DNA of 64,000 nt from Pararoseomonas baculiformis (lineage in GTDB: Bacteria; Pseudomonadota; Alphaproteobacteria; Acetobacterales; Acetobacteraceae). The DNA is taken from positions 186,001 through 250,000 of the forward strand of contig NZ_JAGIZB010000004.1 in assembly GCF_017813395.1 (NCBI RefSeq), written 5' to 3'. The position numbers and the translations under genes are program-made. This document shows, in pieces, positions 1-64,000 of this stretch. Under the pieces are notes generated by a model. The model had not been told where the DNA came from and searched no databases. It saw only the letters and a program-made list of their open reading frames with translations. Positions within the stretch are counted from its first letter, which is position 1; each line of letters begins with the position of its first letter.

Positions 1-371
1 TCTCCTTCCAGAACCTCGGCACGGTGGCGGGACACATCAATGGCGGGCGGCTGCGCGCGCTGATGGTGACGAGCGAGAATCCGCATCCGGTGCTGCCCGG
101 CGTGCCCACCTCGAAGCAGGCCGGGCTGGAGGATTTCGTCGTCACCTCCTGGCAGGCCTTCATGGCGCCCGCCGGCATGGCCACGCCGCTGCGGGACCGC
201 GTGGCCGGCGCGCTGCGCGATTCGCTGCTGCATGGCGATGTGAAGCCGAGGCTGGAACAAATCGGATTCGATGTCGTGCCCACCACGCCCGAGGATTACC
301 GGCGCTTCCAGGAAGCCGAGATCGCCCGCTGGCGCGAGGTGGTGCGCAGCGCGAACATCACCGCCGGATGA
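1..371 (+). CDS. Bug/TctC family solute-binding protein, C-terminal part (5' end outside window)
   Basis: The frame is open from the first complete codon at position 3 to the TGA at 369-371, so only the C-terminal part of about 122 residues is present. The motif TSWQAFMAPAGM and the closing stretch in which an F-x2-AEIARWREVV segment precedes the end are typical of the Bug (TctC) family of periplasmic binding proteins, which bind carboxylates or other small metabolites for tripartite tricarboxylate transporters or act as stand-alone binders. The ligand cannot be told from this fragment. It is separated by 100 bp from ompW, which has its own regulatory region, so the two are probably not co-regulated. 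Confidence 0.85.
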   Translation, partial: SFQNLGTVAGHINGGRLRALMVTSENPHPVLPGVPTSKQAGLEDFVVTSWQAFMAPAGMATPLRDRVAGALRDSLLHGDVKPRLEQIGFDVVPTTPEDYRRFQEAEIARWREVVRSANITAG

Positions 372-384
372 CGCGCCAGCCCGC

Positions 385-398
385 TTGACGCAGATCAA
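385..398 (+). promoter_or_regulatory. FNR/FnrL-type binding site upstream of ompW
   Basis: TTGACGCAGATCAA matches the FNR-family consensus TTGAT-N4-ATCAA at nine of ten fixed positions. It lies 73 bp before the ompW start, a position suited to activation or repression by an oxygen-sensing Crp/Fnr regulator. A very similar site occurs before hemN in the same window. Binding is inferred from the match only. Confidence 0.6.
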
Positions 399-428
399 AG
401 TCGGGCCAATCCCGCGGGCGTAACCCGC

Positions 429-459
429 TTTCCATGACGGCCCCGCGCCGTCATGGAAA
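429..459 (+). repeat. Perfect 12-bp inverted repeat in the ompW leader
   Basis: TTTCCATGACGG (429-440) and CCGTCATGGAAA (448-459) are exact reverse complements separated by 7 nt. The second arm ends 12 nt before the ompW ATG and abuts the ribosome binding sequence GCGAGGA at 460-466. It could be an operator for a dimeric regulator or an mRNA hairpin that shields or presents the ribosome binding site. It is not followed by a T-run, so a terminator is unlikely. Confidence 0.6.
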
Positions 460-471
460 AGCGAGGACCCA

Positions 472-1146
472 ATGTCGATTCGATACGGTGCACTGGCCAC
501 GGCCTTCCTGGCCTGCACCGCGCTGGCGCCCCTCTCGGCGCCCGCCCATGCCCAGGATCCCTTCGGCCAGGCCGTGCGCGGCAAGCAGGCCGGCGATGTC
601 GTGCTCGGCGCCGGCCTCATCGGCGTGATGCCGCGGAGCGGCGGCCGCGTCAGCGCCATCGGCGGCAGGCCGGAAGCGAGCGACACCGTCACGGGGCAGC
701 TCGACCTCACCTATTTCGTCCTGCCGCAGGTGTCGCTGAACCTCATCGCGGCCACCACGCGCCATGACGTGCAGGTGCGCGGCTCCGCAATCGGCGATGT
801 GGATCTCGGCCGCGTCTGGGCGCTGCCTCCCACCCTCACCGCGCAGTTCCATCCCTTCCCCGCCGCGCGCATCAGCCCCTATATCGGCGCCGGGCTGAAC
901 TACACCTTCTTCTATGGCGAGGGCGGCGGCCGCACCGCGCCGGTGACGAAGGTCGATGTGAAGAACGACTTCGGCTACGCCGTGAACCTCGGCGTGGATG
1001 TGGAGCTCGCGCCGCGCTGGCTGCTGAATGTCGATGCGAAGAAGCTCTGGCTGAACCCGGGCGTCGCGGTGAACAGCGGCGCGATCCATGCGCGCGCGGA
1101 TCTCGATCCCTGGATCCTCGGCGCGAGCATCCGCTACCGCTTCTGA
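472..1146 (+). CDS. ompW: OmpW family outer membrane protein
   Basis: This 224-residue protein has a clear signal peptide (residues 1-27, cleavage after AHA), followed by a mature part rich in alternating beta-strand segments and ending in Phe (SIRYRF), as outer membrane barrels do. The block ISPYIGAGLNYTFFY and the segment with NLGVDVELAPRW and DAKKLWLN are OmpW hallmarks. OmpW proteins are small eight-stranded barrels with a hydrophobic channel, linked in enterobacteria to the oxic/anoxic switch. The FNR-type site and the hairpin upstream fit regulated expression. The ATG at 472 has GCGAGGA seven bases before it. A convergent terminator follows. Confidence 0.9.
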   Translation: MSIRYGALATAFLACTALAPLSAPAHAQDPFGQAVRGKQAGDVVLGAGLIGVMPRSGGRVSAIGGRPEASDTVTGQLDLTYFVLPQVSLNLIAATTRHDVQVRGSAIGDVDLGRVWALPPTLTAQFHPFPAARISPYIGAGLNYTFFYGEGGGRTAPVTKVDVKNDFGYAVNLGVDVELAPRWLLNVDAKKLWLNPGVAVNSGAIHARADLDPWILGASIRYRF

Positions 1147-1159
1147 CCGGCAGGGCCGA

Positions 1160-1188
1160 TGGGCGCGGCGCCGCGAGGCGCCCGCCCA
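1160..1188. terminator. Bidirectional terminator between ompW and phnW-like gene
   Basis: Arms TGGGCG-C-GGCGCC (1160-1172) and GGCGCCCGCCCA (1177-1188) form a 12-bp GC stem with one bulged C and a GCGA loop. It sits in the 46-bp gap between the convergent stop codons of ompW (+) and the aminotransferase gene (-). Confidence 0.7.
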
Positions 1189-1192
1189 CCCG

Positions 1193-2305
1193 TCACGCCG
1201 CGCGGCGGTTGACGCCCAGTTCCTGCAGCGCCGCTTCCATGGCGGTGAGGGCGAAGCGCATGTCATCCGGCGTCACCGCGCCGATGCAGCCGATCCGGAT
1301 GCTCGGCGTCGGCGTCGTGTAGAAGTTGCTGATCAGCACGCCGCGCCGCTTCAGCGCCTCCACGAAGCCGGGCAGGGTAAAGCCGGGCGCGTCGGGCTGG
1401 TGCAGGGTCAGGATGATGGGTCCCTGGTGCGCGGCGTCGAGATAGGGCCGCAGCCCCAGCCGCTCCGCCCCGGCGCGCAGCACGCGCATGTTCTCGGCGT
1501 AGCGCGCCAGCCGCGCGGCCTGCCCGCCCTCCGCATCATACAGGTCCAGCGCCACGCGGAAGGCATGCAGCGCCTGCACCGGCGGCGTGAAGCGGAAGGA
1601 GCCCCAGCCGGAACGCTCGGCATGGCGCAGCACATCCCCCAGGTCGAAGCACCAGGATCCCGCCATGCCCGCACGCTCCCGCGCGCGATCCATGGGGCAA
1701 ACGGCGAATCCGATGCCCGGCAGCCCTTCGAGGCACTTGTTGGAGGTGAAGAGCACCACGTCGCATTCGGGCTGCGACTTCAGGTCGAAAGGCAGCGCGC
1801 CGAAGGCGGAAACCGCATCCACGATCAGCCGCTTCCCAGCCGCCCGCACCGCGGCGCCCACGGCGGCGGGGTCGTTGATGATGCCGCTGCCCGTCTCGGA
1901 ATAGACCATGCCGACATGGGAGATGCTGGGATCGGCGGCCAGCGCGGCCGCGATCTCCTCCGCCGTCACGCCGCGCGTATCGGGCAGCGGCAGCGGCACG
2001 GGGTCGCGCCCGGCTTCCTGCGCCAGCCGGATCATGCGGTCGGCATAGGCGCCGTTGCGCGGGACCAGGATTCGCCCGCCCGGCGGCAGGAAGCTGCGGA
2101 TGGCGGCCTCCACCATGAAATGGCCGGCGCCCTGCAGCGGCAGGGTGGCATGCACCCCGGCCACGCCGCCTGCCAGGTCCCGCACCCGCTCGCGCACCGC
2201 GACGTATTCGGGCCCGAAATCCGGGTCCCAGGGGGCGATGTCCACGGCCATGGCCGCCCGCGTCTCGGGGCGGGTCTGAACGGGACCGGGGGTAAGCAGC
2301 AGCAT
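1193..2305 (-). CDS. phnW: PLP aminotransferase, 2-aminoethylphosphonate-pyruvate transaminase type
   Basis: This 370-residue class V (fold type I) aminotransferase starts MLLLTPGPVQTRPE, the usual PhnW opening. Visible motifs are VYSETGSGIIND (about 135-145), the PLP-binding Asp163 in VDAVSAFG and the Schiff-base Lys190 in TSNKCLEGLPG; this NKC-EG-PG signature is characteristic of PhnW and separates it from serine-glyoxylate transaminases. PhnW transfers the amino group of 2-aminoethylphosphonate to pyruvate, giving phosphonoacetaldehyde. No phosphonatase (phnX), phnA/phnY or phosphonate transporter gene is adjacent, so the in vivo substrate could differ. An in-frame extension upstream of 2305 has unlike composition, hence the start chosen. 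The 242-bp region to the divergent kinase gene contains a 7-bp GC hairpin (2377-2396) but no recognised motif. Confidence 0.75.
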   Translation of the reverse strand: MLLLTPGPVQTRPETRAAMAVDIAPWDPDFGPEYVAVRERVRDLAGGVAGVHATLPLQGAGHFMVEAAIRSFLPPGGRILVPRNGAYADRMIRLAQEAGRDPVPLPLPDTRGVTAEEIAAALAADPSISHVGMVYSETGSGIINDPAAVGAAVRAAGKRLIVDAVSAFGALPFDLKSQPECDVVLFTSNKCLEGLPGIGFAVCPMDRARERAGMAGSWCFDLGDVLRHAERSGWGSFRFTPPVQALHAFRVALDLYDAEGGQAARLARYAENMRVLRAGAERLGLRPYLDAAHQGPIILTLHQPDAPGFTLPGFVEALKRRGVLISNFYTTPTPSIRIGCIGAVTPDDMRFALTAMEAALQELGVNRRAA

Positions 2306-2547
2306 TGTTGGACCTTGCGGGCGTGACCAGGCGCCACGCCAAACTGCACCTCGCGCCGCAGCCGGACAAGCCACCGCGGGGAGGATCCGCTCCCCGGAAG
2401 CAACAACCGTAGGTCTCCGCCGAACGGCGCCTCTCGCGGCAAGCTTGCGCCCGCCCAGCCGGGCCACTACACGATTTCGAGACGCGAGGTGAACGCCTCC
2501 GTGCTTGCGCATCCCGCCGCAAAGCCTCCGGGAGATTCGTCAACGGG

Positions 2548-4659
2548 ATGCCGCAAACGGCTGCACTGGAGAAGATGGGCGCCGCGCGCCCGGAAGCGCC
2601 GGGGCTGCGCGGCCTCCGCTCCCATCTCCTCGCCCTGGTCCTCGCCGTCCTGGCCCCTGCCCTCCTCATCAGCGGCGGCGCGGCCTGGCATCTTGCCGGC
2701 AGCTACCGGCATGCCTTCGAAACCCGGCTGCAGGACACCACGCGCGCCCTCGCCCTGTTCGTGGACAGCGAGATCGACACGCAGCTCACCACGGTGACGG
2801 CTCTCGCCTCCTCGCCCCTGCTGCAGCGGGGAGAGCTGGAGGTGTTCCGGGAGTGGGCGCGCGGAATCGCGGAAGGCTCGGAAGGGTGGGTCGTGGTCAA
2901 TGATGCCGCGCCGGGCCACCAGCAGCTGCTGAACACCGCCCTGCCGGCGGACGCGCCGCTTCCGCCGCCCTCCGCCCCTGGGCAGGGCGCCTGGGACATC
3001 GTCCGCGAGGTGGTGGAGACGCGCCGGCCCGCCATGTCGAATCTTTTCACCGGGCAGGCCACCGGCCGCCATGTGGTGGTCGCGGCCGCACCGGTCATGC
3101 GGGATGGGCAGGTCACGCAGGTCGTTGTCCTCGTGATGGACCCGGCCGTGCTCTCCCGGCGGCTGCGGCAGAGGCGCCCCTCCAGCGATGCCTTCGTCTC
3201 TGTCGCCGATGGAAATGGCCGCATCGTCGCCCGGTCCCAGGACCATGACCGCTTCGTCGGCATGATACCCCCGAGCCGGATGGTGGACCCGGCCGAGCGC
3301 TCCAAGCGCCTGTTCCGCGCCATGACCGTCTATGGAGAACCCGGGCTTTTCTCGGCCCAGGACCTCCAGATGGGGCCCGGCTGGAGCGTGGTCGTGTCCG
3401 TGCCCTATGCCCAGTACAGGCTCAGCTGGCTCGCCCCCCTCGGCGCGCTGCTGGTCGGCTCCGCCGTGGCGCTCGGGATCGGGCTCGGTGTGGCGGCCTG
3501 GCTCGCCCGCCGGATGCTGCACCCGGTCGAAGCACTGGTCCGGCGGGCGGACGCCGTGGTCGCGGGCAGCTCCGCCCCCTTGCCGCCGGTCCCGCCGGCC
3601 GGCGTCGCGGAGTTCGAGGCCCTGCGCCGGTCGAGCGAAAGGGCCGAGGCAACCCTGGCCGCGCGCGAGGCCGAGTTCCGCGCGATCTTCGAGACGGCCG
3701 CCGCCGGCGTGGCGGAGACGGAAGCGGCCACCGGTCGCTATCTCCGCGTCAATGACACCTTCTGCGCCATCACGGGCCGCCCGGCCGCGGAGCTGGTGGG
3801 CCGCCTCGGCCCGCGGGATCTCCTCCACCCCGCGGACCGCGCCCTTTCAGCCCCCTCCGCCGGGCAGCTTGGCGGGATGGATACCGAAAGCCGGCTCCTG
3901 CGGCCGGATGGCGAGGTGGTCTGGGTGCAGTCCAGCACCGCCGTCTCCATGCGGGGCGCCGCGGGCCAGCCGCTTCGGATGGTGACCGTGGCGCAGGACA
4001 TCACCGCCCGGAAGCGGGCGGAGGAGGCCCGCAGGCTTCTCTCCCTCGAAGTGGACCATCGCGCCAAGAACGTGCTGGCCGTGGTCCAGGCCGTGCTGCG
4101 GCTGACGCCGCGGGACGATCCGGCCACCTATGCGAGCGCGGTCGAGGCCCGGATCGCAGCCCTCGCCCGCGCCCATACGCTGCTGGCCCAGGCGAGCTGG
4201 CGCGGCGCCGAGCTGCGCGCCCTGGCGGAAGCCGAACTGGGCGCCTTCCAGGCCGGCGGCTCCTCTGCCTCGGACGGGGCGCCGCGCGCCCGGCTCTCGG
4301 GCCCGCATGTCATGCTCACCCCGGGCGCCGCCCAGGCCCTTTCCATGGTGCTGCACGAGCTTGCCACCAACGCGGTGAAATACGGCGCACTCTCCGCCCC
4401 CGGCGGGCTGGTCGATCTCTCCTGGTCTACGGATCACGCGGCCGGGCTGCTACGGCTGTGCTGGGCCGAAAGCGGCGGCCCGCCTGTTTCTGGCCCGCCC
4501 TCTCGCCAGGGCTTCGGAAGCCGCGTGATAAAGGCCAGCCTGCGCGACCAGCTCGGGGGCCAGGCCAGGCCGGTCTGGCATCCGACGGGACTGGTCTGCG
4601 AGATCGAGGCCCCGATCGATCGCGCCCTGCTGCCCGGCGGCCCGGGGATGGCAGGCTGA
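2548..4659 (+). CDS. HWE-family sensor histidine kinase with extracytoplasmic sensor and PAS domain
   Basis: The 703-residue protein has an N-terminal transmembrane helix (about residues 27-47), an extracytoplasmic dCACHE-like region, a second helix (about 290-320), a HAMP-like stretch, a PAS domain (about 370-490; EFRAIFETAAAGVAETE onwards, closing with VAQDITARKRAEEA) and an HWE kinase core. The phosphoacceptor is His504 in EVDHRAKNVLAVVQAVL; the N-box is HELATNAVKYGAL (His603-Glu604), and the late W-A-E gives the family its name. HWE kinases phosphorylate response regulators in light, general-stress or chemosensory pathways of alphaproteobacteria. No response regulator is adjacent, so its partner is unknown. 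GGAGATT lies 11 bp before the ATG. It converges on the DUF1194 gene with a 10-bp gap. Confidence 0.85.
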   Translation: MPQTAALEKMGAARPEAPGLRGLRSHLLALVLAVLAPALLISGGAAWHLAGSYRHAFETRLQDTTRALALFVDSEIDTQLTTVTALASSPLLQRGELEVFREWARGIAEGSEGWVVVNDAAPGHQQLLNTALPADAPLPPPSAPGQGAWDIVREVVETRRPAMSNLFTGQATGRHVVVAAAPVMRDGQVTQVVVLVMDPAVLSRRLRQRRPSSDAFVSVADGNGRIVARSQDHDRFVGMIPPSRMVDPAERSKRLFRAMTVYGEPGLFSAQDLQMGPGWSVVVSVPYAQYRLSWLAPLGALLVGSAVALGIGLGVAAWLARRMLHPVEALVRRADAVVAGSSAPLPPVPPAGVAEFEALRRSSERAEATLAAREAEFRAIFETAAAGVAETEAATGRYLRVNDTFCAITGRPAAELVGRLGPRDLLHPADRALSAPSAGQLGGMDTESRLLRPDGEVVWVQSSTAVSMRGAAGQPLRMVTVAQDITARKRAEEARRLLSLEVDHRAKNVLAVVQAVLRLTPRDDPATYASAVEARIAALARAHTLLAQASWRGAELRALAEAELGAFQAGGSSASDGAPRARLSGPHVMLTPGAAQALSMVLHELATNAVKYGALSAPGGLVDLSWSTDHAAGLLRLCWAESGGPPVSGPPSRQGFGSRVIKASLRDQLGGQARPVWHPTGLVCEIEAPIDRALLPGGPGMAG

Positions 4660-4669
4660 TCCAGTCCAC

Positions 4670-5290
4670 TCAGGCCGTCAGCGCCCCCCGGATCTCCCGC
4701 AGCAGCTTGCGCCGGATCGCCTCGGCGAAATCCGTGTAGTCCCGGCATTCCATGACGAAGGCGCCGGGCCCGCCGATCACCTCGGCCGCGTAATGCGCGG
4801 TCAGGTCCGGCTCCTCGTTCACCACGGCCAGGGCGTTGATCACCACCCCCGCCGCCACCGCCGCGTCGCGCACCGGCGCGGAGGCAACGCCGGCATTGCC
4901 CGCCCCATCGCCCGAGAGATCGACCACCTCCCGCGCCGCATCGGCCGGGAATCCGGCCAGCAGCTTCAGCGCCGCCGCCAGCCCCTCGCCCAATGCCGTC
5001 GCGCCCGCGGGAACCAGGCGCGGGGCGCTGTCCACGGCCTCCGCCAGGGCCACGGCCCCTTCAGCATCGGCGAGCAGGGTCCAGGGCACCACGACCTCCT
5101 GGGCACCGGGGCCGGACCAGAGCAGCACCGCCACCGCCGCCGCCCCGCGCGGCCCGGCCATGGCCGCCTCGGTCACCGCCGGATGGCGGAACGCCTCCGC
5201 CAGCCCGCCCATCATCAGCCCGAACTCGTCATGATCGACGGAGGACGAGGCATCCACCGCCAGGCACAGGGCTATGTCCACGTCCCGCAT
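4670..5290 (-). CDS. DUF1194 (von Willebrand factor A-like) protein
   Basis: The 206-residue product opens with VDIALCLAVDASSSVDHDEF, in which D-A-S-S-S is a MIDAS-like metal-binding motif of a vWA fold, continues with a RGAAAVAVLLWSG strand and with VDLSGDGAGNAG, and ends near FVMECRDYTDFAEAIRRKLLREI. This pattern is diagnostic of DUF1194, an alphaproteobacterial family of unknown function. No signal peptide is present with this start; many relatives are exported, so a missed upstream start is possible, but the upstream sequence has no plausible leader. It is divergent from exoD. Confidence 0.8.
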   Translation of the reverse strand: MRDVDIALCLAVDASSSVDHDEFGLMMGGLAEAFRHPAVTEAAMAGPRGAAAVAVLLWSGPGAQEVVVPWTLLADAEGAVALAEAVDSAPRLVPAGATALGEGLAAALKLLAGFPADAAREVVDLSGDGAGNAGVASAPVRDAAVAAGVVINALAVVNEEPDLTAHYAAEVIGGPGAFVMECRDYTDFAEAIRRKLLREIRGALTA

Positions 5291-5503
5291 GCCGCAGTCT
5301 TGGCCCTGCCCGGGGCCGGGGGGAAGCCTGGCCCTGGGCCGCGCAGCTCCGGGCCGCAGGGATGCTGTCGGCGATTTCAACGCCGGCCGCCGGTTCGGGG
5401 CTTGGGCCCGGGCGCCGGGCGCACTAGATCGTGAGCTTCCGACAGCCAGGGGCCACGCAGGGCCCCTCCGGGCCATCCCGGCCCTGGGAGCGAACCGCCA
5501 CCG

Positions 5504-6148
5504 ATGGACGGCACGATCAATCTGGCCCCGCCCACCGGCGAGGACATGGGGCATGAGGGCGCTCCCATTTCCCGAATCGTCGCGGAGGTCGCGGCGACCT
5601 TCCCCGGAGAACGCATCACGCTCGGCGAGATGTCCGAGGCCTTCGGGGACCGTGCCTTCGGGCTTCTGATCCTTCTCCTGCTGCTTCCCTCGCTCCTGCC
5701 CGGCATGGCGACGGTCTTTGGCCTGCCCATGCTGCTGCTGGGCGTGCAGATGGGCATGGGGCGGCGTGTGCCGAGGCTGCCGGCCTTCATGGCCCGCCAG
5801 TCCATCAAGCGGACAGACCTGCTGCGCCTCGCCGGGGCCTCCTCCAAATGGCTGCGGCGGATCGAGTGCTATGTCCGGCCGCGCTCGGGGCCCTTCACCT
5901 CCCCTTTCGGGGACCGGCTCTTCGGCTGGCTCACCGTCTATGTCGCGATCATGCTCATCCTCCCCGGCCCGGGCACGAATGGTCCGCCCGCCTTCGGCAA
6001 CATCGTCATGGCGCTGGGATTGGTGGAGCATGATAGCAAGACGATGGGCTGGGGCATCGTCCTGACCCTGCTGGGCTGCCTCTTCGCCACCGCCGTCCTG
6101 GCCGTGCTCTGCTGGCTGGGCATCGAGGCGCTCGGCTTCGTGTTCTAG
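5504..6148 (+). CDS. exoD: ExoD family membrane protein
   Basis: The 214-residue protein matches the ExoD family: an N-terminal cytoplasmic helix region (IVAEVAATFPGERITLGEM), then hydrophobic segments around residues 50-90 (LLILLLLLPSLLPG), 145-158 and 180-210. FGDRAFGLLILLL and the conserved tail WGIVLTLLG support the call. ExoD was first linked to exopolysaccharide synthesis and symbiosis in Sinorhizobium; its biochemical role is not settled. The leader carries a 7-bp GC hairpin at 5448-5467. It is monocistronic here, divergent from DUF1194 and followed by the riboswitch region. Confidence 0.8.
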   Translation: MDGTINLAPPTGEDMGHEGAPISRIVAEVAATFPGERITLGEMSEAFGDRAFGLLILLLLLPSLLPGMATVFGLPMLLLGVQMGMGRRVPRLPAFMARQSIKRTDLLRLAGASSKWLRRIECYVRPRSGPFTSPFGDRLFGWLTVYVAIMLILPGPGTNGPPAFGNIVMALGLVEHDSKTMGWGIVLTLLGCLFATAVLAVLCWLGIEALGFVF

Positions 6149-6229
6149 GAAGCACAGCGGGCAGAAGAGCAACACCTGCCTGCCCGCACCCCCTCCCGGC
6201 GCGCCCCGTGCCGCGATACACGCCCGCCC

Positions 6230-6437
6230 CATGCGCCGGTGGCCCGCAAGGGCTGAAACGGGAATGCGCGACGTGCCCCGGCTCCCCTGGAGCGGGGGCG
6301 CCCATCCGCAGCTGCCCTCGCAACTGTAGGCGGCCGATGCGGCCCCCAAGGCCATTGCCACCCTCCGGGCTGGTGAGAAGGCGGGGGCCGATCCCTCGTG
6401 AGAGGAGGCCGCGAGCCAGGAGACCGGCCGGCGCAGA
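6230..6437 (+). ncRNA. Cobalamin (AdoCbl) riboswitch
   Basis: The conserved blocks occur in the correct order: CGGTGGCCC...GGGCTGAAACGGGAA near the start (6230-6264), GCCCTCGCAACTGTAGGCGG (6313-6332), a GCTGGTGAGAAGGCGG block (6369-6384) and the B12 box GAGCCAGGAGACCGGCC (6413-6429). These are the signature elements of the AdoCbl riboswitch, which turns off B12 uptake or synthesis genes when cobalamin is plentiful. It lies upstream of the TonB receptor gene, whose ATG is about 160 nt downstream; the expression platform presumably occupies 6438-6595. Together these explain the 447-bp stretch between exoD and btuB. Confidence 0.93.
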
Positions 6438-6595
6438 GCTGTCTCGCGCGTGCCGGGCGAGGTGCACCGGCGCAACGGACCTTTGGACAGGGGGCACAAC
6501 CGCCCCTTCCGCTGGCGAGAACCGCGTCCACCGCCGCGTGCCCTCCTCCTGGGGGGCGCGCGGCTGATCGTGACCGCTCGGCTGGGGATAACCCG

Positions 6596-8584
6596 ATGCG
6601 ACGCCTTCTTCTGCTCTCCTTCACCGCCCTTTCCTTCCCCGCCCTGGCGCAGGGGACGAATCCGGGGACCAATCCGGGCACGCCGCCCGTCACCCAGCCC
6701 AGCGCTGCCGTGGCCGAGACGGTGGTAACCGCCACCCGCGTGCCGACGCCCATCGAGCGCGTGCCCGGCGCCGTGACCGTGATCGACCGCCAGACCATCG
6801 AGGAACGCGGCTACCAGACCCTTTCCGAGGCCCTGGCCACCGTGCCGGGCCTGGCGCTGATCCAGTCCGGCGGGCTGGGCCAGCCGGCCAGCGCCTTCAT
6901 CCGCGGCACCGCCTCCCGCCACGCCCTGGTGCTGCTGGACGGCGTGCCGGTAAACGATGTCTCCGAGCCGAATGGCGCCTTCAACTTCGGCAACGACCTG
7001 CTGGGGATGGAGGTGGAGCGCATCGAGGTGCTGCGCGGCCCCGCCTCATCTCTTTATGGATCAGGCGCGATCGGCGGGGTGGTGAACATCGTCACCCGCC
7101 GTGCCCCGCGTGGCCAGGTGGCGGCGCCCTTCGGTGAGCTGGCGGGCGGCAGCAACCGTACCCTGCGCGCCCAGGCCGGCGTCACCGGCACGGCAGGCGC
7201 GTTCGACTATCTCCTCGCCCTGCGCAGCCTCTCCACCCGCGGCACGGATGCCACCCCTTCCCGCATCGAGGGCAACACGGGCGAGCGCGACGGCTTCCGC
7301 AGCGCCGGCGCCACGGTGCGCCTGGGCTGGACGCCGAGCGAGCGCTTCCGCCTGGAAGGCCTTGCCAGCTGGCGGGAGAACCATGGCGGGCTGGACAATG
7401 TGCCCTTCGACGACCCGAACTACTCCTTCGAGGATCGCCGCTACACGGGCCAGCTCCGCGCCGAGGGCAAGCCTTTCGATGTCTGGACCACCGGCTTCCG
7501 AATCGCCCGCACCGTGGACCGCCGCCGCTACTCCAACCTGGCTGACAGCTTCGACCTCTCCACCACCGACGACCTGTATCGCGGCGAGCGCACGGTCTTT
7601 GACTGGGGCAACCAGATCCGCCTGCCCGATGCCGGGTTCATCGACCAGAGCCAGATCGCCTTCGGCCTGACGCATGAGCGGGAGGAGGTGCGCCAGGCTT
7701 CCGGCAGCGCCTTCTTCCGCACCACCACCAACGCCGATGCGGACCTCACCGCCGGGCATGTGGGGTACCAGCTGCGCCTGTTCCGGCGCCTCGACCTGAC
7801 CGCGGGCATCCGCAATGACAGCGCGGAGGATTACGGCACCCACACCACCTACCGGCTCGGCGCCGTGCTGGCCGTGCCGGAGATTTCCGCCCGCATCCGC
7901 ACCGCCTATGGCACGGCCTTCAAGGCGCCCTCGCTCTACCAGCGCTATGGCCGGATCTCCGGCTTCTTCCAGGGCAATCCGGAGCTGCGCCCCGAGACAT
8001 CCCAGGGCTGGGAAGCGGGCATCGAGTTCGACCTGCCGCTGGGTGCGCAGCGCGACTTCGCGACGCTCGGCGCCACCTATTTCGACAACCGCATCCGCGA
8101 CCTGATCAACTTCGATCCCTTCTTCACCTCGCTGGAGAATGTGGACCGCGCGCGGATCAAGGGCGCGGAGTTCACCGCCACGCTGCGCCCGGCCCGGTGG
8201 CTGACGGCATCCGCCGCCTACACCATCACCGATGCCCGCGACGCCCGCACCGGCGAGCGCCTGGCACGCCGGCCGGAGCAGCAGCTGGCCCTGAACGCCA
8301 GCATCCGCCCGGTGGCGAACGTGACCATCGCGCCGGAGCTGATCGTCTATGGCCGCTCGCGCGAGGGCGCCTTCGCCTCCTACCGCAACGATGGCAGCGC
8401 CTACACCGTGCCGCGGGACAACAAGGCCGGCACCATCTTCAACCTGACCGCGACCTGGCAGGTGACCGAGCCGGTGGCGCTGTTCGTGGAGGGCCGCAAC
8501 CTGACCGACAGCGACTTCGAGCCGGCGAACGGCTTCGTCATCCCGGGCCGCACCGTTCTGGCGGGAACGCGCTTCCGGTTCTGA
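6596..8584 (+). CDS. btuB: TonB-dependent vitamin B12 receptor, BtuB-like
   Basis: A 662-residue outer membrane receptor. Signal peptide residues 1-19 (MRRLLLLSFTALSFPALAQ); TonB box region ETVVTATRVPTPIERVP; plug domain about 45-160 with VPGLALIQSGGLGQPASAFIRG and IEVLRGPASSLYGSGAIGG; then a 22-strand barrel ending GFVIPGRTVLAGTRFRF with terminal Phe. Length and the cobalamin riboswitch in the leader identify it as the B12 transporter. The ATG at 6596 is chosen because it gives the signal peptide; upstream codons in the same frame lie in the riboswitch. No btuCDF or cob genes are adjacent, so the inner-membrane partner is encoded elsewhere. Confidence 0.9.
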   Translation: MRRLLLLSFTALSFPALAQGTNPGTNPGTPPVTQPSAAVAETVVTATRVPTPIERVPGAVTVIDRQTIEERGYQTLSEALATVPGLALIQSGGLGQPASAFIRGTASRHALVLLDGVPVNDVSEPNGAFNFGNDLLGMEVERIEVLRGPASSLYGSGAIGGVVNIVTRRAPRGQVAAPFGELAGGSNRTLRAQAGVTGTAGAFDYLLALRSLSTRGTDATPSRIEGNTGERDGFRSAGATVRLGWTPSERFRLEGLASWRENHGGLDNVPFDDPNYSFEDRRYTGQLRAEGKPFDVWTTGFRIARTVDRRRYSNLADSFDLSTTDDLYRGERTVFDWGNQIRLPDAGFIDQSQIAFGLTHEREEVRQASGSAFFRTTTNADADLTAGHVGYQLRLFRRLDLTAGIRNDSAEDYGTHTTYRLGAVLAVPEISARIRTAYGTAFKAPSLYQRYGRISGFFQGNPELRPETSQGWEAGIEFDLPLGAQRDFATLGATYFDNRIRDLINFDPFFTSLENVDRARIKGAEFTATLRPARWLTASAAYTITDARDARTGERLARRPEQQLALNASIRPVANVTIAPELIVYGRSREGAFASYRNDGSAYTVPRDNKAGTIFNLTATWQVTEPVALFVEGRNLTDSDFEPANGFVIPGRTVLAGTRFRF

Positions 8585-8593
8585 CAGGGCCGC

Positions 8594-8671
8594 GTGGTTC
8601 CGCGGGCCGCCGCGGGACCACGGCGCCGCGAGCGTTCGCGGCAACCCGGTGCCGCGAGCTGTCGCGGCACC
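8594..8671. terminator. Three tandem GC hairpins between btuB and the GGDEF-EAL gene
   Basis: Hairpin 1 pairs 8594-8605 with 8610-8621 (12 bp with one G-U). Hairpin 2 pairs GCCGCGA (8625-8631) with TCGCGGC (8636-8642). Hairpin 3 pairs GGTGCCGCGA (8648-8657) with TCGCGGCACC (8662-8671). The second and third share the core GCCGCGAGC-N2-TCGCGGC. They fill the 99-bp space between convergent stop codons and probably end transcription from both sides. Confidence 0.65.
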
Positions 8672-8683
8672 CGGGGGCGTGGG

Positions 8684-10657
8684 CTACCGCGCCACCCCTG
8701 GAGGCAGCCGCGCCCCGGGCATGGCCGGCTCCGCCAGCGCGGCCGCCACGCTCTCCCGCGGGGCGCCGAGGAAACGGCCCTGCGCGAAGTCGGCGCCGAG
8801 CTTCCCCAGCATCCTCCACTCCGCCTCATTCTCCACGCCCTCCACCACCGTGGCCGCGCCGAAGGCACGGGCGATGTCGAGCAGCGCGCAGAGGACGGGC
8901 TCCCGCTGCGGTGCCCCGATCCGCAGGACCGAGCCGTCCACCTTCACCATGTCGAACCGGAAGTCGTGCAGCGAGGCCAGCTTCGAATAGCCCGTGCCGA
9001 AATCATCCAGCGCGAGCAGCACGCCCATGGCGCGAAGGCTCCGAAGCTTCTCCCGCACGCTTCCAGGGCGCGCGGTGAGCGTGCGCTCCGTCAGCTCGAG
9101 CACCAGCCGGGATGGCTGCAGCCCGGTGCGATGCAGGATTGCCCCGATCCCGGAGATCAGCCCGGGCTGGCTGAACTGCACGGGCGAGAGATTCACCGCG
9201 ATGCGCCAGCTTCCGCCCACCGCCGCCTCGCAGGCCTTCTCGATCGCCCAGAGGCCGATCGGCACGATCAGCCCGGTTTCCTCGGCCACGGGGACGAACA
9301 CCTCCGGCGACACCGGCCCGAGTTCCGCGCTGCGCCAGCGTAGCAGCGCCTCCAGCCCCTCCACCCGCCCATCCGCCACGCGGCGCATGGGCTGGAAATC
9401 CAGGGACAGCTCCTCCCGCTCAAGCGCGAGCTGGAGGGCGGCCGGCACTGTCGCGGCGGAGCGGAGCTGGCGCATCGCCGCCCCCTCAGGCCACGCCCGG
9501 TCGCGGCGCTCCGTCTGCACGGGCGCCTCCTGCCCGTGCAGGCGCACGCTGTTCCCGCCGCGACGCTTCGCCTCGTACAGGCTCTGGTCGGCCAGGCGGA
9601 GCAGCGTGTCCGCATCCCCCTCCCCGGTCAGGCATCCACCCACGCTCACGCCGACACGCAGCTCCGTGCCGCAGGGCAGGACATAGGGTTCGGAAAGCTG
9701 GCCGACGATGCGCTGCCCGATTTCCAGAACCCTGGCGGCATCCACATCCCGCAGCAGCACGGCGAATTCATCTCCGCCCAGGCGCCCGGCGACATCATCC
9801 GGGCGAACGGCGCCGCGCAGCCGCTCCGCCACCAGGCGGAGCAGCGCATCCCCGGCGGCGTGGCCATGGATATCATTCACGGTCTTGAAGCCGTCCAGGT
9901 CGAGAAGGAGCACTGCGGCCGGCTGGTTCCCCGCCTCCGTGATCTCCTCCAGTTCCCGCGCGATGCTGCGGCGGTTCGGCAGGCCGGTCAGCGTGTCATG
10001 CATGGCCTGGTGGGCCAGCTCGTGCAGCACCTCTACCTCCCGCGTGCGGTCGCGCGTCGTGCCGCGAAAGCCGATCAGCACCCCGGCTTCCGAGCGGACC
10101 GGCACGCCGTTGGACTGGAAATGGCGAATGGAGCCATCGGACTGGCGCAGGCTGAACTGGAAGTCGCGGAAAGGCTCCCCGGCGGCCTGTCCCGCCAGAC
10201 GGCGAGCCCAGATCTCGGGCGGGGTGATGGGATCGCGCGCCGGATAATCGGCGATCATGCCCCCGATGCGGGCGCATTCATCGCCCCGATGAATCCCGTT
10301 GTGGTCGGAGATGAAGGTGAAGCGCCCCTCCAGATCCGTCTCCCAGACCATGTCGGAACAGCATTCCGCCAGATCCCGCGCCCGCCGAAGCGCGAGGAGA
10401 AGCTCGACATTCAGCGCCTTCAGGCGCGCGACCTGTTCCCGCCTGTGACCGACCAGCCGCCGGATCAGCAGGAAGAGCAGGAGCCCATGGGCCAGGATGA
10501 GGCCCGTATCCCAGGAGGCCGTCAGGACAAGGAAGTGGCCCTGCCTCTCGGGCAGGGTGGCGATCAGCCCGGCGGTCAGCAGGCCGAATTGCAGCGAGAT
10601 GAGGAGCGAAACAGGCGGATGGCGAAAAACCACGCTGTCACTCCCCGGAATGGACAA
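8684..10657 (-). CDS. Bifunctional diguanylate cyclase/phosphodiesterase (PAS-GGDEF-EAL)
   Basis: The 657-residue protein has two N-terminal transmembrane helices (about 18-35 and 48-66), a PAS-like domain (about 90-215), a GGDEF domain (about 220-380) with the intact motif RLGGDEFAVLL, and an EAL domain (about 405-645). EAL residues visible are LEALLRW (Glu-Ala-Leu), NLSPVQF, LELTERT, DDFGTGYSKLASL, KVDGSVL and VVEGVENEAE, so both halves look competent for cyclic di-GMP turnover; the final QG-x3-x2-P site reads QGRFLGAP. It would tune motility, adhesion or polysaccharide output at the membrane. It is monocistronic, converging on btuB. Confidence 0.9.
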   Translation of the reverse strand: MSIPGSDSVVFRHPPVSLLISLQFGLLTAGLIATLPERQGHFLVLTASWDTGLILAHGLLLFLLIRRLVGHRREQVARLKALNVELLLALRRARDLAECCSDMVWETDLEGRFTFISDHNGIHRGDECARIGGMIADYPARDPITPPEIWARRLAGQAAGEPFRDFQFSLRQSDGSIRHFQSNGVPVRSEAGVLIGFRGTTRDRTREVEVLHELAHQAMHDTLTGLPNRRSIARELEEITEAGNQPAAVLLLDLDGFKTVNDIHGHAAGDALLRLVAERLRGAVRPDDVAGRLGGDEFAVLLRDVDAARVLEIGQRIVGQLSEPYVLPCGTELRVGVSVGGCLTGEGDADTLLRLADQSLYEAKRRGGNSVRLHGQEAPVQTERRDRAWPEGAAMRQLRSAATVPAALQLALEREELSLDFQPMRRVADGRVEGLEALLRWRSAELGPVSPEVFVPVAEETGLIVPIGLWAIEKACEAAVGGSWRIAVNLSPVQFSQPGLISGIGAILHRTGLQPSRLVLELTERTLTARPGSVREKLRSLRAMGVLLALDDFGTGYSKLASLHDFRFDMVKVDGSVLRIGAPQREPVLCALLDIARAFGAATVVEGVENEAEWRMLGKLGADFAQGRFLGAPRESVAAALAEPAMPGARLPPGVAR

Positions 10658-10811
10658 CCATGAAGGGTGAAGCCCCTGTTCGCGACCGCATGCCGCGATC
10701 AGGCTTCGATCAACTCTCGTTATGATTGCAAGTTTCGCCTGCGAGAACCCTCCACGGCTTCACGAGTTCTCATGAGGTCGGCCCGAAAGGCCGGCCAATG
10801 GGCCTGCAGAA

Positions 10812-10838
10812 GGGGGAAGCGCCCGCCGGGGCGCCCCC
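10812..10838 (-). terminator. Candidate terminator after the M20 peptidase gene
   Basis: GCGCCC (10819-10824) pairs with GGGCGC (10829-10834) around a GCCG loop, and flanking G5 and C5 runs can extend the stem with a two-base bulge. It begins just downstream of the peptidase stop codon (10849) on the minus strand. The remaining gap to 10657 shows only a weak CGGCC/GGCCG hairpin at 10779-10793 and AT-richer sequence suited to the promoter of the GGDEF-EAL gene's neighbour. Confidence 0.45.
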
Positions 10839-10848
10839 GCCCCGACCG

Positions 10849-11991
10849 TCAAAGCGTCTCCAGCAGCCCCAGGATCACCTGCCCCCGTGGCGCCAGGTCG
10901 CGCCACAGGATGTGCTCGTTCGGCGCATGGGCGCCGGCGCCGGTGCAGCCCAGCCCGTCCAGGGTGGGAACCCCCATGGCAGCGGTGAAGTTGCCGTCGG
11001 AGCCGCCGCCCCGGTGCTGCTTGGGCAGTTCGTAGCCGGCCTCGCGCGCCAGGGTCCGGGCGCGCTCATACAGCTTCAGGATATCCGCGTTCTCGGCGAA
11101 GGAGGGGCGGTTCATCCCACCCTCGATGGTGATGGTGATGCCATCCTCCGTCCCGGCCAGGGCGAGGATCTCTTTCTCCATCCGCTCGCCATCGGCCAGT
11201 GTGGCCACGCGCAGGTCGATCTCGCAGCCGGCCTCGGGCGGGATCACGTTGGGGCGGGTGCCGCCCCAGACCGGCGCGACATTGGTCGTGGTGCCGCCCG
11301 CCAGGTCCACCATGGCATGCACCTTCCCGATCAGCGCGGCCAGTGCCACCACGGCGCTGCGCCCCTCGGTCCAGTTGCCGCCGGCATGGGCGGAGACACC
11401 CTCGATCCTCACCACGAAGCGGCCCACGCCCTTGCGCGCCGTGACGCAGGCGCCGCCGGGATTGCCGGCCGGCTCGGGGATCAGCACGGCGGTCGCACCC
11501 CGCGCCTCGCGCTCGATGATCTCGCGGGAGGTCGGGCTGCCCACTTCCTCATCGGGCGTGAGCAGCAGGGTGACCGGGCTGCGGGTCTGCACCCCCTGGC
11601 GCAGGATCTCGCGCAGCGCGTTGAAGGCCAGGAACGAACCCGCCTTCATGTCATAGATGCCGGGGCCGAAGGCCTTCTCGCCCTCCACCCTCCAGGGCAT
11701 CGACTTCTCCAGCGTGCCGTGGTCCCAGACCGTGTCCAGGTGCCCGGCGATCACCACGGGCGGGCGGTTGCCCGTGGCCGGGCTGGACCGGGTGCGGGCG
11801 ATCAGCGTGTCGCCATAGCCATCCCGGCCCGGGATGCGCTCCAGCTCGGCGCCGGCCTCGCGCAGCTCCGCCTCGATCCGGTCGATCAGCCCGTTCACGG
11901 CCTTCGGGTCGGTGGTCGGCGTCTCATGCAGCACCCAGCCGCGCAGCTCCTCCAGCAGGGCCTCGCTGGTGCCGATCCGGGTCTGGGGCAT
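10849..11991 (-). CDS. M20 family metallopeptidase (glutamate carboxypeptidase type)
   Basis: A 380-residue zinc peptidase of the M20/ArgE/CPG2 group. Motifs: VVIAGHLDTVW (first metal His and Asp), FGPGIYDMKAGSFLAF (bridging Asp), TLLLTPDEEVGS (catalytic Glu-Glu), LIPEPAG, and HRGGGSDGNFTAAMGVPTLDGLG with the final metal His in TGAGAHAPNEHI. The lid domain carries GVSAHAGGNWTEGRSA. The set fits carboxypeptidase G2-like enzymes that remove C-terminal Glu from peptides or folates. No signal peptide, so probably cytoplasmic. Start MPQTRIG at 11991 is chosen because upstream codons lose homology-like character. It is divergent from the MaoC gene with 90 bp between. Confidence 0.85.
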   Translation of the reverse strand: MPQTRIGTSEALLEELRGWVLHETPTTDPKAVNGLIDRIEAELREAGAELERIPGRDGYGDTLIARTRSSPATGNRPPVVIAGHLDTVWDHGTLEKSMPWRVEGEKAFGPGIYDMKAGSFLAFNALREILRQGVQTRSPVTLLLTPDEEVGSPTSREIIEREARGATAVLIPEPAGNPGGACVTARKGVGRFVVRIEGVSAHAGGNWTEGRSAVVALAALIGKVHAMVDLAGGTTTNVAPVWGGTRPNVIPPEAGCEIDLRVATLADGERMEKEILALAGTEDGITITIEGGMNRPSFAENADILKLYERARTLAREAGYELPKQHRGGGSDGNFTAAMGVPTLDGLGCTGAGAHAPNEHILWRDLAPRGQVILGLLETL

Positions 11992-12081
11992 GCTGCATTG
12001 TCCTCTCTCTTGGGTGGGGGGTTCTCGCGCCGGGGTCCGGTCTTGTCCATGCTCGCCGGACGGGAATCCGGGGGATCGGGC

Positions 12082-12516
12082 ATGGACGGAATGCGCTTCG
12101 AGGATCTGTCGCTGGGCCAGTCCGCCCGCTTCGCGAAGACGATCACGGAGGCGGATATCCTCCTCTTTTCCGCCATTTCGGGGGACAACAACCCCGTCCA
12201 CCTGGATGCCGAGGCCGCCGCCACCTCCTTCTTCGGCGAAAGGGTGGCGCATGGGATGCTCACGGCCTCGCTCATCTCCGGGCTGCTGGGGACGCGGCTG
12301 CCCGGGCCCGGCGCCGTCTATGTCTCCCAGAGCCTGAAGTTCCGGGCTCCGGTCCGGATCGGCCAGACCGTGGTGGCCGAGGCCGAGGTGGTGGCGCTGG
12401 ACCCCGCGCGCCGCCGCGCGACGCTGCGCACCACCTGCTCCGCCGCGGGGGTGCTGGTGGTGGAGGGTGAAGCCGTGGTCATGATCCCGCCCAGAGAGGC
12501 TGCCCCCGCTGGATAG
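12082..12516 (+). CDS. MaoC-like (R)-specific enoyl-CoA hydratase domain protein
   Basis: The 144-residue single hotdog-fold protein contains the hydratase motif F-x-SGDNNPVHLD (Asp and His of the catalytic pair) followed by ERVAHGMLTASLISGLLG, the usual MaoC/PhaJ signature. Such proteins hydrate trans-2-enoyl-CoA to (R)-3-hydroxyacyl-CoA, feeding fatty acid oxidation intermediates to polyhydroxyalkanoate synthesis or other CoA pathways. Two in-frame ATGs (12082, 12091) are both possible starts. It is followed after 28 bp by the LOG gene in the same direction. Confidence 0.8.
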   Translation: MDGMRFEDLSLGQSARFAKTITEADILLFSAISGDNNPVHLDAEAAATSFFGERVAHGMLTASLISGLLGTRLPGPGAVYVSQSLKFRAPVRIGQTVVAEAEVVALDPARRRATLRTTCSAAGVLVVEGEAVVMIPPREAAPAG

Positions 12517-12544
12517 TGGCCTGCCGCGATGCCACATTCCCCCC

Positions 12545-13141
12545 ATGAGCATTGAGATGAAAAAGGTTTGCGTCTTCTGCGGCGCGAATCCCGGCACTGA
12601 TCCCGCCTTCGCCGAAGCCGCCCGCGCCCTGGGCCATGCGATCGCGGAACGCGGCCTTGGCCTGGTCTATGGCGGCGGCAAGGTGGGGCTGATGGGCGTG
12701 GTGGCCGATGCCGCGCTGGAGGCGGGCGCCGAGGTGGACGGCGTGATCCCCGAGCACCTGATGCAGCGCGAGCTGGGCCATGGCTCCGTCACGCGCCTGC
12801 ATGTCGTCTCCTCCATGCATGAGCGGAAGGCCATGATGGCGAAGCTGTCGGACGGCTTCGTGGTGCTGCCGGGCGGCTTCGGCACGCTGGAGGAGGCCTT
12901 TGAGGTTCTCACCTGGTCCCAGCTGGGCCTGCACCGGAAGGGCACGGTCTTCCTGGACGTGAAGGGCTACTGGTCCACGCTGAGCGCCATGATGGACGGG
13001 ATGGTGACGGCCGGCTTCGTCCGCCCGGAGCATCGCAGCCTTTCCCTCACGGCCGGGAGCCCGGCGCAGGCGCTGGACATGCTGGCCGCCTATCGCCCGC
13101 CCGAGCTGACGCGCTGGATCGAGCGCGTGGCGCAGGCCTGA
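12545..13141 (+). CDS. LOG family protein (nucleoside 5'-monophosphate phosphoribohydrolase)
   Basis: The 198-residue Rossmann-like protein has VCVFCGANPGTDPAF at the N-terminus and VVLPGGFGTLEEAFEVLTW, the PGG-x-GT-x2-E motif of the LOG family (TIGR00730). LOG enzymes cleave the N-glycosidic bond of nucleoside 5'-monophosphates, releasing free bases such as cytokinins; in bacteria they are often simply nucleotide salvage hydrolases. The length is normal for the family. ribF starts 11 bp downstream, so the two are probably co-transcribed. Confidence 0.88.
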   Translation: MSIEMKKVCVFCGANPGTDPAFAEAARALGHAIAERGLGLVYGGGKVGLMGVVADAALEAGAEVDGVIPEHLMQRELGHGSVTRLHVVSSMHERKAMMAKLSDGFVVLPGGFGTLEEAFEVLTWSQLGLHRKGTVFLDVKGYWSTLSAMMDGMVTAGFVRPEHRSLSLTAGSPAQALDMLAAYRPPELTRWIERVAQA

Positions 13142-13152
13142 TCCGGCCGGCC

Positions 13153-14094
13153 ATGCCCTGCCATCTCTGGACGGATTGGCGCCGCCTGCCGGAAGCCGCG
13201 CGCGGCGGCACCCTGGCCCTGGGCAACCTGGACGGGGTGCACCGGGGCCACCGCGCCGTGCTGGCCGCCGCCCATGGGGCGCGGCCGGACCTGCCCCTGG
13301 GCGCCCTGACCTTCGAGCCGCATCCGCGCGAGCATTTCCGCCCCCAGGATCCACCCTTCCGCCTGACCCTGCTGCCCGCCAAGGCCGCGGCGCTGGAGGC
13401 CGCCGGCTGCGCCCATGTCCACGCCCTGCCCTTCGATGCCGCCCTGGCCGCGATGGAGGCCGAGGTCTTCTGCGACTCCATCCTGCGGGACGGGCTGGGG
13501 GCGCGGCACCTGGCCTGCGGCGCCGATTTCGCCTTCGGCCACCGCCGTGGAGGGGACGTGGCCTTCCTGGCGCGCTGGGCGGAGCGGAACGGCATCGGCC
13601 TGACTGTCGTTCCCCCGGTTTCCGATGCCGCCGGCCCTATCAGCAGCACCCGCATCCGCCGCGCCCTGCAGGATGGCTACCCCGAGCGCGCATCCGCCCT
13701 GCTGGGCCGTGACTGGGAGGTGCGGGGCACGGTGTTCCACGGGGACCGCCTGGGCCGGGAGCTGGGCTGGCCCACCGCCAATCTGTGGATGGGCCGCCAT
13801 CTCGAACCCGCACGCGGCGTCTATGCCGTCTTCGCCGTGCTGCCCGATGGCAGCCTGGTGCCGGGCGTGGCCAATATCGGCCGCCGCCCCACCCTGGGCG
13901 GCGATGCGGAAACGCGGCTCGAAACGCATCTCTTCGACTGGTCGGGCGATCTCTACGACCAGGAGATCGGCATCCGCCTGCACCGCTTCCTGCGGGAAGA
14001 CGCCACCTTCCAGGGTCTGGATGAGCTGAAGGCCGCCATCGCGGCCGACGCCGCCCGGGCGCGGAGCGTTCTGGCGGTCCCGGATCCGGGCTGA
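13153..14094 (+). CDS. ribF: Bifunctional riboflavin kinase / FAD synthetase
   Basis: The 313-residue protein has the N-terminal FAD synthetase nucleotidyltransferase domain with GNLDGVHRGHRAVL (GxxDGxHxGH motif, residues about 27-40) and ISSTRIRRAL, and a C-terminal riboflavin kinase domain with GRELGWPTANLWM, GVYAVFAV, GVANIGRRPTLGG and the catalytic-region ETHLFDW. It makes FMN and then FAD from riboflavin and ATP in the cytoplasm. Length is as expected. It ends 9 bp from the convergent rsmD stop. Confidence 0.95.
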   Translation: MPCHLWTDWRRLPEAARGGTLALGNLDGVHRGHRAVLAAAHGARPDLPLGALTFEPHPREHFRPQDPPFRLTLLPAKAAALEAAGCAHVHALPFDAALAAMEAEVFCDSILRDGLGARHLACGADFAFGHRRGGDVAFLARWAERNGIGLTVVPPVSDAAGPISSTRIRRALQDGYPERASALLGRDWEVRGTVFHGDRLGRELGWPTANLWMGRHLEPARGVYAVFAVLPDGSLVPGVANIGRRPTLGGDAETRLETHLFDWSGDLYDQEIGIRLHRFLREDATFQGLDELKAAIAADAARARSVLAVPDPG

Positions 14095-14103
14095 CGCGGC
14101 GCG

Positions 14104-14661
14104 CTAGGTGCCCCGGAGGACGAGCATCCGGGCCGCCCCGCCTTCCCTCTCGGCCACCACCTCCCAGCCTGGCAGCTCGGGCCTTTCCTCATCCCGCCCG
14201 GTCTCCAGGCAGGCCAGGGCCCCCGGGGCGATCCAGCCCGCGGCGCGCAGCGCTGCCAGGGCGGCCGGGCCGAGATCCTTGCCATAGGGGGGATCCAGGA
14301 AGACCAATCCGCAGGGCGTATCGGCGGGCGGCGGGCGCAGCGCGCTCCCCCCAATCACCCGCGCCATCCCCTCGGCCCGCAACGCCACGACATTGGCCCG
14401 CAGGGCGGCCAGGGCGGCACGGTCCTGCTCGATGAAGAAGGCCCGCGCGGCTCCGCGGGACAGGGCTTCCAGCCCCAACGCCCCGGTGCCGGCGAAGGCA
14501 TCGAGCACCGCCGCGCCCTCGATCACGCCCCGGCCGGCCCAGGGCGCATGCCAGAGGGAGTCGAAGAGGGCCTGCCGCAGGCGGTCCGCCGTGGGCCGCG
14601 TCGTCGCGCCCGGCGGGGCCTGTAGGGCACGCCCGCGCCAGCGGCCAGCAACGATCCTCAT
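14104..14661 (-). CDS. rsmD: 16S rRNA (guanine(966)-N(2))-methyltransferase
   Basis: The 185-residue product begins MRIVAGRWRGRAL, then TRPTADRLRQALFDSL, the SAM-binding VLDAFAGTGALGLEALSRGA and the catalytic LVFLDPPYGK (DPPY) motif. This arrangement is specific to RsmD, which methylates G966 of 16S rRNA during 30S assembly. The ATG at 14661 gives the canonical N-terminus. It is the third gene of a minus-strand group (amidotransferase, rluB-like, rsmD) with 16 bp between it and the pseudouridine synthase. Confidence 0.93.
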   Translation of the reverse strand: MRIVAGRWRGRALQAPPGATTRPTADRLRQALFDSLWHAPWAGRGVIEGAAVLDAFAGTGALGLEALSRGAARAFFIEQDRAALAALRANVVALRAEGMARVIGGSALRPPPADTPCGLVFLDPPYGKDLGPAALAALRAAGWIAPGALACLETGRDEERPELPGWEVVAEREGGAARMLVLRGT

Positions 14662-14677
14662 CCTCGCGCCCTGCCCC

Positions 14678-15559
14678 TCACTCCGTCCGCGGCTTGGCGC
14701 CCCAGGGCGTGCGGTGCGGGTCGCCGGCGCGGCGCGCGCGCGGCGGCCGGGCCCGCGGCGGCGCCGTTTCCGGCGGAAGCGGCGTGCGCTCCACCCCGCG
14801 CTGGATGCGCGGCGCGGCGGAGCGGATGCCCAGCTGCTCGCGCATGGTCCGGGCATTCACCTCCTCCACGGCGCCCGATGGCAGGGTGCCGAGCTGGAAG
14901 GGACCGTAGGCCACGCGGATCAGCCGCGTCACATGCAGCCCGAGATGCTGCATCACGCGCCGGATCTCGCGGTTCTTCCCCTCCTCCAGGGAGACGGTGA
15001 GCCAGGCATTGGTGCCCTGGCGGCTGTCCAGCCCCGCCTGGATCGGGCCGTACTTCACCCCGTCCACCGTGATGCCGCGCGCCAGCCAGGCCAGCCCGCC
15101 CTCGTTCACCCGGCCATGCACGCGCACGCGGTAGCGGCGCAGCCAGCCATTGGAGGGAAGCTCCAGCCGCCGGGCCAGGGCACCATCATTCGTGAGGAGG
15201 AGGAGCCCCTCGCTCGTCAGGTCCAGCCGCCCGATCGAGACGAGGCGCGGCAGCCCTTCCGGCAGCTTCTGGAAAACCGTGGGGCGGCCCTGGGGGTCCT
15301 TGTGGGTCGTCACCAGCCCGTCTGGCTTGTGGTAGCGGAAGAGGCGGGTGGGCTCGGCCCCGCCCACGCGCTGCCCGCGCACCACCACCGCATCCCCGTC
15401 GTTCACGAAGGTGGCGGGGGTTTCCACCACCTTCCCGTTCAGGGTCACCTGGCCCTCGGCGATCAGCGCCTCCGCGTCGCGGCGGCTGGCAACGCCCGCG
15501 CGGGCCAGCCATTTGGCGATGCGCTCGCCGCGCTCGGGGGTATCGGCCTCCTCGCTCAT
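14678..15559 (-). CDS. rluB: Pseudouridine synthase, RluB/RsuA family
   Basis: A 293-residue protein with an N-terminal S4 RNA-binding domain (about 10-60; ERIAKWLARAGVASRRDAEALI) and a catalytic domain with the active-site Asp in SIGRLDLTSEGLLLLTNDG, plus LEEGKNREIRRVMQHLGL and VTRLIRVAYGPF. These are RluB/RsuA features; RluB modifies U2605 in 23S rRNA. The C-terminal tail is rich in Arg and Pro, as in many alphaproteobacterial copies. The ATG at 15559 overlaps the stop of the upstream amidotransferase gene by 4 bp (ATGA), which fixes the start. Confidence 0.88.
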   Translation of the reverse strand: MSEEADTPERGERIAKWLARAGVASRRDAEALIAEGQVTLNGKVVETPATFVNDGDAVVVRGQRVGGAEPTRLFRYHKPDGLVTTHKDPQGRPTVFQKLPEGLPRLVSIGRLDLTSEGLLLLTNDGALARRLELPSNGWLRRYRVRVHGRVNEGGLAWLARGITVDGVKYGPIQAGLDSRQGTNAWLTVSLEEGKNREIRRVMQHLGLHVTRLIRVAYGPFQLGTLPSGAVEEVNARTMREQLGIRSAAPRIQRGVERTPLPPETAPPRARPPRARRAGDPHRTPWGAKPRTE

Positions 15560-16299
15560 TCGGCGGCGGCCTGGGTCTGGCGGGCCTGGCTCGCGGCGGC
15601 GACGAAGGCGTCCAGGATCGCCTGGTCGCGCGCATCCACCGCGTATTCGGGGTGCCACTGCACGCCGAGGCAGAAGCGGTAGCCCGGATGTTCCAGCCCC
15701 TCCACCACGCCATCCGGCGCGCGGGCGTTCACGATGGCCCCCTCGCCCGGCCGGTCCACGGCCTGGTGATGCGCCGAGTTCACGGCCATGGAGGGCGCGC
15801 CGACGATGCGGGAGAGCAGGGTGCCCGGTGTCAGCGCCACCTCATGCCCCGGTTCCGTCCGGGGGTTCGGCTGCTCATGGGCCAGCGCGTCCGGCACGCT
15901 GTCCGGGATGTGCTGGATCAGCGTGCCGCCCAGCGCCACGGCGAGGAGCTGCTCGCCGCCGCAGATGCCGAGCACCGGGATGTTCCGCCGCAGGGCGCCG
16001 CGCAGCACCGCGATCTCGAAGGCGGTCCGCCCCTCCTTCAGCACCACCGTGTCATGGCGGGGCCCGCCGCCATAGAGGGCGGGGTCCACGTCGAAGGCCC
16101 CGCCGGTGACGAGCAGGCCGTCGATCCGGTCCAGGTAGTCATCGGCCAGGGCCGGCTCATGCGGCAGGGCGATGGGCAGGCCCCCGGCGGCGGAGACGGC
16201 GGCGAAGTAGTTCTGGCGCAGGGCATACCAGGGCAGCTTCGAGTAGCCACCGGGCTCCTCGGCATCCAGGGTCAGGCCGATCAGGGGTCGTGCGGTCAT
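15556..16299 (-). CDS. Class I glutamine amidotransferase-like hydrolase (PuuD/gamma-glutamyl-GABA hydrolase type)
   Basis: The 247-residue protein starts with RPLIGLTLD, has GLLVTGGAFDVDPALYG, the nucleophile Cys in PVLGICGGEQLLAVALGG, NSAHHQAVDRPG and the His/Glu pair in LGVQWHPEY. This is the peptidase C26 group, whose members hydrolyse gamma-glutamyl amides such as gamma-glutamyl-GABA in putrescine breakdown. No other puu genes are nearby, so the substrate is open. Its start is 64 bp from the divergent tadA start. Confidence 0.85.
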   Translation of the reverse strand: MTARPLIGLTLDAEEPGGYSKLPWYALRQNYFAAVSAAGGLPIALPHEPALADDYLDRIDGLLVTGGAFDVDPALYGGGPRHDTVVLKEGRTAFEIAVLRGALRRNIPVLGICGGEQLLAVALGGTLIQHIPDSVPDALAHEQPNPRTEPGHEVALTPGTLLSRIVGAPSMAVNSAHHQAVDRPGEGAIVNARAPDGVVEGLEHPGYRFCLGVQWHPEYAVDARDQAILDAFVAAASQARQTQAAAE

Positions 16300-16363
16300 G
16301 GATCGGTTGGTAGAGCCTGGGAGGGCGCCGCCACAAGCGGCGGATGGGCATGGCGGAGATGGG

Positions 16364-16816
16364 ATGACAGCGGATGGCTCCCCCATGGCGCTGGCGCTGG
16401 AGGAGGCGCGGGCGGCCGGGGCGCGGGACGAGGTGCCCGTGGGCGCGGTGGTGACGGACGCCGCGGGCCGGGTGCTGGCCCGCGCCGGGAACGAGGTGGA
16501 GGCGCGGCACGACCCCTCCGCCCATGCCGAGATCCTGGCGCTGCGGGCCGCCACCGGCGCGCGAGGCGAGAAGCTCCTGGCCGACTGCACCCTCTGGGTG
16601 ACGCTGGAGCCCTGCCCCATGTGCGCCCAGGCCGCATCCTTCTTCCGGGTGCGGCGCGTGGTCTTCGGCGCCTATGACCCCAAGGGGGGCGGGGTGGAGC
16701 ATGGCGCGCGCATCTACGCCGCCCCCTCCTGCCATCATGCGCCGGAGGTGGTGGGCGGCGTGCGGGAGACGGAATCGGCGGCGCTGCTGCGGGCCTTCTT
16801 CGCCGCGAGGCGCTGA
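16364..16816 (+). CDS. tadA: tRNA-specific adenosine deaminase / cytidine deaminase-fold enzyme
   Basis: The 150-residue protein carries the zinc motifs SAHAEILAL (His-Ala-Glu) and LEPCPMCAQAA (PCxxC), and [20 protein letters not shown], matching TadA. TadA converts A34 to inosine in tRNA-Arg(ACG). VEHGARIYAAPSCHHAPEVVGGV in the C-terminal part fits TadA's tail. The start at 16364 is preferred to an upstream ATG at 16298 because TadA relatives begin shortly before the deaminase domain. A guanine deaminase cannot be wholly excluded. Confidence 0.85.
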   Translation: MTADGSPMALALEEARAAGARDEVPVGAVVTDAAGRVLARAGNEVEARHDPSAHAEILALRAATGARGEKLLADCTLWVTLEPCPMCAQAASFFRVRRVVFGAYDPKGGGVEHGARIYAAPSCHHAPEVVGGVRETESAALLRAFFAARR

Positions 16817-16829
16817 GGCCCCGCCGCGG

Positions 16830-17426
16830 TCAGCGCAGGCTCAGTTCCGTCAGCCGCATGGCGAAAGGATGGACCGGGCAGAAGACGATCACGCGGCAGG
16901 TCTGCGGTGTCTCGGGCTCGTCGCCGGGGTCGTTGAACTCGATGGCATGGAAGGAGGCATCCGGCCCCAGCTCGATGCCGCGGCCCGGGATGTCGATGCT
17001 GGCCCCATCCGCCCCCGTCCGCCGGAGCAGCGTGGACAGCACCAGTTGGTCGGGCGAGCTGCCGCGCAGGAGAAGGGTCGCGCGGCGCTTCTCCCGGAGG
17101 GTCGCATGGTCCCAGTCCATCTCCAGCGTCACCCAGCCGCTGCTCGTGCGCTGCTGCAGGGTCACCTCCAGCGCGCCGTCCGGCGTGGGGCGCAGGTGCA
17201 GGTCGGGCTTGGCGCCCTTGCGGAAGCCGATGGTCAGCCCGGGCGCGATCGCCTCATAGGGTTGGCTGAGAGGCTGGGCTCCGAGCGCATCGGGGTGGGA
17301 GAGGATGTGCTGGACGAAGTTGGGCGACATGCCCTCGACCCGGTGCCCGGATTCGGCCAGGTCCCGCTTGAGGGCAAGGGCCATGTCCAGCAGGTCGTCG
17401 ATACGGTCACTGAGCCGCCTCGGCAT
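16830..17426 (-). CDS. Conserved-looking hypothetical protein
   Basis: I do not recognise this 198-residue protein. It has a helical N-terminus (RIDDLLDMALALKRDLAESG), then an apparently beta-rich body (LEVTLQQRTSSGWVTLEMDW, ATLLLRGSSPDQLVLSTLL) and a C-terminal segment PVHPFAMRLTELSL. It has no signal peptide, no membrane segment and a single cysteine pair (CRVIVFC). Codon use and GC match the neighbours, so it is a real gene. It lies divergent from tsaB with a 141-bp shared promoter region. Confidence 0.75.
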   Translation of the reverse strand: MPRRLSDRIDDLLDMALALKRDLAESGHRVEGMSPNFVQHILSHPDALGAQPLSQPYEAIAPGLTIGFRKGAKPDLHLRPTPDGALEVTLQQRTSSGWVTLEMDWDHATLREKRRATLLLRGSSPDQLVLSTLLRRTGADGASIDIPGRGIELGPDASFHAIEFNDPGDEPETPQTCRVIVFCPVHPFAMRLTELSLR

Positions 17427-17513
17427 CCAACATTCCCTTACTGCAACAAACCCTGAATTTAGTCGTCAGGCTGCTTGGCCCGCAACCAGTGTGGGAACAT
17501 ACCTTGCCCCGCC

Positions 17514-17547
17514 CGGATCGGTGTGTTCGGCGGATCGGTGTGTTCGG
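17514..17547 (+). repeat. Perfect tandem direct repeat of 17 bp upstream of tsaB
   Basis: CGGATCGGTGTGTTCGG occurs at 17514-17530 and again, without a gap, at 17531-17547, ending 20 bp before the tsaB ATG. It lies in the divergent promoter region shared with the hypothetical gene. It may be a slippage product or a pair of direct binding sites; no known consensus was recognised. Confidence 0.85.
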
Positions 17548-17567
17548 GCAGACAGAAGGAGACTCGG

Positions 17568-18206
17568 ATGCGGCTGCTGGGACTGGATGCGGCGCTGGCG
17601 CGCGCCTCCGCCGCCCTGTGGCAGGATGGGGCGCTCCTGGCTGAAGCCCGGCAGGATGGCGCCCGCGGCCAGCCCGCCGTGCTGCCGGCCCTGGCCGATT
17701 CGGTGCTGCGGCAGGGGCACGGGCGCCCGGATGCGGTGGCGGTGACGGTGGGCCCGGGGGGCTTCACCGGGATCCGCGCGGCCATCGCCCTCGGGCGCGG
17801 GTTGGCGGATGGCTGGGGCGTGCCCCTGCTGGGCGTGACCACGGGCGAGGCGTTGGCAGAGGCGCTGCCTCCCTGGCAGCGGGAGGGACGCGAGGTCTGG
17901 TCGGTCACCTTCGCCGGCCGTGGCGGGCTGGTGCTGGAGCGCCGGGACTATCCCGCGATGATGGTGGAGGAACCCTCGCTCCCCATGCCGGACGGGCCGG
18001 TGGTGCTGGTGGGGGATGCCGCGCCCCAGGCCGCAGCCCGGCTGCGGGCCGGCGGGGCGGATGCCCTGCTCTCGGATGCAAGGCTACCAGCGGCAGGTGT
18101 CGTGGCCGCCCTGGCCGCCCGGCACCTCTCGGCAGGAACAGGTGGCCGGGAGGCGGCGCCCCTCTATGCCGAGCCGCTGGCCCTCCGCTTCCCTGGCGCG
18201 GCGTGA
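17568..18206 (+). CDS. tsaB: tRNA threonylcarbamoyladenosine biosynthesis protein TsaB
   Basis: The 212-residue ASKHA-fold protein begins MRLLGLDAALARASAAL, continues with VAVTVGPGGFTGIRAAIALGRGLA, the TsaB hallmark, and later with VVLVGDAAPQAAARL. TsaB is the scaffold partner of TsaD in making t6A37 in tRNAs that read ANN codons. The ATG at 17568 follows AGAAGGAGACT and gives the expected N-terminus. The stop overlaps the rimI start by 4 bp (GTGA), a widespread tsaB-rimI arrangement. Confidence 0.93.
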   Translation: MRLLGLDAALARASAALWQDGALLAEARQDGARGQPAVLPALADSVLRQGHGRPDAVAVTVGPGGFTGIRAAIALGRGLADGWGVPLLGVTTGEALAEALPPWQREGREVWSVTFAGRGGLVLERRDYPAMMVEEPSLPMPDGPVVLVGDAAPQAAARLRAGGADALLSDARLPAAGVVAALAARHLSAGTGGREAAPLYAEPLALRFPGAA

Positions 18207-18682
18207 GGGAAGAACCGATCCGCGAGGCGGGGCTGGCGGAGGTGCCGGCCCTGGCTGCCCTGCATGGGCGCGCTTTCGCCCCGGCGGAGCGTTGGGGAGC
18301 GGTCGCCATCCGCGCGATGCTGGGACTGGAGGGCGCCTTCGGGCTGGTCGCGCCCGGTTCCGGCCCGGAAGACGAGCCGAGGGGGTTCATCCTCGCTCGC
18401 GCAGTGGCCGGGGAGGCCGAAATCCTGACCCTTGCCGTCGATCCGGCCTGCCGCCGGCAGGGGCTGGGCGGCAGCCTTCTCGGCGCATGCCTGGCGGAAG
18501 TGGCGCGGCGCGGCGCGGCGTGCCTGTTCCTGGAGGTTTCGGAGGGGAACGCACCGGCCCGGGCCCTCTATGGCCGGGCAGGCGCCAGAGAGGTGGGGCG
18601 GCGGCGCTGCTATTACGCGGATCGGAGCGACGCACTCGTCCTGAGGATAGGCCCACTGGAGCAGGCAACCGTTTCATCGTAG
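18203..18682 (+). CDS. rimI: GNAT acetyltransferase, RimI (ribosomal protein bS18 N-acetyltransferase)
   Basis: A 159-residue GNAT domain: AEILTLAVDPACRRQGLGGSLL gives the acetyl-CoA loop (RRQGLGG), followed by CLFLEVSEGNAPARALYGRAGARE and a tyrosine-rich end RRRCYYAD, all typical of RimI. RimI acetylates the N-terminal Ala of ribosomal protein bS18. It starts with GTG overlapping the tsaB stop. A hairpin follows 4 bp after the stop codon. Confidence 0.9.
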   Translation: MREEPIREAGLAEVPALAALHGRAFAPAERWGAVAIRAMLGLEGAFGLVAPGSGPEDEPRGFILARAVAGEAEILTLAVDPACRRQGLGGSLLGACLAEVARRGAACLFLEVSEGNAPARALYGRAGAREVGRRRCYYADRSDALVLRIGPLEQATVSS

Positions 18683-18685
18683 GAA

Positions 18686-18710
18686 TGCAGGCCAGGGGCC
18701 GCCGCCTGCA
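18686..18710. terminator. Terminator-like hairpin between rimI and tusA-like gene
   Basis: TGCAGGC (18686-18692) and GCCTGCA (18704-18710) are perfect complements with an 11-nt loop, in the 52-bp gap between convergent stop codons. Confidence 0.5.
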
Positions 18711-18734
18711 GGCTTCTCCAGCTTTGGCGCGGCC

Positions 18735-19007
18735 CTAGCCGCCCTTGCGGATCCAGAGCCGGGCCGCGCCATCCGCCTGCGGCTCCAGGCCCAGCACCGC
18801 ATGGCCTTGCTCGGCCGCGGTGCGTGGCACGTTGCGGAGCGGCTCCTCTCCGCGGAGCAGGACCAGCAGGACCTGCCCGGCCGCCATGCGGTCGAGCGCG
18901 AGGCGTGTCCGGACGAAAGTCATCGGGCAAGTCTCGCGAGTGATGTCCAGATGACAAGTCTCGGCTGGCATTTCCGGCCCGCCATGAGTTGCGATTTCTT
19001 TATTCAT
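18735..19007 (-). CDS. TusA/SirA-like sulfurtransferase family protein
   Basis: The 90-residue product has HLDITRETCPMTFVRTRLALDRMAAGQVLLVLL, matching the small TusA fold with its single sulfur-carrying Cys at the start of the first helix. In classic TusA the motif is CPxP; here the second Pro is Thr (CPMT), as in a subset of TusA-like proteins of uncertain acceptor. TusA proteins relay persulfide sulfur for tRNA thiolation, molybdenum cofactor or sulfur oxidation. The ATG at 19007 is taken; 18971 or a TTG at 19022 are alternatives. It is monocistronic in the gap between rimI and mucR. Confidence 0.75.
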   Translation of the reverse strand: MNKEIATHGGPEMPAETCHLDITRETCPMTFVRTRLALDRMAAGQVLLVLLRGEEPLRNVPRTAAEQGHAVLGLEPQADGAARLWIRKGG

Positions 19008-19152
19008 GCGGGCAGTTCTCAATCTTCCCTATTAAAGAACTGGCAAAAGATGTAAATCAGCAGCGAATCGGGCCGCAACACGTGTTCGGTTCATGGGGAT
19101 GTCTTTTATTTCGCCAGAAGCGCGGACGTCCGGGCCAGGCGAGGGGATCAAG

Positions 19153-19608
19153 ATGGTTGATAGCGCGACAACGGTGCGGGAAAGCGCCGAGGGCAGCGTG
19201 CTGGGGCTGACGGCGCAGATCGTGGCAGCCCATGTCTCCAACAACCCCGTGCCGCTGACCGAACTTTCGGCGCTGATCGAGAACGTGCACCGCACCCTGG
19301 CAGGGCTGGGCCGCCCGGTCGAGACGGCGCCGCCCACCCGCCCCGAGCCGGCCGTGGCCGTGAAGAAGAGCATCACCGCCGAGTATCTGGTGTGCCTTGA
19401 GGACGGCAAGAAGCTGAAGATGCTGAAGCGCCATCTCAAGACCGCCTACAACATGACGCCGGAACAGTACCGGGAACGCTGGGGGCTGCCGCCCGACTAC
19501 CCGATGGTGGCCCCGGCCTATGCCGAGCACCGCTCCTCCCTGGCCAAGAAGATCGGCCTGGGCACCCGCCCCCGCGCGGCCCGCCGGGTCCGCCTCGCGA
19601 AGGACTGA
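19153..19608 (+). CDS. mucR: MucR/Ros family zinc-finger transcriptional regulator
   Basis: A 151-residue protein with N-terminal region LTAQIVAAHVSNNPVPLTELSALIENVHRTL and the Ros-type finger EYLVCLEDGKKLKMLKRHL followed by KTAYNMTPEQYRERWGLPPDYPMVAPAYAEHRS. The zinc ligands in this family are Cys and His residues; here one Cys (YLVCLEDG) and the distal His remain visible, as in MucR proteins with a degenerate first position. MucR is an H-NS-like global repressor controlling exopolysaccharide, motility and cell-cycle genes in alphaproteobacteria. The ATG at 19153 has GAGGGGAT upstream and is preferred to the ATG at 19093. Confidence 0.9.
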   Translation: MVDSATTVRESAEGSVLGLTAQIVAAHVSNNPVPLTELSALIENVHRTLAGLGRPVETAPPTRPEPAVAVKKSITAEYLVCLEDGKKLKMLKRHLKTAYNMTPEQYRERWGLPPDYPMVAPAYAEHRSSLAKKIGLGTRPRAARRVRLAKD

Positions 19609-19622
19609 GCAGGGTCGATTCG

Positions 19623-19643
19623 GCCCATCCGCACCGGATGGGC
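19623..19643 (+). terminator. Hairpin after mucR
   Basis: GCCCATCCG (19623-19631) and CGGATGGGC (19635-19643) are perfect 9-bp arms around a CAC loop, starting 14 bp after the mucR stop. No T-run follows, so it may be a terminator of the GC-rich kind or an mRNA-stabilising hairpin. Confidence 0.5.
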
Positions 19644-19644
19644 T

Positions 19645-19682
19645 ATCCGGCCGGCCAGTCCGGCCTGTGAACATCCGGCCGG
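19645..19682 (+). repeat. Direct repeats ATCCGGCCGG in the fur/mur promoter region
   Basis: ATCCGGCCGG occurs at 19645-19654 and 19673-19682, 28 bp apart start to start, with further GGCC-rich sequence between. The second copy ends 54 bp before the fur-like start. It may be a regulator-binding region; it does not look like a Fur or Irr box, which are AT-rich. Confidence 0.45.
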
Positions 19683-19736
19683 ACCGGTTTGGCGCCAGGG
19701 CTGGAGCGGGGTAGTCTGCGCCCGAACGGGATCATC

Positions 19737-20270
19737 ATGGACCACGCCACTCACACACACACCAAGGCGCCGCACGGCAAGGCCACTCCGGGCGCGGATC
19801 CGACCCGGATCGAACGGCTCTGCATCGAGCGCGGCCTGAAGATGACGGGGCAGCGGCGCCTGATCGCCCGTGTCCTGTCCGAGGCCGAGGACCACCCGGA
19901 TGTGGAGGAGCTGTACCGGCGCGCCATCGCGCTGGACAGCAAGGTCTCCATCGCCACCGTCTACCGCACCGTGCGCCTGCTGGAGGAGAAGGGCATCCTC
20001 GAGCGGCGCGACTTCGGTGGCGGCCGCTCCCGCTACGACCCGGCCGATCGCGGCCACCACCACCACCTGATCGACGTGGACACGGGCACGGTCATCGAGT
20101 TCGAGGACGAGGAGCATGAGCGCCTCGTTCAGTCGATCGCGGCCCGCTACGGCTTCACCCTGGTGCAGCAGCGGCTGGAGCTGTTCGGGAAGAAGATCCC
20201 CGCGCCCGCCGCCACTCCGGCACCGGACGCCAGGCGCCGCCCCGCCGGCACGAAGAAGGACCAGGGATGA
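19737..20270 (+). CDS. fur: Fur family metal-responsive transcriptional regulator (Fur/Mur type)
   Basis: The 177-residue protein has the Fur winged helix (KMTGQRRLIARVLSEAEDHPDVEELYRRA, KVSIATVYRTVRLLEEKGILERRDFGGGRSRYD) and a dimerisation part with GHHHHLIDVDTGTVIEFEDEEHERL and RLELFGKK. It lacks the CxxC zinc site of E. coli Fur, as alphaproteobacterial Fur/Mur proteins do. The N-terminus (MDHATHTHTK) and the GHHHH cluster are unusually His-rich. These proteins sense Mn or Fe and repress uptake genes; the exact metal cannot be told. The ATG at 19737 avoids a leader unlike the family. It overlaps olsB by 4 bp. Confidence 0.88.
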   Translation: MDHATHTHTKAPHGKATPGADPTRIERLCIERGLKMTGQRRLIARVLSEAEDHPDVEELYRRAIALDSKVSIATVYRTVRLLEEKGILERRDFGGGRSRYDPADRGHHHHLIDVDTGTVIEFEDEEHERLVQSIAARYGFTLVQQRLELFGKKIPAPAATPAPDARRRPAGTKKDQG

Positions 20271-21076
20271 CCGAGCCGGTACCCGGCTTCGGGGAGATTC
20301 GCAGCGGCACCCTGGGCGTCCGGATCGCGGAAAGCGCGGCGGAGATCGAGGCGGCGCAGGCCCTGCGCTGGCGCGTCTTCTACGAGGAAATGGGCGCGCG
20401 CCCCGACGAGGTCACGGCCGCGACGCGGCTGGACGCCGATTCCTACGATCCCGTGGCCGATCACCTGCTGGTGCTGGACCATGCGCGCGGCGAGGGCGCA
20501 GCGGCGGTGGTGGGCACCTATCGCCTGATCCGGCGGCAGGCCGCCGAGCGGGTGGGCCGCTTCTACTCCGCCTCGGAATACGATCTGGAGCCGCTGCTGA
20601 AGCTGGAAGGCGGGCTGCTGGAGCTGGGCCGCTCCTGCGTGGACGAGGGATACCGCACCCGCGGCACGCTGCAGCTGCTGTGGCAGGGCATCGCCGCCTA
20701 TGTGTTCCAGCACAGGATCGCGCTGATGTTCGGCTGCGCCTCGCTGCCGGGAACGGACCCGGACGCCCTGGCCGAACCGCTGACCTATCTGCACGCCAGC
20801 CACTTGGCACCGCCGGAGCTTCGGCCCCGCGCCCTGCCGGACCTCTATGTGCCGATGAACCGGATGGATCCGGCGGCCATGGATGCGAAGCGCGTGCTGG
20901 CCGACCTGCCGCCGCTCGTGAAGGGCTATCTGCGCCTCGGCGGCTTCGTGGGCGACGGTGCCGTGGTGGACCGGCAGTTCAACACCACCGATGTCTGCGT
21001 GGTGGTGAAGACCGACCAGGTCACGGCGAAATACTACAAGCACTATGAACGCAAGCTGGGCGGGACGGGCGAGTAG
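20267..21076 (+). CDS. olsB: GNAT-fold N-acyltransferase, ornithine lipid synthesis OlsB-like
   Basis: The 269-residue protein has ALRWRVFYEEMGARPDEV near the N-terminus, DHLLVLD, VGTYRLIR, FYSASEYDLEPL and ELGRSCVDEGYRTRGTLQLLWQGIAAYV, the OlsB/acyl-homoserine-lactone-synthase-like GNAT pattern. OlsB transfers a 3-hydroxyacyl chain from ACP to ornithine, giving lyso-ornithine lipid. Translation is coupled to the upstream fur gene. The presumed second enzyme, an OlsA/PlsC-type acyltransferase, lies 4.2 kb downstream beyond a minus-strand cassette. A related hemolysin-annotated acyltransferase role is the main alternative. Confidence 0.78.
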   Translation: MTEPVPGFGEIRSGTLGVRIAESAAEIEAAQALRWRVFYEEMGARPDEVTAATRLDADSYDPVADHLLVLDHARGEGAAAVVGTYRLIRRQAAERVGRFYSASEYDLEPLLKLEGGLLELGRSCVDEGYRTRGTLQLLWQGIAAYVFQHRIALMFGCASLPGTDPDALAEPLTYLHASHLAPPELRPRALPDLYVPMNRMDPAAMDAKRVLADLPPLVKGYLRLGGFVGDGAVVDRQFNTTDVCVVVKTDQVTAKYYKHYERKLGGTGE

Positions 21077-21084
21077 CCCGTCCC
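21062..21084. terminator. Strong terminator at the olsB / ggt convergent junction
   Basis: GGGACGGGC (21062-21070) pairs perfectly with GCCCGTCCC (21076-21084) around a GAGTA loop and is followed by TTTCCCTTC. The stem overlaps the olsB stop codon. It would end olsB transcription, and read from the other strand it lies just after the gamma-glutamyltransferase stop at 21092. Confidence 0.75.
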
Positions 21085-21091
21085 TTTCCCT

Positions 21092-22699
21092 TCACGTCAC
21101 CCGCAGCGCCATCCCGTCGCGCTGCGGATCGGCCCCGCCTTCCAGCCTGCCATCCCTGACCTGGATGCCGTGAAGCGCGGCGAAGGCGTAGCTCATCCAG
21201 CTCCGCTTGATGTCGTACCCCATCCCGGCCAGCGCATCCGTCACGTCCCGCCGAATGCGGTTGGATACGTCGATGGAATCGGACACCGCCACGATCCGCG
21301 GCGCCGCCACGGCGTCGGACATGGACATGCCGAAATCCAGCACGTTGCTGATGCCCTGCGCCACGGCAGGGGCGATGTAGCTGCCCCCTGGCGCGCCGAT
21401 GACGATGCGGGGCGCATCGCCCTGGAAAACGATGGTCGGCGCGGAGGAGGACGCGCGGCGCTTGCCCGGCGCGATCGAGCCCGCATGGCCCGGGCGCGGG
21501 TCGAAGCGGCTCATGGAGCCGTTGTACATGAAGCCCAGCCCCTCGGTGATCGCGCCCGATGGGCTGCCCAGGGTATGCGTCATGGTTACGCAGTTCCCAT
21601 CCCCGTCCACCACCGAGACATGGGTGGTGTCGCGCTCGGTCTTGCGCTCCAGCCGCGTCACCCGCAGCCGCTCCCCGCGGCGGATGCCATCCGCGACGCC
21701 GGCCGTGTAGTCGCGGGAGAGAAGCTGCTCCGTCGGCACCGGCACGAAGGCCGGGTCCGACATGTTGCGGTCCTTGTCGATGGTCATGCGCTTCATGGCC
21801 TCGGCCAGGATGCGGACATGCTCCACCCCGCCATGGGTCAGGCTGCCCATGTCGAAATGCTCAAGGATGTGCAGCACCTGCAGCATGGCGAAGCCGCTGC
21901 TCGGCGGCGGGTTCGTCGCGATCCGGTGTCCCCGGTACTCGCCCCAGATCGGATCGGCGAGGCTGGGCTTGTAGCTCCGCAGGTCCTCCATTCCGATCAG
22001 CCCGCCATTCGCCTTGAAGTCGGCGGCGATCTCCTCGGCCATCTCGCCGGTGTAGAACAGCTCCGGCCCGCCCTCGGCCAGGCGCTCCAGGCTGCGGGCC
22101 ATGTCCGGGTTGTGGATGATGTCGCCGAGCCGCTTGAGGCTGCCATCCTCGCGGAAATAGACGCGGCGCCCGGTGGCGGTCATCCGCAGCTTGTCGATGG
22201 TGTTCACCTGCCCGCTGGCGGTTTGGTCCTGGCTCCAGAACCAGTGCACATGCGGGCGCACCATCCAGCCCTGCCGCGCCTGCGCGATGGCGGGCTGGAA
22301 CACGTCCCGCCACTCCATCGTGCCCCAGCGGCTCAGCGCCTCGGCATAGCCCGCCACATTGCCCGGGGTGCAGACGGCGAGGTGCCCGGCCTCGCTGATT
22401 CCGCCCTCCAGCAGGAAGGCGAAGCCATCGCGCGACTGGCCCAGCAGCTTGTCCGCCCACATGTCCGGCGTGGCGGCGAGCGGTGCGCGGGAGAAGAACT
22501 CCAGCACCTTGTGCACGCCCCGCTTCGGCATGAAGACCTGCATGGAGCCGAAGCCGCCGATGCCGACCATCTGCGGGTCCACCACGCCCTGCACCAGCCC
22601 GCAGGCGATGGCGGCATCCACCGCGTTGCCGCCGCGTTCCAGCACCCGCGCACCAGCCTCCACAGCCTCGGGCTGCGGGGCCACGATCATTCCGGGCAT
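21092..22699 (-). CDS. ggt: Gamma-glutamyltransferase family protein
   Basis: A 535-residue Ntn-hydrolase. The autoprocessing/nucleophile Thr358 lies in ERDTTHVSVVDGDGN; other motifs are ARVLERGGNAVDAAIACGL, GIGGFGSMQVF, TNPPPSSGFAMLQ, SPSGAITEGLGFMYNG and RIVIGAPGGSYI. GGT cleaves gamma-glutamyl bonds of glutathione and similar amides. Unlike the periplasmic E. coli enzyme it has no signal peptide, so it is probably cytoplasmic and may act on imported substrates or on another gamma-amide. It is the last gene of a three-gene minus-strand cassette, 1 bp after the hydrolase stop. Confidence 0.88.
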   Translation of the reverse strand: MPGMIVAPQPEAVEAGARVLERGGNAVDAAIACGLVQGVVDPQMVGIGGFGSMQVFMPKRGVHKVLEFFSRAPLAATPDMWADKLLGQSRDGFAFLLEGGISEAGHLAVCTPGNVAGYAEALSRWGTMEWRDVFQPAIAQARQGWMVRPHVHWFWSQDQTASGQVNTIDKLRMTATGRRVYFREDGSLKRLGDIIHNPDMARSLERLAEGGPELFYTGEMAEEIAADFKANGGLIGMEDLRSYKPSLADPIWGEYRGHRIATNPPPSSGFAMLQVLHILEHFDMGSLTHGGVEHVRILAEAMKRMTIDKDRNMSDPAFVPVPTEQLLSRDYTAGVADGIRRGERLRVTRLERKTERDTTHVSVVDGDGNCVTMTHTLGSPSGAITEGLGFMYNGSMSRFDPRPGHAGSIAPGKRRASSSAPTIVFQGDAPRIVIGAPGGSYIAPAVAQGISNVLDFGMSMSDAVAAPRIVAVSDSIDVSNRIRRDVTDALAGMGYDIKRSWMSYAFAALHGIQVRDGRLEGGADPQRDGMALRVT

Positions 22700-22700
22700 G

Positions 22701-23552
22701 TCAGGCGCGCTTCTGCTTGAGGAGATCGGCGAGGAAGTCCTGCACGCGGTCGATCACCTGCATGCGACTATGGGAGACGCCGGGCACCAGGTCGAAACGG
22801 ACCTTCACCCCGGCGGATTCGAAGGATTTCTGCAGCGCCTTCAGCCGCTCCGGCCGCGTGCGGCCCGCATCATTGGCCCCTTCCATCCAGTAGGTGCCGC
22901 CGGGCTTGTGGGTGATCTCCCAGGTTTCGAGGTCGGCATCGCCCACCAGCATCTGCACGGGCACCTGGGCCAGCGCCTCGCGGTCGAACGCGATCCCGAA
23001 GACCTCCTTCAGGTTCCGGATGCCCACCCACCAGTCCCGGTCGGCGTCGAGAAGCGTGACCGAGCCGGAAGCGCCGATGCAGGCGGCCCAGAGCTTTCCC
23101 GGATGCAGGATCGCGAAGCGATGGGTGAAGTGCCCGCCGCCCGAGAAGCCGAACATGGCGAACTTGTCCCAGGCGCGGCCGTATTTCGCCGCCACCTCCT
23201 CCACCATGCCGAGCATCACCCGGTCATACCGGATGTCGCCCTCCTGCATGTATTTGTACCCGCTGCGCGCCCCGTCCCCGAGCGGCCCGATCGGGAAGAT
23301 CGGGCAGAGGATGACGCAGTTGTTCCAGCGCCCGAACTCCGCGAACCCGTCCCGGAAATCCAGGAAGGAGGTGCGGGAGGTGCCGTGGACACAGACCACC
23401 AGCTCCGTCTCCGGCCCGATCTGGGGCGGGACATAGAGGCAGTACTGGAAGCGCGGATCGATCTTGGCGGAATAGATGGCGGTCTTGCCGACATCATAGG
23501 TGGCGCGCAGCAGCCTGGCCTGCGCGTCCTCCTCCTTCAGCTGGGCGGACAT
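22701..23552 (-). CDS. Alpha/beta hydrolase
   Basis: The 283-residue protein has an oxyanion region ELVVCVHGTSR, the nucleophile elbow FAMFGFSGGGHFTHRFAILHP (G-F-S-G-G) and a late VPGVSHSRMQVID that supplies the His; VPVQMLVGDADLETWE contains the likely catalytic Asp. No signal peptide. It resembles esterase/PHB-depolymerase-like hydrolases seen beside ABC peptide-binding proteins. The substrate is unknown; placement between ggt and an SBP gene suggests work on an imported peptide or amide ester. Confidence 0.75.
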   Translation of the reverse strand: MSAQLKEEDAQARLLRATYDVGKTAIYSAKIDPRFQYCLYVPPQIGPETELVVCVHGTSRTSFLDFRDGFAEFGRWNNCVILCPIFPIGPLGDGARSGYKYMQEGDIRYDRVMLGMVEEVAAKYGRAWDKFAMFGFSGGGHFTHRFAILHPGKLWAACIGASGSVTLLDADRDWWVGIRNLKEVFGIAFDREALAQVPVQMLVGDADLETWEITHKPGGTYWMEGANDAGRTRPERLKALQKSFESAGVKVRFDLVPGVSHSRMQVIDRVQDFLADLLKQKRA

Positions 23553-23557
23553 GGAGT

Positions 23558-25153
23558 TCAGCCTTCCTTCGTGACGCCCATGGCGAGCGTGTACTGGTCG
23601 GCGCGGGTGACATAACCCACGCCCTTCTTCGCGGCCCAGACCGAGACCTCATGGTGCAGCGGGATCAGCGCCACGTCGCGGAAGGCGATGCCGCTGGCCT
23701 CGCCCAGCAGGGCGTTGCGCGCATTGTCGTCCATGGTCCGCAGCGCCTCCTTCAAGCGGCGGTCCACCTCGGGGTTGGAATAGCGCCCGCCATTGCTGAT
23801 GCCGAAGCCGGCCGCCTTGTCCTCGCTCGCGATCAGGGCGGACATGGGATTGCTCGTCTCGCCCGTGTTCACGCCCCAGGCGCCGAGGAAGCAGGAATGC
23901 TCCGTGCGCTGGCTGTTGCGCCCGGCATAGGTGGCCCAGGGCATCACCTCCGCCCGGCACTCGATGCCGATGCGGGTGAACATCTGCGCCACGGCCTGCA
24001 CGATCTTGGCATCGTTGATGTAGCGGTCATTCGGCCCATGCACCGTCAGGCGGAAGCCGCGGGGATAGCCGGCCTCGGCCAGCAGGGCGCGGGCGCGGTT
24101 AGGGTCGAAGGGCGTCACCTCCAGCGTCGGGTCGGTGCCGGGGCCGCCCTTGGGCAGGAACTGGGTGGCGACCACGGCCTGCCCTTCCATCACCCGCTCC
24201 GCGATCGCCTGCCGGTTGATGGCCATGGAAAGCGCCTGCCGGACCCGGAGGTCCTTGAACGGGTTCCGGTCCAGCGGGCGGCCATCCAGCCCCGTCACAT
24301 GCGGCGAGACCTCGTTCACCTGGTCCATGCCGAGATAGACGAAGCGTGAGGAGATGCCGCTGATGAGGTGCAGGCGCTGGTCCCCGCGGATGCGGTCCGT
24401 GTTGCCGGAGGCGACGGCCTCGATGATGTCGAGGTCGCCGGCCAGCAGCCCGGCCAGCCGGGCCGCGTCATCCGTCACCACCCGCAGTTCCACCCGTTCC
24501 CAGGGCGTGCGGCCGCCCCACCAGGAATCGTTGCGGTCCAGCACGATCCGGTTGCCGGGCACGTATTCGCGCAGGACGTAGGGGCCGGTGCCGATGGCGG
24601 CGCGGCCCGCATTGAACTCGGCGCTCGGCGCGTCCTTGAACTTCGCGCTGATGATCCGCACCCGCCCGATGGAGTTCAGCAGCAGCGGGTCCGGCGCCCG
24701 CGTCTCCACCAGCAGCGTGTAGGGATCTGGCGCGGACATCGCCTTGATGCTGCGCGTATAGGTGCGGAAGGAGGCTGCGCTGGGAATCTCCGTGGCGCGG
24801 CGGATGGAAACAATCGCGTCCTCGGCCGTGAAGGGCGTGCCATCGGAGAAGCGGACATCGCGCAGCCTGAAGGTCCAGTGCGTGTCGTCCTGGCGCGTCC
24901 AGGACTCCGCCAGGCCGGGCACGGAGCGCGAGGCATGGTCGTTGACGATCAGGCTGTCGAAGATATGGGTCGCCACCGCGTTGTTCGGGGCGTTGCTCAG
25001 CAGATGCGGGTCCAGCGTGGTGTTCGGCGCCGCCATGCCGATCCGGAGCACGCCCCCGGCGCCCTGTGCCCTGGCCGCCGCCAGCCATCCCGGCGCCACC
25101 CAGCAGGCCCCCGAGGCCAGGGCCAGGCGAAGGAGGTCGCGTCGCTGAGTCAT
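23558..25153 (-). CDS. ABC transporter substrate-binding protein, family 5 (peptide/nickel/glutathione type)
   Basis: The 531-residue exported protein starts with a twin-arginine-like signal (MTQRRDLLRLALASG...ARA, about residues 1-32), then GVLRIGMAAPNTTLDPHLLSN, LAESWTRQDDTHWTFRLRDV-like and RFSDGTPFTAEDAI segments and PFKDLRVRQALSMAINRQAI, the SBP_bac_5 signature. Such proteins deliver di- and oligopeptides, glutathione or opines. No permease or ATPase genes are adjacent, so the transporter core is encoded elsewhere. It is the first gene of the three-gene minus cassette; hydrolase follows after 5 bp. The 134-bp gap upstream holds its promoter and that of plsC. Confidence 0.85.
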   Translation of the reverse strand: MTQRRDLLRLALASGACWVAPGWLAAARAQGAGGVLRIGMAAPNTTLDPHLLSNAPNNAVATHIFDSLIVNDHASRSVPGLAESWTRQDDTHWTFRLRDVRFSDGTPFTAEDAIVSIRRATEIPSAASFRTYTRSIKAMSAPDPYTLLVETRAPDPLLLNSIGRVRIISAKFKDAPSAEFNAGRAAIGTGPYVLREYVPGNRIVLDRNDSWWGGRTPWERVELRVVTDDAARLAGLLAGDLDIIEAVASGNTDRIRGDQRLHLISGISSRFVYLGMDQVNEVSPHVTGLDGRPLDRNPFKDLRVRQALSMAINRQAIAERVMEGQAVVATQFLPKGGPGTDPTLEVTPFDPNRARALLAEAGYPRGFRLTVHGPNDRYINDAKIVQAVAQMFTRIGIECRAEVMPWATYAGRNSQRTEHSCFLGAWGVNTGETSNPMSALIASEDKAAGFGISNGGRYSNPEVDRRLKEALRTMDDNARNALLGEASGIAFRDVALIPLHHEVSVWAAKKGVGYVTRADQYTLAMGVTKEG

Positions 25154-25287
25154 GTCACCGGTCCCCTTGGGTCGTCGGAGACTAGAACCGGCCCGCATCC
25201 GGGGTCGAGGGGCCCGGAAGGGGAGCGTCACGCGGCTGTCACCCCGGCGCCATGGACGTGCCCTCGCTGCCGGGCTAACCCGCGCTG

Positions 25288-26217
25288 ATGGATGCCTCCA
25301 TACGCGACCCAGCCGAGGCCCTTGCCCCTCCCAGTCGCCTGCGCCGGCGCAAGCCGCTGCGCTTCCGCCGCGCCCTGCCCGGCGGGCGCCTGTTCGACGT
25401 GATGGGGGACCGCCCCTTCGGCGGGCGGTTCCGCGCCGTCCGGCGCCTCGTCCTCGGCACGCTCTGGACCCTCGCCGCCATGCCTGTCCAGGCGGTCCTG
25501 CTGCTCCTGCCGGGCCGGCCGAAGATCGTCTTCGCCCGCGTTTACTGGCGGGTGATGTGCTTCCTGCTGGGGATGCGGATCCGGGTGGTGGGCACCCGCC
25601 TCGGCGCGCCGCGCACCCTCTACCTCGCCAACCACTCCTCCTGGCTCGATATCCTCGTGCTCGGCGCCACGCTGGAGGCCGCCTTCGTCTCCAAGGCCGA
25701 GGTCGGGCGCTGGCCGCTGATCGGCACGGTCGCGAGGCTCGGCCGCACCGTCTTCGTCTCCCGCTCCCGCGGACGCACGGGCAACGAGGCGAAGGAGATG
25801 CGGGACCGGCTGGCCACCGGAAACTCCCTTATCCTGTTCCCGGAAGGCACCAGCTCGGACGGCACCCGGGTGCTGCCCTTCCGCTCCTCCTTCCTGGCGG
25901 TGGCCGATGCGGCGGAGCTGATCCAGCCCGTTTCCGTCGCCTATGACCGGCTGGGCGGCCTGCCGGCCTGCCGGCGGGACCGGCCGGTCTTCGCCTGGTA
26001 TGGCGACATGTCCATCGGCCCCCATGCCTGGCGCCTCTGCCGCCATGCCGGGCTTCGCGTCACCATCCTGCTGCACGACCCGGTGGAGCCCTCGGCCATC
26101 CCGAACCGCAAGGCCCTCTCCGCCGCCGCCGAGGCCACGGTGGCCGAAGGCGCGGCCATCCTGCGCCAGAACCGGGAACCCAGGCCGCTGCCGGTGCGGG
26201 CGGCCGTGACCGCATGA
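25288..26217 (+). CDS. Lysophospholipid acyltransferase (PlsC family; possibly OlsA)
   Basis: The 309-residue protein has a hydrophobic anchor (about 50-75), the acyltransferase block I LYLANHSSWLDILVLG (His-x4-Asp), SKAEVGRWPLIGTVARLGRTVFVSR, and block III LILFPEGTSSDGTRVLPF. PlsC enzymes acylate 1-acylglycerol-3-phosphate; OlsA acylates lyso-ornithine lipid made by OlsB. OlsA is favoured because olsB is the previous plus-strand gene, but a general PlsC is possible. It precedes miaB by 156 bp. Confidence 0.85.
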   Translation: MDASIRDPAEALAPPSRLRRRKPLRFRRALPGGRLFDVMGDRPFGGRFRAVRRLVLGTLWTLAAMPVQAVLLLLPGRPKIVFARVYWRVMCFLLGMRIRVVGTRLGAPRTLYLANHSSWLDILVLGATLEAAFVSKAEVGRWPLIGTVARLGRTVFVSRSRGRTGNEAKEMRDRLATGNSLILFPEGTSSDGTRVLPFRSSFLAVADAAELIQPVSVAYDRLGGLPACRRDRPVFAWYGDMSIGPHAWRLCRHAGLRVTILLHDPVEPSAIPNRKALSAAAEATVAEGAAILRQNREPRPLPVRAAVTA

Positions 26218-26373
26218 GGGGCCGCTTGACGGGAATCGCGGCGTTCCGCGACCCTTCCGGGATGGCCGCGCCCTTCCCCAGCGCGCCGGGCTTTTCTTGA
26301 CCTGGAAGGCCCCGCGCCGCACATCCCCCCGGCCCGAAGCCGCCAGCTTCGGAACGAGAGGGTCTTTCGCCAG

Positions 26374-27783
26374 ATGAGCAGTTCCACCGGCCCCGATATG
26401 GCCGGTCCGGCCCCCGCCCAGGGGCAGGCCAGGGCCACCCGCAAGCTCCTGATCCGCACCTGGGGCTGCCAGATGAATGTCTATGACAGCGGGCGGATGG
26501 CCGACATCCTCGCCCCGCTCGGCTATGCGCCGACCGAGAGCGCGGAGGAGGCCGACATGGTCATCCTCAACACCTGCCACATCCGGGAGAAGGCGAGCGA
26601 GAAGGTCTTCTCCGATCTCGGGCGCCTGCGGGAGACGAAGAAGGCCCGCGCGGCGGAAGGCCGCCAGACCGTCATCGCGGTGGCCGGCTGCGTCGCCCAG
26701 GCGGAGGGCGCCGAGATCACGGCCCGCGCCCCCTGGGTGGACATCGTGCTGGGCCCGCAGACCTATCACCGCCTGCCGGAGATGGTGGCCCGCGCCAGCC
26801 GCGCGGCCGGCGCCGTGATCGAGACGGATTTCCCCGCCGAGGACAAGTTCGACCACCTGCCCGAGGCCCGCGCGCCCCAGGGTCCCGTCGCCTTCCTCAC
26901 CATCCAGGAGGGCTGCGACAAGTTCTGCTCCTTCTGCGTGGTCCCCTATACGCGCGGCGCGGAGTTTTCCCGCCCAGCGGCGGCCATTCTCGCGGAGGCC
27001 CGGCAGCTGGCGGCCAATGGCGCGCGGGAAATCGCGCTGCTTGGCCAGAACGTGAATGCCTGGGCCGGCGCGTCTCCCGATGGCAACAGCTGGCGCCTCG
27101 CGCGTTTGTTGCGGGAACTGGCGGAAATTCCGGGCGTTGCTCGTTTGCGCTACACAACGAGCCACCCGCGCGACATGGACGACGACCTCATCGCGGCCCA
27201 TGGGGAGATCCCCTCCCTGATGCCCTACCTGCACCTTCCGGTGCAGAGCGGTTCGGACCGGGTGCTGGCCGCGATGAACCGGGGGCACAAGGCGGATCTC
27301 TACTTCCGCATCGCGGACCGCCTGCGGGAGGCCCGGCCCGACCTGGCGCTCACCTCCGACTTCATCGTGGGCCATCCCGGCGAGACCGCGGCGGATTTCG
27401 ACGCGACGATGAGGCTGGTGGAGCGGATCGGCTTCGCCGGGGCCTATTCCTTCAAGTACTCGGCCCGGCCGGGTACGCCCGCCGCCTCCATGGCCGGCCT
27501 GGTGCCGGAGGCGGAGAAGGATTCCCGCCTGCAAACCCTGCAGGCCCTGCTCCGGCAGCAGCAGGACGATTTCAACCGCGCCTGCGTCGGGCGCGTGGTG
27601 GATGTGCTCATCACCGGCACGGGGCGGCATCCCGGCCAGGTGGCGGGCCGCAGCCCGTGGCTCCAGCCGGTTCATGCAACCGGCGCAGCCCCGGTGGGCG
27701 CCGTGGTCCCGATGACATTGGAGGCCGCGCTCCCCAATTCTCTTTCCGCAAACATGGTGCATGAGGAGTCTGCCGCCGCTTGA
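26374..27783 (+). CDS. miaB: tRNA-2-methylthio-N6-dimethylallyladenosine synthase
   Basis: The 469-residue radical-SAM methylthiotransferase has an N-terminal UPF0004 domain with [14 protein letters not shown] and [17 protein letters not shown] and [10 protein letters not shown] (cluster Cys residues), the radical SAM motif [16 protein letters not shown] (CxxxCxxC), [34 protein letters not shown] and a C-terminal TRAM domain with [10 protein letters not shown]. It adds the methylthio group to i6A37 of tRNA. The last 4 bp overlap phoH. It opens the miaB-phoH-ybeY-corC-lnt operon. Confidence 0.95.
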
Positions 27784-28856
27784 CCCAGATCGCCGCCCCG
27801 GCCGGGGGTATCGCCCTCCGGTCCGATCCCCGCTCGGCGGTGCGTTCCGGCTTCGCGCCGGATGCCCAGCGGACCGTCACCCTGAGCTTCGACGACAACG
27901 CCCTGTTGCCGATGCTCTATGGGGAACACGACCGGCACCTGTCGCGGATCGAGCAGCGACTGGGGGTCCGGATCGCATCGCGCGGGAACCGCGCCACGAT
28001 CAGCGGCGGGGCGGAGGCGACAGGGCTGGCGGAATCGGTCCTGCGATCCCTTTGGCAACGCCTGGAAAGAGGAGACGCGACCGGCATGGCAGAGGTTGAG
28101 GCCGCGCTGCGCATGGCTGATGGCCCGGTGGAAGACCCGCGCCTGCCGCTGGCCGATATGCCGGCCATCCGCACCCGCAAGGGCGCCATCGCGCCCCGTA
28201 GCCGCACCCAGGCGGCCTATATGGACCTGCTGCAGCGGCAGGAGATGGTCTTCGGCGTCGGCCCGGCCGGCACCGGCAAGACCTATCTGGCCGTGGCGCA
28301 GGGCGTGGCCCTGCTGATGGCGGGCCGCGTGGACCGGATCATCCTGTCCCGCCCGGCGGTCGAGGCCGGCGAGCGGCTGGGCTTCCTGCCCGGCGACATG
28401 AAGGAGAAGGTCGATCCCTATCTCCGCCCGCTCTATGACGCGCTGCATGACATGATGCCGGCCGACCAGGTGGCGCGCCGCATCGTCTCGGGCGAGATCG
28501 AGATCGCGCCGCTGGCCTTCATGCGCGGCCGGACGCTGGCCCATTCCTATGCGATCTTGGACGAGGCGCAGAACACCACGCCGGCCCAGATGAAGATGTT
28601 CCTCACCCGCATGGGCGAGGGCGCGCGGATGGTGATCACGGGCGACCCCAGCCAGGTGGACCTGCCGCCCGGCCAGAAATCCGGCCTGGTGGAGGCCCTT
28701 TCCATCCTGGATGGGGTGGAGGGCATCGGGATCACGCGCTTCGCCGAGGCCGATGTGGTAAGGCATCCCCTGGTCGGGCGCATCGTCTCGGCCTATGGCC
28801 GGGCCGAAGCTGCCGCCGATGGGCGCGGCGCCCCGCGCGGGAAGAACAGGGAGTAG
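27780..28856 (+). CDS. phoH: PhoH-like ATPase
   Basis: A 358-residue protein with an N-terminal KH-like region and a PhoH P-loop NTPase domain: Walker [16 protein letters not shown] (Lys167), [33 protein letters not shown], Walker [21 protein letters not shown] and [12 protein letters not shown]. It is usually paired with YbeY, and is thought to act in RNA turnover. The start is a TTG overlapping the miaB TGA by 4 bp; a coupled non-ATG start is plausible, no later ATG preserves the N-terminal domain. Confidence 0.92.
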
Positions 28857-28863
28857 GAAAGAG

Positions 28864-29421
28864 GTGGGCAGTCGCCCGCCCGGCGGTGGTGCCGCCGGGC
28901 CTTCACATAGCAGCGCCGGCGGCTGGGCCGCCGGGCTGGATCACGAGCCTCCGGCCGATCCGGGCGGGTGGGATCATGACATCGAAGTGGTGGTGGAGGA
29001 CCCGGCATGGCGGTCCGCCGTGCCACGGGTGGAGGAGGTCGCGCGCCGTGCCGCGGCGGCCGCCTTCGACGAATCCGGCATCACCGGCGCCGTGACGGTG
29101 CTGCTGACCGGGGACCGTGCCGTAAAGCGCCTGAACGGCGACCATCGCGGCAAGGTCAAGCCGACCAATGTCCTGTCGTTCCCGCCTCTCCATCCCGACC
29201 TGCCCGGCGATGTGGCGCTGGCCCTGGGCGTCGTCCGCCGCGAGGCACGGGCGGCCGGGCGAACGGTGATGGCGCATCTCTCCCATCTGGTCGCCCATGG
29301 GGTGCTGCACCTGGTCGGCCATGACCATCTGCGCGCCGGGGAGGCGCGGCGGATGGAGCGGGCCGAGGCGCGGGTCATGCGCCGCCTGGCCCTGCCCAAT
29401 CCCTGGAGGGGGATCGCGTGA
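28864..29421 (+). CDS. ybeY: Endoribonuclease YbeY
   Basis: The zinc motif HGVLHLVGHDH (H-x3-H-x5-H) near the C-terminus and KRLNGDHRGKVKPTNVLSFP identify YbeY, the metalloendoribonuclease of 16S rRNA 3' processing and ribosome quality control. The core domain begins about 40 residues in; the N-terminal part is Gly/Pro/His-rich and has no match I recognise. The start is uncertain: a GTG at 28864 directly after AGGAAAGAG is taken; an ATG at 28795 inside phoH is the alternative. The stop overlaps corC by 4 bp (GTGA). Confidence 0.88.
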   Translation: MGSRPPGGGAAGPSHSSAGGWAAGLDHEPPADPGGWDHDIEVVVEDPAWRSAVPRVEEVARRAAAAAFDESGITGAVTVLLTGDRAVKRLNGDHRGKVKPTNVLSFPPLHPDLPGDVALALGVVRREARAAGRTVMAHLSHLVAHGVLHLVGHDHLRAGEARRMERAEARVMRRLALPNPWRGIA

Positions 29422-30359
29422 GCGAACGGCACGGACAAGACCGGAACAGCCTGTTCTGGAAATTTCAGGGCCTGCTCCGCCGGCGCGAGGCCGAAAGCGT
29501 GCGCGACCAGGTGGAAGCCCTGGTCGAGAGCGAGGGCGAGGAGGGCGCGGAGCCGGAGGCCGACGCGCTGGACGCCAATGAGCGCGTCATCCTCGGCAAT
29601 GTGCTGAAGCTGCGGAACAAGACCGCGGTGGATGTGATGGTGCCCCGCGCCGACATCATCGCCATGCCCTGCAACCTGACGCTTCAGGAATCCATCCAGC
29701 TCATCCAGCGCGAGGGGCATAGCCGCTTCCCCGTCTACCAGGAGAATCTGGATGACATCCGGGGCATGATCCACATCAAGGACGTGTTCGCGGCCGTGGG
29801 GCGGGAAAGCGAGCCCTTCTCCCTGGAAGCGGTGCTGCGCCCCCTGCTCTTCGTGGTTCCGCAGGTGCCCGTGCTAGACCTGCTGCTGCAGATGCGCGAG
29901 GCGCGGACGCATATGGCGCTGGTGGTGGACGAGTATGGCGGCATCGACGGGCTGGTGACGATCGAGGACCTGGTCGAGACCATCGTGGGCGACATCTCGG
30001 ACGAGCATGACGAGGAGGCGCCGCCCCAGGTGACCGAGCGCCCCGATGGCAGCCTGGACCTGGACGCCCGCATGAAGATCGAGGATTTCGAGACCCGCAT
30101 GGGCGAGATCCTGACCACCGAGGAACGCCACCAGGATATCGACACCGTTGGCGGGCTGGTCTTCACCCTGGCCGGGCGGGTGCCCGCGCGGGGGGAGTTG
30201 GTCTCCCACAGCTCCGGGCTGGAATTCCGCGTGCTGGAGGCTGATCCGCGCCGCATTAGGCGGGTCCGGGTCCGCCGCCCACCGCCCGCGGCCCCCGCCA
30301 TCGAGCTACCGGGCGCCGGCCATGCGCCCGGGATGCCTTCCTCCCAGGCCGCAGAATAG
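29418..30359 (+). CDS. corC: CorC/HlyC family CBS-domain protein
   Basis: The 313-residue cytoplasmic protein contains VDVMVPRADIIAM and two CBS domains (about 70-125 and 135-195; HSRFPVYQENLDDIRGMIHIKDVF and THMALVVDEYGGIDGLVTIEDLVETIVGDI), then a CorC_HlyC C-terminal domain (about 220-285; IDTVGGLVFTLAGRVPARGE). It lacks the DUF21 membrane domain of longer relatives. CorC influences Mg/Co export. The GTG start overlaps ybeY; the gene is the usual neighbour of lnt. Confidence 0.9.
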   Translation: MSERHGQDRNSLFWKFQGLLRRREAESVRDQVEALVESEGEEGAEPEADALDANERVILGNVLKLRNKTAVDVMVPRADIIAMPCNLTLQESIQLIQREGHSRFPVYQENLDDIRGMIHIKDVFAAVGRESEPFSLEAVLRPLLFVVPQVPVLDLLLQMREARTHMALVVDEYGGIDGLVTIEDLVETIVGDISDEHDEEAPPQVTERPDGSLDLDARMKIEDFETRMGEILTTEERHQDIDTVGGLVFTLAGRVPARGELVSHSSGLEFRVLEADPRRIRRVRVRRPPPAAPAIELPGAGHAPGMPSSQAAE

Positions 30360-30374
30360 AATCGAAAGAATCCC

Positions 30375-31931
30375 GTGCAGCGCCTGATCCGGCACCTGGA
30401 GTCGCGCGCGGGCTGGCGCGCGCTTGTCACGGCCTTCGGGCTGGGTGGGCTGGCAGCCCTGGCCATGCCCCCCATCCATGCCATCCCGGTCCTGCTGATC
30501 GCCCTTCCCGGCCTTCTGCTGCTGCTGGGCAAGGCCGGAAGCTGGAAGCGCGCCGCCATGCTCGGCTGGGCCTTCGGCTGGGGGCACCATGTCATCGGCC
30601 TCTACTGGATCACCTACTCGATCCTGACCGAGGCGGAGCGGCTCTGGTGGCTCGTGCCGCTGGCGGTGCCCCTGCTGGCCCTGTGGATGGGCATCTATTC
30701 GGTCATCCCGGCCTTGCTGGCCTGGAAGGCGCGGCCGGGCTGGCCGCGTGCGCTGGTCCTGGCCGGAGGATGGGTGCTGGCCGAGTTCGTGCGTGGATGG
30801 GCCTTCACGGGCTTTCCCTGGAACCTGCTGGGCTCGGCATGGGCCTTCGCGGCCCTGCCCGTGCAGGGCGCCGCCTGGATCGGCACGCATGGCCTTTCCC
30901 TCGTGACGGTGCTGCTGGCCTGCACGCCGCTGCTGGGGCGCCGCGCCATGGCCGGAGGTGCCGCCGCGATCCTGGCCTTCGCCGGGCTGGGCGTGCTGCG
31001 CCTCCTGCCGGAGGAGCCGCCGGCCCTGCCCGTCACCCTGGTCCTGGTGCAGGGGAACGTGGCCCAGGAGGCGAAATGGCGGGAGGAGAGCCGCTGGCCG
31101 ATCTTCCGCCGCTATCTCGAGCTGAGCCGCCAGGGAGCGGAAATGGTGGAGCGGGAGGCACCGGGCACGCGCCCCGTGATCATCTGGCCGGAGACAGCCA
31201 GTCCCTTCCTCCTGGCCGACGACCCCGAGGCCCGGCGGATCGCCGCCGCCGCCCTGCCCGGCAATGGCCTGCTCCTGGCCGGGACGGTGCGCGCCGAATG
31301 GGGGCCGGACCGGCGGCCGACCAAGCTGTTCAACAGCCTCGTCGCCCTGGAGCCGGACGGGCAGATCGCCGCCGTCTACGACAAGGCCCATCTTGTCCCC
31401 TTCGGCGAGTACATGCCGCTTTCGGGCCTGCTGCCGATCCGTGTGGTCCGCGGCGGCGTGGATTTCCAGGGCGGCCCGGGCCCGGTGGCCCTGCCCCTGC
31501 CCGGCCTGCCCCCCGCCGGGCCCCTGATCTGCTACGAGGTCATCTTCCCCGGCGCCGTGGTAGGCGCGGAACGCCCGGGATGGCTGCTGAACATCACCAA
31601 TGACGCGTGGTTCGGCATTTCGGCCGGCCCCTACCAGCATCTGGCGACCGCGCGGCTGCGCGCGGTGGAGGAAGGCCTGCCCCTGGCCAGGGCCGCGCAG
31701 ACCGGCATTTCGGCCAGCTTCGATTCGCGGGGGCGCGAGATCACGCGCCTTGCCCTCGGGGAAACGGGAATCGCGCTTTCCCCGCTGCCGGCGGCGGGGG
31801 AGCCCACGCCCTTCGCCCGCCTCGGCCTTGTGATCCCCGCTGTCCTGGCGCTGCTGGCATTACTGGGGGGATGGTGGGGTCATCGCAGGCAGGTGCTGGG
31901 CAGGCGAACTTCGCCGTCCTTCACAACCTAG
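30375..31931 (+). CDS. lnt: Apolipoprotein N-acyltransferase
   Basis: A 518-residue inner membrane protein with about six N-terminal helices (residues 18-200) and a periplasmic nitrilase domain. The catalytic triad is visible as Glu273 (WPETASPF), Lys337 (YDKAHLVPFGEYMP) and Cys386 (LICYEVIFP); a further helix closes the C-terminus (LVIPAVLALLALLGGWW). Lnt adds the third acyl chain to lipoproteins after Lgt and LspA. Starts with GTG at 30375, 15 bp after corC. The 176 bp that follow are AT-richer, with a T7 run (31949-31955). Confidence 0.95.
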   Translation: MQRLIRHLESRAGWRALVTAFGLGGLAALAMPPIHAIPVLLIALPGLLLLLGKAGSWKRAAMLGWAFGWGHHVIGLYWITYSILTEAERLWWLVPLAVPLLALWMGIYSVIPALLAWKARPGWPRALVLAGGWVLAEFVRGWAFTGFPWNLLGSAWAFAALPVQGAAWIGTHGLSLVTVLLACTPLLGRRAMAGGAAAILAFAGLGVLRLLPEEPPALPVTLVLVQGNVAQEAKWREESRWPIFRRYLELSRQGAEMVEREAPGTRPVIIWPETASPFLLADDPEARRIAAAALPGNGLLLAGTVRAEWGPDRRPTKLFNSLVALEPDGQIAAVYDKAHLVPFGEYMPLSGLLPIRVVRGGVDFQGGPGPVALPLPGLPPAGPLICYEVIFPGAVVGAERPGWLLNITNDAWFGISAGPYQHLATARLRAVEEGLPLARAAQTGISASFDSRGREITRLALGETGIALSPLPAAGEPTPFARLGLVIPAVLALLALLGGWWGHRRQVLGRRTSPSFTT

Positions 31932-31948
31932 TTATGAGCATCCGTTCC

Positions 31949-32000
31949 TTTTTTTAGAATCCTCGAAAGAGTTGACAATTCGTTAGGTTGCCGCCAAGTT
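31949..32000 (+). promoter_or_regulatory. Possible promoter region for the XRE regulator gene
   Basis: A T7 run (31949-31955) is followed by an exact TTGACA hexamer at 31972-31977 in locally AT-rich sequence. A 17-bp spacer would place CAAGTT at the -10 position, a poor match, so sigma-70 use is uncertain. The xre gene has a 130-bp leader if this is the promoter. Confidence 0.3.
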
Positions 32001-32107
32001 CTCAACAGCATTGCAGGGATCTATGATGCGCGCGGCGGGGCCCCGTGGTCATGGTGTGCAGGACGTGCGCCGCTCCCCTGCCTATCGAGATGAAGGAGTG
32101 GCGCCAC

Positions 32108-32566
32108 ATGTCGGGCGAGGAGGCGCTTGAGCGGACGGAACGTCCCGAACATCGGCCGAGCCCGATCGATGTTCATGTTGGAAGCCGTGTCCGCCTTCGC
32201 CGCACCCTGATGGGGATGAGCCAGGAGAAGCTGGGGGAGGCGCTTGGCCTCACCTTCCAGCAGGTCCAGAAATACGAGCGTGGCGTGAACCGGATCGGCG
32301 CCAGCCGCCTGTTCGACCTGGCCCGCGTGCTCGACGTGCCGATCGGCTTCTTCTTCGACGACATGCCGGACAGCATGGGCGGCACCTCCTCGGGCTTCCG
32401 CTCGCGCCTCTCCTCCGGCTTCGCCGAATCGCAGGACGGTTTCGAGGACGACACGCTGCACAAGCGCGAGACGCTGGAACTGGTCCGGGCCTATTACCGG
32501 ATCACGGAGCCTGCGGTGCGCAAGCGCGTCTTCGACCTGATCAAGAGCCTCGCCCCCACGGAGTAA
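32108..32566 (+). CDS. XRE family transcriptional regulator
   Basis: A 152-residue protein with a Cro/CI-type helix-turn-helix (about 25-80): HVGSRVRLRRTLMGMSQEKLGEALGLTFQQVQKYERGVNRIGASRLFDLARVLDVP in consecutive pieces. The C-terminal part ends with LELVRAYYRITEPAVRKRVFDLIKSL, a segment shared by an abundant alphaproteobacterial XRE group that includes regulators of cell cycle and envelope functions. The ATG at 32108 follows AAGGAG at 32093-32098. It stands alone after lnt and converges on the DUF2244 gene. Confidence 0.88.
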   Translation: MSGEEALERTERPEHRPSPIDVHVGSRVRLRRTLMGMSQEKLGEALGLTFQQVQKYERGVNRIGASRLFDLARVLDVPIGFFFDDMPDSMGGTSSGFRSRLSSGFAESQDGFEDDTLHKRETLELVRAYYRITEPAVRKRVFDLIKSLAPTE

Positions 32567-32614
32567 GGGCTCTGGGAGTAAGGGTTGGGGCTGTTGAAAA
32601 GCTGCCCCTGAGCC

Positions 32615-33127
32615 TTAGCGAATGTCCCGGGTCTGGGGATTGTCGAAAACCGGGTTCCGGTAGTCCCGCAGCGCCTGGTTCAGAGCATCCGCCAGGCTGC
32701 CCTTCTCCGTTTCCGACAGGAAGCAGCCGATCTCCACGGACCGGCCTCGTGCCGCAAGGCGCAACTCGCTGACCCGGCCCGGGCGGGGTGTGAGCGCCAC
32801 GCGGGCCCAGTAGGCATCTAGCTCCGCCGCCACGCTCCGGCCGCGCCTGTCCGTCCGCACCACCCGGATTCGCCCGCCGGCCAGGGTGATCCGCTCCGCG
32901 ATCCGGCCCGACCAGCGCCGATGGGCCCGGAGCAGGCCGATCACCAGCACCACCTCCCCGCCCATGAAGCCTGCCACGGGCCAGGCGCCGAGGGACCAGA
33001 ACAAGGCTGTCAGCCCGGCGGAGCCGAGCAGGACCAGCCCTGCGATCACCCGCAGCCCTGCCTGGGTGCCGGATTGGTGGGGGGTGGTCAGGGCCTCGAA
33101 GAGGGGCGTGTCCTGGGCGGTGCTCAT
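32615..33127 (-). CDS. DUF2244 integral membrane protein
   Basis: The 170-residue protein has two adjacent transmembrane helices (about 30-50 and 54-72; VIAGLVLLGSAGLTALF, GFMGGEVVLVIGLLRAH) and then a soluble domain with LAGGRIRVVRTDRRGRSVAAELDAYWARVAL and a closing DALNQALRDYRNP. This matches DUF2244, a function-unknown family of alphaproteobacteria often near nth. The ATG at 33127 gives the usual length. It is divergent from nth with 55 bp between starts. Confidence 0.78.
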   Translation of the reverse strand: MSTAQDTPLFEALTTPHQSGTQAGLRVIAGLVLLGSAGLTALFWSLGAWPVAGFMGGEVVLVIGLLRAHRRWSGRIAERITLAGGRIRVVRTDRRGRSVAAELDAYWARVALTPRPGRVSELRLAARGRSVEIGCFLSETEKGSLADALNQALRDYRNPVFDNPQTRDIR

Positions 33128-33182
33128 CTCTGCGCACATAGGAAGGCCCGGCGAGATTTCGCCCTTTCCCCTGCCCTGCGCT

Positions 33183-33914
33183 ATGGACGTTGCCGTGAGC
33201 CGCCCCCCGCGCAAAGCCGCTTCCCTCCTCCATGGCACCGCTAGTGCCCCTCGCCGGGCCCGGCGCATGGCCGCCGCCCAGGCCTCCGCCTTCATCCGCG
33301 CCCTCGCCCAGGCTAATCCGGAACCCAAGCCGGAGCTGGAATACCGGGATGCCTTTACCCTCCTGGTGGCCGTGGTTCTCTCAGCCCAGACCACGGATGT
33401 CGCGGTGAACAAGGCCACCGCCACCCTCTTCGAGGCGGCACCCGACGCCGCCGCCATGGCCCGGCTCGGGCCGGAGGGCATCGCCCCGCATATCCGCCGC
33501 ATCGGGTTGTGGCAGGCCAAGGCGAAGAATGTCGCCGCCCTCGCCGAACAGCTTCTGGCGCGCCATGGCGGCGAGGTCCCGCGGGAGAGGGAGGCGCTGG
33601 AGGCCCTGCCGGGCGTCGGCCGAAAGACAGCCAATGTCGTGCTGAACGTCGCCTTCGGCGAGAACGCCATGGCGGTGGACACCCATATCTTCCGCCTGGG
33701 CAACCGCACCGGCCTGGCCCCGGGCGACACGCCCCGCGCGGTGGAGGATGCGCTGGTGAAGCGCTGCCCGCCGGAGCTGCTGCGGGATGCCCATCACTGG
33801 CTGATCCTGCACGGGCGCTATGTCTGCAAGGCCAGGCGTCCGGAATGCTGGCACTGCGTGGCGCGGGAATTCTGCAACTACCCGGACAAGGTGGCGGGGC
33901 CGACCAGCGGCTGA
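33183..33914 (+). CDS. nth: Endonuclease III
   Basis: The 243-residue DNA glycosylase/AP lyase contains VVLSAQTTDVAVNKAT, the helix-hairpin-helix ALPGVGRKTANVVLNVAFGE with the catalytic Lys (RKTANV), the catalytic Asp in AVDTHIFRLGNR, and the iron-sulfur cysteines in CKARRPECWHCVAREFC (C-x6-C-x2-C-x5-C). It excises oxidised pyrimidines. The ATG at 33183 gives about 30 extra N-terminal residues relative to E. coli; an ATG at 33268 would give the shorter form. Confidence 0.93.
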   Translation: MDVAVSRPPRKAASLLHGTASAPRRARRMAAAQASAFIRALAQANPEPKPELEYRDAFTLLVAVVLSAQTTDVAVNKATATLFEAAPDAAAMARLGPEGIAPHIRRIGLWQAKAKNVAALAEQLLARHGGEVPREREALEALPGVGRKTANVVLNVAFGENAMAVDTHIFRLGNRTGLAPGDTPRAVEDALVKRCPPELLRDAHHWLILHGRYVCKARRPECWHCVAREFCNYPDKVAGPTSG

Positions 33915-33920
33915 CGGAAA

Positions 33921-33950
33921 AGGCCCGGGGGAGCGAACTTCCCCGGGCCC
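33921..33950. terminator. Bidirectional terminator between nth and the permease gene
   Basis: GGCCCGGGG (33922-33930) pairs with CCCCGGGCC (33941-33949), extended inward by GAG/CTT to a CGAA loop. It lies in the 57-bp gap between convergent stop codons. Confidence 0.8.
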
Positions 33951-33971
33951 TGCTGGCTTGCGCCGGGCCCC

Positions 33972-35303
33972 TCAATGCAGCGGGCGCTCGCCTCCTCCCT
34001 CGGCGATGCCATGGGCCACGCGAACGGGGTCGCGCCGGCCGATGCCGAGAAGCTGGTAGAGGCCGATCGCGGCGATGGTCGCCGTGCCGATGCCGGCAAT
34101 GGAGAAGCCGCCCAGGTTCACCGTGAAGTCGCCCGAGCCCAGCACCAGCGCCACGCCGACCGTGAGAAGGTTGCGCGGGTCCGAGAAGTCCACCCGGTTA
34201 TCCACCCAGAGCCGGATCATCGCCGCGGCGATCAGCCCGAAGACGATCACGGCCAGCCCGCCCAGCACCGGGCCGGGTATGGTCCGCAGCAGCGCCCCGA
34301 ATTTGGGCGAGAAGCCGAGGGCGATGGCTGCCAGGGCCGCCACCACGAAGATCAGCGTGGAATAGACGCGGGTGACGGCCATGACGCCCATGTTCTCGAC
34401 ATAGGTGGTCACGCCCGTGCCGCCGCCGGCGCCGGAGACCATGGTGGCGATGCCGTCGCCCAGGAAACCACGGCCGATATAGGGGTCGAGGTTGCGGCCG
34501 GTCATGGCGCCGATGGCCTTGATGTGCCCCAGATTCTCCGCGACCAGGATGAACGCCACCGGGGCGATCAGCAGCATCGCGCCCGCCTCGAAGCTTGGGC
34601 TGTGGAAGGTGGGCACGCCGATCCAGGGCGCGGAGGCGAGCTCCGCGAAGGAGATGGGCGGCAGCAGCCCCATCACATTGCCGATGAGCAGATAGGCCAC
34701 ATAGCCGCATGCGATGCCGGCCAGGATGGAGATGCGGCGGATGGCGAGCGGTGCATAGACGGCGATCAGTGCCGTGGCGATCAGCGTCGTCAGCGCCACC
34801 ACCACATGCGGCCCCGCACCCTGGATGCCCTTCACCGCCACCGGGGCGAGGTTCAGGCCGATGGCCGCGCCCACGGCGCCGGTCACGGCGGGGGGCATCA
34901 ACCGCTCGATCCAGTTGGAGCCGGTGAACATCACCAGCACGCCAATGGCGGCATAGAGTGCGCCACAGGCAATGATGCCGCCCAGCGCCGGGCCGATATT
35001 CGGGTTGGGGCCGGAACCCGCATAGCCCGTGACCGCGATCACCACCGCGATGAAGGAGAAGGAGGAACCGAGATAGCTCGGCACCCGGCCGCCCACGAGC
35101 AGGAAGAAGATCAGCGTGCCGATGCCTGAGAAGAGGATGGCGAGGTTCGGATCGAACCCCATCAGCAGCGGCCCGAGAATGGTGGAGCCCGACATGGCGA
35201 CCAGGTGCTGGATACCCAGGACGCCGGTGGTGCCCCAGGGCAGCCGTTCTTCAGGCGGGACGACAGGGCCGCGGGCGAGCGGCCAGCTGGGGAAGAACGA
35301 CAT
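33972..35303 (-). CDS. NCS2 family nucleobase permease (uracil/xanthine type)
   Basis: The 443-residue membrane protein has about 12-14 hydrophobic segments. GTTGVLGIQHLVAMSGSTILGPLLMGFDPN at the start, the central AENLGHIKAIGAMTGRNLDPYIGRGFLGDGIAT and VSGAGGGTGVTTYVENMGVMAVTRVYS place it with UraA/RutG-like NCS2 proton symporters; the second block contains the conserved Glu that contacts the base. Uracil is the likeliest substrate; xanthine transporters usually differ in these blocks. No pyrimidine catabolism genes are adjacent. Confidence 0.85.
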   Translation of the reverse strand: MSFFPSWPLARGPVVPPEERLPWGTTGVLGIQHLVAMSGSTILGPLLMGFDPNLAILFSGIGTLIFFLLVGGRVPSYLGSSFSFIAVVIAVTGYAGSGPNPNIGPALGGIIACGALYAAIGVLVMFTGSNWIERLMPPAVTGAVGAAIGLNLAPVAVKGIQGAGPHVVVALTTLIATALIAVYAPLAIRRISILAGIACGYVAYLLIGNVMGLLPPISFAELASAPWIGVPTFHSPSFEAGAMLLIAPVAFILVAENLGHIKAIGAMTGRNLDPYIGRGFLGDGIATMVSGAGGGTGVTTYVENMGVMAVTRVYSTLIFVVAALAAIALGFSPKFGALLRTIPGPVLGGLAVIVFGLIAAAMIRLWVDNRVDFSDPRNLLTVGVALVLGSGDFTVNLGGFSIAGIGTATIAAIGLYQLLGIGRRDPVRVAHGIAEGGGERPLH

Positions 35304-35409
35304 GCCGGGCAGTCCTTGCGGAATCGGGAACAGGAAGGGGAGCCATGCTGGCCGAGGCGGGCGGGCTCCCCAAGCCGTTCGGCCGGGGCAAGGGCATTCG
35401 GATGATCGG

Positions 35410-35441
35410 GTGATGCGCGCCGGTTACGCCCGGCGCGTCAC
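35410..35441 (-). terminator. Hairpin after the HMG-CoA lyase gene
   Basis: Arms GTGA-TG-CGCGCCGG (35410-35423) and CCGGCGCGTCAC (35430-35441) form a 12-bp stem with a 2-nt bulge and a TTACGC loop, ten bases beyond the lyase stop codon on the minus strand and upstream of the permease start. Confidence 0.55.
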
Positions 35442-35450
35442 CGCCAGCGT

Positions 35451-36353
35451 TCAGGCCGCGCGCCGCACCGCCGGCACGCCGCGCAGCCGCCCGCCGGGCG
35501 TGCCGCCCGGTACGGCGGCGGCGATATCGGCGGCCTCCAGCAGCCTGTTCCAGTCGATCCCGGTCTCCACCCCCATGCGGCGGAACAGCCAGACCACATC
35601 CTCGGTCGCCACATTGCCCGTGGCGCCGGGGGCGAAGGGGCAACCGCCCAGGCCGCCGGCCGCGGAATCGAAGATCCGCACCCCCGCCTCCCAGGCCGCG
35701 GAGACATTGGCCACGCCCATGCCGTAGGTGTCATGGCCATGGAAGGCGAAGCGCTCACCCCAGAGATGGTGGGCGCGCTCGAACATGCGGCGCACCTGGT
35801 CCGGGGAAGCATTGCCGGTGGTGTCGGCCAGGGCGATCTCCATGCCCGGGTCGAGCGCGACGATCCGCTCCACCCAGCCCAGTGCCTCATCCTCGGGCAC
35901 CACGCCCTCGAAGGGGCAATGGAAGACGGTCGAGAGATTGAACCGCACCAGCAGTCCCGCAGCCTTCGAATCCCGCACGATCGCGGCGAGGTCGGCGAAG
36001 GACTCCTCGCGCGTGCGGTTCAGGTTGGACCTGTTGTGGCTCTCGGTGGCCGACATGAAGAGGCCCAGCCGCTGCGCGCCGGACTTCGCCGCCAGCTCGA
36101 AGCCCTTGCGGTTCGGCACCAGCACGGTGGATTCCAGCCCGGGGAGCTCCAGCGCCGCCTTCAGCACCTCGCCCGTATCCGCCATCTGCGGCACGGCTCT
36201 GGGGGAGACGAAGGAGCCGATCTCCATCCGCCGGATGCCGGCGGCATGGAGGGCGCGGACGATGGCGATCTTCGTCTCGGTCGGGACGAAGGGGCCAATG
36301 GATTGCAGCCCGTCGCGCGGGGCGACGTCGCTGATGATGGCGCGCTCGTTCAT
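35451..36353 (-). CDS. Hydroxymethylglutaryl-CoA lyase family protein
   Basis: A 300-residue DRE-TIM metallolyase: ISDVAPRDGLQSIGPFVPTETK (metal-binding Asp and Arg), RRMEIGSFVSPRAVPQMADT, EIALADTTGNASPDQV, FAFHGHDTYGMGVAN (metal His pair) and SAAGGLGGCPFAPGATGNVATED with the catalytic Cys in the flexible loop. HMG-CoA lyase makes acetyl-CoA and acetoacetate from HMG-CoA; close relatives cleave other 3-hydroxy-3-alkyl-glutaryl-CoAs. Its ATG overlaps the stop of the CoA-transferase gene by 4 bp, so the two act together. Confidence 0.88.
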   Translation of the reverse strand: MNERAIISDVAPRDGLQSIGPFVPTETKIAIVRALHAAGIRRMEIGSFVSPRAVPQMADTGEVLKAALELPGLESTVLVPNRKGFELAAKSGAQRLGLFMSATESHNRSNLNRTREESFADLAAIVRDSKAAGLLVRFNLSTVFHCPFEGVVPEDEALGWVERIVALDPGMEIALADTTGNASPDQVRRMFERAHHLWGERFAFHGHDTYGMGVANVSAAWEAGVRIFDSAAGGLGGCPFAPGATGNVATEDVVWLFRRMGVETGIDWNRLLEAADIAAAVPGGTPGGRLRGVPAVRRAA

Positions 36354-37579
36354 GGCGCTTCCTCGCTCTTCTTCTCGTTCAGAAGGGTGCCGAAGACATG
36401 GTCATTGTGCTGGCCCACCGCAGGGCCGGGCCAGCGTACCATGTCGCGCGGTGCCACGCCCTCGAAGCGGAAGGGGGCGGCGGGGTGGGGCACATCGGCG
36501 CCCACCAGCGGATCCGGCACGTTCAGCATCATGTCCCGGGCCTGGAAATGCGGGTCCTCGACGCAGTCCCGCATGTCATAGAGGCGGGAGCATGGCACCT
36601 GCACGGCTTCCAGCGCCTCCTGCGCCTCCTTGGCGGGCAGTGTCCGGGTCCAGGCGGCGATGGCCTCGTCCAGCTCGGCGGCATGGGCGCATCGGCCGGA
36701 ATTGCTGGCCATGCGCGGGTCATCGGCCAGGTCCGGGCGGCCGATGCGCGTCATCAGGCGGCGGTAGATCAGGTCCGAATTGCCCGCCACCGCCAGCCAT
36801 TTCCCATCGGCGCAGGGATAGGTGTTGGTGGGCGCGGCGCTGGGCAGCGCAGCGCCCATGGGCTGCCGGATGCGGCCGAGCAGCCCATATTCCGGCAGCA
36901 TCCCCTCCATCAGCGAGAAAACCGAGCTGACGAGGTCGAGGTCGATGGTCGTCCCCTTCCCCTCCGGGTTCCGGTCCCGCCCCCAGCAGGCGGAAACAAG
37001 GGCAAGGGCGGCATACATGCCCGCGAGGTCGTCGCTGATCGAGACGCCGCAGCGTGGCGGGGGCAGGTCGGTCTGGCCGGGATTGGCGGTCAGGTGGCGC
37101 AGCCCGCCCATCGCCTCGCCGATGGCGCCAAAGGCCGGCTTGTCGCGATAGGGCCCGTCCTGGCCGTAGCCGGAGACGCGGGCGATGACGAGGCGCGGAT
37201 TCTCTGCCCGCAGCGCATCCGGCCCGAGGCCGATCCGTTCCAGGTAGCCGGGGCGGAAATTCTCCACCAGCGCGTCGGCACGGGCGCAGAGCGCCTTCAC
37301 CCGCCGCTGCCCCTCCTCGCTCTTCAGGTCGAGCGTGACGGAGAGCTTGTTGCGGCCATGGATGCTGAACCACACCGCATGGCCGTTCATCCTGGCGCCC
37401 CAGTCCCGGTGCGGGTCGCCCTCCGGCGGCTCCACCTTGATGACCTCGGCCCCGAGATCGGCGAGCAGGCGCGTGGCGAAGGGAGCGGCGATGTAGTGCC
37501 CCAGCTCGACCACGCGCAGCCCCGTGAGCGGCAGGCGCGGGTCTTCCGGCGGTGCGTTGGGGCCGGTCTGGTCCGGCAT
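36350..37579 (-). CDS. CaiB/BaiF family (class III) CoA-transferase
   Basis: The 409-residue protein opens PLTGLRVVELGHYIAAPFATRLLADLGAEVIKVEPPEGDPHR in family style, with NKLSVTLDLKSEEGQ, ALVENFRPGYLERIGLG, RVSGYGQDGPYRDKPAF (the catalytic Asp sits in the region preceding GEAMGG) and TIDLDLVSSVFSLMEGMLPEY. Class III enzymes exchange CoA between acyl-CoAs and free acids through an enzyme-bound anhydride. Coupling to an HMG-CoA lyase suggests the acceptor is a branched hydroxyglutarate-like acid. AGGAGG lies 7 bp before the start, and an 8-bp hairpin just upstream. Confidence 0.88.
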   Translation of the reverse strand: MPDQTGPNAPPEDPRLPLTGLRVVELGHYIAAPFATRLLADLGAEVIKVEPPEGDPHRDWGARMNGHAVWFSIHGRNKLSVTLDLKSEEGQRRVKALCARADALVENFRPGYLERIGLGPDALRAENPRLVIARVSGYGQDGPYRDKPAFGAIGEAMGGLRHLTANPGQTDLPPPRCGVSISDDLAGMYAALALVSACWGRDRNPEGKGTTIDLDLVSSVFSLMEGMLPEYGLLGRIRQPMGAALPSAAPTNTYPCADGKWLAVAGNSDLIYRRLMTRIGRPDLADDPRMASNSGRCAHAAELDEAIAAWTRTLPAKEAQEALEAVQVPCSRLYDMRDCVEDPHFQARDMMLNVPDPLVGADVPHPAAPFRFEGVAPRDMVRWPGPAVGQHNDHVFGTLLNEKKSEEAP

Positions 37580-37594
37580 GGGCGATCCTCCTGA

Positions 37595-37620
37595 GTCCCG
37601 CCGATGTTCCCCGGCGGGAC
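37595..37620 (-). terminator. Hairpin between purC and the CoA-transferase gene
   Basis: GTCCCGCC (37595-37602) and GGCGGGAC (37613-37620) are perfect arms with a 10-nt loop, lying in the 75-bp gap between two minus-strand genes, 8 bp upstream of the transferase's AGGAGG. Read on the minus strand it may end purC transcription or influence translation of the next gene. Confidence 0.45.
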
Positions 37621-37654
37621 GGGGCTGGCAAGGGGGCCGGGGCGCCCCCGGGCG

Positions 37655-38635
37655 TCAGGCCGCGCGGAACAGGGGCGCCAGGCGGCCCCGGATGCGCTCC
37701 AGCACCGTCGCACCCTCCGTATCCGGGGTGAAGGCCTGGCCCGTGATGGTCTCGAAGGCCTCCACATAGACGGCGGCCGTGTCGATGAGCATTCCCTCCG
37801 GGATCTCGGGTATGGGATCGTTGTAGGGATCGCAGCGCGCAGCGACCCAGGAGCGGACGAAGTCCTTGTCGAAGCTCTCGGGCTTCCCGCCGGCCTCGAA
37901 ACGCGCCTCGTAGGTCGCTGCCTTCCAGTAGCGGCTGCTGTCGGGGGTGTGGATCTCGTCGGCCAGCACGATCCGGCCATCCGGGTCCGTGCCGAACTCG
38001 TATTTCGTGTCCGCCAGGATCAGCCCGCGCTCCGCCGCCATGGCCTGGCCCCGGGCGAAGAGCGAGAGGGCGTAGTGGCTCAGCTGCTCCCACTGGGCGG
38101 CGGTCAGCAGCCCGCGCTCCAGGATCTCGGCCGGGGTCAGCGGCTCGTCATGGCCGCCATCGAAGGCCTTGCTGGTGGGGGTGATGACGGGCGCGGGCAG
38201 GCGCTGGTTGTCCCGCATGCCGTCGGGCAGGCGCATCCCGTACATCTCGCGCTGCCCGGCCTTGTAGAGGGTGAGGATGGAGGTGCCGGTGGTGCCGGCC
38301 AGGTAGCCGCGCACCACGATCTCCACCGGCAGGATGTCCAGCCGCTGGCCGATGACCACGTTCGGGTCCGGATACTCCAGCACATGGTTCGGGCAGATGT
38401 CCCGCGTGTGCTCGAACCAGTGCCGCGCCGTCTGGGTCAGCACCTGGCCCTTGAAGGGCACGGCGCAGAGGATGCGGTCGAAGGCGCTGAGCCGGTCGGT
38501 CGCGATGATCACGCGGCGGCCATCGGGCAGGTCGTAATTGTCCCGCACCTTGCCGCTGTAGTGCTTGGGCAGTTCCGGGATGGTGGCGTCGCGCAGCACG
38601 CGATGCGCCTGCGCGCGGAGGATGGCGGGGTCCAT
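37655..38635 (-). CDS. purC: Phosphoribosylaminoimidazole-succinocarboxamide synthase (SAICAR synthetase)
   Basis: The 326-residue enzyme has [32 protein letters not shown], then [57 protein letters not shown] and a C-terminal extension, the longer form of PurC resembling the yeast ADE1-type rather than the 240-residue E. coli type. It joins aspartate to CAIR in purine synthesis. It is divergent from hemN with 125 bp between the starts. Confidence 0.93.
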
Positions 38636-38711
38636 GAGGCTCGATCCCTGGAACGGCTTGGTGCAGGCCCCTTAGCCCTTCGGGCCGCGCCTGTCAGGCG
38701 GGCCTGGCCCT

Positions 38712-38725
38712 TTGACCTGCATCAA
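38712..38725 (+). promoter_or_regulatory. FNR/FnrL-type binding site upstream of hemN
   Basis: TTGACCTGCATCAA matches the FNR-family consensus TTGAT-N4-ATCAA at nine of ten fixed positions. It lies 35 bp before the hemN ATG in the purC-hemN intergenic region. Oxygen-independent coproporphyrinogen oxidase genes are classical FnrL/FixK targets in alphaproteobacteria, which supports function. Confidence 0.72.
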
Positions 38726-38760
38726 GGCCACTGGCCCGCACGCGCGGTATCGCCGGGGCC

Positions 38761-40116
38761 ATGACCTCCCCGGCCGTGAACACCCCATCCCGCGCGCTGC
38801 TGGCGCTCGCCGAGGCGCGGGTGCCCCGCTACACGAGCTACCCCACCGCGGCGCAGTTCGGACCGCTTGGGGAGGCCGAATACCGCGGCTGGCTGCGCGA
38901 GGGGATCGGGCCGAAGGACGCGCTCTCCCTCTACCTGCATGTTCCCTATTGCAGGGAGCTCTGCTGGTACTGCGCCTGCCACGCCAAGCCCACGCGCTCC
39001 GCCGCGCGGATCGAAGCCTTCGCCGATGCGCTGGAGGCCGAGGCGGCGCTGCTGGCCGATGTCCTCCCCGCCCATGGCGGCATCTCCCACCTGCATTTCG
39101 GCGGCGGCACGCCCTCCATCATCGGGCCGGTGCGGATGATGACGATGATGCGCCAGCTGCGCGCCCGCTTCGGCATCCGCCCCGGTGCGGAGATCGCCAT
39201 CGAGCTGGACCCGCGCACCCTGGACGAGCCGATGGTGGACATGCTCGGCGCGCTCGGCTTCAACCGCGCCAGCCTGGGCGTGCAGGATGTATCACCGGAG
39301 GTCCAGGCGCGGATCGGCCGCCCCCAGCCGGCCGAACTGGTGGCCGTGGCCGTGGACCGCCTGCGCGCCGCCGGGATCGGGGCGATCAACATCGACCTGA
39401 TGTATGGCCTGCCCACCCAGACGGTGGAGCATGTGAAGGCCAGCGCCCGCTTCGCGGCCTCACTGGGCGCGGACCGGGTTGCCGTCTTCGGCTATGCCCA
39501 TGTGGCCTGGATGAAGCCGCACCAGAACGCCATCGACGCCGCCACGCTCCCGGGCATCGAGGCCAGGCTGGAACAGGCGGAGGCCGCCGAGGCCGTGCTG
39601 GCCCGCGCGGGCTACATGGCGCTGGGGCTGGACCATTTCGCCCGGCCCGGCGACCCGCTGGCCCGGGCCGCCGCCGGCGGGCAGCTGCGCCGCAACTTCC
39701 AGGGCTACACGACGGATGCCGCCCCCGTGCTGCTCGGCCTCGGCCCCTCCGCGATCGGCACCCTGCCGGGCGGCCATGCGCAGAACCTGCTGGATGAGCG
39801 CGCCCACGCCGCCGCGGTGGCCGAGGGGCACCTCCCCATCGCCCGCGGCGTGGCGGTGACGCCGGAGGATCGCTGGCGGGCCCGGATGATCGAACGCCTG
39901 ATGTGCGACTTCGCGCTGGATCTGCACGAGGTGCCCGCCGAAGCCCTGGGCACCGCCCTGCAACGCATGGCGCCGCTGGCGGCCCAGGGGCTGGTGGAGG
40001 TGGAGGAGGGACGCCTGGCCGTCACCACCTCCGGGCGCCGGTTCGTGCGGCAGGTGGCGGCCTGCTTCGACGCCTATCTGGCGCCCTCCGCCATGCGGCA
40101 TTCCCCGGCGGTATAG
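38761..40116 (+). CDS. hemN: Oxygen-independent coproporphyrinogen III oxidase
   Basis: A 451-residue radical-SAM enzyme: the cluster motif LHVPYCRELCWYCAC (Cys64, Cys68, Cys71 with Cys73; CX3CX2CXC) is of the true HemN type rather than HemW. Also visible are the RYTSYPTAAQF start, HLHFGGGTPSIIG, SLGVQDVSPEVQARIGRPQP, NIDLMYGLPTQTVE and LGLDHFARPGDPLARA and NFQGYTT. It decarboxylates coproporphyrinogen III to protoporphyrinogen IX without oxygen. The FNR-type box upstream fits induction under oxygen limitation. Confidence 0.93.
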   Translation: MTSPAVNTPSRALLALAEARVPRYTSYPTAAQFGPLGEAEYRGWLREGIGPKDALSLYLHVPYCRELCWYCACHAKPTRSAARIEAFADALEAEAALLADVLPAHGGISHLHFGGGTPSIIGPVRMMTMMRQLRARFGIRPGAEIAIELDPRTLDEPMVDMLGALGFNRASLGVQDVSPEVQARIGRPQPAELVAVAVDRLRAAGIGAINIDLMYGLPTQTVEHVKASARFAASLGADRVAVFGYAHVAWMKPHQNAIDAATLPGIEARLEQAEAAEAVLARAGYMALGLDHFARPGDPLARAAAGGQLRRNFQGYTTDAAPVLLGLGPSAIGTLPGGHAQNLLDERAHAAAVAEGHLPIARGVAVTPEDRWRARMIERLMCDFALDLHEVPAEALGTALQRMAPLAAQGLVEVEEGRLAVTTSGRRFVRQVAACFDAYLAPSAMRHSPAV

Positions 40117-40132
40117 GCCCGGGAAGGCGCCC

Positions 40133-41263
40133 TTACCCGCGCCGGATCGCCACCGCCAATCCCATCCCGCTCAGGACCAGCCCGGCCAGGAAGACGGGGG
40201 CGTGCGCGTTCCCGGTCGCCGCGAAGAGCCAAGCCAGGGCATAGCCGGTGGCGGCCTGGGCGGCGGCATAGACGGCCGTGGCGCGGGCCCAGGCAGGGCC
40301 GGTGCCGGGGCCCAGGATGCCGCGCAGGCGTCCCAGCGCCACGGCGGAAATGCCGACGCCGGAGAAGCCCGAAAGGAGGGCGGCGGGGATGACCGCCGCG
40401 GGATGCGGCAGCAGCGCCGCGCCGAGGGCACCGGCCTGGGCGGCCATCCACAGGGCCATGGCCCAGCGCCCGAGCCGATCCGCCACGCGCCCGCCGCCGA
40501 GAGTGCCGATCACGGCGCCCAGGCCGAACAGGGCCCAGACCAGGCCGCCCGCGGCGATGCCCATGCCATGCCCGCGCACGGCGAGATCCGCCAGATAGAC
40601 CATGGGCGGCGTCATGCCCGCCGCCGAGAGGCCATAGGCCAGGATGATGGCCCCGACAGGCCCCTGCCCTCCCGCCCCGCGCGGAGCGGCGGGCGGAAGC
40701 GCGGGCGGATCCGGCCATCGCGGATGGGCGAAGGCCCAGAGAGCGGCCGAGAGCAGGCCGAGGCCGAGCCAGGCCGCGGCCACGCCGGCGGAGAGCAGCG
40801 CGGGCAGGAGCAGCGAGGCGGCGATGACCCCCACCCCCACCCCGGCGATGACGATGCCGCCCGCGGCGCCCCGCCGCCCATCGGGGGTGACGGCCTGCAC
40901 CGCCGGCCCGGCGAGGGAGATGGCGATGCCGCCCGCAATGCCGGCCACGCAGCGCCAGGGCGCGAGCCAGGCAAAGCCGAGGGGCAAGGCACAGGCGAGG
41001 AAGGACAGGGTGGCCAGCGCCATGGCGATGTCCAGCGCCCGCCGCACGCCCAGCGCCCCGCCAAGGCGGGTGGCTGACAGCGCGCCGATGAGATGCCCGG
41101 CGAAGGTGGTGGCGCCCAGGGCCCCGGCCTCGCCCCCTCCCACCCAGCCAGCCGCGACCAGGGCCGGGAAAAGGGGCACATAGCCGAAGCGGGCCAGGCC
41201 GATGGTGGTGCACAGGGCGGCGGCGCCGGCCAGGGACGAGGCGAAGGGCGCGCGCGGCGTCAT
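40133..41263 (-). CDS. MFS transporter, YbfB/YjiJ family
   Basis: The 376-residue protein has 12 hydrophobic segments. It begins SSLAGAAALCTTIGLARFGYVPLFPALVAAGWV, the usual N-terminus of the YbfB/YjiJ group (ARFGYxPLxP), and includes GHLIGALSATRLGGALGVRR. Substrate is unknown. It is the last gene of a minus-strand operon and its ATG overlaps the sensor kinase stop by 4 bp (ATGA), so it is translationally coupled to a two-component system. The stop lies 16 bp from the convergent hemN stop. Confidence 0.85.
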   Translation of the reverse strand: MTPRAPFASSLAGAAALCTTIGLARFGYVPLFPALVAAGWVGGGEAGALGATTFAGHLIGALSATRLGGALGVRRALDIAMALATLSFLACALPLGFAWLAPWRCVAGIAGGIAISLAGPAVQAVTPDGRRGAAGGIVIAGVGVGVIAASLLLPALLSAGVAAAWLGLGLLSAALWAFAHPRWPDPPALPPAAPRGAGGQGPVGAIILAYGLSAAGMTPPMVYLADLAVRGHGMGIAAGGLVWALFGLGAVIGTLGGGRVADRLGRWAMALWMAAQAGALGAALLPHPAAVIPAALLSGFSGVGISAVALGRLRGILGPGTGPAWARATAVYAAAQAATGYALAWLFAATGNAHAPVFLAGLVLSGMGLAVAIRRG

Positions 41264-42705
41264 TCCGCCACGCCTCCCGGGGATGGCGGGACGGGGGCGG
41301 CCTCAAGGATCAGGGTGGCGGCCAGCCCAGGTGGAAGGCGGCCCGGATGGGCGTCGCCCAGGAACAATTCCCCGCCATGCAGCCCGGCCACGGCCCGCAC
41401 GAGGGACAGGCCCAGCCCGTAGCCCGGCGTGGCGCGGGCGCTGTCGGCGCGGAAGAAGCGTTCCCCGGCCCTCGCGCGGTCCGCGGGCCGCAGCCCCGGC
41501 CCCTCATCCGCGACCGTGATCCGAAGCCGGGTGCCCTCCGCCGCGGCGGAGAGGCGGATCCGCCCGCCGGCGGGGGAAAACTTGACCGCGTTGTCCAGCA
41601 GGTTGGCCACGGCCTGCAGGAGCAGGTCCCTGTCCCCGGTGATGAGCAGGGTGCCTGGCAGGTCCTGCTCCAGCACCACCCCGCGGCTTTCCGCGATGGC
41701 CTCGTACAGCTCCGCAGCATCCGCCAGCACGGGGGACAGGTCCAGCGTAGCGAAGGCGGCCCGCCGGGCGCCCGCCTCGGCCTCGGTGATCCGGAGAACG
41801 GCGTGGAAGATGCGGATCATGCCGTCCAGGTCGGCGATTCCCTGCTCGACAGCCCGGCGCATCGCCTCGGGGTCGGCCTCCAGCGCCTCCTCCAGCCTTC
41901 CGCGCGCGCGGGCGACCGGCGTGCGGAGGTCATGGGCAATGGCATCGGACACGCCGCGTATGCCGGCCATCAGCGTGCCGATCCGGTCCAGCATGGCGTT
42001 CATCGTCCGGCCCAGGCGGTCGAACTCATCGTCGCGGCCCGAGAGCGGGACGCGCTGCGTGAGGTCCCCGGCCGCGATGGCCGAGACGGTCTCGGCCGCC
42101 GGGCGCAGCATGTTCTGCAGGGCGCGGCGCAGCAGCACCGCACCGATCACGGCGAGAAGGCAGGCCACGCTGGCGGCCCATCCCAGGCCGCGTGCCAGAA
42201 GCTGGCGAAGGCGGAACCGCTCCTCCACGTCGCGCCCGACGATCAGGCGGTCACCATTCGAAAGATCGGCGCGGTAGAGCCTGGCCTCGGTCAGCGCGCC
42301 CTCCCGCATCAGCGGGGCACGAAGCCAGCGCAGCGCCTCGGCATCCGGAGAGGGGCCTTCCAGCTCCTCCGGCGTGGCCTGGAGGTTGCCGCCGAGGTGC
42401 CGCCCGGCGGAATCGGTCAGGCGGTAGAGATCCTGCGCATCCCCATCCCGGGCAAGGCGGAAGGCGATGCCGTCCAGCACACCCGCCCGCCCATCCTCCT
42501 CGAAACGGATGATGAGGGAAGCGACATCGGCGCGGATGGCGGCATCGGTCTGCCGGTCCAGCCCACCCGCCGTGTTCCACCAGACGATGCCGGAAAAGGC
42601 GACGCCGCCCAGCAGGAACATCACCGCGAAGAAGACGGCGATCCGGAAGCCGGCACTGTCCACCAGCCGGGGGACGGGCGCGCGGCGCATCTCCTCGGCC
42701 GGCAT
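41260..42705 (-). CDS. Two-component sensor histidine kinase (HAMP, HisKA, HATPase)
   Basis: A 481-residue kinase with transmembrane helices at about 20-42 and 173-192 enclosing a periplasmic sensor of about 130 residues, a HAMP domain (193-245), the phosphoacceptor His258 in AIAHDLRTPVARARG, N-box LLDNAVKFSPAGG, and G-boxes DEGPGL and YGLGLSLVRAVAGLHGG. It resembles the envelope-stress or metal/antimicrobial-sensing kinases paired with OmpR-type regulators. The upstream gene, 9 bp away, is that regulator. Confidence 0.92.
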   Translation of the reverse strand: MPAEEMRRAPVPRLVDSAGFRIAVFFAVMFLLGGVAFSGIVWWNTAGGLDRQTDAAIRADVASLIIRFEEDGRAGVLDGIAFRLARDGDAQDLYRLTDSAGRHLGGNLQATPEELEGPSPDAEALRWLRAPLMREGALTEARLYRADLSNGDRLIVGRDVEERFRLRQLLARGLGWAASVACLLAVIGAVLLRRALQNMLRPAAETVSAIAAGDLTQRVPLSGRDDEFDRLGRTMNAMLDRIGTLMAGIRGVSDAIAHDLRTPVARARGRLEEALEADPEAMRRAVEQGIADLDGMIRIFHAVLRITEAEAGARRAAFATLDLSPVLADAAELYEAIAESRGVVLEQDLPGTLLITGDRDLLLQAVANLLDNAVKFSPAGGRIRLSAAAEGTRLRITVADEGPGLRPADRARAGERFFRADSARATPGYGLGLSLVRAVAGLHGGELFLGDAHPGRLPPGLAATLILEAAPVPPSPGGVAE

Positions 42706-42714
42706 GGCGGGCCG

Positions 42715-43401
42715 CTAGGCCTGATCCTCCGCGCGGATCATGTAGCCGGCATTGCGCACCGTATGGATCAGCGGCTTGTCGAAGCCCCGGTCCAGCTTCT
42801 GGCGGAGGCGGGAGACATGCACGTCGATCACGTTGGTCTGCGGGTCGAAATGATAATCCCACACCTTCTCCAGCAGCATGGTGCGGGTGACGACCTGCCC
42901 CACATGGCGCATCAGGTGCTCCAGCAGGCGGAACTCGCGCGGCTGCACGTCGATCCGCTTGCCACCGCGGGTCACGGTGCGGGAGAGCAGGTCCAGCTCC
43001 AGGTCCGCGACGCGCAGGCGGGTGGCCGGCGCCTCGGAGGCCGGGCGGCGGCCCAGGGCCTCCACCCGCGCCAGCAGCTCGGCGAAGGCGAAGGGCTTGG
43101 TGAGGTAGTCGTCGCCGCCGGCCTTCAGGCCGCGCACCCGCTCATCCACCGCCGAGAGGGCGGTGAGAAAGAGGACCGGGGTCCGGTTTTCCTGCGCGCG
43201 CAGGGTCTCGACCAGGCGCAGCCCATCCACGCCGCCGGGCAGCATGCGGTCCAGCACCAGCAGGTCGAAGGGTTCCCCGGCGGCGGCGAAAAGGCCGTCC
43301 TTGCCGTTATCGCGGTGCTCCACGATGTGGCCGGCCTCGGTCAGACCCTTACGGACGAAACGGGCGACCTCAGGGTCGTCCTCAACAAGGAGGATACGCA
43401 C
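42715..43401 (-). CDS. OmpR-family response regulator
   Basis: The 228-residue regulator has a receiver domain (1-120) with Asp8-Asp9, phosphoacceptor Asp51 in LLVLDRMLPGG, Thr in LFLTALSAVDERV and Lys in YLTKPFAFAEL, and a winged-helix DNA-binding domain (about 130-225; VQPREFRLLEHLMRHVGQVVTR, IDVHVSRLRQKLDRG). It pairs with the kinase immediately downstream. It follows the HtrA gene after 104 bp that contain a GC hairpin. Confidence 0.93.
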   Translation of the reverse strand: MRILLVEDDPEVARFVRKGLTEAGHIVEHRDNGKDGLFAAAGEPFDLLVLDRMLPGGVDGLRLVETLRAQENRTPVLFLTALSAVDERVRGLKAGGDDYLTKPFAFAELLARVEALGRRPASEAPATRLRVADLELDLLSRTVTRGGKRIDVQPREFRLLEHLMRHVGQVVTRTMLLEKVWDYHFDPQTNVIDVHVSRLRQKLDRGFDKPLIHTVRNAGYMIRAEDQA

Positions 43402-43432
43402 GGCGCTTCCTAGCTCGCTTGGAAAATGGCGG

Positions 43433-43451
43433 CCGGGCCAGCCTGGCCCGG
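43433..43451 (-). repeat. Intercistronic palindrome between htrA-like and regulator genes
   Basis: CCGGGCCAG (43433-43441) and CTGGCCCGG (43443-43451) are perfect 9-bp arms around a single C. In RNA it would form a 7-bp stem with a 5-nt loop. No T-run follows on the minus strand, so partial termination, mRNA processing or a protein site are all possible. Confidence 0.5.
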
Positions 43452-43505
43452 TTTGATGCGGCCCATAGCGTCATGCCGGGGCGCCGGGCGCAAGGCGCGC
43501 ACGGC

Positions 43506-44603
43506 CTATTGCGGCGTGCCGGTGCCCGGCGGGCGCCGGCCGACCTGCACGTTGATGTCCTGCGCCCGCCCGTCCCGCAGCACGGAGAGGCGGACGCTCT
43601 GCCCCGGGGCGATCCCCGCGACGGTGCGGATGAGGGCGCGGGACGTCTCGACCCGGTCCCCGTTCAGCGCGGTCACGAGGTCACCCGGGCGCAGCCCGGC
43701 CCGGGCAGCCGGGGAGTTGCGCTCCACGCCCTGGATCTGCACGCCGCGGCGGCCGCGGGGCGCGTCGTTCCCCACGTCCTGGACCGCCACGCCCAGCCAG
43801 CCGCGCTCCACGCGCCCGTCGCGGCGGAGCTGCTCGATCACGCCGCGGGCGAGGTCCGAGGGGGTGGCGAAGCCGATGCCGGCGCTGGCGCCGGACGGCG
43901 AGTAGATGGCGGTGTTGATGCCGATCACCTCCCCCACCGTGTTGAAGAGCGGGCCGCCGGAGTTGCCGGGATTGATGGCCGCATCGGTCTGGATGAAGTC
44001 GTCGAAGGGCCCGGCGCCGATCTCGCGCCCGCGGGCCGAGACGATCCCGGTGGTGACCGTGCCGCCCAGGCCGAAGGGATTGCCCGCCGCCATCACCCAT
44101 TGGCCCACGCGCACGGGGCTGCTGCCCCAGGGCACGGCCGTCAGGGGCACACGGGATTCGATGCGCAGCAAGGCAAGGTCGGTCAGCTCATCCGTGCCCA
44201 CCACGCGCGCCGGATGCTCGCTGCCATCCTGCAGGGAGACGATGACGCGGGCAGCGGAGCCGACGACGTGGTTGTTGGTCACCACATAGCCGCTGGAATC
44301 GATGATGAAGCCGGAGCCGGCGCCCTGCACCTGCTGGCGGCCACCGCGCCGGTCGCGGAAATAGCGCTCGAAGGGGGTGCCGCGGAGCTCGGGCGGGATC
44401 TGCGTGGTCTGCTCGCCCGTGACGGCGATGTTCACCACCGCCGGCAGCACGGCCTGGGCCAGGTCGGCGAAATCCGGCAGCACGGTGAAGCGCGTGCCCG
44501 GGGCGGCGGACTGGGCCTGGGCTTCCAGAGGGGCGCAGCCTGGCGCGGCGGCGAGGGCCGCGAAACCGAGGATGGCGGCGCGGCGAGGCAAGGGCTGACG
44601 CAT
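43506..44603 (-). CDS. HtrA/DegP-like trypsin-family serine protease with one PDZ domain
   Basis: A 365-residue exported protease. The N-terminal signal covers about residues 1-31 (ILGFAALAAAPGC...AQAQSA). The triad is His112 (VTNNHVVGSA), Asp142 (LTDLALL) and Ser215 (NPGNSGGPLF). One PDZ domain occupies about 258-355 (GWLGVAVQDV, SPAARAGLRPGDLVTALNG). A single PDZ and a secreted rather than anchored form resemble DegQ/HhoA variants. It degrades or refolds misfolded periplasmic proteins. It is the first gene of the htrA-regulator-kinase-MFS operon, with a perfect palindrome upstream. Confidence 0.9.
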   Translation of the reverse strand: MRQPLPRRAAILGFAALAAAPGCAPLEAQAQSAAPGTRFTVLPDFADLAQAVLPAVVNIAVTGEQTTQIPPELRGTPFERYFRDRRGGRQQVQGAGSGFIIDSSGYVVTNNHVVGSAARVIVSLQDGSEHPARVVGTDELTDLALLRIESRVPLTAVPWGSSPVRVGQWVMAAGNPFGLGGTVTTGIVSARGREIGAGPFDDFIQTDAAINPGNSGGPLFNTVGEVIGINTAIYSPSGASAGIGFATPSDLARGVIEQLRRDGRVERGWLGVAVQDVGNDAPRGRRGVQIQGVERNSPAARAGLRPGDLVTALNGDRVETSRALIRTVAGIAPGQSVRLSVLRDGRAQDINVQVGRRPPGTGTPQ

Positions 44604-44641
44604 GGGGGGTGGGGGCTCTCCGGCGACTCGGGAGGACAGGT

Positions 44642-44657
44642 CCTCTCTATAGAGAGG
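44642..44657. promoter_or_regulatory. Perfect 16-bp palindrome upstream of the HtrA gene
   Basis: CCTCTCTATAGAGAGG is an uninterrupted palindrome with an AT-rich centre, 39-54 bp before the htrA-like ATG. Having no loop, it is better read as a binding site for a dimeric regulator than as an RNA hairpin. The response regulator of the same operon is a candidate, although OmpR-type proteins often bind direct repeats. Confidence 0.5.
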
Positions 44658-44661
44658 GAAC

Positions 44662-44703
44662 GATCCATCCCGGTTCAAGGCATCATGCACCCTGGGATGG
44701 ATC
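44662..44703 (-). terminator. Inverted repeat spanning the hrpB stop codon
   Basis: GATCCATCCC (44662-44671) and GGGATGGATC (44694-44703) are perfect 10-bp arms with a 22-nt loop that contains the hrpB stop (44683-44685). On the minus strand it could reduce readthrough from hrpB into the htrA-like operon. Confidence 0.45.
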
Positions 44704-47121
44704 CTCGGGCCAGGCGTGCTTCGGATAACGGCCCCGCATTTCCCGCCTTACCTCCGCCCAGCCACCGCGCCAGAAGCCCCCGAGATCGGAGGTGACGGCG
44801 ATCGGGCGCCCTGCCGGGGACAGGAGGGAGACCTGCAGGGGGATGCGCCCGCCCATCAGGGGCGGGGTGGCGGCCAGGCCGAAGAGATGCTGCGCCCGGG
44901 CCTCCAGGGCCGGCACCTCGCGGTCATAGTCGATCATGGCGCTGCGATCCCCGGGCAGCTCCACCCGGGGCGGCAGCTCCGCGTCCAGGCGGCGCTGGGA
45001 TTCCCAGGGCACCAGGCCCCGCAGGATCGCCACCGCATCGAGCGAACGCAGCTCGGACAGCTTCGATAGGCCGTTCAGGTAGGGCGCCAGCCATTCCGCC
45101 GCCCCCGCTGCCAGGGCGGCGTCCGAGACATCCGGCCAGGGCGCGCCTTCCGTTGCCTGGGCCCAGCGAAGGCGGGCGCGGAGCTGGGTGGCCGCCTTGG
45201 TCCAGTCCAGGTCCCGGAAGCCGCGGCTGGCGGCGGCGCGGGCCAGGGCCTCGGCAACGGCGGCCGGGTCGGCATGGGGAAGGGTGGCTTCCTCCAGCAC
45301 CAGCGGGCCGAAGCGGAGCCGCCTGCGGGCCACCACGGCATTGGCGCGGGCGTCGAACTCCGTCACCTCTTCGCGCAGGAAGCGCTCGGGGAAGCGGGCC
45401 TCCAGCATGGCGCGGTCCAGCGGGGCGGCCATGCGGATGCGGGCCTCGGTGCCCGCCAGCTCCAGCGCCGCCACGGCCAGCAGCTGGGCCTTGCGCAGCG
45501 GATCGGTGGCGGAGAGCCGCGCCCCCTGGCCCGAGGCGAGGCGGAAGGCGCCATCCATGTTGCCGCGCTTGGCCGCGATGCGGTCCGGGAAGCCGGCGGC
45601 GAGGAGGGCCGCGGGATCGCCCTCGGGCGGCGTGCGCTCGGGGATGGAGAGGCGGCGGCGATGGAGCTGCGCGGTGCGGCGGATGCGCTGGACCGTTGCC
45701 CGGTCCGCCTCCGGATGGTCGCCGCCCTGTAGAAGCTCCAGGCGCATATGGAGGTCGGCCGGGGCCTCCCGGTTGCGGATGGGATCGCGCTCCTCCAGCA
45801 GGGCCGCGAGGTCGGCGGCCAGCGCCCCCTCCCCCGGCGTGCGGGTCTCCACCATCACCCGGGCCAGGCGGGGATGGGCGCCGAGCCGTGCCATGCGGCG
45901 GCCCGTGGGGGTGATGCGGCCCTGCTGGTCCAGCGCATCCAGCTCCTGCAGCAGCGTGCGGGCGGCAGCCAGGGCGCCTTCCGGCGGCGGGTCCAGGAAG
46001 GGCAGCGCGCGCGGCTCGGCGCCCCAGGCGGCGCAATCGAGCGCCAGGCCGGACAGTTCCGCCTCCAGCATCTCGGGCCGGTCGGCCAGGGGCAGGCCGC
46101 GATGCAGCGCCTCGGTCCAGAGGCGGATGGCGACCCCCGGCTCGGTGCGGCCGGCGCGGCCGGCGCGCTGCTCGGCGGCGGCGCGGGAGATGCGGACCGT
46201 GGCGAGGCGGGTGAGGCCCGTGGCGGCATCCAGCCGGGGCGCGCGGCGGAAGCCGCCATCCACCACGATCCGCACGCCGGGCACGGTCAGCGAGGTCTCG
46301 GCGATGGAGGTGGCGAGCACCACCTTGCGGCGGCCGGAAGGGTTCAGCGCCCGGTCCTGCTCGGCCGGCGGCATCTCGCCATGCAGGGGCAGCACCTCGG
46401 CATCCACGCCGCCCAGCCGCTCGGCCGTGCGGCGGATCTCGCCCCAGCCGGGCAGAAAGGCCAGCACGTCGCCGGGATGGGCGCGCAGCGCCTCCCGGAT
46501 CGCCGCCGCCATGGCCTCGGGCAGGTCGCGTGGTTCCTTGATGTCGCGCGGGCGGTGATGGATGGCGACGGGATAGGCGCGGCCCGCGCTCTCGATCACG
46601 GGTGCATCGAGCAGGGTGGCGAAGCCGCCGGCATCAAGCGTGGCGGACATGGCCACCAACCGCAGTTCCGGCCGCAATTCCCGCTGCAGGTCGAGGCAGA
46701 GGGCGAGGCCGAGATCGGTGTCCAGATGCCGCTCATGCGCCTCGTCGAACAGCACGGCGCAGACGCCATCCAGCCCCGGGTCGGATTGCAGGCGCCGGAC
46801 CAGCAGGCCTTCGGTCACCACCTCCACCCGCGTGCGGTCCGAAGTCGCGCGATCCAGCCTTGTGGAAAGGCCGACCAGCCCGCCCGGCACCCCTTCCCCG
46901 GCCAGGTCGGCCATGCGGCGCGCGGCGGCGCGGGCGGCAACCCGGCGGGGCTCCAGCACCAGGATCTTCCCCGTCGCCCAGGGCTCCTCCAGCAGGGTCA
47001 GGGGCACGATGGTGGTCTTGCCTGCGCCGGGCGGGGCGACGAGCACGGCGTTGGAGCGCACCCGCAGGGCGGCGAGGAGGGCCGGCAGGGCCTCGTTGAC
47101 CGGAAGTTCGGGCAGGATCAT
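44683..47121 (-). CDS. hrpB: ATP-dependent helicase HrpB
   Basis: The 812-residue DEAH-box helicase has Walker A VAPPGAGKTTIVPLTLLEE, DEAH in CAVLFDEAHERHLDTDLGLAL, motif III MSATLD, VLPLHGEMPPAEQ, VVLATSIAETSLTVPGVRIVVDGG and RISRAAAEQRAGRAGRTEPG, then the HrpB-specific C-terminal region (RLDAELPPRVELPGDRSAMIDYDRE, PLQVSLLSPAGRPIAVTSDLGGFWRGGWAEVRREMRGRYPKHAWPEDP in pieces). Its physiological RNA target is poorly known. The ATG at 47121 (MILPELPVN) is preferred over an upstream start. It is divergent from the second HWE kinase with a 175-bp gap in which no recognised motif was found. Confidence 0.93.
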   Translation of the reverse strand: MILPELPVNEALPALLAALRVRSNAVLVAPPGAGKTTIVPLTLLEEPWATGKILVLEPRRVAARAAARRMADLAGEGVPGGLVGLSTRLDRATSDRTRVEVVTEGLLVRRLQSDPGLDGVCAVLFDEAHERHLDTDLGLALCLDLQRELRPELRLVAMSATLDAGGFATLLDAPVIESAGRAYPVAIHHRPRDIKEPRDLPEAMAAAIREALRAHPGDVLAFLPGWGEIRRTAERLGGVDAEVLPLHGEMPPAEQDRALNPSGRRKVVLATSIAETSLTVPGVRIVVDGGFRRAPRLDAATGLTRLATVRISRAAAEQRAGRAGRTEPGVAIRLWTEALHRGLPLADRPEMLEAELSGLALDCAAWGAEPRALPFLDPPPEGALAAARTLLQELDALDQQGRITPTGRRMARLGAHPRLARVMVETRTPGEGALAADLAALLEERDPIRNREAPADLHMRLELLQGGDHPEADRATVQRIRRTAQLHRRRLSIPERTPPEGDPAALLAAGFPDRIAAKRGNMDGAFRLASGQGARLSATDPLRKAQLLAVAALELAGTEARIRMAAPLDRAMLEARFPERFLREEVTEFDARANAVVARRRLRFGPLVLEEATLPHADPAAVAEALARAAASRGFRDLDWTKAATQLRARLRWAQATEGAPWPDVSDAALAAGAAEWLAPYLNGLSKLSELRSLDAVAILRGLVPWESQRRLDAELPPRVELPGDRSAMIDYDREVPALEARAQHLFGLAATPPLMGGRIPLQVSLLSPAGRPIAVTSDLGGFWRGGWAEVRREMRGRYPKHAWPEDPSQGA

Positions 47122-47296
47122 CGCGGCGCGTGTCGGGGCAGGAGCGCGGGTTGTCAAACCGCGATCCGCCGGATCACCGGGCCGGGGTCACGATGGTGGC
47201 AGGGCGTCCCCCGCGCGGCGCTGCTTCGGTGACAAGCGCGGCCCGGCGTTCTATGCCGGTGGAACATGCCTATGTCCGAGGCTTCGGCCGGTCCCG

Positions 47297-49027
47297 ATGG
47301 ATTCCAGCACAGCCAGGGTTGAGGGCGCGACGCGGGACGCCGCGCCGCGACACGCCCAGCGTGCCGAATGGTCGGTGCGGACACGCCTCGTCGTCCTTGC
47401 CCTCTCGGTCGCGCTGCCTGCGGCCCTGGCGCTGGGGCTGGCGGCGCTGGAAGGCTGGCACGGCGCGCGGGAACGGACGGATGCCGCGCTCCGCGCCCGC
47501 ACCGAGGCACTCTCCGCCGCCATCGTCCGCGAGCTGGCGACGGTGCGGGGGACGCTGGAGGCGCTCGCCGCCTCGCCTGCCCTCGCGGAAGGGCGGCTCG
47601 ATATCTTCCGCGAGCAGATCGGGCGCACGCCCCGGCCGGCCGGGGCAAGGATCATGCTGGCGGCGACGGATGGCCGCCTGATCCTCAGTTCCGAGCACCC
47701 GCTGGGCACGCCCCTGCCACCCCGCGTCGATCCCGAACTGACGAGGCGTGTCATGCAGACCGGGAAGGCGGAGGTTTCCAACCTGGATCGCGGGCCGATC
47801 TCCCGGGAATACATCGTGGGGGTCTATGTTCCCGTGCGGGGCACGGACGGACAGGCGCTCTACGACCTCAGCATGAACCTGCGGGCATCCTCGCTCGACC
47901 GCGTACTGACCGAGCAGCGGCTGCCCGATACCTGGCGCGCGGCGCTGCTGGATGGGCGCGGGCTGGTGGTCGCGCGCACCCATGACTCCGGCACCCTCAT
48001 CGGGCGCCAGGCGACGCCCCTCACCATGGCGGCGATCGCGGCCGAAGCCTCCCCCTTCGAGACCGTCTCGCATGAGGGCATGCCGGCACGCGGCGTCCAG
48101 GCAGAGGTGCCGGGAACCCACTGGCGCGTCGTGGTGGTGGTCCCGCTGGAGGAGATCGCGGCACCGCTCCATGCGGGCCTTCTCGCCGCCATGGCCACCG
48201 GGGGCGGGCTGCTCCTGCTGGGGCTGGGCGGCGCAGCCTGGCAGGGGCGGCGGATCGCGCTGGCCTTCTCGGCGCTCGCCAAGGGGGCAGCGGCGCTCGG
48301 CCGCGGCGAGGAACCGGTCCGGCCGCCGCCCGGCGTTGCGGAGGCGAGCCGCGTGGGCGCGGCGCTGTCCGATGCGGCGGCAGCCCTGGCCGGCCGCGAG
48401 GCGGAGCGGGCCGATGCCGATCGCCGCCAGGCCCTGCTCATCGGTGAGCTGAACCACCGGGTGAAGAACACCCTGGCCACCGTCCAGGCCATCGCCGCCC
48501 AGACCCTGCGGGGAGAAGGACGGGATCCCGCCCAGTCCTATGCCGATCTCGACCAGCGCCTACGGGCCCTGGCCCGCGCGCATGACCTGCTGGTGGCCCG
48601 CACCTGGGCCGACACGCCCCTGCCCAGCGTCGTCAGGGCGGCCCTCGCCCCCTGGACGGAGACAGGCCGCGTGACGGTGGCGTGCAGCTGCGCCGGGGTG
48701 TTCCCCGCCCTGCGCGCCGCCCAGGCCCAAGCGCTGGTGCTGGCGCTGCACGAACTGGCGACCAATGCGGCGAAATACGGCGCCCTCTCCCGCCCGGAAG
48801 GGCTGGTGACGGTCGGCTGCACCACCGAAGCGGGCGTGGCGTGGGTGGAATGGACCGAACGGGGCGGCCCGCCGGTCGAGGCGGCGCCGGTACGGCGCGG
48901 CTTCGGCACGCGGCTGCTCGAGCGCGCATTGCCGCGGGAGATGGGGCCGGGCTCGCTTGTCACCTTCGATTTCCGGCGCGAGGGGCTGCGGGCCGAGATC
49001 CGGATCGGAGGCGGGGCGGCGGGATAG
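47297..49027 (+). CDS. HWE-family sensor histidine kinase with extracytoplasmic dCACHE-like sensor
   Basis: A 576-residue kinase with an N-terminal helix (about 27-47), an extracytoplasmic dCACHE-type region (about 48-285; LDIFREQIGRTPRPAGARIML, DGRLILSSEHPLGTPLPPR), a second helix (about 290-315) and an HWE kinase core. The phosphoacceptor is His387 in GELNHRVKNTLATVQAIAAQT; the N-box is LHELATNAAKYGALSRPEG and W-V-E-W-T-E follows. Architecture parallels the first HWE kinase but without a PAS domain. No response regulator is adjacent. The ATG at 47297 is chosen as the first Met giving the membrane segment near the N-terminus. Confidence 0.85.
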   Translation: MDSSTARVEGATRDAAPRHAQRAEWSVRTRLVVLALSVALPAALALGLAALEGWHGARERTDAALRARTEALSAAIVRELATVRGTLEALAASPALAEGRLDIFREQIGRTPRPAGARIMLAATDGRLILSSEHPLGTPLPPRVDPELTRRVMQTGKAEVSNLDRGPISREYIVGVYVPVRGTDGQALYDLSMNLRASSLDRVLTEQRLPDTWRAALLDGRGLVVARTHDSGTLIGRQATPLTMAAIAAEASPFETVSHEGMPARGVQAEVPGTHWRVVVVVPLEEIAAPLHAGLLAAMATGGGLLLLGLGGAAWQGRRIALAFSALAKGAAALGRGEEPVRPPPGVAEASRVGAALSDAAAALAGREAERADADRRQALLIGELNHRVKNTLATVQAIAAQTLRGEGRDPAQSYADLDQRLRALARAHDLLVARTWADTPLPSVVRAALAPWTETGRVTVACSCAGVFPALRAAQAQALVLALHELATNAAKYGALSRPEGLVTVGCTTEAGVAWVEWTERGGPPVEAAPVRRGFGTRLLERALPREMGPGSLVTFDFRREGLRAEIRIGGGAAG

Positions 49028-49101
49028 GCGCCCTCGGCCCACCCCTGGGCAGCGGCCAGGGCAGGCCCCAACTGCCGTCCGGTATTGGAAAGGACACCTT
49101 C

Positions 49102-50052
49102 ATGCAGAAGCGCCCGCTCGGCCGTTCCGGCCTGGAGATCGCGCCCCTCGTCTTCGGCGGCAATGTCTTCGGCTGGACCATCGACGAGGCAACGAGCTTC
49201 TCCCTTCTCGACGCCTTCGTCGATGCCGGGCTGAACGCGATCGACACGGCGGATGTCTATTCCCGCTGGGCGCCGGGAAACCAGGGCGGGGAATCCGAGA
49301 CGATCATCGGCAACTGGCTTCGCGCCCATCCGGGCAAGCGGGACAAGGTGCTGATCCTCACCAAGGTCGGTTCCGACATGGGCCAGGGGCACAAGGACCT
49401 CTCGGCGGCATGGATCGAGAGGGCGGTGGAGGATTCGCTGCGCCGGCTGAACACCGACGTCATCGACCTCTACCAGTCCCACTGGCCCGATCCGAACACG
49501 CCGCAGGAGGAAACGCTGCGGGCCTATGACAGGCTCCTGAAGGCGGGGAAGGTCCGGGCCATCGGCACCTCCAACTACGATGCCGCGCTGCTGGAGGAAT
49601 CGCTGCGGGTGGCGGAGGAGAAGGGCCTGCCGCGCTACGAATCCCTGCAGCCGCAATACAACCTCTATGACCGCTCCGGCTTCGATGGCGCGCTGCGCGA
49701 CCTGGCGATGCGGGAGGGGATCGGCGTGATCACATACTATTCCCTCGCTTCCGGCTTCCTCTCGGGCAAGTACCGCTCGAAGGAGGATCTCTCGAAGAGC
49801 CCGCGCGGCAAGGGCGTGGAGAAATACCTGGACGCGCGTGGCATGCGGATCCTGCAGGCGCTGGACGAGGTTTCGGCCCGGCTGGGCGCCAGGCCGGCGG
49901 AGGTGGCCCTGGCCTGGGTCATCGCGCGGGAGGGCGTGACGGCGCCGATCGCCAGCGCGACGAGCCTGGAGCAGCTGCGGAGCCTGGTGAAGGCCGTGCA
50001 CCTCACCCTGTCGGCGGAGGATGTCGCGGCGCTGGACCAGGCCAGCGCCTGA
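49102..50052 (+). CDS. Aldo/keto reductase
   Basis: The 316-residue (beta/alpha)8 oxidoreductase has RPLGRSGLEIAPLVFGGNVFG, AIDTADVYSRW (catalytic Asp and Tyr), VLILTKVGSDMG (Lys), DLYQSHWPDPNTPQEETLRAYD (the usual His is in QSHWPD), GTSNYDAALLEESL and a C-terminal NADP-binding WVIAREGVTAPIASATSLEQL. This fits the AKR group that includes sugar aldehyde reductases. The physiological substrate cannot be told. It lies 74 bp after the HWE kinase and 41 bp before the dsbD-like gene. Confidence 0.88.
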   Translation: MQKRPLGRSGLEIAPLVFGGNVFGWTIDEATSFSLLDAFVDAGLNAIDTADVYSRWAPGNQGGESETIIGNWLRAHPGKRDKVLILTKVGSDMGQGHKDLSAAWIERAVEDSLRRLNTDVIDLYQSHWPDPNTPQEETLRAYDRLLKAGKVRAIGTSNYDAALLEESLRVAEEKGLPRYESLQPQYNLYDRSGFDGALRDLAMREGIGVITYYSLASGFLSGKYRSKEDLSKSPRGKGVEKYLDARGMRILQALDEVSARLGARPAEVALAWVIAREGVTAPIASATSLEQLRSLVKAVHLTLSAEDVAALDQASA

Positions 50053-50093
50053 TCTTGTTGCGGGAGGTGGCGCATCGGGCCTATGCCGCGCCG

Positions 50094-52145
50094 ATGCACG
50101 CCCTGGCACTTTCCCTGGCGATCCTGGCTGCCCCGCTCACCGCCCAGGCGGTGGAGAGCGAGGCGGTGGAATCGCCGCGCGCGCGCGTGACGCTGGTGGC
50201 GGAGGCCGCTTCGGTGGCCCCGGGGCAGAGCTTCCGCCTGGCATTGCGGCAGGTGCTGGCCCCGGGCTGGCACAGCTACTGGATCAACCCGGGCGATGCG
50301 GGCGAGGCGCCATCGCTGGACCTGGACCTGCGGGATGGTGGGCAGGCCGGCGCCCTGGCCTTCCCCGCACCGCAGCGCATCCCCTACGGGCCGCTGGTGA
50401 ATTTCGGCTATCTCGGCGAGGCGGTGTTCCCGCTGACCGTCACGCCGCCCGCCGATCTTCCGCCCGGCCGCCTCTACACCATCGAGGGCACGGCGCGCTG
50501 GCTGGTCTGCGCCGATGTCTGCATCCCCGAGGAAGGCGCCTTCCGGCTGGACCTGCCCGTCGAGGCGGCCGCGCGCCCCGACCCCGCGGCGGCGGAACTG
50601 TTCCGCCAGGCCGAGGCCGCCCTGCCCCGCCCCTCCCCCTTCGCCGTGCGCCTGGGCTTCGAGGGGGCGAAGGGTGCGATCGAGCTGTCCGGCCCAGGCC
50701 TCGCTCCCGGCGCGGTGAAGGAGGCCTTCTTCTTTCCCGAAGCCATGGGGGTGATCGACAACACCCGGCCACAGGCGCTCGCGCTGCGCGACGGCGCGAT
50801 GGTGCTGTCCCTGGCACGCGGTGTCTCGCCGGTGCCGTCCCCGCTCGCGGGCGTGGTGGCGATGACCGACGCGGCCGGGGTGCGCAGCGCCTATGCCGTC
50901 TCGGCGGAGCCGGGCGCCATGCCTGCCCTGCCGGCGGGCATGCCCCTCTGGCAGGTGGCGCTGCTGGCAGCGCTGGGCGGGCTGGTGCTGAACCTGATGC
51001 CCTGCGTCTTCCCGGTGCTGGCCATGAAGGCCATGGGGCTGGCGCGACTGTCCGGCGCCTCCCGCAGGGCGGTCCGGGCGGAGGCGCTGGCCTATGTGGC
51101 GGGGGTGGTGATCGCCTTCCTCGCGATCGGTGGCGCCCTGCTGGGGCTGCGCGCGGCCGGAATGGCGGCGGGGTGGGGCTTCCAGTTCACCTCGCCGGTC
51201 TTCGTGGCCGGCATGGCCTGGCTGATGCTGGCGGTGGGCCTGAACCTCTCCGGCGTCTTCGCGGTGGGCGGCCCGGCCATGGGCGGCGGCGCGCGTTGGG
51301 GCAGCCTGGGGACGGGCGTGCTGGCGGTGGCGGTGGCCACGCCCTGCACCGCCCCCTTCATGGCGGCGGCGCTGGGGGCCGCCATGGCCATGCCCCCCGC
51401 CGGCGCCATCGCGGTGTTCGGGGCGATGGGGCTGGGCATGGCCCTGCCGCATCTGCTGCTGGCGGGCTTCCCGGCCCTCACGCGGCTCTTGCCGCGCCCC
51501 GGCGCCTGGATGGAAAGCCTGCGCCAACTCCTGGCCTTTCCCATGTATGGGGCGGCCGCCTGGCTGGCCTGGGTCGTTTCGGTGCAGGCCGGTCCGGACG
51601 GGCTGGTTCCCGTGCTGGCGGGTGCGCTGCTGGTGGGCTTCGGCGCCTGGGCCCTGGGCGTGGCGCAGGCCTCCGGCCGCCGCCGCTGGATCGGGCGCGG
51701 CTTGGCCGGGGCCGCGCTGTTGGGCGCGCTGGCACTGCTGCCCGGGCTTTCCACCGCCCAGGCACCGGCCATGGCCGAGGCACCGGGCGAAGCCTGGTCC
51801 GAGGCACGGCTTGCCGCGCTGCGGGCCCAGGGCCGGCCGGTCTTCGTGAACCTGACAGCCGCCTGGTGCATCACCTGCCGGGTGAACGAGCGCGTGGCGC
51901 TGGAAACCGCCGCCACCCGCGCGGCCTTCGAGCGGGAAGGCGTGACGGTGCTGACCGGTGACTGGACCCGCGGTGATCCCGCCATCACGGCCCTGCTGCG
52001 AGCCCAGGGGCGCGAGGGCGTGCCGCTCTATCTCTTCTACCCCGCCGGCGCCGCCGCTCCGCTGGTGCTGCCGCAGATCCTGACGGAGCGGATGGTCATC
52101 GACGCGGTGGCGGCCGGGCGGGACGCTGCGCGCCCGGCGGCGTGA
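50094..52145 (+). CDS. Thiol:disulfide interchange protein, DsbD/ScsB-like
   Basis: A 683-residue membrane protein. Signal peptide MHALALSLAILAAPLTAQA; periplasmic N-terminal domain with APGWHSYWINPGDAGEAP and RWLVCADVCIPEEG (redox Cys pair); eight or so membrane helices including VLNLMPCVFPVLAMKAMG and VAVATPCTAPFMAAALGAAMA, whose cysteines relay electrons; and a C-terminal thioredoxin domain with NLTAAWCITCRVNERVAL (CxxC). The N-terminal domain type resembles ScsB more than DsbD-alpha. It moves reducing power from cytoplasmic thioredoxin to periplasmic proteins. ATG 50094 gives the signal peptide; a TTG at 50055 would extend it. Its 3' end carries a tandem duplication. Confidence 0.85.
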   Translation: MHALALSLAILAAPLTAQAVESEAVESPRARVTLVAEAASVAPGQSFRLALRQVLAPGWHSYWINPGDAGEAPSLDLDLRDGGQAGALAFPAPQRIPYGPLVNFGYLGEAVFPLTVTPPADLPPGRLYTIEGTARWLVCADVCIPEEGAFRLDLPVEAAARPDPAAAELFRQAEAALPRPSPFAVRLGFEGAKGAIELSGPGLAPGAVKEAFFFPEAMGVIDNTRPQALALRDGAMVLSLARGVSPVPSPLAGVVAMTDAAGVRSAYAVSAEPGAMPALPAGMPLWQVALLAALGGLVLNLMPCVFPVLAMKAMGLARLSGASRRAVRAEALAYVAGVVIAFLAIGGALLGLRAAGMAAGWGFQFTSPVFVAGMAWLMLAVGLNLSGVFAVGGPAMGGGARWGSLGTGVLAVAVATPCTAPFMAAALGAAMAMPPAGAIAVFGAMGLGMALPHLLLAGFPALTRLLPRPGAWMESLRQLLAFPMYGAAAWLAWVVSVQAGPDGLVPVLAGALLVGFGAWALGVAQASGRRRWIGRGLAGAALLGALALLPGLSTAQAPAMAEAPGEAWSEARLAALRAQGRPVFVNLTAAWCITCRVNERVALETAATRAAFEREGVTVLTGDWTRGDPAITALLRAQGREGVPLYLFYPAGAAAPLVLPQILTERMVIDAVAAGRDAARPAA

Positions 52146-52169
52146 CACTGCGCGCCCGGCGGCGTGACG
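52126..52169 (+). repeat. Tandem 22-bp duplication across the dsbD-like stop codon
   Basis: CTGCGCGCCCGGCGGCGTGAC occurs at 52126-52146 and again at 52148-52168, giving two 22-bp units differing at one base. The first copy contains the last codons and the TGA stop of the dsbD-like gene; the second is non-coding. This looks like replication slippage, or a remnant of a formerly longer reading frame. Confidence 0.8.
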
Positions 52170-52198
52170 CCGCGCCAGGGAACGCTATGCTAGGCCAG

Positions 52199-52283
52199 CC
52201 CCCCTTGGCGGAACGGTAGACGCAGGCGACTTAAAATCGCTCACCCATGGGGTGTGCCGGTTCGAATCCGGCAGGGGGGACCA
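52199..52283 (+). tRNA. tRNA-Leu (anticodon UAA)
   Basis: The acceptor stem pairs CCCCCCT (52199-52205) with AGGGGGG (52273-52279), then discriminator A and an encoded CCA (52281-52283). The anticodon stem GGCGA/TCGCT encloses the loop CTTAAAA with anticodon TAA, reading UUA/UUG codons. A long variable arm (CACCC-AT-GGGGTG) marks it as a class II tRNA, and the T arm is GCCGG-TTCGAAT-CCGGC. The first base pair is C-G rather than the common G-C. Confidence 0.95.
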
Positions 52284-52383
52284 CGCCGCTTGCGCGCCTC
52301 GCCGCGCGGTTCACCGCTCATTCACCGCACCGGCCCTACCCTCCCCGCCTGCCAGGACATGCAGGCAAGGGGAACTCATCTCG

Positions 52384-53481
52384 ATGGACGGCTTTTCGGC
52401 CCCGCTCCGCCGCTCCCCGGCCAGCCGGCCCGCCGACTGCGCCGGGGCCGCTGCGACACCCGAAAGGGTCGTCGCCCTGGCCGGCGAAACGGCCGAGGTC
52501 GCGCGGCGCAAGGTGCAGGCCATCCAGGCCATCACCGGCCAGACCCGGATCCTGGCCCTGAATGCGACGATCGAGGCGGCGCGCGCGGGGGAGGCCGGCA
52601 AGGGCTTCGCCGTGGTGGCCGAGGAGGTGAAGGCGGTCAGCGCCGAGATCGGGCGGCTGGCGGCGGATATGGAAGGCGAGCTGCGCGCCGCCCTGGATGA
52701 GCTGGCGGCAGTCGGCGCCCGCATGGCGGCCGAAACCCGTGGTGAGCGGCTGGTGGGCCTGGCCCTGAACGCCGTGGAGATCATCGACCGCAATCTCTAC
52801 GAACGCACCTGCGACGTGCGGTGGTGGGCGACGGATTCCGCCGTGGTGGATGCGGCGGCAGACCCAACGCCGGAACGGGTGGCGGAGGCGGAGCGGCGCC
52901 TGGGCGTCATTCTCTCGGCCTATACGGTGTATCTCGATCTCTGGATCTGCTCGCCCGCGGGCCGCGTCATCGCCCATGGGCGGCCTGATCGCTACCCAGG
53001 GCTCCACGACCTGGATGTCTCCCGCCAGCCCTGGTTCACCGAAGCGCTGCGCTCTGCCAGCGGGGACGACTACGCGGTGGCGGATATCGCGCCCCAGCCG
53101 GCGCTTGGCGGCGCACCCGCCGCCATCTACGCCGCCGCCATCCGGGAAGGCGGCGCGGTGCGGGGGCGTGTCACGGGCGTGCTGGGCGTTCATTTCGACT
53201 GGGCGCCGCAGGCCCGGGCGGTGGTCCAGGGCGTACGGCTCCCGCCGGCTGAGGCGGCGACCTCACGCGTCCTGCTGCTGGATGCCGCGGGCCGGGTGCT
53301 CGCGGCATCGGATGGCCGGGGGGAGTTGACCGAACAGGTGGAACTTCCGACGGGCCCGAGCGGAAGCCTGCAGGAGCCCGGCGGCCGCACCCTCGCCTTC
53401 CACCGCACGCCGGGCTACGAAACCTATCGCGGCCTGGGCTGGGCCGGGGCGATCCTGCAGGCGCCGGGCGGGGCGGCCTGA
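52384..53481 (+). CDS. Soluble chemoreceptor-like protein: truncated MCP signalling tip followed by a Cache-type sensor
   Basis: A 365-residue protein without signal peptide or membrane helix. Residues about 45-100 hold only the hairpin tip of an MCP signalling domain ([20 protein letters not shown], then [20 protein letters not shown]), the CheA/CheW-binding part. The remainder (about 125-360) looks like a Cache-type sensor: [84 protein letters not shown]. Sensor after signalling tip is the reverse of ordinary receptors. No che genes are nearby. It starts about 100 bp after tRNA-Leu. Confidence 0.75.
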
Positions 53482-53503
53482 GGCCGGGCCGTCCGCCCCG
53501 GCC
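53482..53503. terminator. Hairpin between the receptor-like and lipoprotein genes
   Basis: GGCCGGG (53482-53488) and CCCGGCC (53497-53503) form a 7-bp GC stem with an 8-nt loop, in the 27-bp gap between convergent stop codons. Confidence 0.6.
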
Positions 53504-53508
53504 GCAGG

Positions 53509-54252
53509 CTATTGGGCCGAGGCCATCGCGGATGGCTGGGGCGAGCCGACGGTGCGATGCACCCAGCCCTCCGGCTCCGTGTCGCCCACCTGATACCATC
53601 CGCCCGGCGCGGTACCGAACACGTTCAGCACGGAACCGCTGCGGGCCACCCGCAGCACGGCCCCGCCGCCATTCGGCGATGAGCGGACATTGCCGTTCTG
53701 GCGCATGACGAGCGTGCTGGAGGCAACAGGGCGCGGCTCCGTCGAAACCGCGGTGACGAGTTCCGGCACCTTCGGAGGCTCGGGGCGGATCTGATCAAGC
53801 ACTGGCAGTCCGTTCGGCAGGGGCGGCGGCAGCTGGGCCATGGGCGTGCCGTTCGCACGGGCCTGCGGGCCCCCGCCATCGAAGCAGCGCCCTACCAGTT
53901 CCACATAGACCCGTGTCGCCTCCACATTGTTCCGGGCGACATGCTGCTCCACCTCCAGCCCGCCGTTGGTGGCGCTCACCACCGAGACGAAGGGAAGGAA
54001 CACGGCACCGCCCGCCAGGGTCGCCTGGCCACAGACGGCGTAGGTGTCCGGGATCGACTGCTTGTGGACTTCCACGGCCCGGAAACGCATGTTCTCGGGA
54101 TCGCGGGCGATGTCACGAAGCTTTCCTTCCGCCGCCAGGCGAACCTGGCCGAGAGGATCGTCGCGTTGGGCCGATGCCTGGCCATTCGGCGCCGCATCCT
54201 CGAAGCAGCCGCCAAGCGCCAGCAGCCCGGCGAGGAGAAATCCCTTGCGCAT
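53509..54252 (-). CDS. Putative lipoprotein with C-terminal SH3-like domain
   Basis: The 247-residue protein starts MRKGFLLAGLLALGGCFED, with lipobox LGGC (lipidated Cys17). A middle region (about 30-130) contains RLAAEGKLRDIARDPENMRFRAVEVH and ends with EATRVYVELVGRCFDGG; a Pro-rich linker follows, and a bacterial SH3-like domain (about 185-240) reads QNGNVRSSPNGGGAVLRVARSGSVLNVFGTAPGGWYQVGD. SH3 domains often bind peptidoglycan. Function is unknown; an envelope role is inferred. The ATG at 54252 is set by the lipoprotein signal. Confidence 0.78.
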   Translation of the reverse strand: MRKGFLLAGLLALGGCFEDAAPNGQASAQRDDPLGQVRLAAEGKLRDIARDPENMRFRAVEVHKQSIPDTYAVCGQATLAGGAVFLPFVSVVSATNGGLEVEQHVARNNVEATRVYVELVGRCFDGGGPQARANGTPMAQLPPPLPNGLPVLDQIRPEPPKVPELVTAVSTEPRPVASSTLVMRQNGNVRSSPNGGGAVLRVARSGSVLNVFGTAPGGWYQVGDTEPEGWVHRTVGSPQPSAMASAQ

Positions 54253-54391
54253 CACCTTGTTCCACCGGGGTGTTGTACTCCTTGTTAAACGCGGGGCCTG
54301 TCCAACCCTCCGCTTCACGATCCCGTGGATTTATTCGACGGGGCAGAATTGAATGAATTCGCATCGGTTGACACAAAGAGGATCATTTTTG

Positions 54392-55048
54392 ATGGCCGAG
54401 GCTTCAGCACCTGTTCTTCTCGTCGTGGTGGATACGGTCTGCCCCTGGTGCTGGATCGGCAAGCGTCGGCTTGACGCGGCGCTGGCGGTGCTGGCCGCGG
54501 ATGGGCTGCCGCTGGCCCGGCAATGGCATCCCTTCCAGCTCAACCCCGATATGCCGCCGGGCGGCATGCCGCGCGCCGAGTACCGCACGCGGAAATTCGG
54601 CAGCCTGGAACGCGGGCGGCAGCTGGATGCGCGGGTCGCGGCGGAGGGTGCCAAGGATGGCATCCCCTTCGATCTCGAACGGATCGAGCGCAGCCCGAAC
54701 TCGCTCGACAGCCACCGCCTGATACGCCTGGCCATGCTGGAAGGCGGGGCCGCGCTGTCCGACCGCGTGGTGGAGGGCATCTTCGCCGCCTATTTCGCCG
54801 AAGGGCGCGATATCGGCGACAGGACCGTCCTGGCGGCGATCGGCGATGCCGCCGGCCTTCCCCCCGGCCGCTCCGCAGCCATGCTGGAAAGCGAGGAAGG
54901 CGTGGCGGCGGTGAAGGAGGATGTCGCCCGGGCCCAAGGCCTTGGCGGTGTTCCGGCCGTGATCCTGAACCGGCGGCTGATCATCTCCGGCGCGCAGTCC
55001 CCCGATGCCATGGCGGCGGCCATCCGCGAAACGCTGGAGGCAGCCTAG
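54392..55048 (+). CDS. DsbA-family oxidoreductase, FrnE type
   Basis: The 218-residue thioredoxin-fold protein has VVDTVCPWCWIGKRRLDAAL (redox Cys17 and Cys20, CPWC), HPFQLNPDMPPGGMPRAEYRTRKFGS and a late GVPAVILNRRLIISGAQSPDAM. This is the FrnE/2-hydroxychromene-2-carboxylate-isomerase-like DsbA group, cytoplasmic because no signal peptide is present. FrnE in Deinococcus is a disulfide isomerase induced by oxidative stress. AGAGG lies 10 bp before the ATG. Its TAG shares the CTAG palindrome with the convergent hpnE stop. Confidence 0.85.
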   Translation: MAEASAPVLLVVVDTVCPWCWIGKRRLDAALAVLAADGLPLARQWHPFQLNPDMPPGGMPRAEYRTRKFGSLERGRQLDARVAAEGAKDGIPFDLERIERSPNSLDSHRLIRLAMLEGGAALSDRVVEGIFAAYFAEGRDIGDRTVLAAIGDAAGLPPGRSAAMLESEEGVAAVKEDVARAQGLGGVPAVILNRRLIISGAQSPDAMAAAIRETLEAA

Positions 55049-56244
55049 CCCAGCGCCTTCGCGGCGCGGCGGCCGGAACGGATCGCGGCATCGATGGTCG
55101 CGGGCAGCACCGGCTCCATCCAATCCCCGGCAAGGGCCAGGTTGCGCAGGGCCAGGATCGGGGGTGGCGGGGGATCGCCCGGGCGGTGGCGCGGGGTCGC
55201 GCGCCGCTCCTTCACCGCCCGGCAGGGCGGCGGCTCCTCCGGCCAGTCTCCGGCTAGGGCGAAGGCCCGGGCCAGCTGGCGGATTTCGGACCAGGCGCGC
55301 GGCGCCAGATCGGCGGCCGCCTCGCGCGCCTCGGCATCGGCCGCGCTGACGGTCACGGCGATGGCGCCGGGCCGCACCAGCACCCATTGGCAAAGCCCGC
55401 CCAGCACACCGAGAAAGCGCACCGGCCCCGGCGTGGCATGGCCGAAATGCAGGTTCAGGATCGGCGCGTGCTCCGTGGGCACCCGCAGACGCGGCAGCAG
55501 CCGCGCCACTTCCCAGGGCGGCAGGGCGAGGATCGCGCGATCCCCCTGCCCCATCACCACCACCTCATCCCCGAAATCCAGCGCGGCCAGGCGGTGATGC
55601 TCGATCCGCAGCGCGCGGAGGCGGGCATTGTGGTGCATCATCCCGCCCCGGGCGCGGATGGCCGCCAGCGCCGGCTCCACGAGGTCCGGCCCCAGCCCGC
55701 GCCGCGCCACCAGCAGCCGGGCCGCGCCGGGCGTGCCCACGCGGCGCAGCACGGCCGCCAGACGGCGGGAGGAAGCCTCCTGCACCGGCGTGTTGAGCGC
55801 GGCGATCACCAGCGGTTCCACGAAGCCGCGCAGGAATGTGGGATGGGCCGCAAGGGCCGGGCCCACTGCCCTGTCCCCCGGCCCGGCCAGCCGCATCAAT
55901 GCGGCCAGCCCACGCGCCGTCAGCCCATCCGGGCGCTTCGCCGCGCGCAGCCATCCCAGGGGCGAAAGCGCCACGCGCCGGGCGCGGCCATCGGCCATGT
56001 CGAGAACCGGCAGGCCGTCGGGCTCCGGTTCCACCCACTCGTCCAGCGCTCCGATGCCGCGCAGGAAGTCCAGCGCCATGCGGTTCGCGCCCAGCAGGGC
56101 ATGGGTGCCGTTATCCGTGCCGTCCGGCAGCGCCCGCGCCCGCCCGCCGGCCACCATGGCGGCCTCATGCACCACCACGGGCCCATGCACCGCCAGGGCG
56201 GCGGCAAGGCCGGCCATGCCGGCGCCGATCACATGGGTGGTCAT
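55045..56244 (-). CDS. hpnE: Hydroxysqualene dehydroxylase
   Basis: A 399-residue FAD amine-oxidase-fold protein: N-terminal THVIGAGMAGLAAALAVHGP (GxGxxG), NGTHALLGANRMALDFLRGIG, LNTPVQEASSRRLAAVLRRV, RRGLGPDLVEPALAAIRARGG and the closing LALAGDWMEPVLPATIDAAIRSGRRAAKAL. These are HpnE features; HpnE reduces hydroxysqualene to squalene with FADH2. Slightly short of the usual 410-450 residues. It is the last gene of the pigment operon, 61 bp after the hpnC-hpnD fusion, and ends in a 4-bp overlap with the convergent frnE-like gene. Confidence 0.9.
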   Translation of the reverse strand: MTTHVIGAGMAGLAAALAVHGPVVVHEAAMVAGGRARALPDGTDNGTHALLGANRMALDFLRGIGALDEWVEPEPDGLPVLDMADGRARRVALSPLGWLRAAKRPDGLTARGLAALMRLAGPGDRAVGPALAAHPTFLRGFVEPLVIAALNTPVQEASSRRLAAVLRRVGTPGAARLLVARRGLGPDLVEPALAAIRARGGMMHHNARLRALRIEHHRLAALDFGDEVVVMGQGDRAILALPPWEVARLLPRLRVPTEHAPILNLHFGHATPGPVRFLGVLGGLCQWVLVRPGAIAVTVSAADAEAREAAADLAPRAWSEIRQLARAFALAGDWPEEPPPCRAVKERRATPRHRPGDPPPPPILALRNLALAGDWMEPVLPATIDAAIRSGRRAAKALG

Positions 56245-56305
56245 GCCTTGGCCCGGTTCGGCCCCGCGGAAGGCTCCGCTTTTCCTGGGCAAGCAGCGCG
56301 CCGCA

Positions 56306-57910
56306 TCACCAGCCCAGCGCCATCACCGCCAACCGGGCCTTCTCCGCACGGCCCAGGTGCGGGCGCAGCCGCGGCGGATGGAAGCCGCGCGCGGCGAGGC
56401 GCTGGAGGATGCGGTGATAGGCCCACATCATCACCCGCGCCGGCCGAAGGGTCTTCGCATCGGCACCGGCCAGCGCGGCTTCCGCGGCGGCGAAGCCGTC
56501 CTCGGCGCGGGCGAGGAGGCGGTGGCATGCCTCGTGAATGTCAGGGCGGCTGAGAAGGGTATCCGCATCGGCATCGGGGCCGAGCCAGGAGAGCGGGATA
56601 TAAACCCGGTCCCGCACCGCATCCTCGTCGATGTCGCGCAGGATGTTGACGAGCTGGAGGGTGCGGCCGAGCGCAAGGCCGAAGGCCTCCGCCTCCGGCG
56701 CGCCGAAGATGCGGACGGAGAGCACGCCCACGCTGCCGGCGACACGGCGGCAGTAAAGGTCCAGCGCGGCCTCGTCCGGGATGCGGAGGCGGGCAGTGGA
56801 ATCCGTCTCCATCCCCTCGATCATCGCCTCGCATTCGGATCGGGGCAGATCGAACGCGGCCCGGGCCCAGGACAGCTCGCGGGAGACGGCGCAATCCGGC
56901 GCGTCGAGTTTCCGCCGCCACTCGGCGAGGAACTGGCGCTTCTCGGCCTCGGGCGTGGCGCCGTCCGCGATATCATCCACGGCGCGGCAGAAGGCATAGA
57001 CCGCGTAGAGGGCGCGGCGGCGCTCCCCTCTCAACGAGGCCATGCCCTTGGAGAAGGATGAGCCGGCACGCGCCACGCGGGCGCGGACGAGCCTGGCGTC
57101 CGATGGACCGCCGGAAGGCGCGGCGGCCAGGGCGGCGAGGAAGTCCAGCCTGGTCAGCGCCACCCGCCCGGCCATGGGGTCGGCGGCGCGCAGCCGGGCC
57201 AGCAGGCGCCTGGCGCAGCCGATGGTGGTGGCCGATTGAAAGGCCAGGCGGCGGCTCTTCAGAAGGCGCGGCAGGGCGGCGGCCATGTCCAGCAAGGTGT
57301 CCGTGCGGTCCAGCAGGGCATCCAGCACGGCGCGGCGCGGGGCGGCCTCGATGAACACGGTTTCCTCGCCGCCCACCTGCTCCATCCAGGCCCGTGGGAG
57401 ATAGATGCGGCCGAGCTCCCGCCGGTCATCGCCCATGTCCTGCAGATGGTTCAGCACCTGCAGCGCGGTGCAGAGGGCATCGGCGGCCTGGAAGGCCGCG
57501 GGCTCTGCCTCGCCATGCAGGCGCAGCAGCATCCGCCCCACGGGATTGGCGGAATGGGCGCAGTAATCGGCCAGTGCGTTCCAGTCCTCGTAGCCCTCGT
57601 TCCGGGCATCCCGGCGGAAGGCGGTGAGCATGGCCCGCGCCTCCTGCACGCCGGCGCCGCTCTCCCGCAGGGCCGTGGCCTCGGGCACGCCCGGGCCGCC
57701 ATCCAGCGCGGCCTCGATCAGGTCCAGGCGCCGAAGCTTCTCGGCGGGCTGGAGGTCCGGCGCGTCCGCGATGTCATCGGCCAGCCGAACGACACGGTAG
57801 AAGGCGAGGACGCGGCCGCGCATCTCCGGCGCGAGAAGGCGGGAGGCGACCGGAAAATTCTCGGAATCCGGGCCGCGCGTGGCGGGACCGGCGGCGATGC
57901 TGGCGCTCAT
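56306..57910 (-). CDS. Fused squalene-pathway enzyme: HpnC (hydroxysqualene synthase) - HpnD (presqualene diphosphate synthase)
   Basis: One uninterrupted frame of 534 residues holds two trans-isoprenyl diphosphate synthases. Residues 1-262 are HpnC: SENFPVASRLLAPEMRGRVL, first Asp motif DDIAD (45-49) and second NHLQDMGDD (154-162), GRIYLP. A 14-residue linker (about 262-275, AAPSGGPSDA) leads to HpnD, 276-534: GSSFSKGMASL, DDIAD (312-316), YCRRVAGSVGVLSVRIFG, NILRDIDED (422-430), DRVYIPLSWLG. HpnD condenses two farnesyl diphosphates to presqualene diphosphate and HpnC turns it into hydroxysqualene; all four Asp motifs are intact, so both activities are expected. Usually these are separate genes of about 280 residues. 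The ATG at 57910 gives the canonical HpnC start and lies 10 bp after the glycosyltransferase stop. Confidence 0.93.
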   Translation of the reverse strand: MSASIAAGPATRGPDSENFPVASRLLAPEMRGRVLAFYRVVRLADDIADAPDLQPAEKLRRLDLIEAALDGGPGVPEATALRESGAGVQEARAMLTAFRRDARNEGYEDWNALADYCAHSANPVGRMLLRLHGEAEPAAFQAADALCTALQVLNHLQDMGDDRRELGRIYLPRAWMEQVGGEETVFIEAAPRRAVLDALLDRTDTLLDMAAALPRLLKSRRLAFQSATTIGCARRLLARLRAADPMAGRVALTRLDFLAALAAAPSGGPSDARLVRARVARAGSSFSKGMASLRGERRRALYAVYAFCRAVDDIADGATPEAEKRQFLAEWRRKLDAPDCAVSRELSWARAAFDLPRSECEAMIEGMETDSTARLRIPDEAALDLYCRRVAGSVGVLSVRIFGAPEAEAFGLALGRTLQLVNILRDIDEDAVRDRVYIPLSWLGPDADADTLLSRPDIHEACHRLLARAEDGFAAAEAALAGADAKTLRPARVMMWAYHRILQRLAARGFHPPRLRPHLGRAEKARLAVMALGW

Positions 57911-57920
57911 GACGGGTGGA

Positions 57921-59015
57921 TTATGCCCCATCCGCGGCGCGATAGGCGCGCCCCTTCCATCCTGCGGGACGGCCCAGCGCGGAACGGGCCAGGGCAGTCC
58001 ATTGGATGGCGAGGGCGACGGCGACGGTGGCGGGATGCAGGGGAATGGTCCAGCTCGGCTCCCGCCCGCGCCAGGTGATGGCGGCCCGGGTGAGATAGGT
58101 GATGATGAGGGCCGCCGCCGCGAGCGGGCTCGGCAGCAGCAGCCAGGGCAGAAGATGGCCGCCCGCCAGCAGCAGTGTCCAGACCGGAAGGCCGATGGGC
58201 GTCGCCATCCCCTCCCGCGCATTCTTCAGGAAGCCGTTCCAGGCCTCGCCGAAGCCGCCATACATGCGGCAGTCGGCGAGCGGGGCGCCATCCACCACCT
58301 CCGTCCGGTGGCCGCCGATGCGGAGGTTGCGGGCCAGGGCCAGGCCGTCATGCAGGCGGTGGCGGAAGGCGGCATGGCCGCCGACCGATTCATAGGCACC
58401 GCGCTCCACCAGGATCAGCTGGCCGCAGGCCGCGGCCATGGCGGGGTGCTGCGTGAAGGCCCGGCCGGCGCCGGGAAGATAGCCCAGCATCATGAGGTTG
58501 ATGGCCGGGACCGTGAGCCCCTCCCCCAGCGTCGCGATCCGCTGGCGCGGGACGCCCGTGACCAGGGCGAGGTTTTCGGCCTGCGCATGCGCGGCCATCC
58601 GGGCGGCGGCATCCGGGGCCAGGCGGACATCGGCATCGATGAACAGCAGATGCGTGCCCCGCGCCGCCTCGGCGAGGCGGGCGCAGGCATGCACCTTCCC
58701 CGTCCAGCCCGGCGGCAGGGGCGGCGCGTGCAGCAGGCGCAGGCGCGGATCGGTGGCGGCGCGGCGGGCGACGATCCCGGGCGTGGCATCGCGCGAGCCG
58801 TCATCCATCACCAGCACCTCGATCTCCACCCCGGTGCTGGCCAGGGCGGCGTCCAGGCAGGTGGCGATGTTGGCGGCCTCGTCCCGCGCGGGGATGAGGA
58901 TGGAGACAAGGGCGCCCGGCGCGGGCCTGCCCGCCGCCCGGCCCAGCAGGCACAGGTTGGCCGCCGCCATGCTGGCGGGGAACATGGCAAGCGCCAGTGC
59001 CAGCGCATCCATCAT
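57921..59015 (-). CDS. Family 2 glycosyltransferase, carotenoid-associated (CrtQ-like)
   Basis: The 364-residue membrane enzyme has an N-terminal helix, then the GT2 core: VSILIPARDEAANI, VLVMDDGSRDATPGIV, PPGWTGKVHACARLAEAARGTHLLFIDADVRL (the DxD motif DAD), and CRMYGGFGEAWNGFLKNAREGM, followed by three or more C-terminal helices and the end GWKGRAY. The TGK-HAC, R-MY-x-GF and WKGR-Y features resemble 4,4'-diaponeurosporenoate glycosyltransferase (CrtQ) of the staphyloxanthin pathway; HpnB-like hopanoid glycosyltransferases are the alternative. It probably glucosylates the carotenoid end group. Two adjacent ATGs (59015, 59012) are possible. Confidence 0.82.
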   Translation of the reverse strand: MMDALALALAMFPASMAAANLCLLGRAAGRPAPGALVSILIPARDEAANIATCLDAALASTGVEIEVLVMDDGSRDATPGIVARRAATDPRLRLLHAPPLPPGWTGKVHACARLAEAARGTHLLFIDADVRLAPDAAARMAAHAQAENLALVTGVPRQRIATLGEGLTVPAINLMMLGYLPGAGRAFTQHPAMAAACGQLILVERGAYESVGGHAAFRHRLHDGLALARNLRIGGHRTEVVDGAPLADCRMYGGFGEAWNGFLKNAREGMATPIGLPVWTLLLAGGHLLPWLLLPSPLAAAALIITYLTRAAITWRGREPSWTIPLHPATVAVALAIQWTALARSALGRPAGWKGRAYRAADGA

Positions 59016-59059
59016 CGGCTGGCCACCTCTTTGCTCATCTCCGTCCTCACACGCCCATC

Positions 59060-59854
59060 CTAGCCGGATTTCGTGCCATGGGCATGGCGAGGGTTGAAAC
59101 GCCGGCCACGGGCCAGGGCGGCGACATGGCGCCACAAATCATAAATGCCCCCCATGCCTTCCGCCCCTTCGGCCACGACCGTGAAGCGGGCGGGGTCGCG
59201 GGTCAGGGCCTCCGCGGTCAGGCGGTCCATGGTGCCGGTCAGCGCCTCGCGGATGCGCTCCTCGCGCGCCTCACGGTCCAGGGCGAGCAGCTCGGCCGCC
59301 GGAAGTGGCGGCCCGAAGGCGGCGAGCATGTCCGGGCGGCGCTCGGTCCAGAAAACGTAATCCAGGGCGAGCGGCAGCACGATCGCATCGGGGGCGATCT
59401 CGGGCAGCCGGGAGACACCGGGCGCGATGGCCACGGGGCGCTCCCGCACATCTTGGAAGCGGCCGGGCGCATTCATCCAGAGCATGGTGCCGGGCGAGGC
59501 CAGCACCGCCTTGGCCGTGCGCAGGAAGGCCACGGCGCCGCGCGGCCCGGGCTCGATCCCGAAGACGCCGAGGCGGCGCATGAACGGGTATTTCGCCAGC
59601 GCCGCCGCTTCCATTGGAATGAAGATGTGGCGGTGCGGAAGAAGGCGGACGGGCAGCAGCATGAAGGCCACGCCATCCCACCAGGACGGGTGGTTGGCCA
59701 GGACGATCAGCGGCCTGTCCCCGGCGTCCTGCGGGAAGCCCCAGGGGGGCATCCGCAGCGCGCCCATATGGCGCCGGAAGAAGCGCGCGAAGACGAAGTG
59801 GAAGAAGCCGAAGAGCCGCGCGTCGCGGAGCGCGAGGGGCGACGGCTCCGCCAT
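59060..59854 (-). CDS. PlsC-type acyltransferase in the carotenoid operon
   Basis: A 264-residue acyltransferase with block I LIVLANHPSWWDGVAFMLLP (His-x4-Asp), FIPMEAAALAKYPFMRRLGVFGI and a modified block III MLWMNAPGRFQDVRERP in place of FPEGTRS. The altered block III suggests a substrate other than glycerol-3-phosphates. In the operon it lies between the desaturases and the glycosyltransferase, so esterification of the carotenoid sugar, the role CrtO plays in staphyloxanthin, is inferred although it is not a CrtO homologue. It starts 2 bp after the oxidase stop. Confidence 0.78.
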   Translation of the reverse strand: MAEPSPLALRDARLFGFFHFVFARFFRRHMGALRMPPWGFPQDAGDRPLIVLANHPSWWDGVAFMLLPVRLLPHRHIFIPMEAAALAKYPFMRRLGVFGIEPGPRGAVAFLRTAKAVLASPGTMLWMNAPGRFQDVRERPVAIAPGVSRLPEIAPDAIVLPLALDYVFWTERRPDMLAAFGPPLPAAELLALDREAREERIREALTGTMDRLTAEALTRDPARFTVVAEGAEGMGGIYDLWRHVAALARGRRFNPRHAHGTKSG

Positions 59855-59856
59855 GC

Positions 59857-61482
59857 CTATTCGGCGGCCTGCGCCAGGAAGGCGTGCTGCCCCTGGGCGC
59901 GCAGGAGGGAATCCCGCGTGCCGGCCAGGCGCGCGGCCTCGCTCATGCCGCGCCCGCCCATGTCCTGGTCCATGGCGTCCGCCGCGATCCAGCCGGACAT
60001 CATCACCATCGGCATGCCCGGCCCGGGATGCGCGGCCCCGCCCGCGAGGTAGAGACCCTTCACCGCCCTGGAGCGGTTGCCCGGCTTGAAGGCCCCGGTC
60101 CAGGCGCCGTGGGAGGCGAGGCCGTAGATGGCGCCGTCCAGCACCTTGTAGCGGTCATGGATGTCCTGGGGCGTAAGAGCGCGCTCCACCACGATACGCT
60201 CCTCGATATCCTCCATCCCGGCGGTACGCTTCAGCTTGTCCAGGATCACCTGCCGGTATTGCGGCAGCATCTTCGACCAGTCCTGGCCCGGGCGGAGATG
60301 CGGGGTATGGACGAGCACATAGAGCGCCTCGCCCCCGTCCGGCGCCACGCTCGGATCCGTGGCGGAGGGCGCGGCGAGGTAGGCTGTGGGATCGGGAGCG
60401 GGGATGCCCTTCCTGTAGATGGCGTCGAACTCCTCCTCCGCGTCGCGGGAGAAGACGAAGTCGTGATGCGCGACGTGGTCGTAGCGGCGGTTGAGGCCGA
60501 GATAGAGCACGACGCCGGAGCAGGCCGGCTCGAAGCCCTTCTTCTCGTATTTGCGGCCGGTCTTCCCGCCGACGAGCTCCTTGTAGGTGCGGATGGCATC
60601 CATGTTGGAGATGACGGCATCGAAGGGGATGGTCTCTCCCTTCGCGATCACGCCGGCCACCCGCGTGCCGTTGTCGCGCAGGTCCAGCCCCGTCACCTCG
60701 GTGTTCGGGCGGAGATCGGCGCCGAGGGATGCTGCCAGCTTCGCCAGCCCTTCCGCCACGGCGCGCGTGCCGCCCACCGGATACCAGATGCCCTCGCTCG
60801 CCTGCATGTCGCCGATGCTGCAGAGCACGGCGGGCGCGAGATAGGGCGAGGAGCCGACATACTGGCAGTAATGGTCCAGCATCTGCGCCAGCCGCGCATC
60901 GGGCACATGGCCGCGGATCACCTTCGCCACGCGCTTGCCCATGCCGAGCGCCATCACGTCCTTCAGCGTGTCGGCGCGCAGATTGGCCTTGAAGTCGATT
61001 GTGTCCGCGATGCCTTCCACCGGCTTCCAGAAGAAGAAGCCCTCGGAGATCCGGTGCAGGTTCTCCGACATCGCCTGGAATTCGCGGTAGCCCTGGCCGT
61101 TGCCGGGCGCGAAGGCGTCCATGTCGCGCGCCATGTCATCGACATTCTCGCGCAGGTCGATCCGCGTGCCGTCATCGAAGAAGCAGCGCCATTGCGGGTC
61201 CAGCCGGATCAGCGGCAGGTCGCGCGCCTGCTCGCGCCCCGCTTCCGCGAAGATCCGGCGCAGGACGCGGGGCACGGTGAGAATGGTCGGGCCCATGTCG
61301 AAGCGGAAGCTGCCGCCGTTGCGCCCGCCCGGCTCCGACGGGGCATCGAGATGCAGCACCGCCGCCTTGCCGCCGAGCCAGTCATTCTTGTCGAACAGCG
61401 TGACCTCATGGCCGCGCGCCTGGGCGACGCAGGCGGCGGCCAGGCCGCCGAGACCGCCGCCGATGATGGCAACCTTGGCCAT
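59857..61482 (-). CDS. CrtI/CrtN-family FAD oxidoreductase, probable C30 carotenoid oxidase/second desaturase (CrtP/CrtNb-like)
   Basis: The 541-residue protein begins AKVAIIGGGLGGLAAACVAQARGHEV (FAD dinucleotide fold) followed by KNDWLGGKAAV and FRFDMGPTILTVPRVL, and ends in GLYLAGGAAHPGPGMPMVMMSGWIAADAM. The terminal HPGPGMPMV-MSG variant differs from the HPGxGLP of phytoene desaturases and is seen in terminal oxidases such as CrtP/CrtNb. It would oxidise a terminal methyl of the C30 chain or add desaturations. The exact reaction is inferred. It starts 2 bp after the desaturase stop. Confidence 0.8.
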   Translation of the reverse strand: MAKVAIIGGGLGGLAAACVAQARGHEVTLFDKNDWLGGKAAVLHLDAPSEPGGRNGGSFRFDMGPTILTVPRVLRRIFAEAGREQARDLPLIRLDPQWRCFFDDGTRIDLRENVDDMARDMDAFAPGNGQGYREFQAMSENLHRISEGFFFWKPVEGIADTIDFKANLRADTLKDVMALGMGKRVAKVIRGHVPDARLAQMLDHYCQYVGSSPYLAPAVLCSIGDMQASEGIWYPVGGTRAVAEGLAKLAASLGADLRPNTEVTGLDLRDNGTRVAGVIAKGETIPFDAVISNMDAIRTYKELVGGKTGRKYEKKGFEPACSGVVLYLGLNRRYDHVAHHDFVFSRDAEEEFDAIYRKGIPAPDPTAYLAAPSATDPSVAPDGGEALYVLVHTPHLRPGQDWSKMLPQYRQVILDKLKRTAGMEDIEERIVVERALTPQDIHDRYKVLDGAIYGLASHGAWTGAFKPGNRSRAVKGLYLAGGAAHPGPGMPMVMMSGWIAADAMDQDMGGRGMSEAARLAGTRDSLLRAQGQHAFLAQAAE

Positions 61483-61484
61483 GT

Positions 61485-63032
61485 TCAGATCCTCGTGGAG
61501 ACGGGTGCGCGGCCGAGGTCGCGCAGCAGCAGGCCGGCGCTGATGCGCGCGCCCTCATAGATCACGGGCAGGCCGGAGCCGGGATGGGTGCCTCCCCCGA
61601 CGAGATAGAGGCCGCGGGTGTCGCCGAAGCGGTTGCCCGGGCGGAACATCAGCATCTGGCGGAGGTCATGGGCCAGGTTGAAGGTGGCGCCGTACCCCAC
61701 GGCATATTCATCCCGCCAGTCGCGCGGCGTGACGCATTTCTCGAAGCGGATGCGCGATTCAATGTCCGGCACGCCGAGCGCGCGGAGCCGGTCCAGCGCC
61801 AGCCGCCGATAGCGCGCCGTATCGGCCTCGCTCCACTCGTGCCCATGGGTCAGGTTCGGCACGGGAACCAGGAGATAGAGGCTCGAATGCCCCTCCGGCG
61901 CCATGCTGCAATCCGTCGCGACCGGGTTGTGCAGATAGAGCGAGGGCGTGTCGGGCAGCGTGCCCCGCTCGATCTCCTGGATGTTCCGCTGATACTCCTC
62001 CGACAGGAGGATGGTGTGGTGCGCGAGGTCCGGGAAACGCCCCTCCACGCCGAGATAGAGCATGAAGGTCGAGCAGGAGTAGCGCGCCTTGCCGATCTTG
62101 CGGTCCGACCACTGCCGCCGGATGGCGTCCGGCACGAGCTTCGGCATGGCATGGGCGAAGTCGGCGTTCATCACCACGCCATCGGCGTCGATCCGCCGGC
62201 CACCGGCCTCAACGCCCGTCGCGCGGTTCCCGTCGAACAGCACGCGCTCCACGGGTGTGTCGAAGCGGAACTCCACGCCCAAATCGGCCGCCACCCGCGT
62301 CATGGCGGTGGCCACCGCGCCGCATCCGCCGCGCGGATGGAACACGCCATGCTCGTATTCGAGGAAGGAGAGGATGGTGAACAGGCTGGGGCAGCGGAAC
62401 GGGCTCATCCCCAGGTATTTCGACTGGAAGGAGAAGGCGAGGCGCGTGCGCGGGTCGCGGAAATGCCGGCGCAGGTCGGAATCGACCGAACGGCCCGGCC
62501 GCAGCAGCGGCAGCGCACGCAGCATGTCCGCGCCCATCACATCGGCCGCCCGCGTGAAGGCGCGCTCCAGCACGGGGCGGAAGGCGGCAAGCTTGCGGCG
62601 GTTCTCCGCCATGAAGGGGCGCACGCCGGCGGCATCGCGCGGATCGAGCTTCGCCACCTCCGCCTCCAGCCGCTCCAGGTCCGGCGTTGCGTCCAGCGTG
62701 ACGTTCCCCGCCGCATGCTCGAAGGTCAGCCGGTACTGGGGGTCGAGGCGGAGAAGCTCAACCTCCTCCTCCAGCACCGCGCCGCATTCGGCGAAGATCT
62801 CGGAGAGAATGCGCGGGTAGAGGAAGAAGGTGGGCCCCAGGTCGAAGCGGTAGCCGCCTTCGGCCTCGATGGTGCGGCTGCGTCCGCCAACGACCCGGTC
62901 CTTCTCGAGGACGGTGACGCGAAGGCCGCGCGCGGCGAGGAGCATGGCGGAGGCGAGCCCTCCGGGACCTGCTCCGACGATGACCGCATGGGGTCGTTCG
63001 GGGCGCAGGGAGGGGCGGCTTAGTGCGTTCAT
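61485..63032 (-). CDS. crtN: CrtI/CrtN-family desaturase, probable squalene/dehydrosqualene desaturase
   Basis: The 515-residue protein has HAVIVGAGPGGLASAMLLAARG (FAD fold, residues 16-37), EKDRVVGGRSRTIEAEGGYRFDLGPTFFLYPRIL, FSFQSKYLGMSPFRCPSLFTILSFLEYEHGVFHPRGG in pieces, and the C-terminal signature GLYLVGGGTHPGSGLPVIYEGARIS of bacterial carotene desaturases. Since squalene genes and no phytoene synthase share the operon, squalene or dehydrosqualene is the likely substrate. The ATG at 63032 has AGGAG upstream. It is the first gene of the pigment operon; the promoter presumably lies in 63033-63142. Confidence 0.85.
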   Translation of the reverse strand: MNALSRPSLRPERPHAVIVGAGPGGLASAMLLAARGLRVTVLEKDRVVGGRSRTIEAEGGYRFDLGPTFFLYPRILSEIFAECGAVLEEEVELLRLDPQYRLTFEHAAGNVTLDATPDLERLEAEVAKLDPRDAAGVRPFMAENRRKLAAFRPVLERAFTRAADVMGADMLRALPLLRPGRSVDSDLRRHFRDPRTRLAFSFQSKYLGMSPFRCPSLFTILSFLEYEHGVFHPRGGCGAVATAMTRVAADLGVEFRFDTPVERVLFDGNRATGVEAGGRRIDADGVVMNADFAHAMPKLVPDAIRRQWSDRKIGKARYSCSTFMLYLGVEGRFPDLAHHTILLSEEYQRNIQEIERGTLPDTPSLYLHNPVATDCSMAPEGHSSLYLLVPVPNLTHGHEWSEADTARYRRLALDRLRALGVPDIESRIRFEKCVTPRDWRDEYAVGYGATFNLAHDLRQMLMFRPGNRFGDTRGLYLVGGGTHPGSGLPVIYEGARISAGLLLRDLGRAPVSTRI

Positions 63033-63142
63033 GGGCTCCTGCGAAATCCCGGAGAGAAGTCCGGTGCGAACGCTGTTCAGCTTTGGTCGATGCCCGATCT
63101 TGCAAGGGCCGGCCAATCACGCCGCCGTGGCCGGATGATCCC

Positions 63143-64000
63143 TTAACCCGCCATGGCCTCCTGCAGGCACGCCCTGGCACGGGGAAGCAGCCGTCGCAGG
63201 AAGAAGCCGGCCTGCTCCGCCATGGCGGGTTCCGCCGCCGCCGCCCGGGCCAGCCAGGCAGCGCCCAGCACCCAGCCCGCCGCATCCAGGAAAGGCGCGG
63301 CGGCGGCGCCCGCCACCTCCGGGGAGGCGGTGGAGAGATGTTCCGCCGCCTCCGCCAGGTCGCGGGCCGGGCCCTCCAGCGCCGGATCCGCTTTGGCGGC
63401 CTCCGCGATCAGGTCCAGGAAGGCGGGCAGGTCGCGCGGCAGCTTGCGGGCGACGAGGTCCATGGCCTGTATGCCGTTCGTGCCCTCGTAGATCGGCGCG
63501 ATCCGGGCGTCGCGCCAGATCTGGGCGGCCCCCGTCTCCTCCACATAGCCGGCACCGCCATGCACCTGGATACCGAGGCTGGCCACATCCACGCCGCGAT
63601 CGGTGCACCAGGCCTTGGTGATGGGGGTGAGGAGGGCGAGCCTTGTCTCTGCACCCTTTTCCCCGGCCCGGGCGCGATCCAGCGAAACGGCGCAATCCAG
63701 GGCGATCAGCCGGGCGGCGGCGGTGATGGCGCGCATCTCGCCCAGCATCCGGGCGACATCCGGGAATTCGGCAATGGGGCGGCCGCCCTGGATGCGGGTG
63801 GCGGCATAGTCCTCGGCCAGGCGGGTGGCGCGGGCGCATTGCCCCACCCCTTCCACCCCCACGGCCAGGCGCGCCACATTCATCATGGCGAACATGGCGG
63901 CCAGGCCGCGATTCGGCTCCCCCACCAGCTCGGCCTCGGCTTCCTCGAACAGCATGGTGCAGGTGGGACAGGCATGGATGCCCGGCTTGTGCTCGACCCC
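63143..64000 (-). CDS. Acyl-CoA dehydrogenase, C-terminal part (5' end outside window)
   Basis: The frame is open to the window edge; translation at the edge reads GVEHKPGIHACPTC, the usual middle of the large acyl-CoA dehydrogenase group, followed by EAEAELVGEPNRGLAAMFAMMN, IQVHGGAGYVEETGAAQIWRDARIAPIYEGTNGIQAMDLV (the ARI-PIYEGTN loop) and an additional C-terminal helical domain of about 100 residues typical of AcdH-like proteins with the extra C-terminal domain. It oxidises acyl-CoA thioesters with FAD and passes electrons to ETF. Substrate unknown. It precedes crtN on the same strand with a 110-bp gap. Confidence 0.9.
   Translation of the reverse strand, partial: GVEHKPGIHACPTCTMLFEEAEAELVGEPNRGLAAMFAMMNVARLAVGVEGVGQCARATRLAEDYAATRIQGGRPIAEFPDVARMLGEMRAITAAARLIALDCAVSLDRARAGEKGAETRLALLTPITKAWCTDRGVDVASLGIQVHGGAGYVEETGAAQIWRDARIAPIYEGTNGIQAMDLVARKLPRDLPAFLDLIAEAAKADPALEGPARDLAEAAEHLSTASPEVAGAAAAPFLDAAGWVLGAAWLARAAAAEPAMAEQAGFFLRRLLPRARACLQEAMAG

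Follow-up and report, generated by a model that had tools for sequence, protein, structure and literature searches.

A fused HpnC-HpnD gene in a C30-carotenoid operon of Pararoseomonas baculiformis

The three-step route to squalene runs from farnesyl diphosphate (FPP) through presqualene diphosphate and hydroxysqualene, the steps being carried out by HpnD, HpnC and HpnE respectively, as laid out in a hopanoid study of 2017 (PMC5462960). According to that study, most genomes of Acidobacteria SD2 carry a fusion of hpnC and hpnD and, by BLAST, fused hpnCD also occurs elsewhere, the closest being in Actinobacteria and in Alphaproteobacteria, for example Rhodospirillum centenum. In Methylobacterium extorquens AM1, a C30 carotenoid is reported to be made via a glycosyltransferase-acyltransferase-CrtP cassette (META1p3663-3665), for which squalene from HpnCDE is the proposed precursor (PMC10448405). 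The name hpnCD is written for the carotenoid cluster of Palleronia sp. LCG004 (PMC11638410); in a plasmid record for this strain, however, two genes are listed. A word search of the main text of a 2025 survey of alphaproteobacterial hopanoids (PMC12583986) found none of the words fused, fusion or HpnCD. Here we describe a fused hpnC-hpnD gene in Pararoseomonas baculiformis, within a window of 64,000 nucleotides (contig NZ_JAGIZB010000004.1, positions 186,001 to 250,000) to which all coordinates in Table 1 refer.

The fused gene and its two halves

Translation of the fused gene gave 534 codons and a stop, with no internal stop codons or frameshifts, and so bore out the original prediction of a single frame running uninterrupted across the junction. 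The ATG sits 10 bases past the end of the upstream glycosyltransferase ORF, which makes this start plausible. Against the NCBIfam models, the whole protein scored 313.4 bits for HpnC (TIGR03464, cut-off 250.45, model positions 5-265 of 267) and 316.8 bits for HpnD (TIGR03465, cut-off 278.6, model positions 2-262 of 267), and Pfam recognised two SQS_PSY stretches. The two domains had been predicted to be complete, and both models are above their cut-offs. The predicted junction near 57115 agrees with the 14-residue inter-domain stretch, and the four Asp motifs that had been called intact were all found in both the sequence and the alignment. The best single stretches on the genome DNA scored lower (222.3 bits for HpnC and 230.5 bits for HpnD, both under the cut-offs), because the two domains are akin and, on the whole protein, either model gains some score from the other half. 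The model for a one-protein squalene synthase (TIGR01559) gave 38.4 bits, under its cut-off of 286.75, which places the protein outside that family. HpnC comes first and HpnD second in one uninterrupted frame, as in the fusion of PMC5462960.

Table 1. Positions in the window of the fused gene, its domains and motifs, and the neighbouring genes of the operon.
Feature	Position	Strand	Evidence
HpnE-like hydroxysqualene dehydroxylase	55045..56292 (longest ORF; probable ATG 56244)	minus	TIGR03467, 230.2 bits, below cut-off of 283.05
Fused hpnC-hpnD gene, 534 aa	56306..57910 (stop codon included)	minus	One open frame; NCBIfam HpnC and HpnD above cut-off
HpnD domain, residues 279-529	56324..57076	minus	TIGR03465 match; by family, 2 FPP to presqualene diphosphate
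HpnD second Asp motif DIDED (D426-D430)	56621..56635	minus	Sequence and alignment of fused proteins
HpnD first Asp motif DDIAD (D312-D316)	56963..56977	minus	Sequence and alignment of fused proteins
Inter-domain stretch, residues 265-278 (14 residues)	57077..57118	minus	Gap between the two model matches
HpnC domain, residues 15-264	57119..57868	minus	TIGR03464 match; by family, presqualene diphosphate to hydroxysqualene
HpnC second Asp motif DMGDD (D158-D162)	57425..57439	minus	Sequence and alignment of fused proteins
HpnC first Asp motif DDIAD (D45-D49)	57764..57778	minus	Sequence and alignment of fused proteins
Glycosyltransferase family 2, CruG/HpnB-like	57921..59135 (longest ORF; probable ATG 59015)	minus	PF00535 over cut-off; NF045692 and TIGR03469 below
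Lysophospholipid-acyltransferase-family protein	59060..59854	minus	HX4D motif; homologues so annotated in plasmid records
CrtI-family oxidase, putatively CrtP-type (cluster position)	59857..61482	minus	TIGR02734, 391.3 bits, over cut-off
CrtI-family desaturase, putatively CrtN-type (cluster position)	61485..63116 (longest ORF; probable start 63032)	minus	TIGR02734, 511.7 bits, over cut-off

In some other fused enzymes one half is dead, and a half of this protein could likewise be catalytically inactive and act as a scaffold for the other. No support for this was found in our analysis, and we consider it highly improbable. The ten motif Asp positions checked (D45, D46, D49, D158, D162, D312, D313, D316, D426 and D430) are Asp in all 35 aligned fused proteins. 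Moreover, the HpnC half keeps 45 of the 46 columns that are conserved across 38 split HpnC, and the HpnD half keeps 44 of the 46 conserved across 38 split HpnD, the exceptions being A417T and T421V. Comparison with four congeners gave a dN/dS of 0.10-0.21 per half; both halves are under purifying selection and therefore neither looks dead. The genome contigs also yielded no other HpnC and no comparable HpnD (see below).

Residues 417 (56660-56662, minus strand) and 421 (56648-56650, minus strand) of our protein are Thr and Val, at positions where split HpnD have Ala and Thr in 38 of 38 sequences. These two changes may point to an altered product of the HpnD half. V421 was found in 23 of the 35 aligned fused proteins, including two that fall outside the main fused group of the concatenated tree described below (L024 from G042, and L054 from Oleispirillum).

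An AlphaFold2 model, made with the alignment of 35 fused proteins, had a mean pLDDT of 91.0 and a pTM of 0.89. Solved relatives by sequence include HpnC 4hd1, and fold matches for residues 267-534 include CrtM-like enzymes among the matches listed, which barely cover the N-terminal half. A search of viral structures gave no match at E <= 0.001.

Distribution and phylogeny of the fusion

A fusion seen in one draft genome alone could be an artefact, two genes having been joined by an assembly or sequencing error. The chance of this is negligible here, because independent genomes carry the same one-frame fusion. Eighty genomes were searched (including that of P. baculiformis), of which 60 contained a match and 20 held both domains in one stop-free frame, the fused proteins of the other genomes sharing 41-88% identity with ours. 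These 20 comprise 11 of the 15 in the genus (our own counted), seven other members of the family (G015, G018, G028, G034, G037, G041 and G042) and two from other families of the class (G061 and G079). A genome contig collection gave 16 fused loci in one frame out of 32, from four roseomonads (including Roseomonas rosea, R. pecuniae and Pararoseomonas indoligenes), ten Microvirga, Geminicoccus flavidas and Oleispirillum naphthae; at least 3 of these 16 were already in the 80-genome set. The fused protein of Roseomonas rosea DSM 14916 is 88% identical to ours. An independent plasmid record of Microvirga ossetica also carries the fusion, as a CDS of 552 aa. Two wider draws were made. The class-wide draw (241 genomes) gave 121 matches and at least 14 one-frame fusions including our own, among which G193 and G274 are weak and G225 is cut by a contig end. 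The phylum-wide draw (397 genomes) gave 15 matches and two uninterrupted fusions (our own and G617) at 1e-48, a strict limit which hides distant fusions.

Close relatives do not all have split genes, the outcome named in the original prediction as telling against a fusion. Ten of the 14 congeners contain it in one uninterrupted frame, three (G002, G003 and G011) have split genes of another lineage and one (G005) has no match. The carotenoid-type HpnE of G005 starts about 110 bases from a contig end and so its missing fusion may be an assembly gap; a search for CrtP in this genome gave nothing at E <= 1e-40.

Several loci lie between the fused and split arrangements. Two genomes (G460 and G296) have a match across both domains as one piece with one stop codon inside it, and at two loci (L083 in G199 and L109 in G136) the hpnC and hpnD frames are in register with a single stop codon between them. 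All four likely represent a state on the way to or from fusion. Loss of the stop codon between adjacent hpnC and hpnD genes would be the most probable way for the fusion to have arisen.

For the phylogeny 86 loci were looked at, nine of which were without one domain in the stretch examined. From the 77 with both domains five were dropped: one truncated at the end of its contig (L081), one whose HpnD was partial (L035), two weak and short ones (L110 and L111) and a near-copy of L030 (L096). The remaining 72 loci (34 fused, 38 split) were placed in a quick tree, with several long branches, from the HpnC and HpnD alignments set side by side. Twenty six fused proteins, from the family of P. baculiformis, Microvirga, Geminicoccus and family f15, formed one group (SH-aLRT 100%), with the other eight fused rows elsewhere. 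On this tree at least six changes between the fused and split states are needed, five of them forced by well supported branches, although such counts cannot separate gain from loss. Trees of the single domains required eight changes each, of which two (HpnD) and three (HpnC) were forced, and the group of 26 was intact in both.

A single clade of all fused proteins was tried and rejected (34 fused against 38 split rows, AU p = 2.9e-5), also after removal of the three longest fused branches (AU p = 7.6e-5). Therefore, fusions arose or split several times; an old fusion that was split repeatedly may be compatible with this result. The inter-domain length differs between groups, from -3 to +18 residues relative to our protein (L110 and L111 set aside), which fits separate joins. 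Lastly, in an rpoB tree, in which G011 was represented by the longer of two pieces with one stop inside, the three split congeners were nested beside the fused G013 (support 100/100). This suggests that they probably lost the fusion while keeping a split operon, or that a split operon was regained.

Carotenoid and hopanoid operons

Along the minus strand the operon reads CrtN-CrtP-acyltransferase-glycosyltransferase-HpnCD-HpnE, the order of a C30-carotenoid cluster. The CrtN and CrtP roles are putative, being assigned from position and family, and the acyltransferase-family protein had no Pfam or NCBIfam match at E <= 0.001. At E <= 1e-15 the genome has no HpnE match besides the one in this operon. 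Such clusters may also be shown in a PNAS paper of 2022 on how C30 carotenoids are made by way of squalene.

The order from CrtN to HpnCD was found in 13 of the 15 other roseomonad genomes in which the region was read (G001, G004, G006, G007, G008, G009, G012, G013, G014, G028, G034, G037 and G041). HpnE lies next to HpnCD in nine of these 13 and is absent there in four (G001, G004, G008 and G009). All ten Microvirga loci have the full order including HpnE. There are two exceptions among the roseomonads: Roseomonas sp. HF4 (L039) has HpnCD-HpnE alone, with no carotenoid genes in the stretch examined, and in G018 the carotenoid genes are on a separate contig from HpnCD. Two further genomes, G061 and G182, have only a CrtP-like gene before HpnCD-HpnE. 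The carotenoid-type HpnE of roseomonads score 224-264 bits (cut-off 283), against 384-422 bits for the hopanoid-operon HpnE of the genus, and would thus appear to be a distinct HpnE group whose genes annotation may miss.

P. baculiformis is also expected to produce hopanoids. Its squalene-hopene cyclase lies on another contig (G000:C34) in the order hpnA-hpnB-shc-hpnG, from which hpnC, hpnD and hpnE are absent. A profile search of the contigs found no second HpnC, and the only other HpnD match was of 30.5 bits. The assembly consists of 109 contigs with completeness given as 99.94%, and thus a pair of hpnC and hpnD genes could possibly have been missed in a gap. With no other HpnC or comparable HpnD, and a hopanoid operon without hpnCDE, the sequence data suggest that, very probably, the fusion has both activities and is the sole entry point of squalene for both carotenoids and hopanoids.

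A closer inspection of the congeners shows graded losses of hpnC, hpnD and hpnE from the hopanoid operon. The whole operon hpnA-B-C-D-E-shc-G is present in G002, G003 and G011, all without the fusion. Those with the fusion have A-B-D-E-shc-G (G004 and G008), A-B-E-shc-G (G001, G009 and, as far as it was read, G010) or A-B-shc-G (G006, G007, G012 and G014, in addition to P. baculiformis); A-B-shc-G was also found in G005, and G013 has shc-G, the 12 kb read there yielding no hpnA or hpnB. The four genomes whose carotenoid cluster is without HpnE all retain HpnE beside shc, and in G010, where the carotenoid cluster was read only partly, the sole HpnE adjoins shc. The fusion and the split hopanoid enzymes thus stand in for each other, and this comparison speaks for the fusion serving both pathways. 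Outside the genus, A-B-shc-G without C, D and E was found in G028, G034, G037 and G061. Neither the carotenoid operon nor the corresponding lack of hpnCDE in the hopanoid operon figured in the original prediction; these are the more informative facts.

Several other arrangements were observed. At one locus (L187 in G028, 4710-6731) the cyclase match is broken into two neighbouring pieces about 70 bases apart, which may reflect an insertion in the gene. Standalone HpnD genes lie beside HpnE and shc at L102 (G004, about 9829-10602) and L103 (G008, about 10240-11007). In G015 (L114), G042 (L115) and G159 (L120), other fused HpnCD, apart from our group in the tree, stand beside HpnE and shc.

Two strict associations were considered and rejected. 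The fusion is not tied strictly to carotenoid genes, since fused genes adjoin shc in the three genomes just named, and the stretches examined around HpnCD in Oleispirillum and in Roseomonas sp. HF4 showed no carotenoid gene beside it. Nor is it tied strictly to hopanoids, since G018 and G041 have the fusion and carotenoid genes with no match to shc.

We are confident, from sequence and gene context, in reading the fused protein as a bifunctional squalene-precursor enzyme of the C30-carotenoid operon which also feeds the squalene-hopene cyclase. Several points count against this: the HpnE of the operon scores below its curated cut-off, T417 and V421 may mean an altered product, a second hpnC and hpnD pair may lie in an assembly gap, and the fusion is not always accompanied by the carotenoid genes (L039, G018). 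We infer what the enzyme catalyses, that both products draw on it and what it may gain from being fused. The C-terminal HpnD half would join two FPP into presqualene diphosphate, which the N-terminal HpnC half would convert to hydroxysqualene, and the neighbouring HpnE would reduce this to squalene. Squalene from the fusion and HpnE would then go both to carotenoids and to the squalene-hopene cyclase.

Alternatively, the fused protein could serve carotenoids only, as a CrtM-like enzyme making dehydrosqualene or another C30 product. The gene sits in a carotenoid operon, residues T417 and V421 lie near the second Asp motif of HpnD, G018 and G041 have the fusion and no cyclase match, and CrtM-like enzymes are among the top structural matches listed for the C-terminal half, although their high rank is in part due to their being the members of the fold with solved structures. 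However, the HpnC and HpnE partners would be pointless for such an enzyme, and the P. baculiformis genome contains a cyclase with no other source of squalene found. A CrtM-like role is therefore very unlikely.

As to why the two halves of a bifunctional enzyme are joined, presqualene diphosphate could be handed from the HpnD site to the HpnC site without release. The two reactions are consecutive on one chain, the pTM of the model suggests a defined arrangement of the domains, and fused proteins in separate lineages suggest a benefit. However, many of the genomes searched have separate HpnC and HpnD genes. Moreover, G004 and G008 retain a standalone HpnD, grouping with that of G002, G003 and G011 (support 90, unstarred) and with a dN/dS of 0.22 between the two, with no standalone HpnC; its product would have to reach the HpnC half of the fusion. 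A standalone HpnD under purifying selection in genomes without a standalone HpnC suggests that presqualene diphosphate can pass between proteins, which would argue mildly against a closed channel, and we regard channelling as unlikely. Instead of a sealed channel, the fusion would provide both halves in equal amounts and close to each other. It is conceivable, if rather doubtful, that tight coupling within the chain together with T417 and V421 let the carotenoid-operon enzyme displace the hopanoid hpnC, hpnD and hpnE stepwise in roseomonads.

Significance and comparison with described systems

As a single polypeptide expected to turn FPP into hydroxysqualene, the fused protein would be useful for squalene engineering, and also for testing the release of presqualene diphosphate. 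The genus offers a natural series, in which the fusion goes with a partial or absent hopanoid hpnCDE and species with the whole hpnCDE are without it, so that functional equivalence is testable by genetics. The source of squalene can escape surveys of hopanoid genes if these trust annotation or expect hpnC, hpnD and hpnE next to shc.

The fusion is real, widespread and of a kind already described, and its genomic setting is informative. The original prediction did not recall it as a characterised enzyme. This stands in that openly licensed PMC papers yielded no biochemical characterisation, with neither an assay of any fused HpnCD nor a report of the displacement pattern found there, but the architecture itself is not novel, having been published in 2017 (PMC5462960). 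Like the fusion reported in that study, our protein carries HpnC and HpnD on a single chain, roughly double the size of either protein alone. It differs in its setting, as the SD2 gene is described in a hopanoid cluster whereas ours lies in a C30-carotenoid operon with the cyclase on another contig.

In M. extorquens AM1, squalene from HpnCDE is likewise described as common to hopanoids and a glycosylated, acylated C30 carotenoid (PMC10448405). There, however, hpnC, hpnD and hpnE are given as separate genes (META1p1815-1817) clustered with the cyclase, whereas in P. baculiformis hpnC and hpnD are one gene in the carotenoid operon. The plasmid of Microvirga ossetica (NZ_CP016619.1) offers a closer likeness, with the same gene order and one CDS of 552 aa (WP_162299269.1), annotated only as a squalene/phytoene synthase family protein, which is 53.6% identical to ours across 94% of the query. 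That locus differs from ours in being on a plasmid and in that a methyltransferase gene separates the two CrtI-family genes, and ispH follows the oxidoreductase at the position of HpnE.
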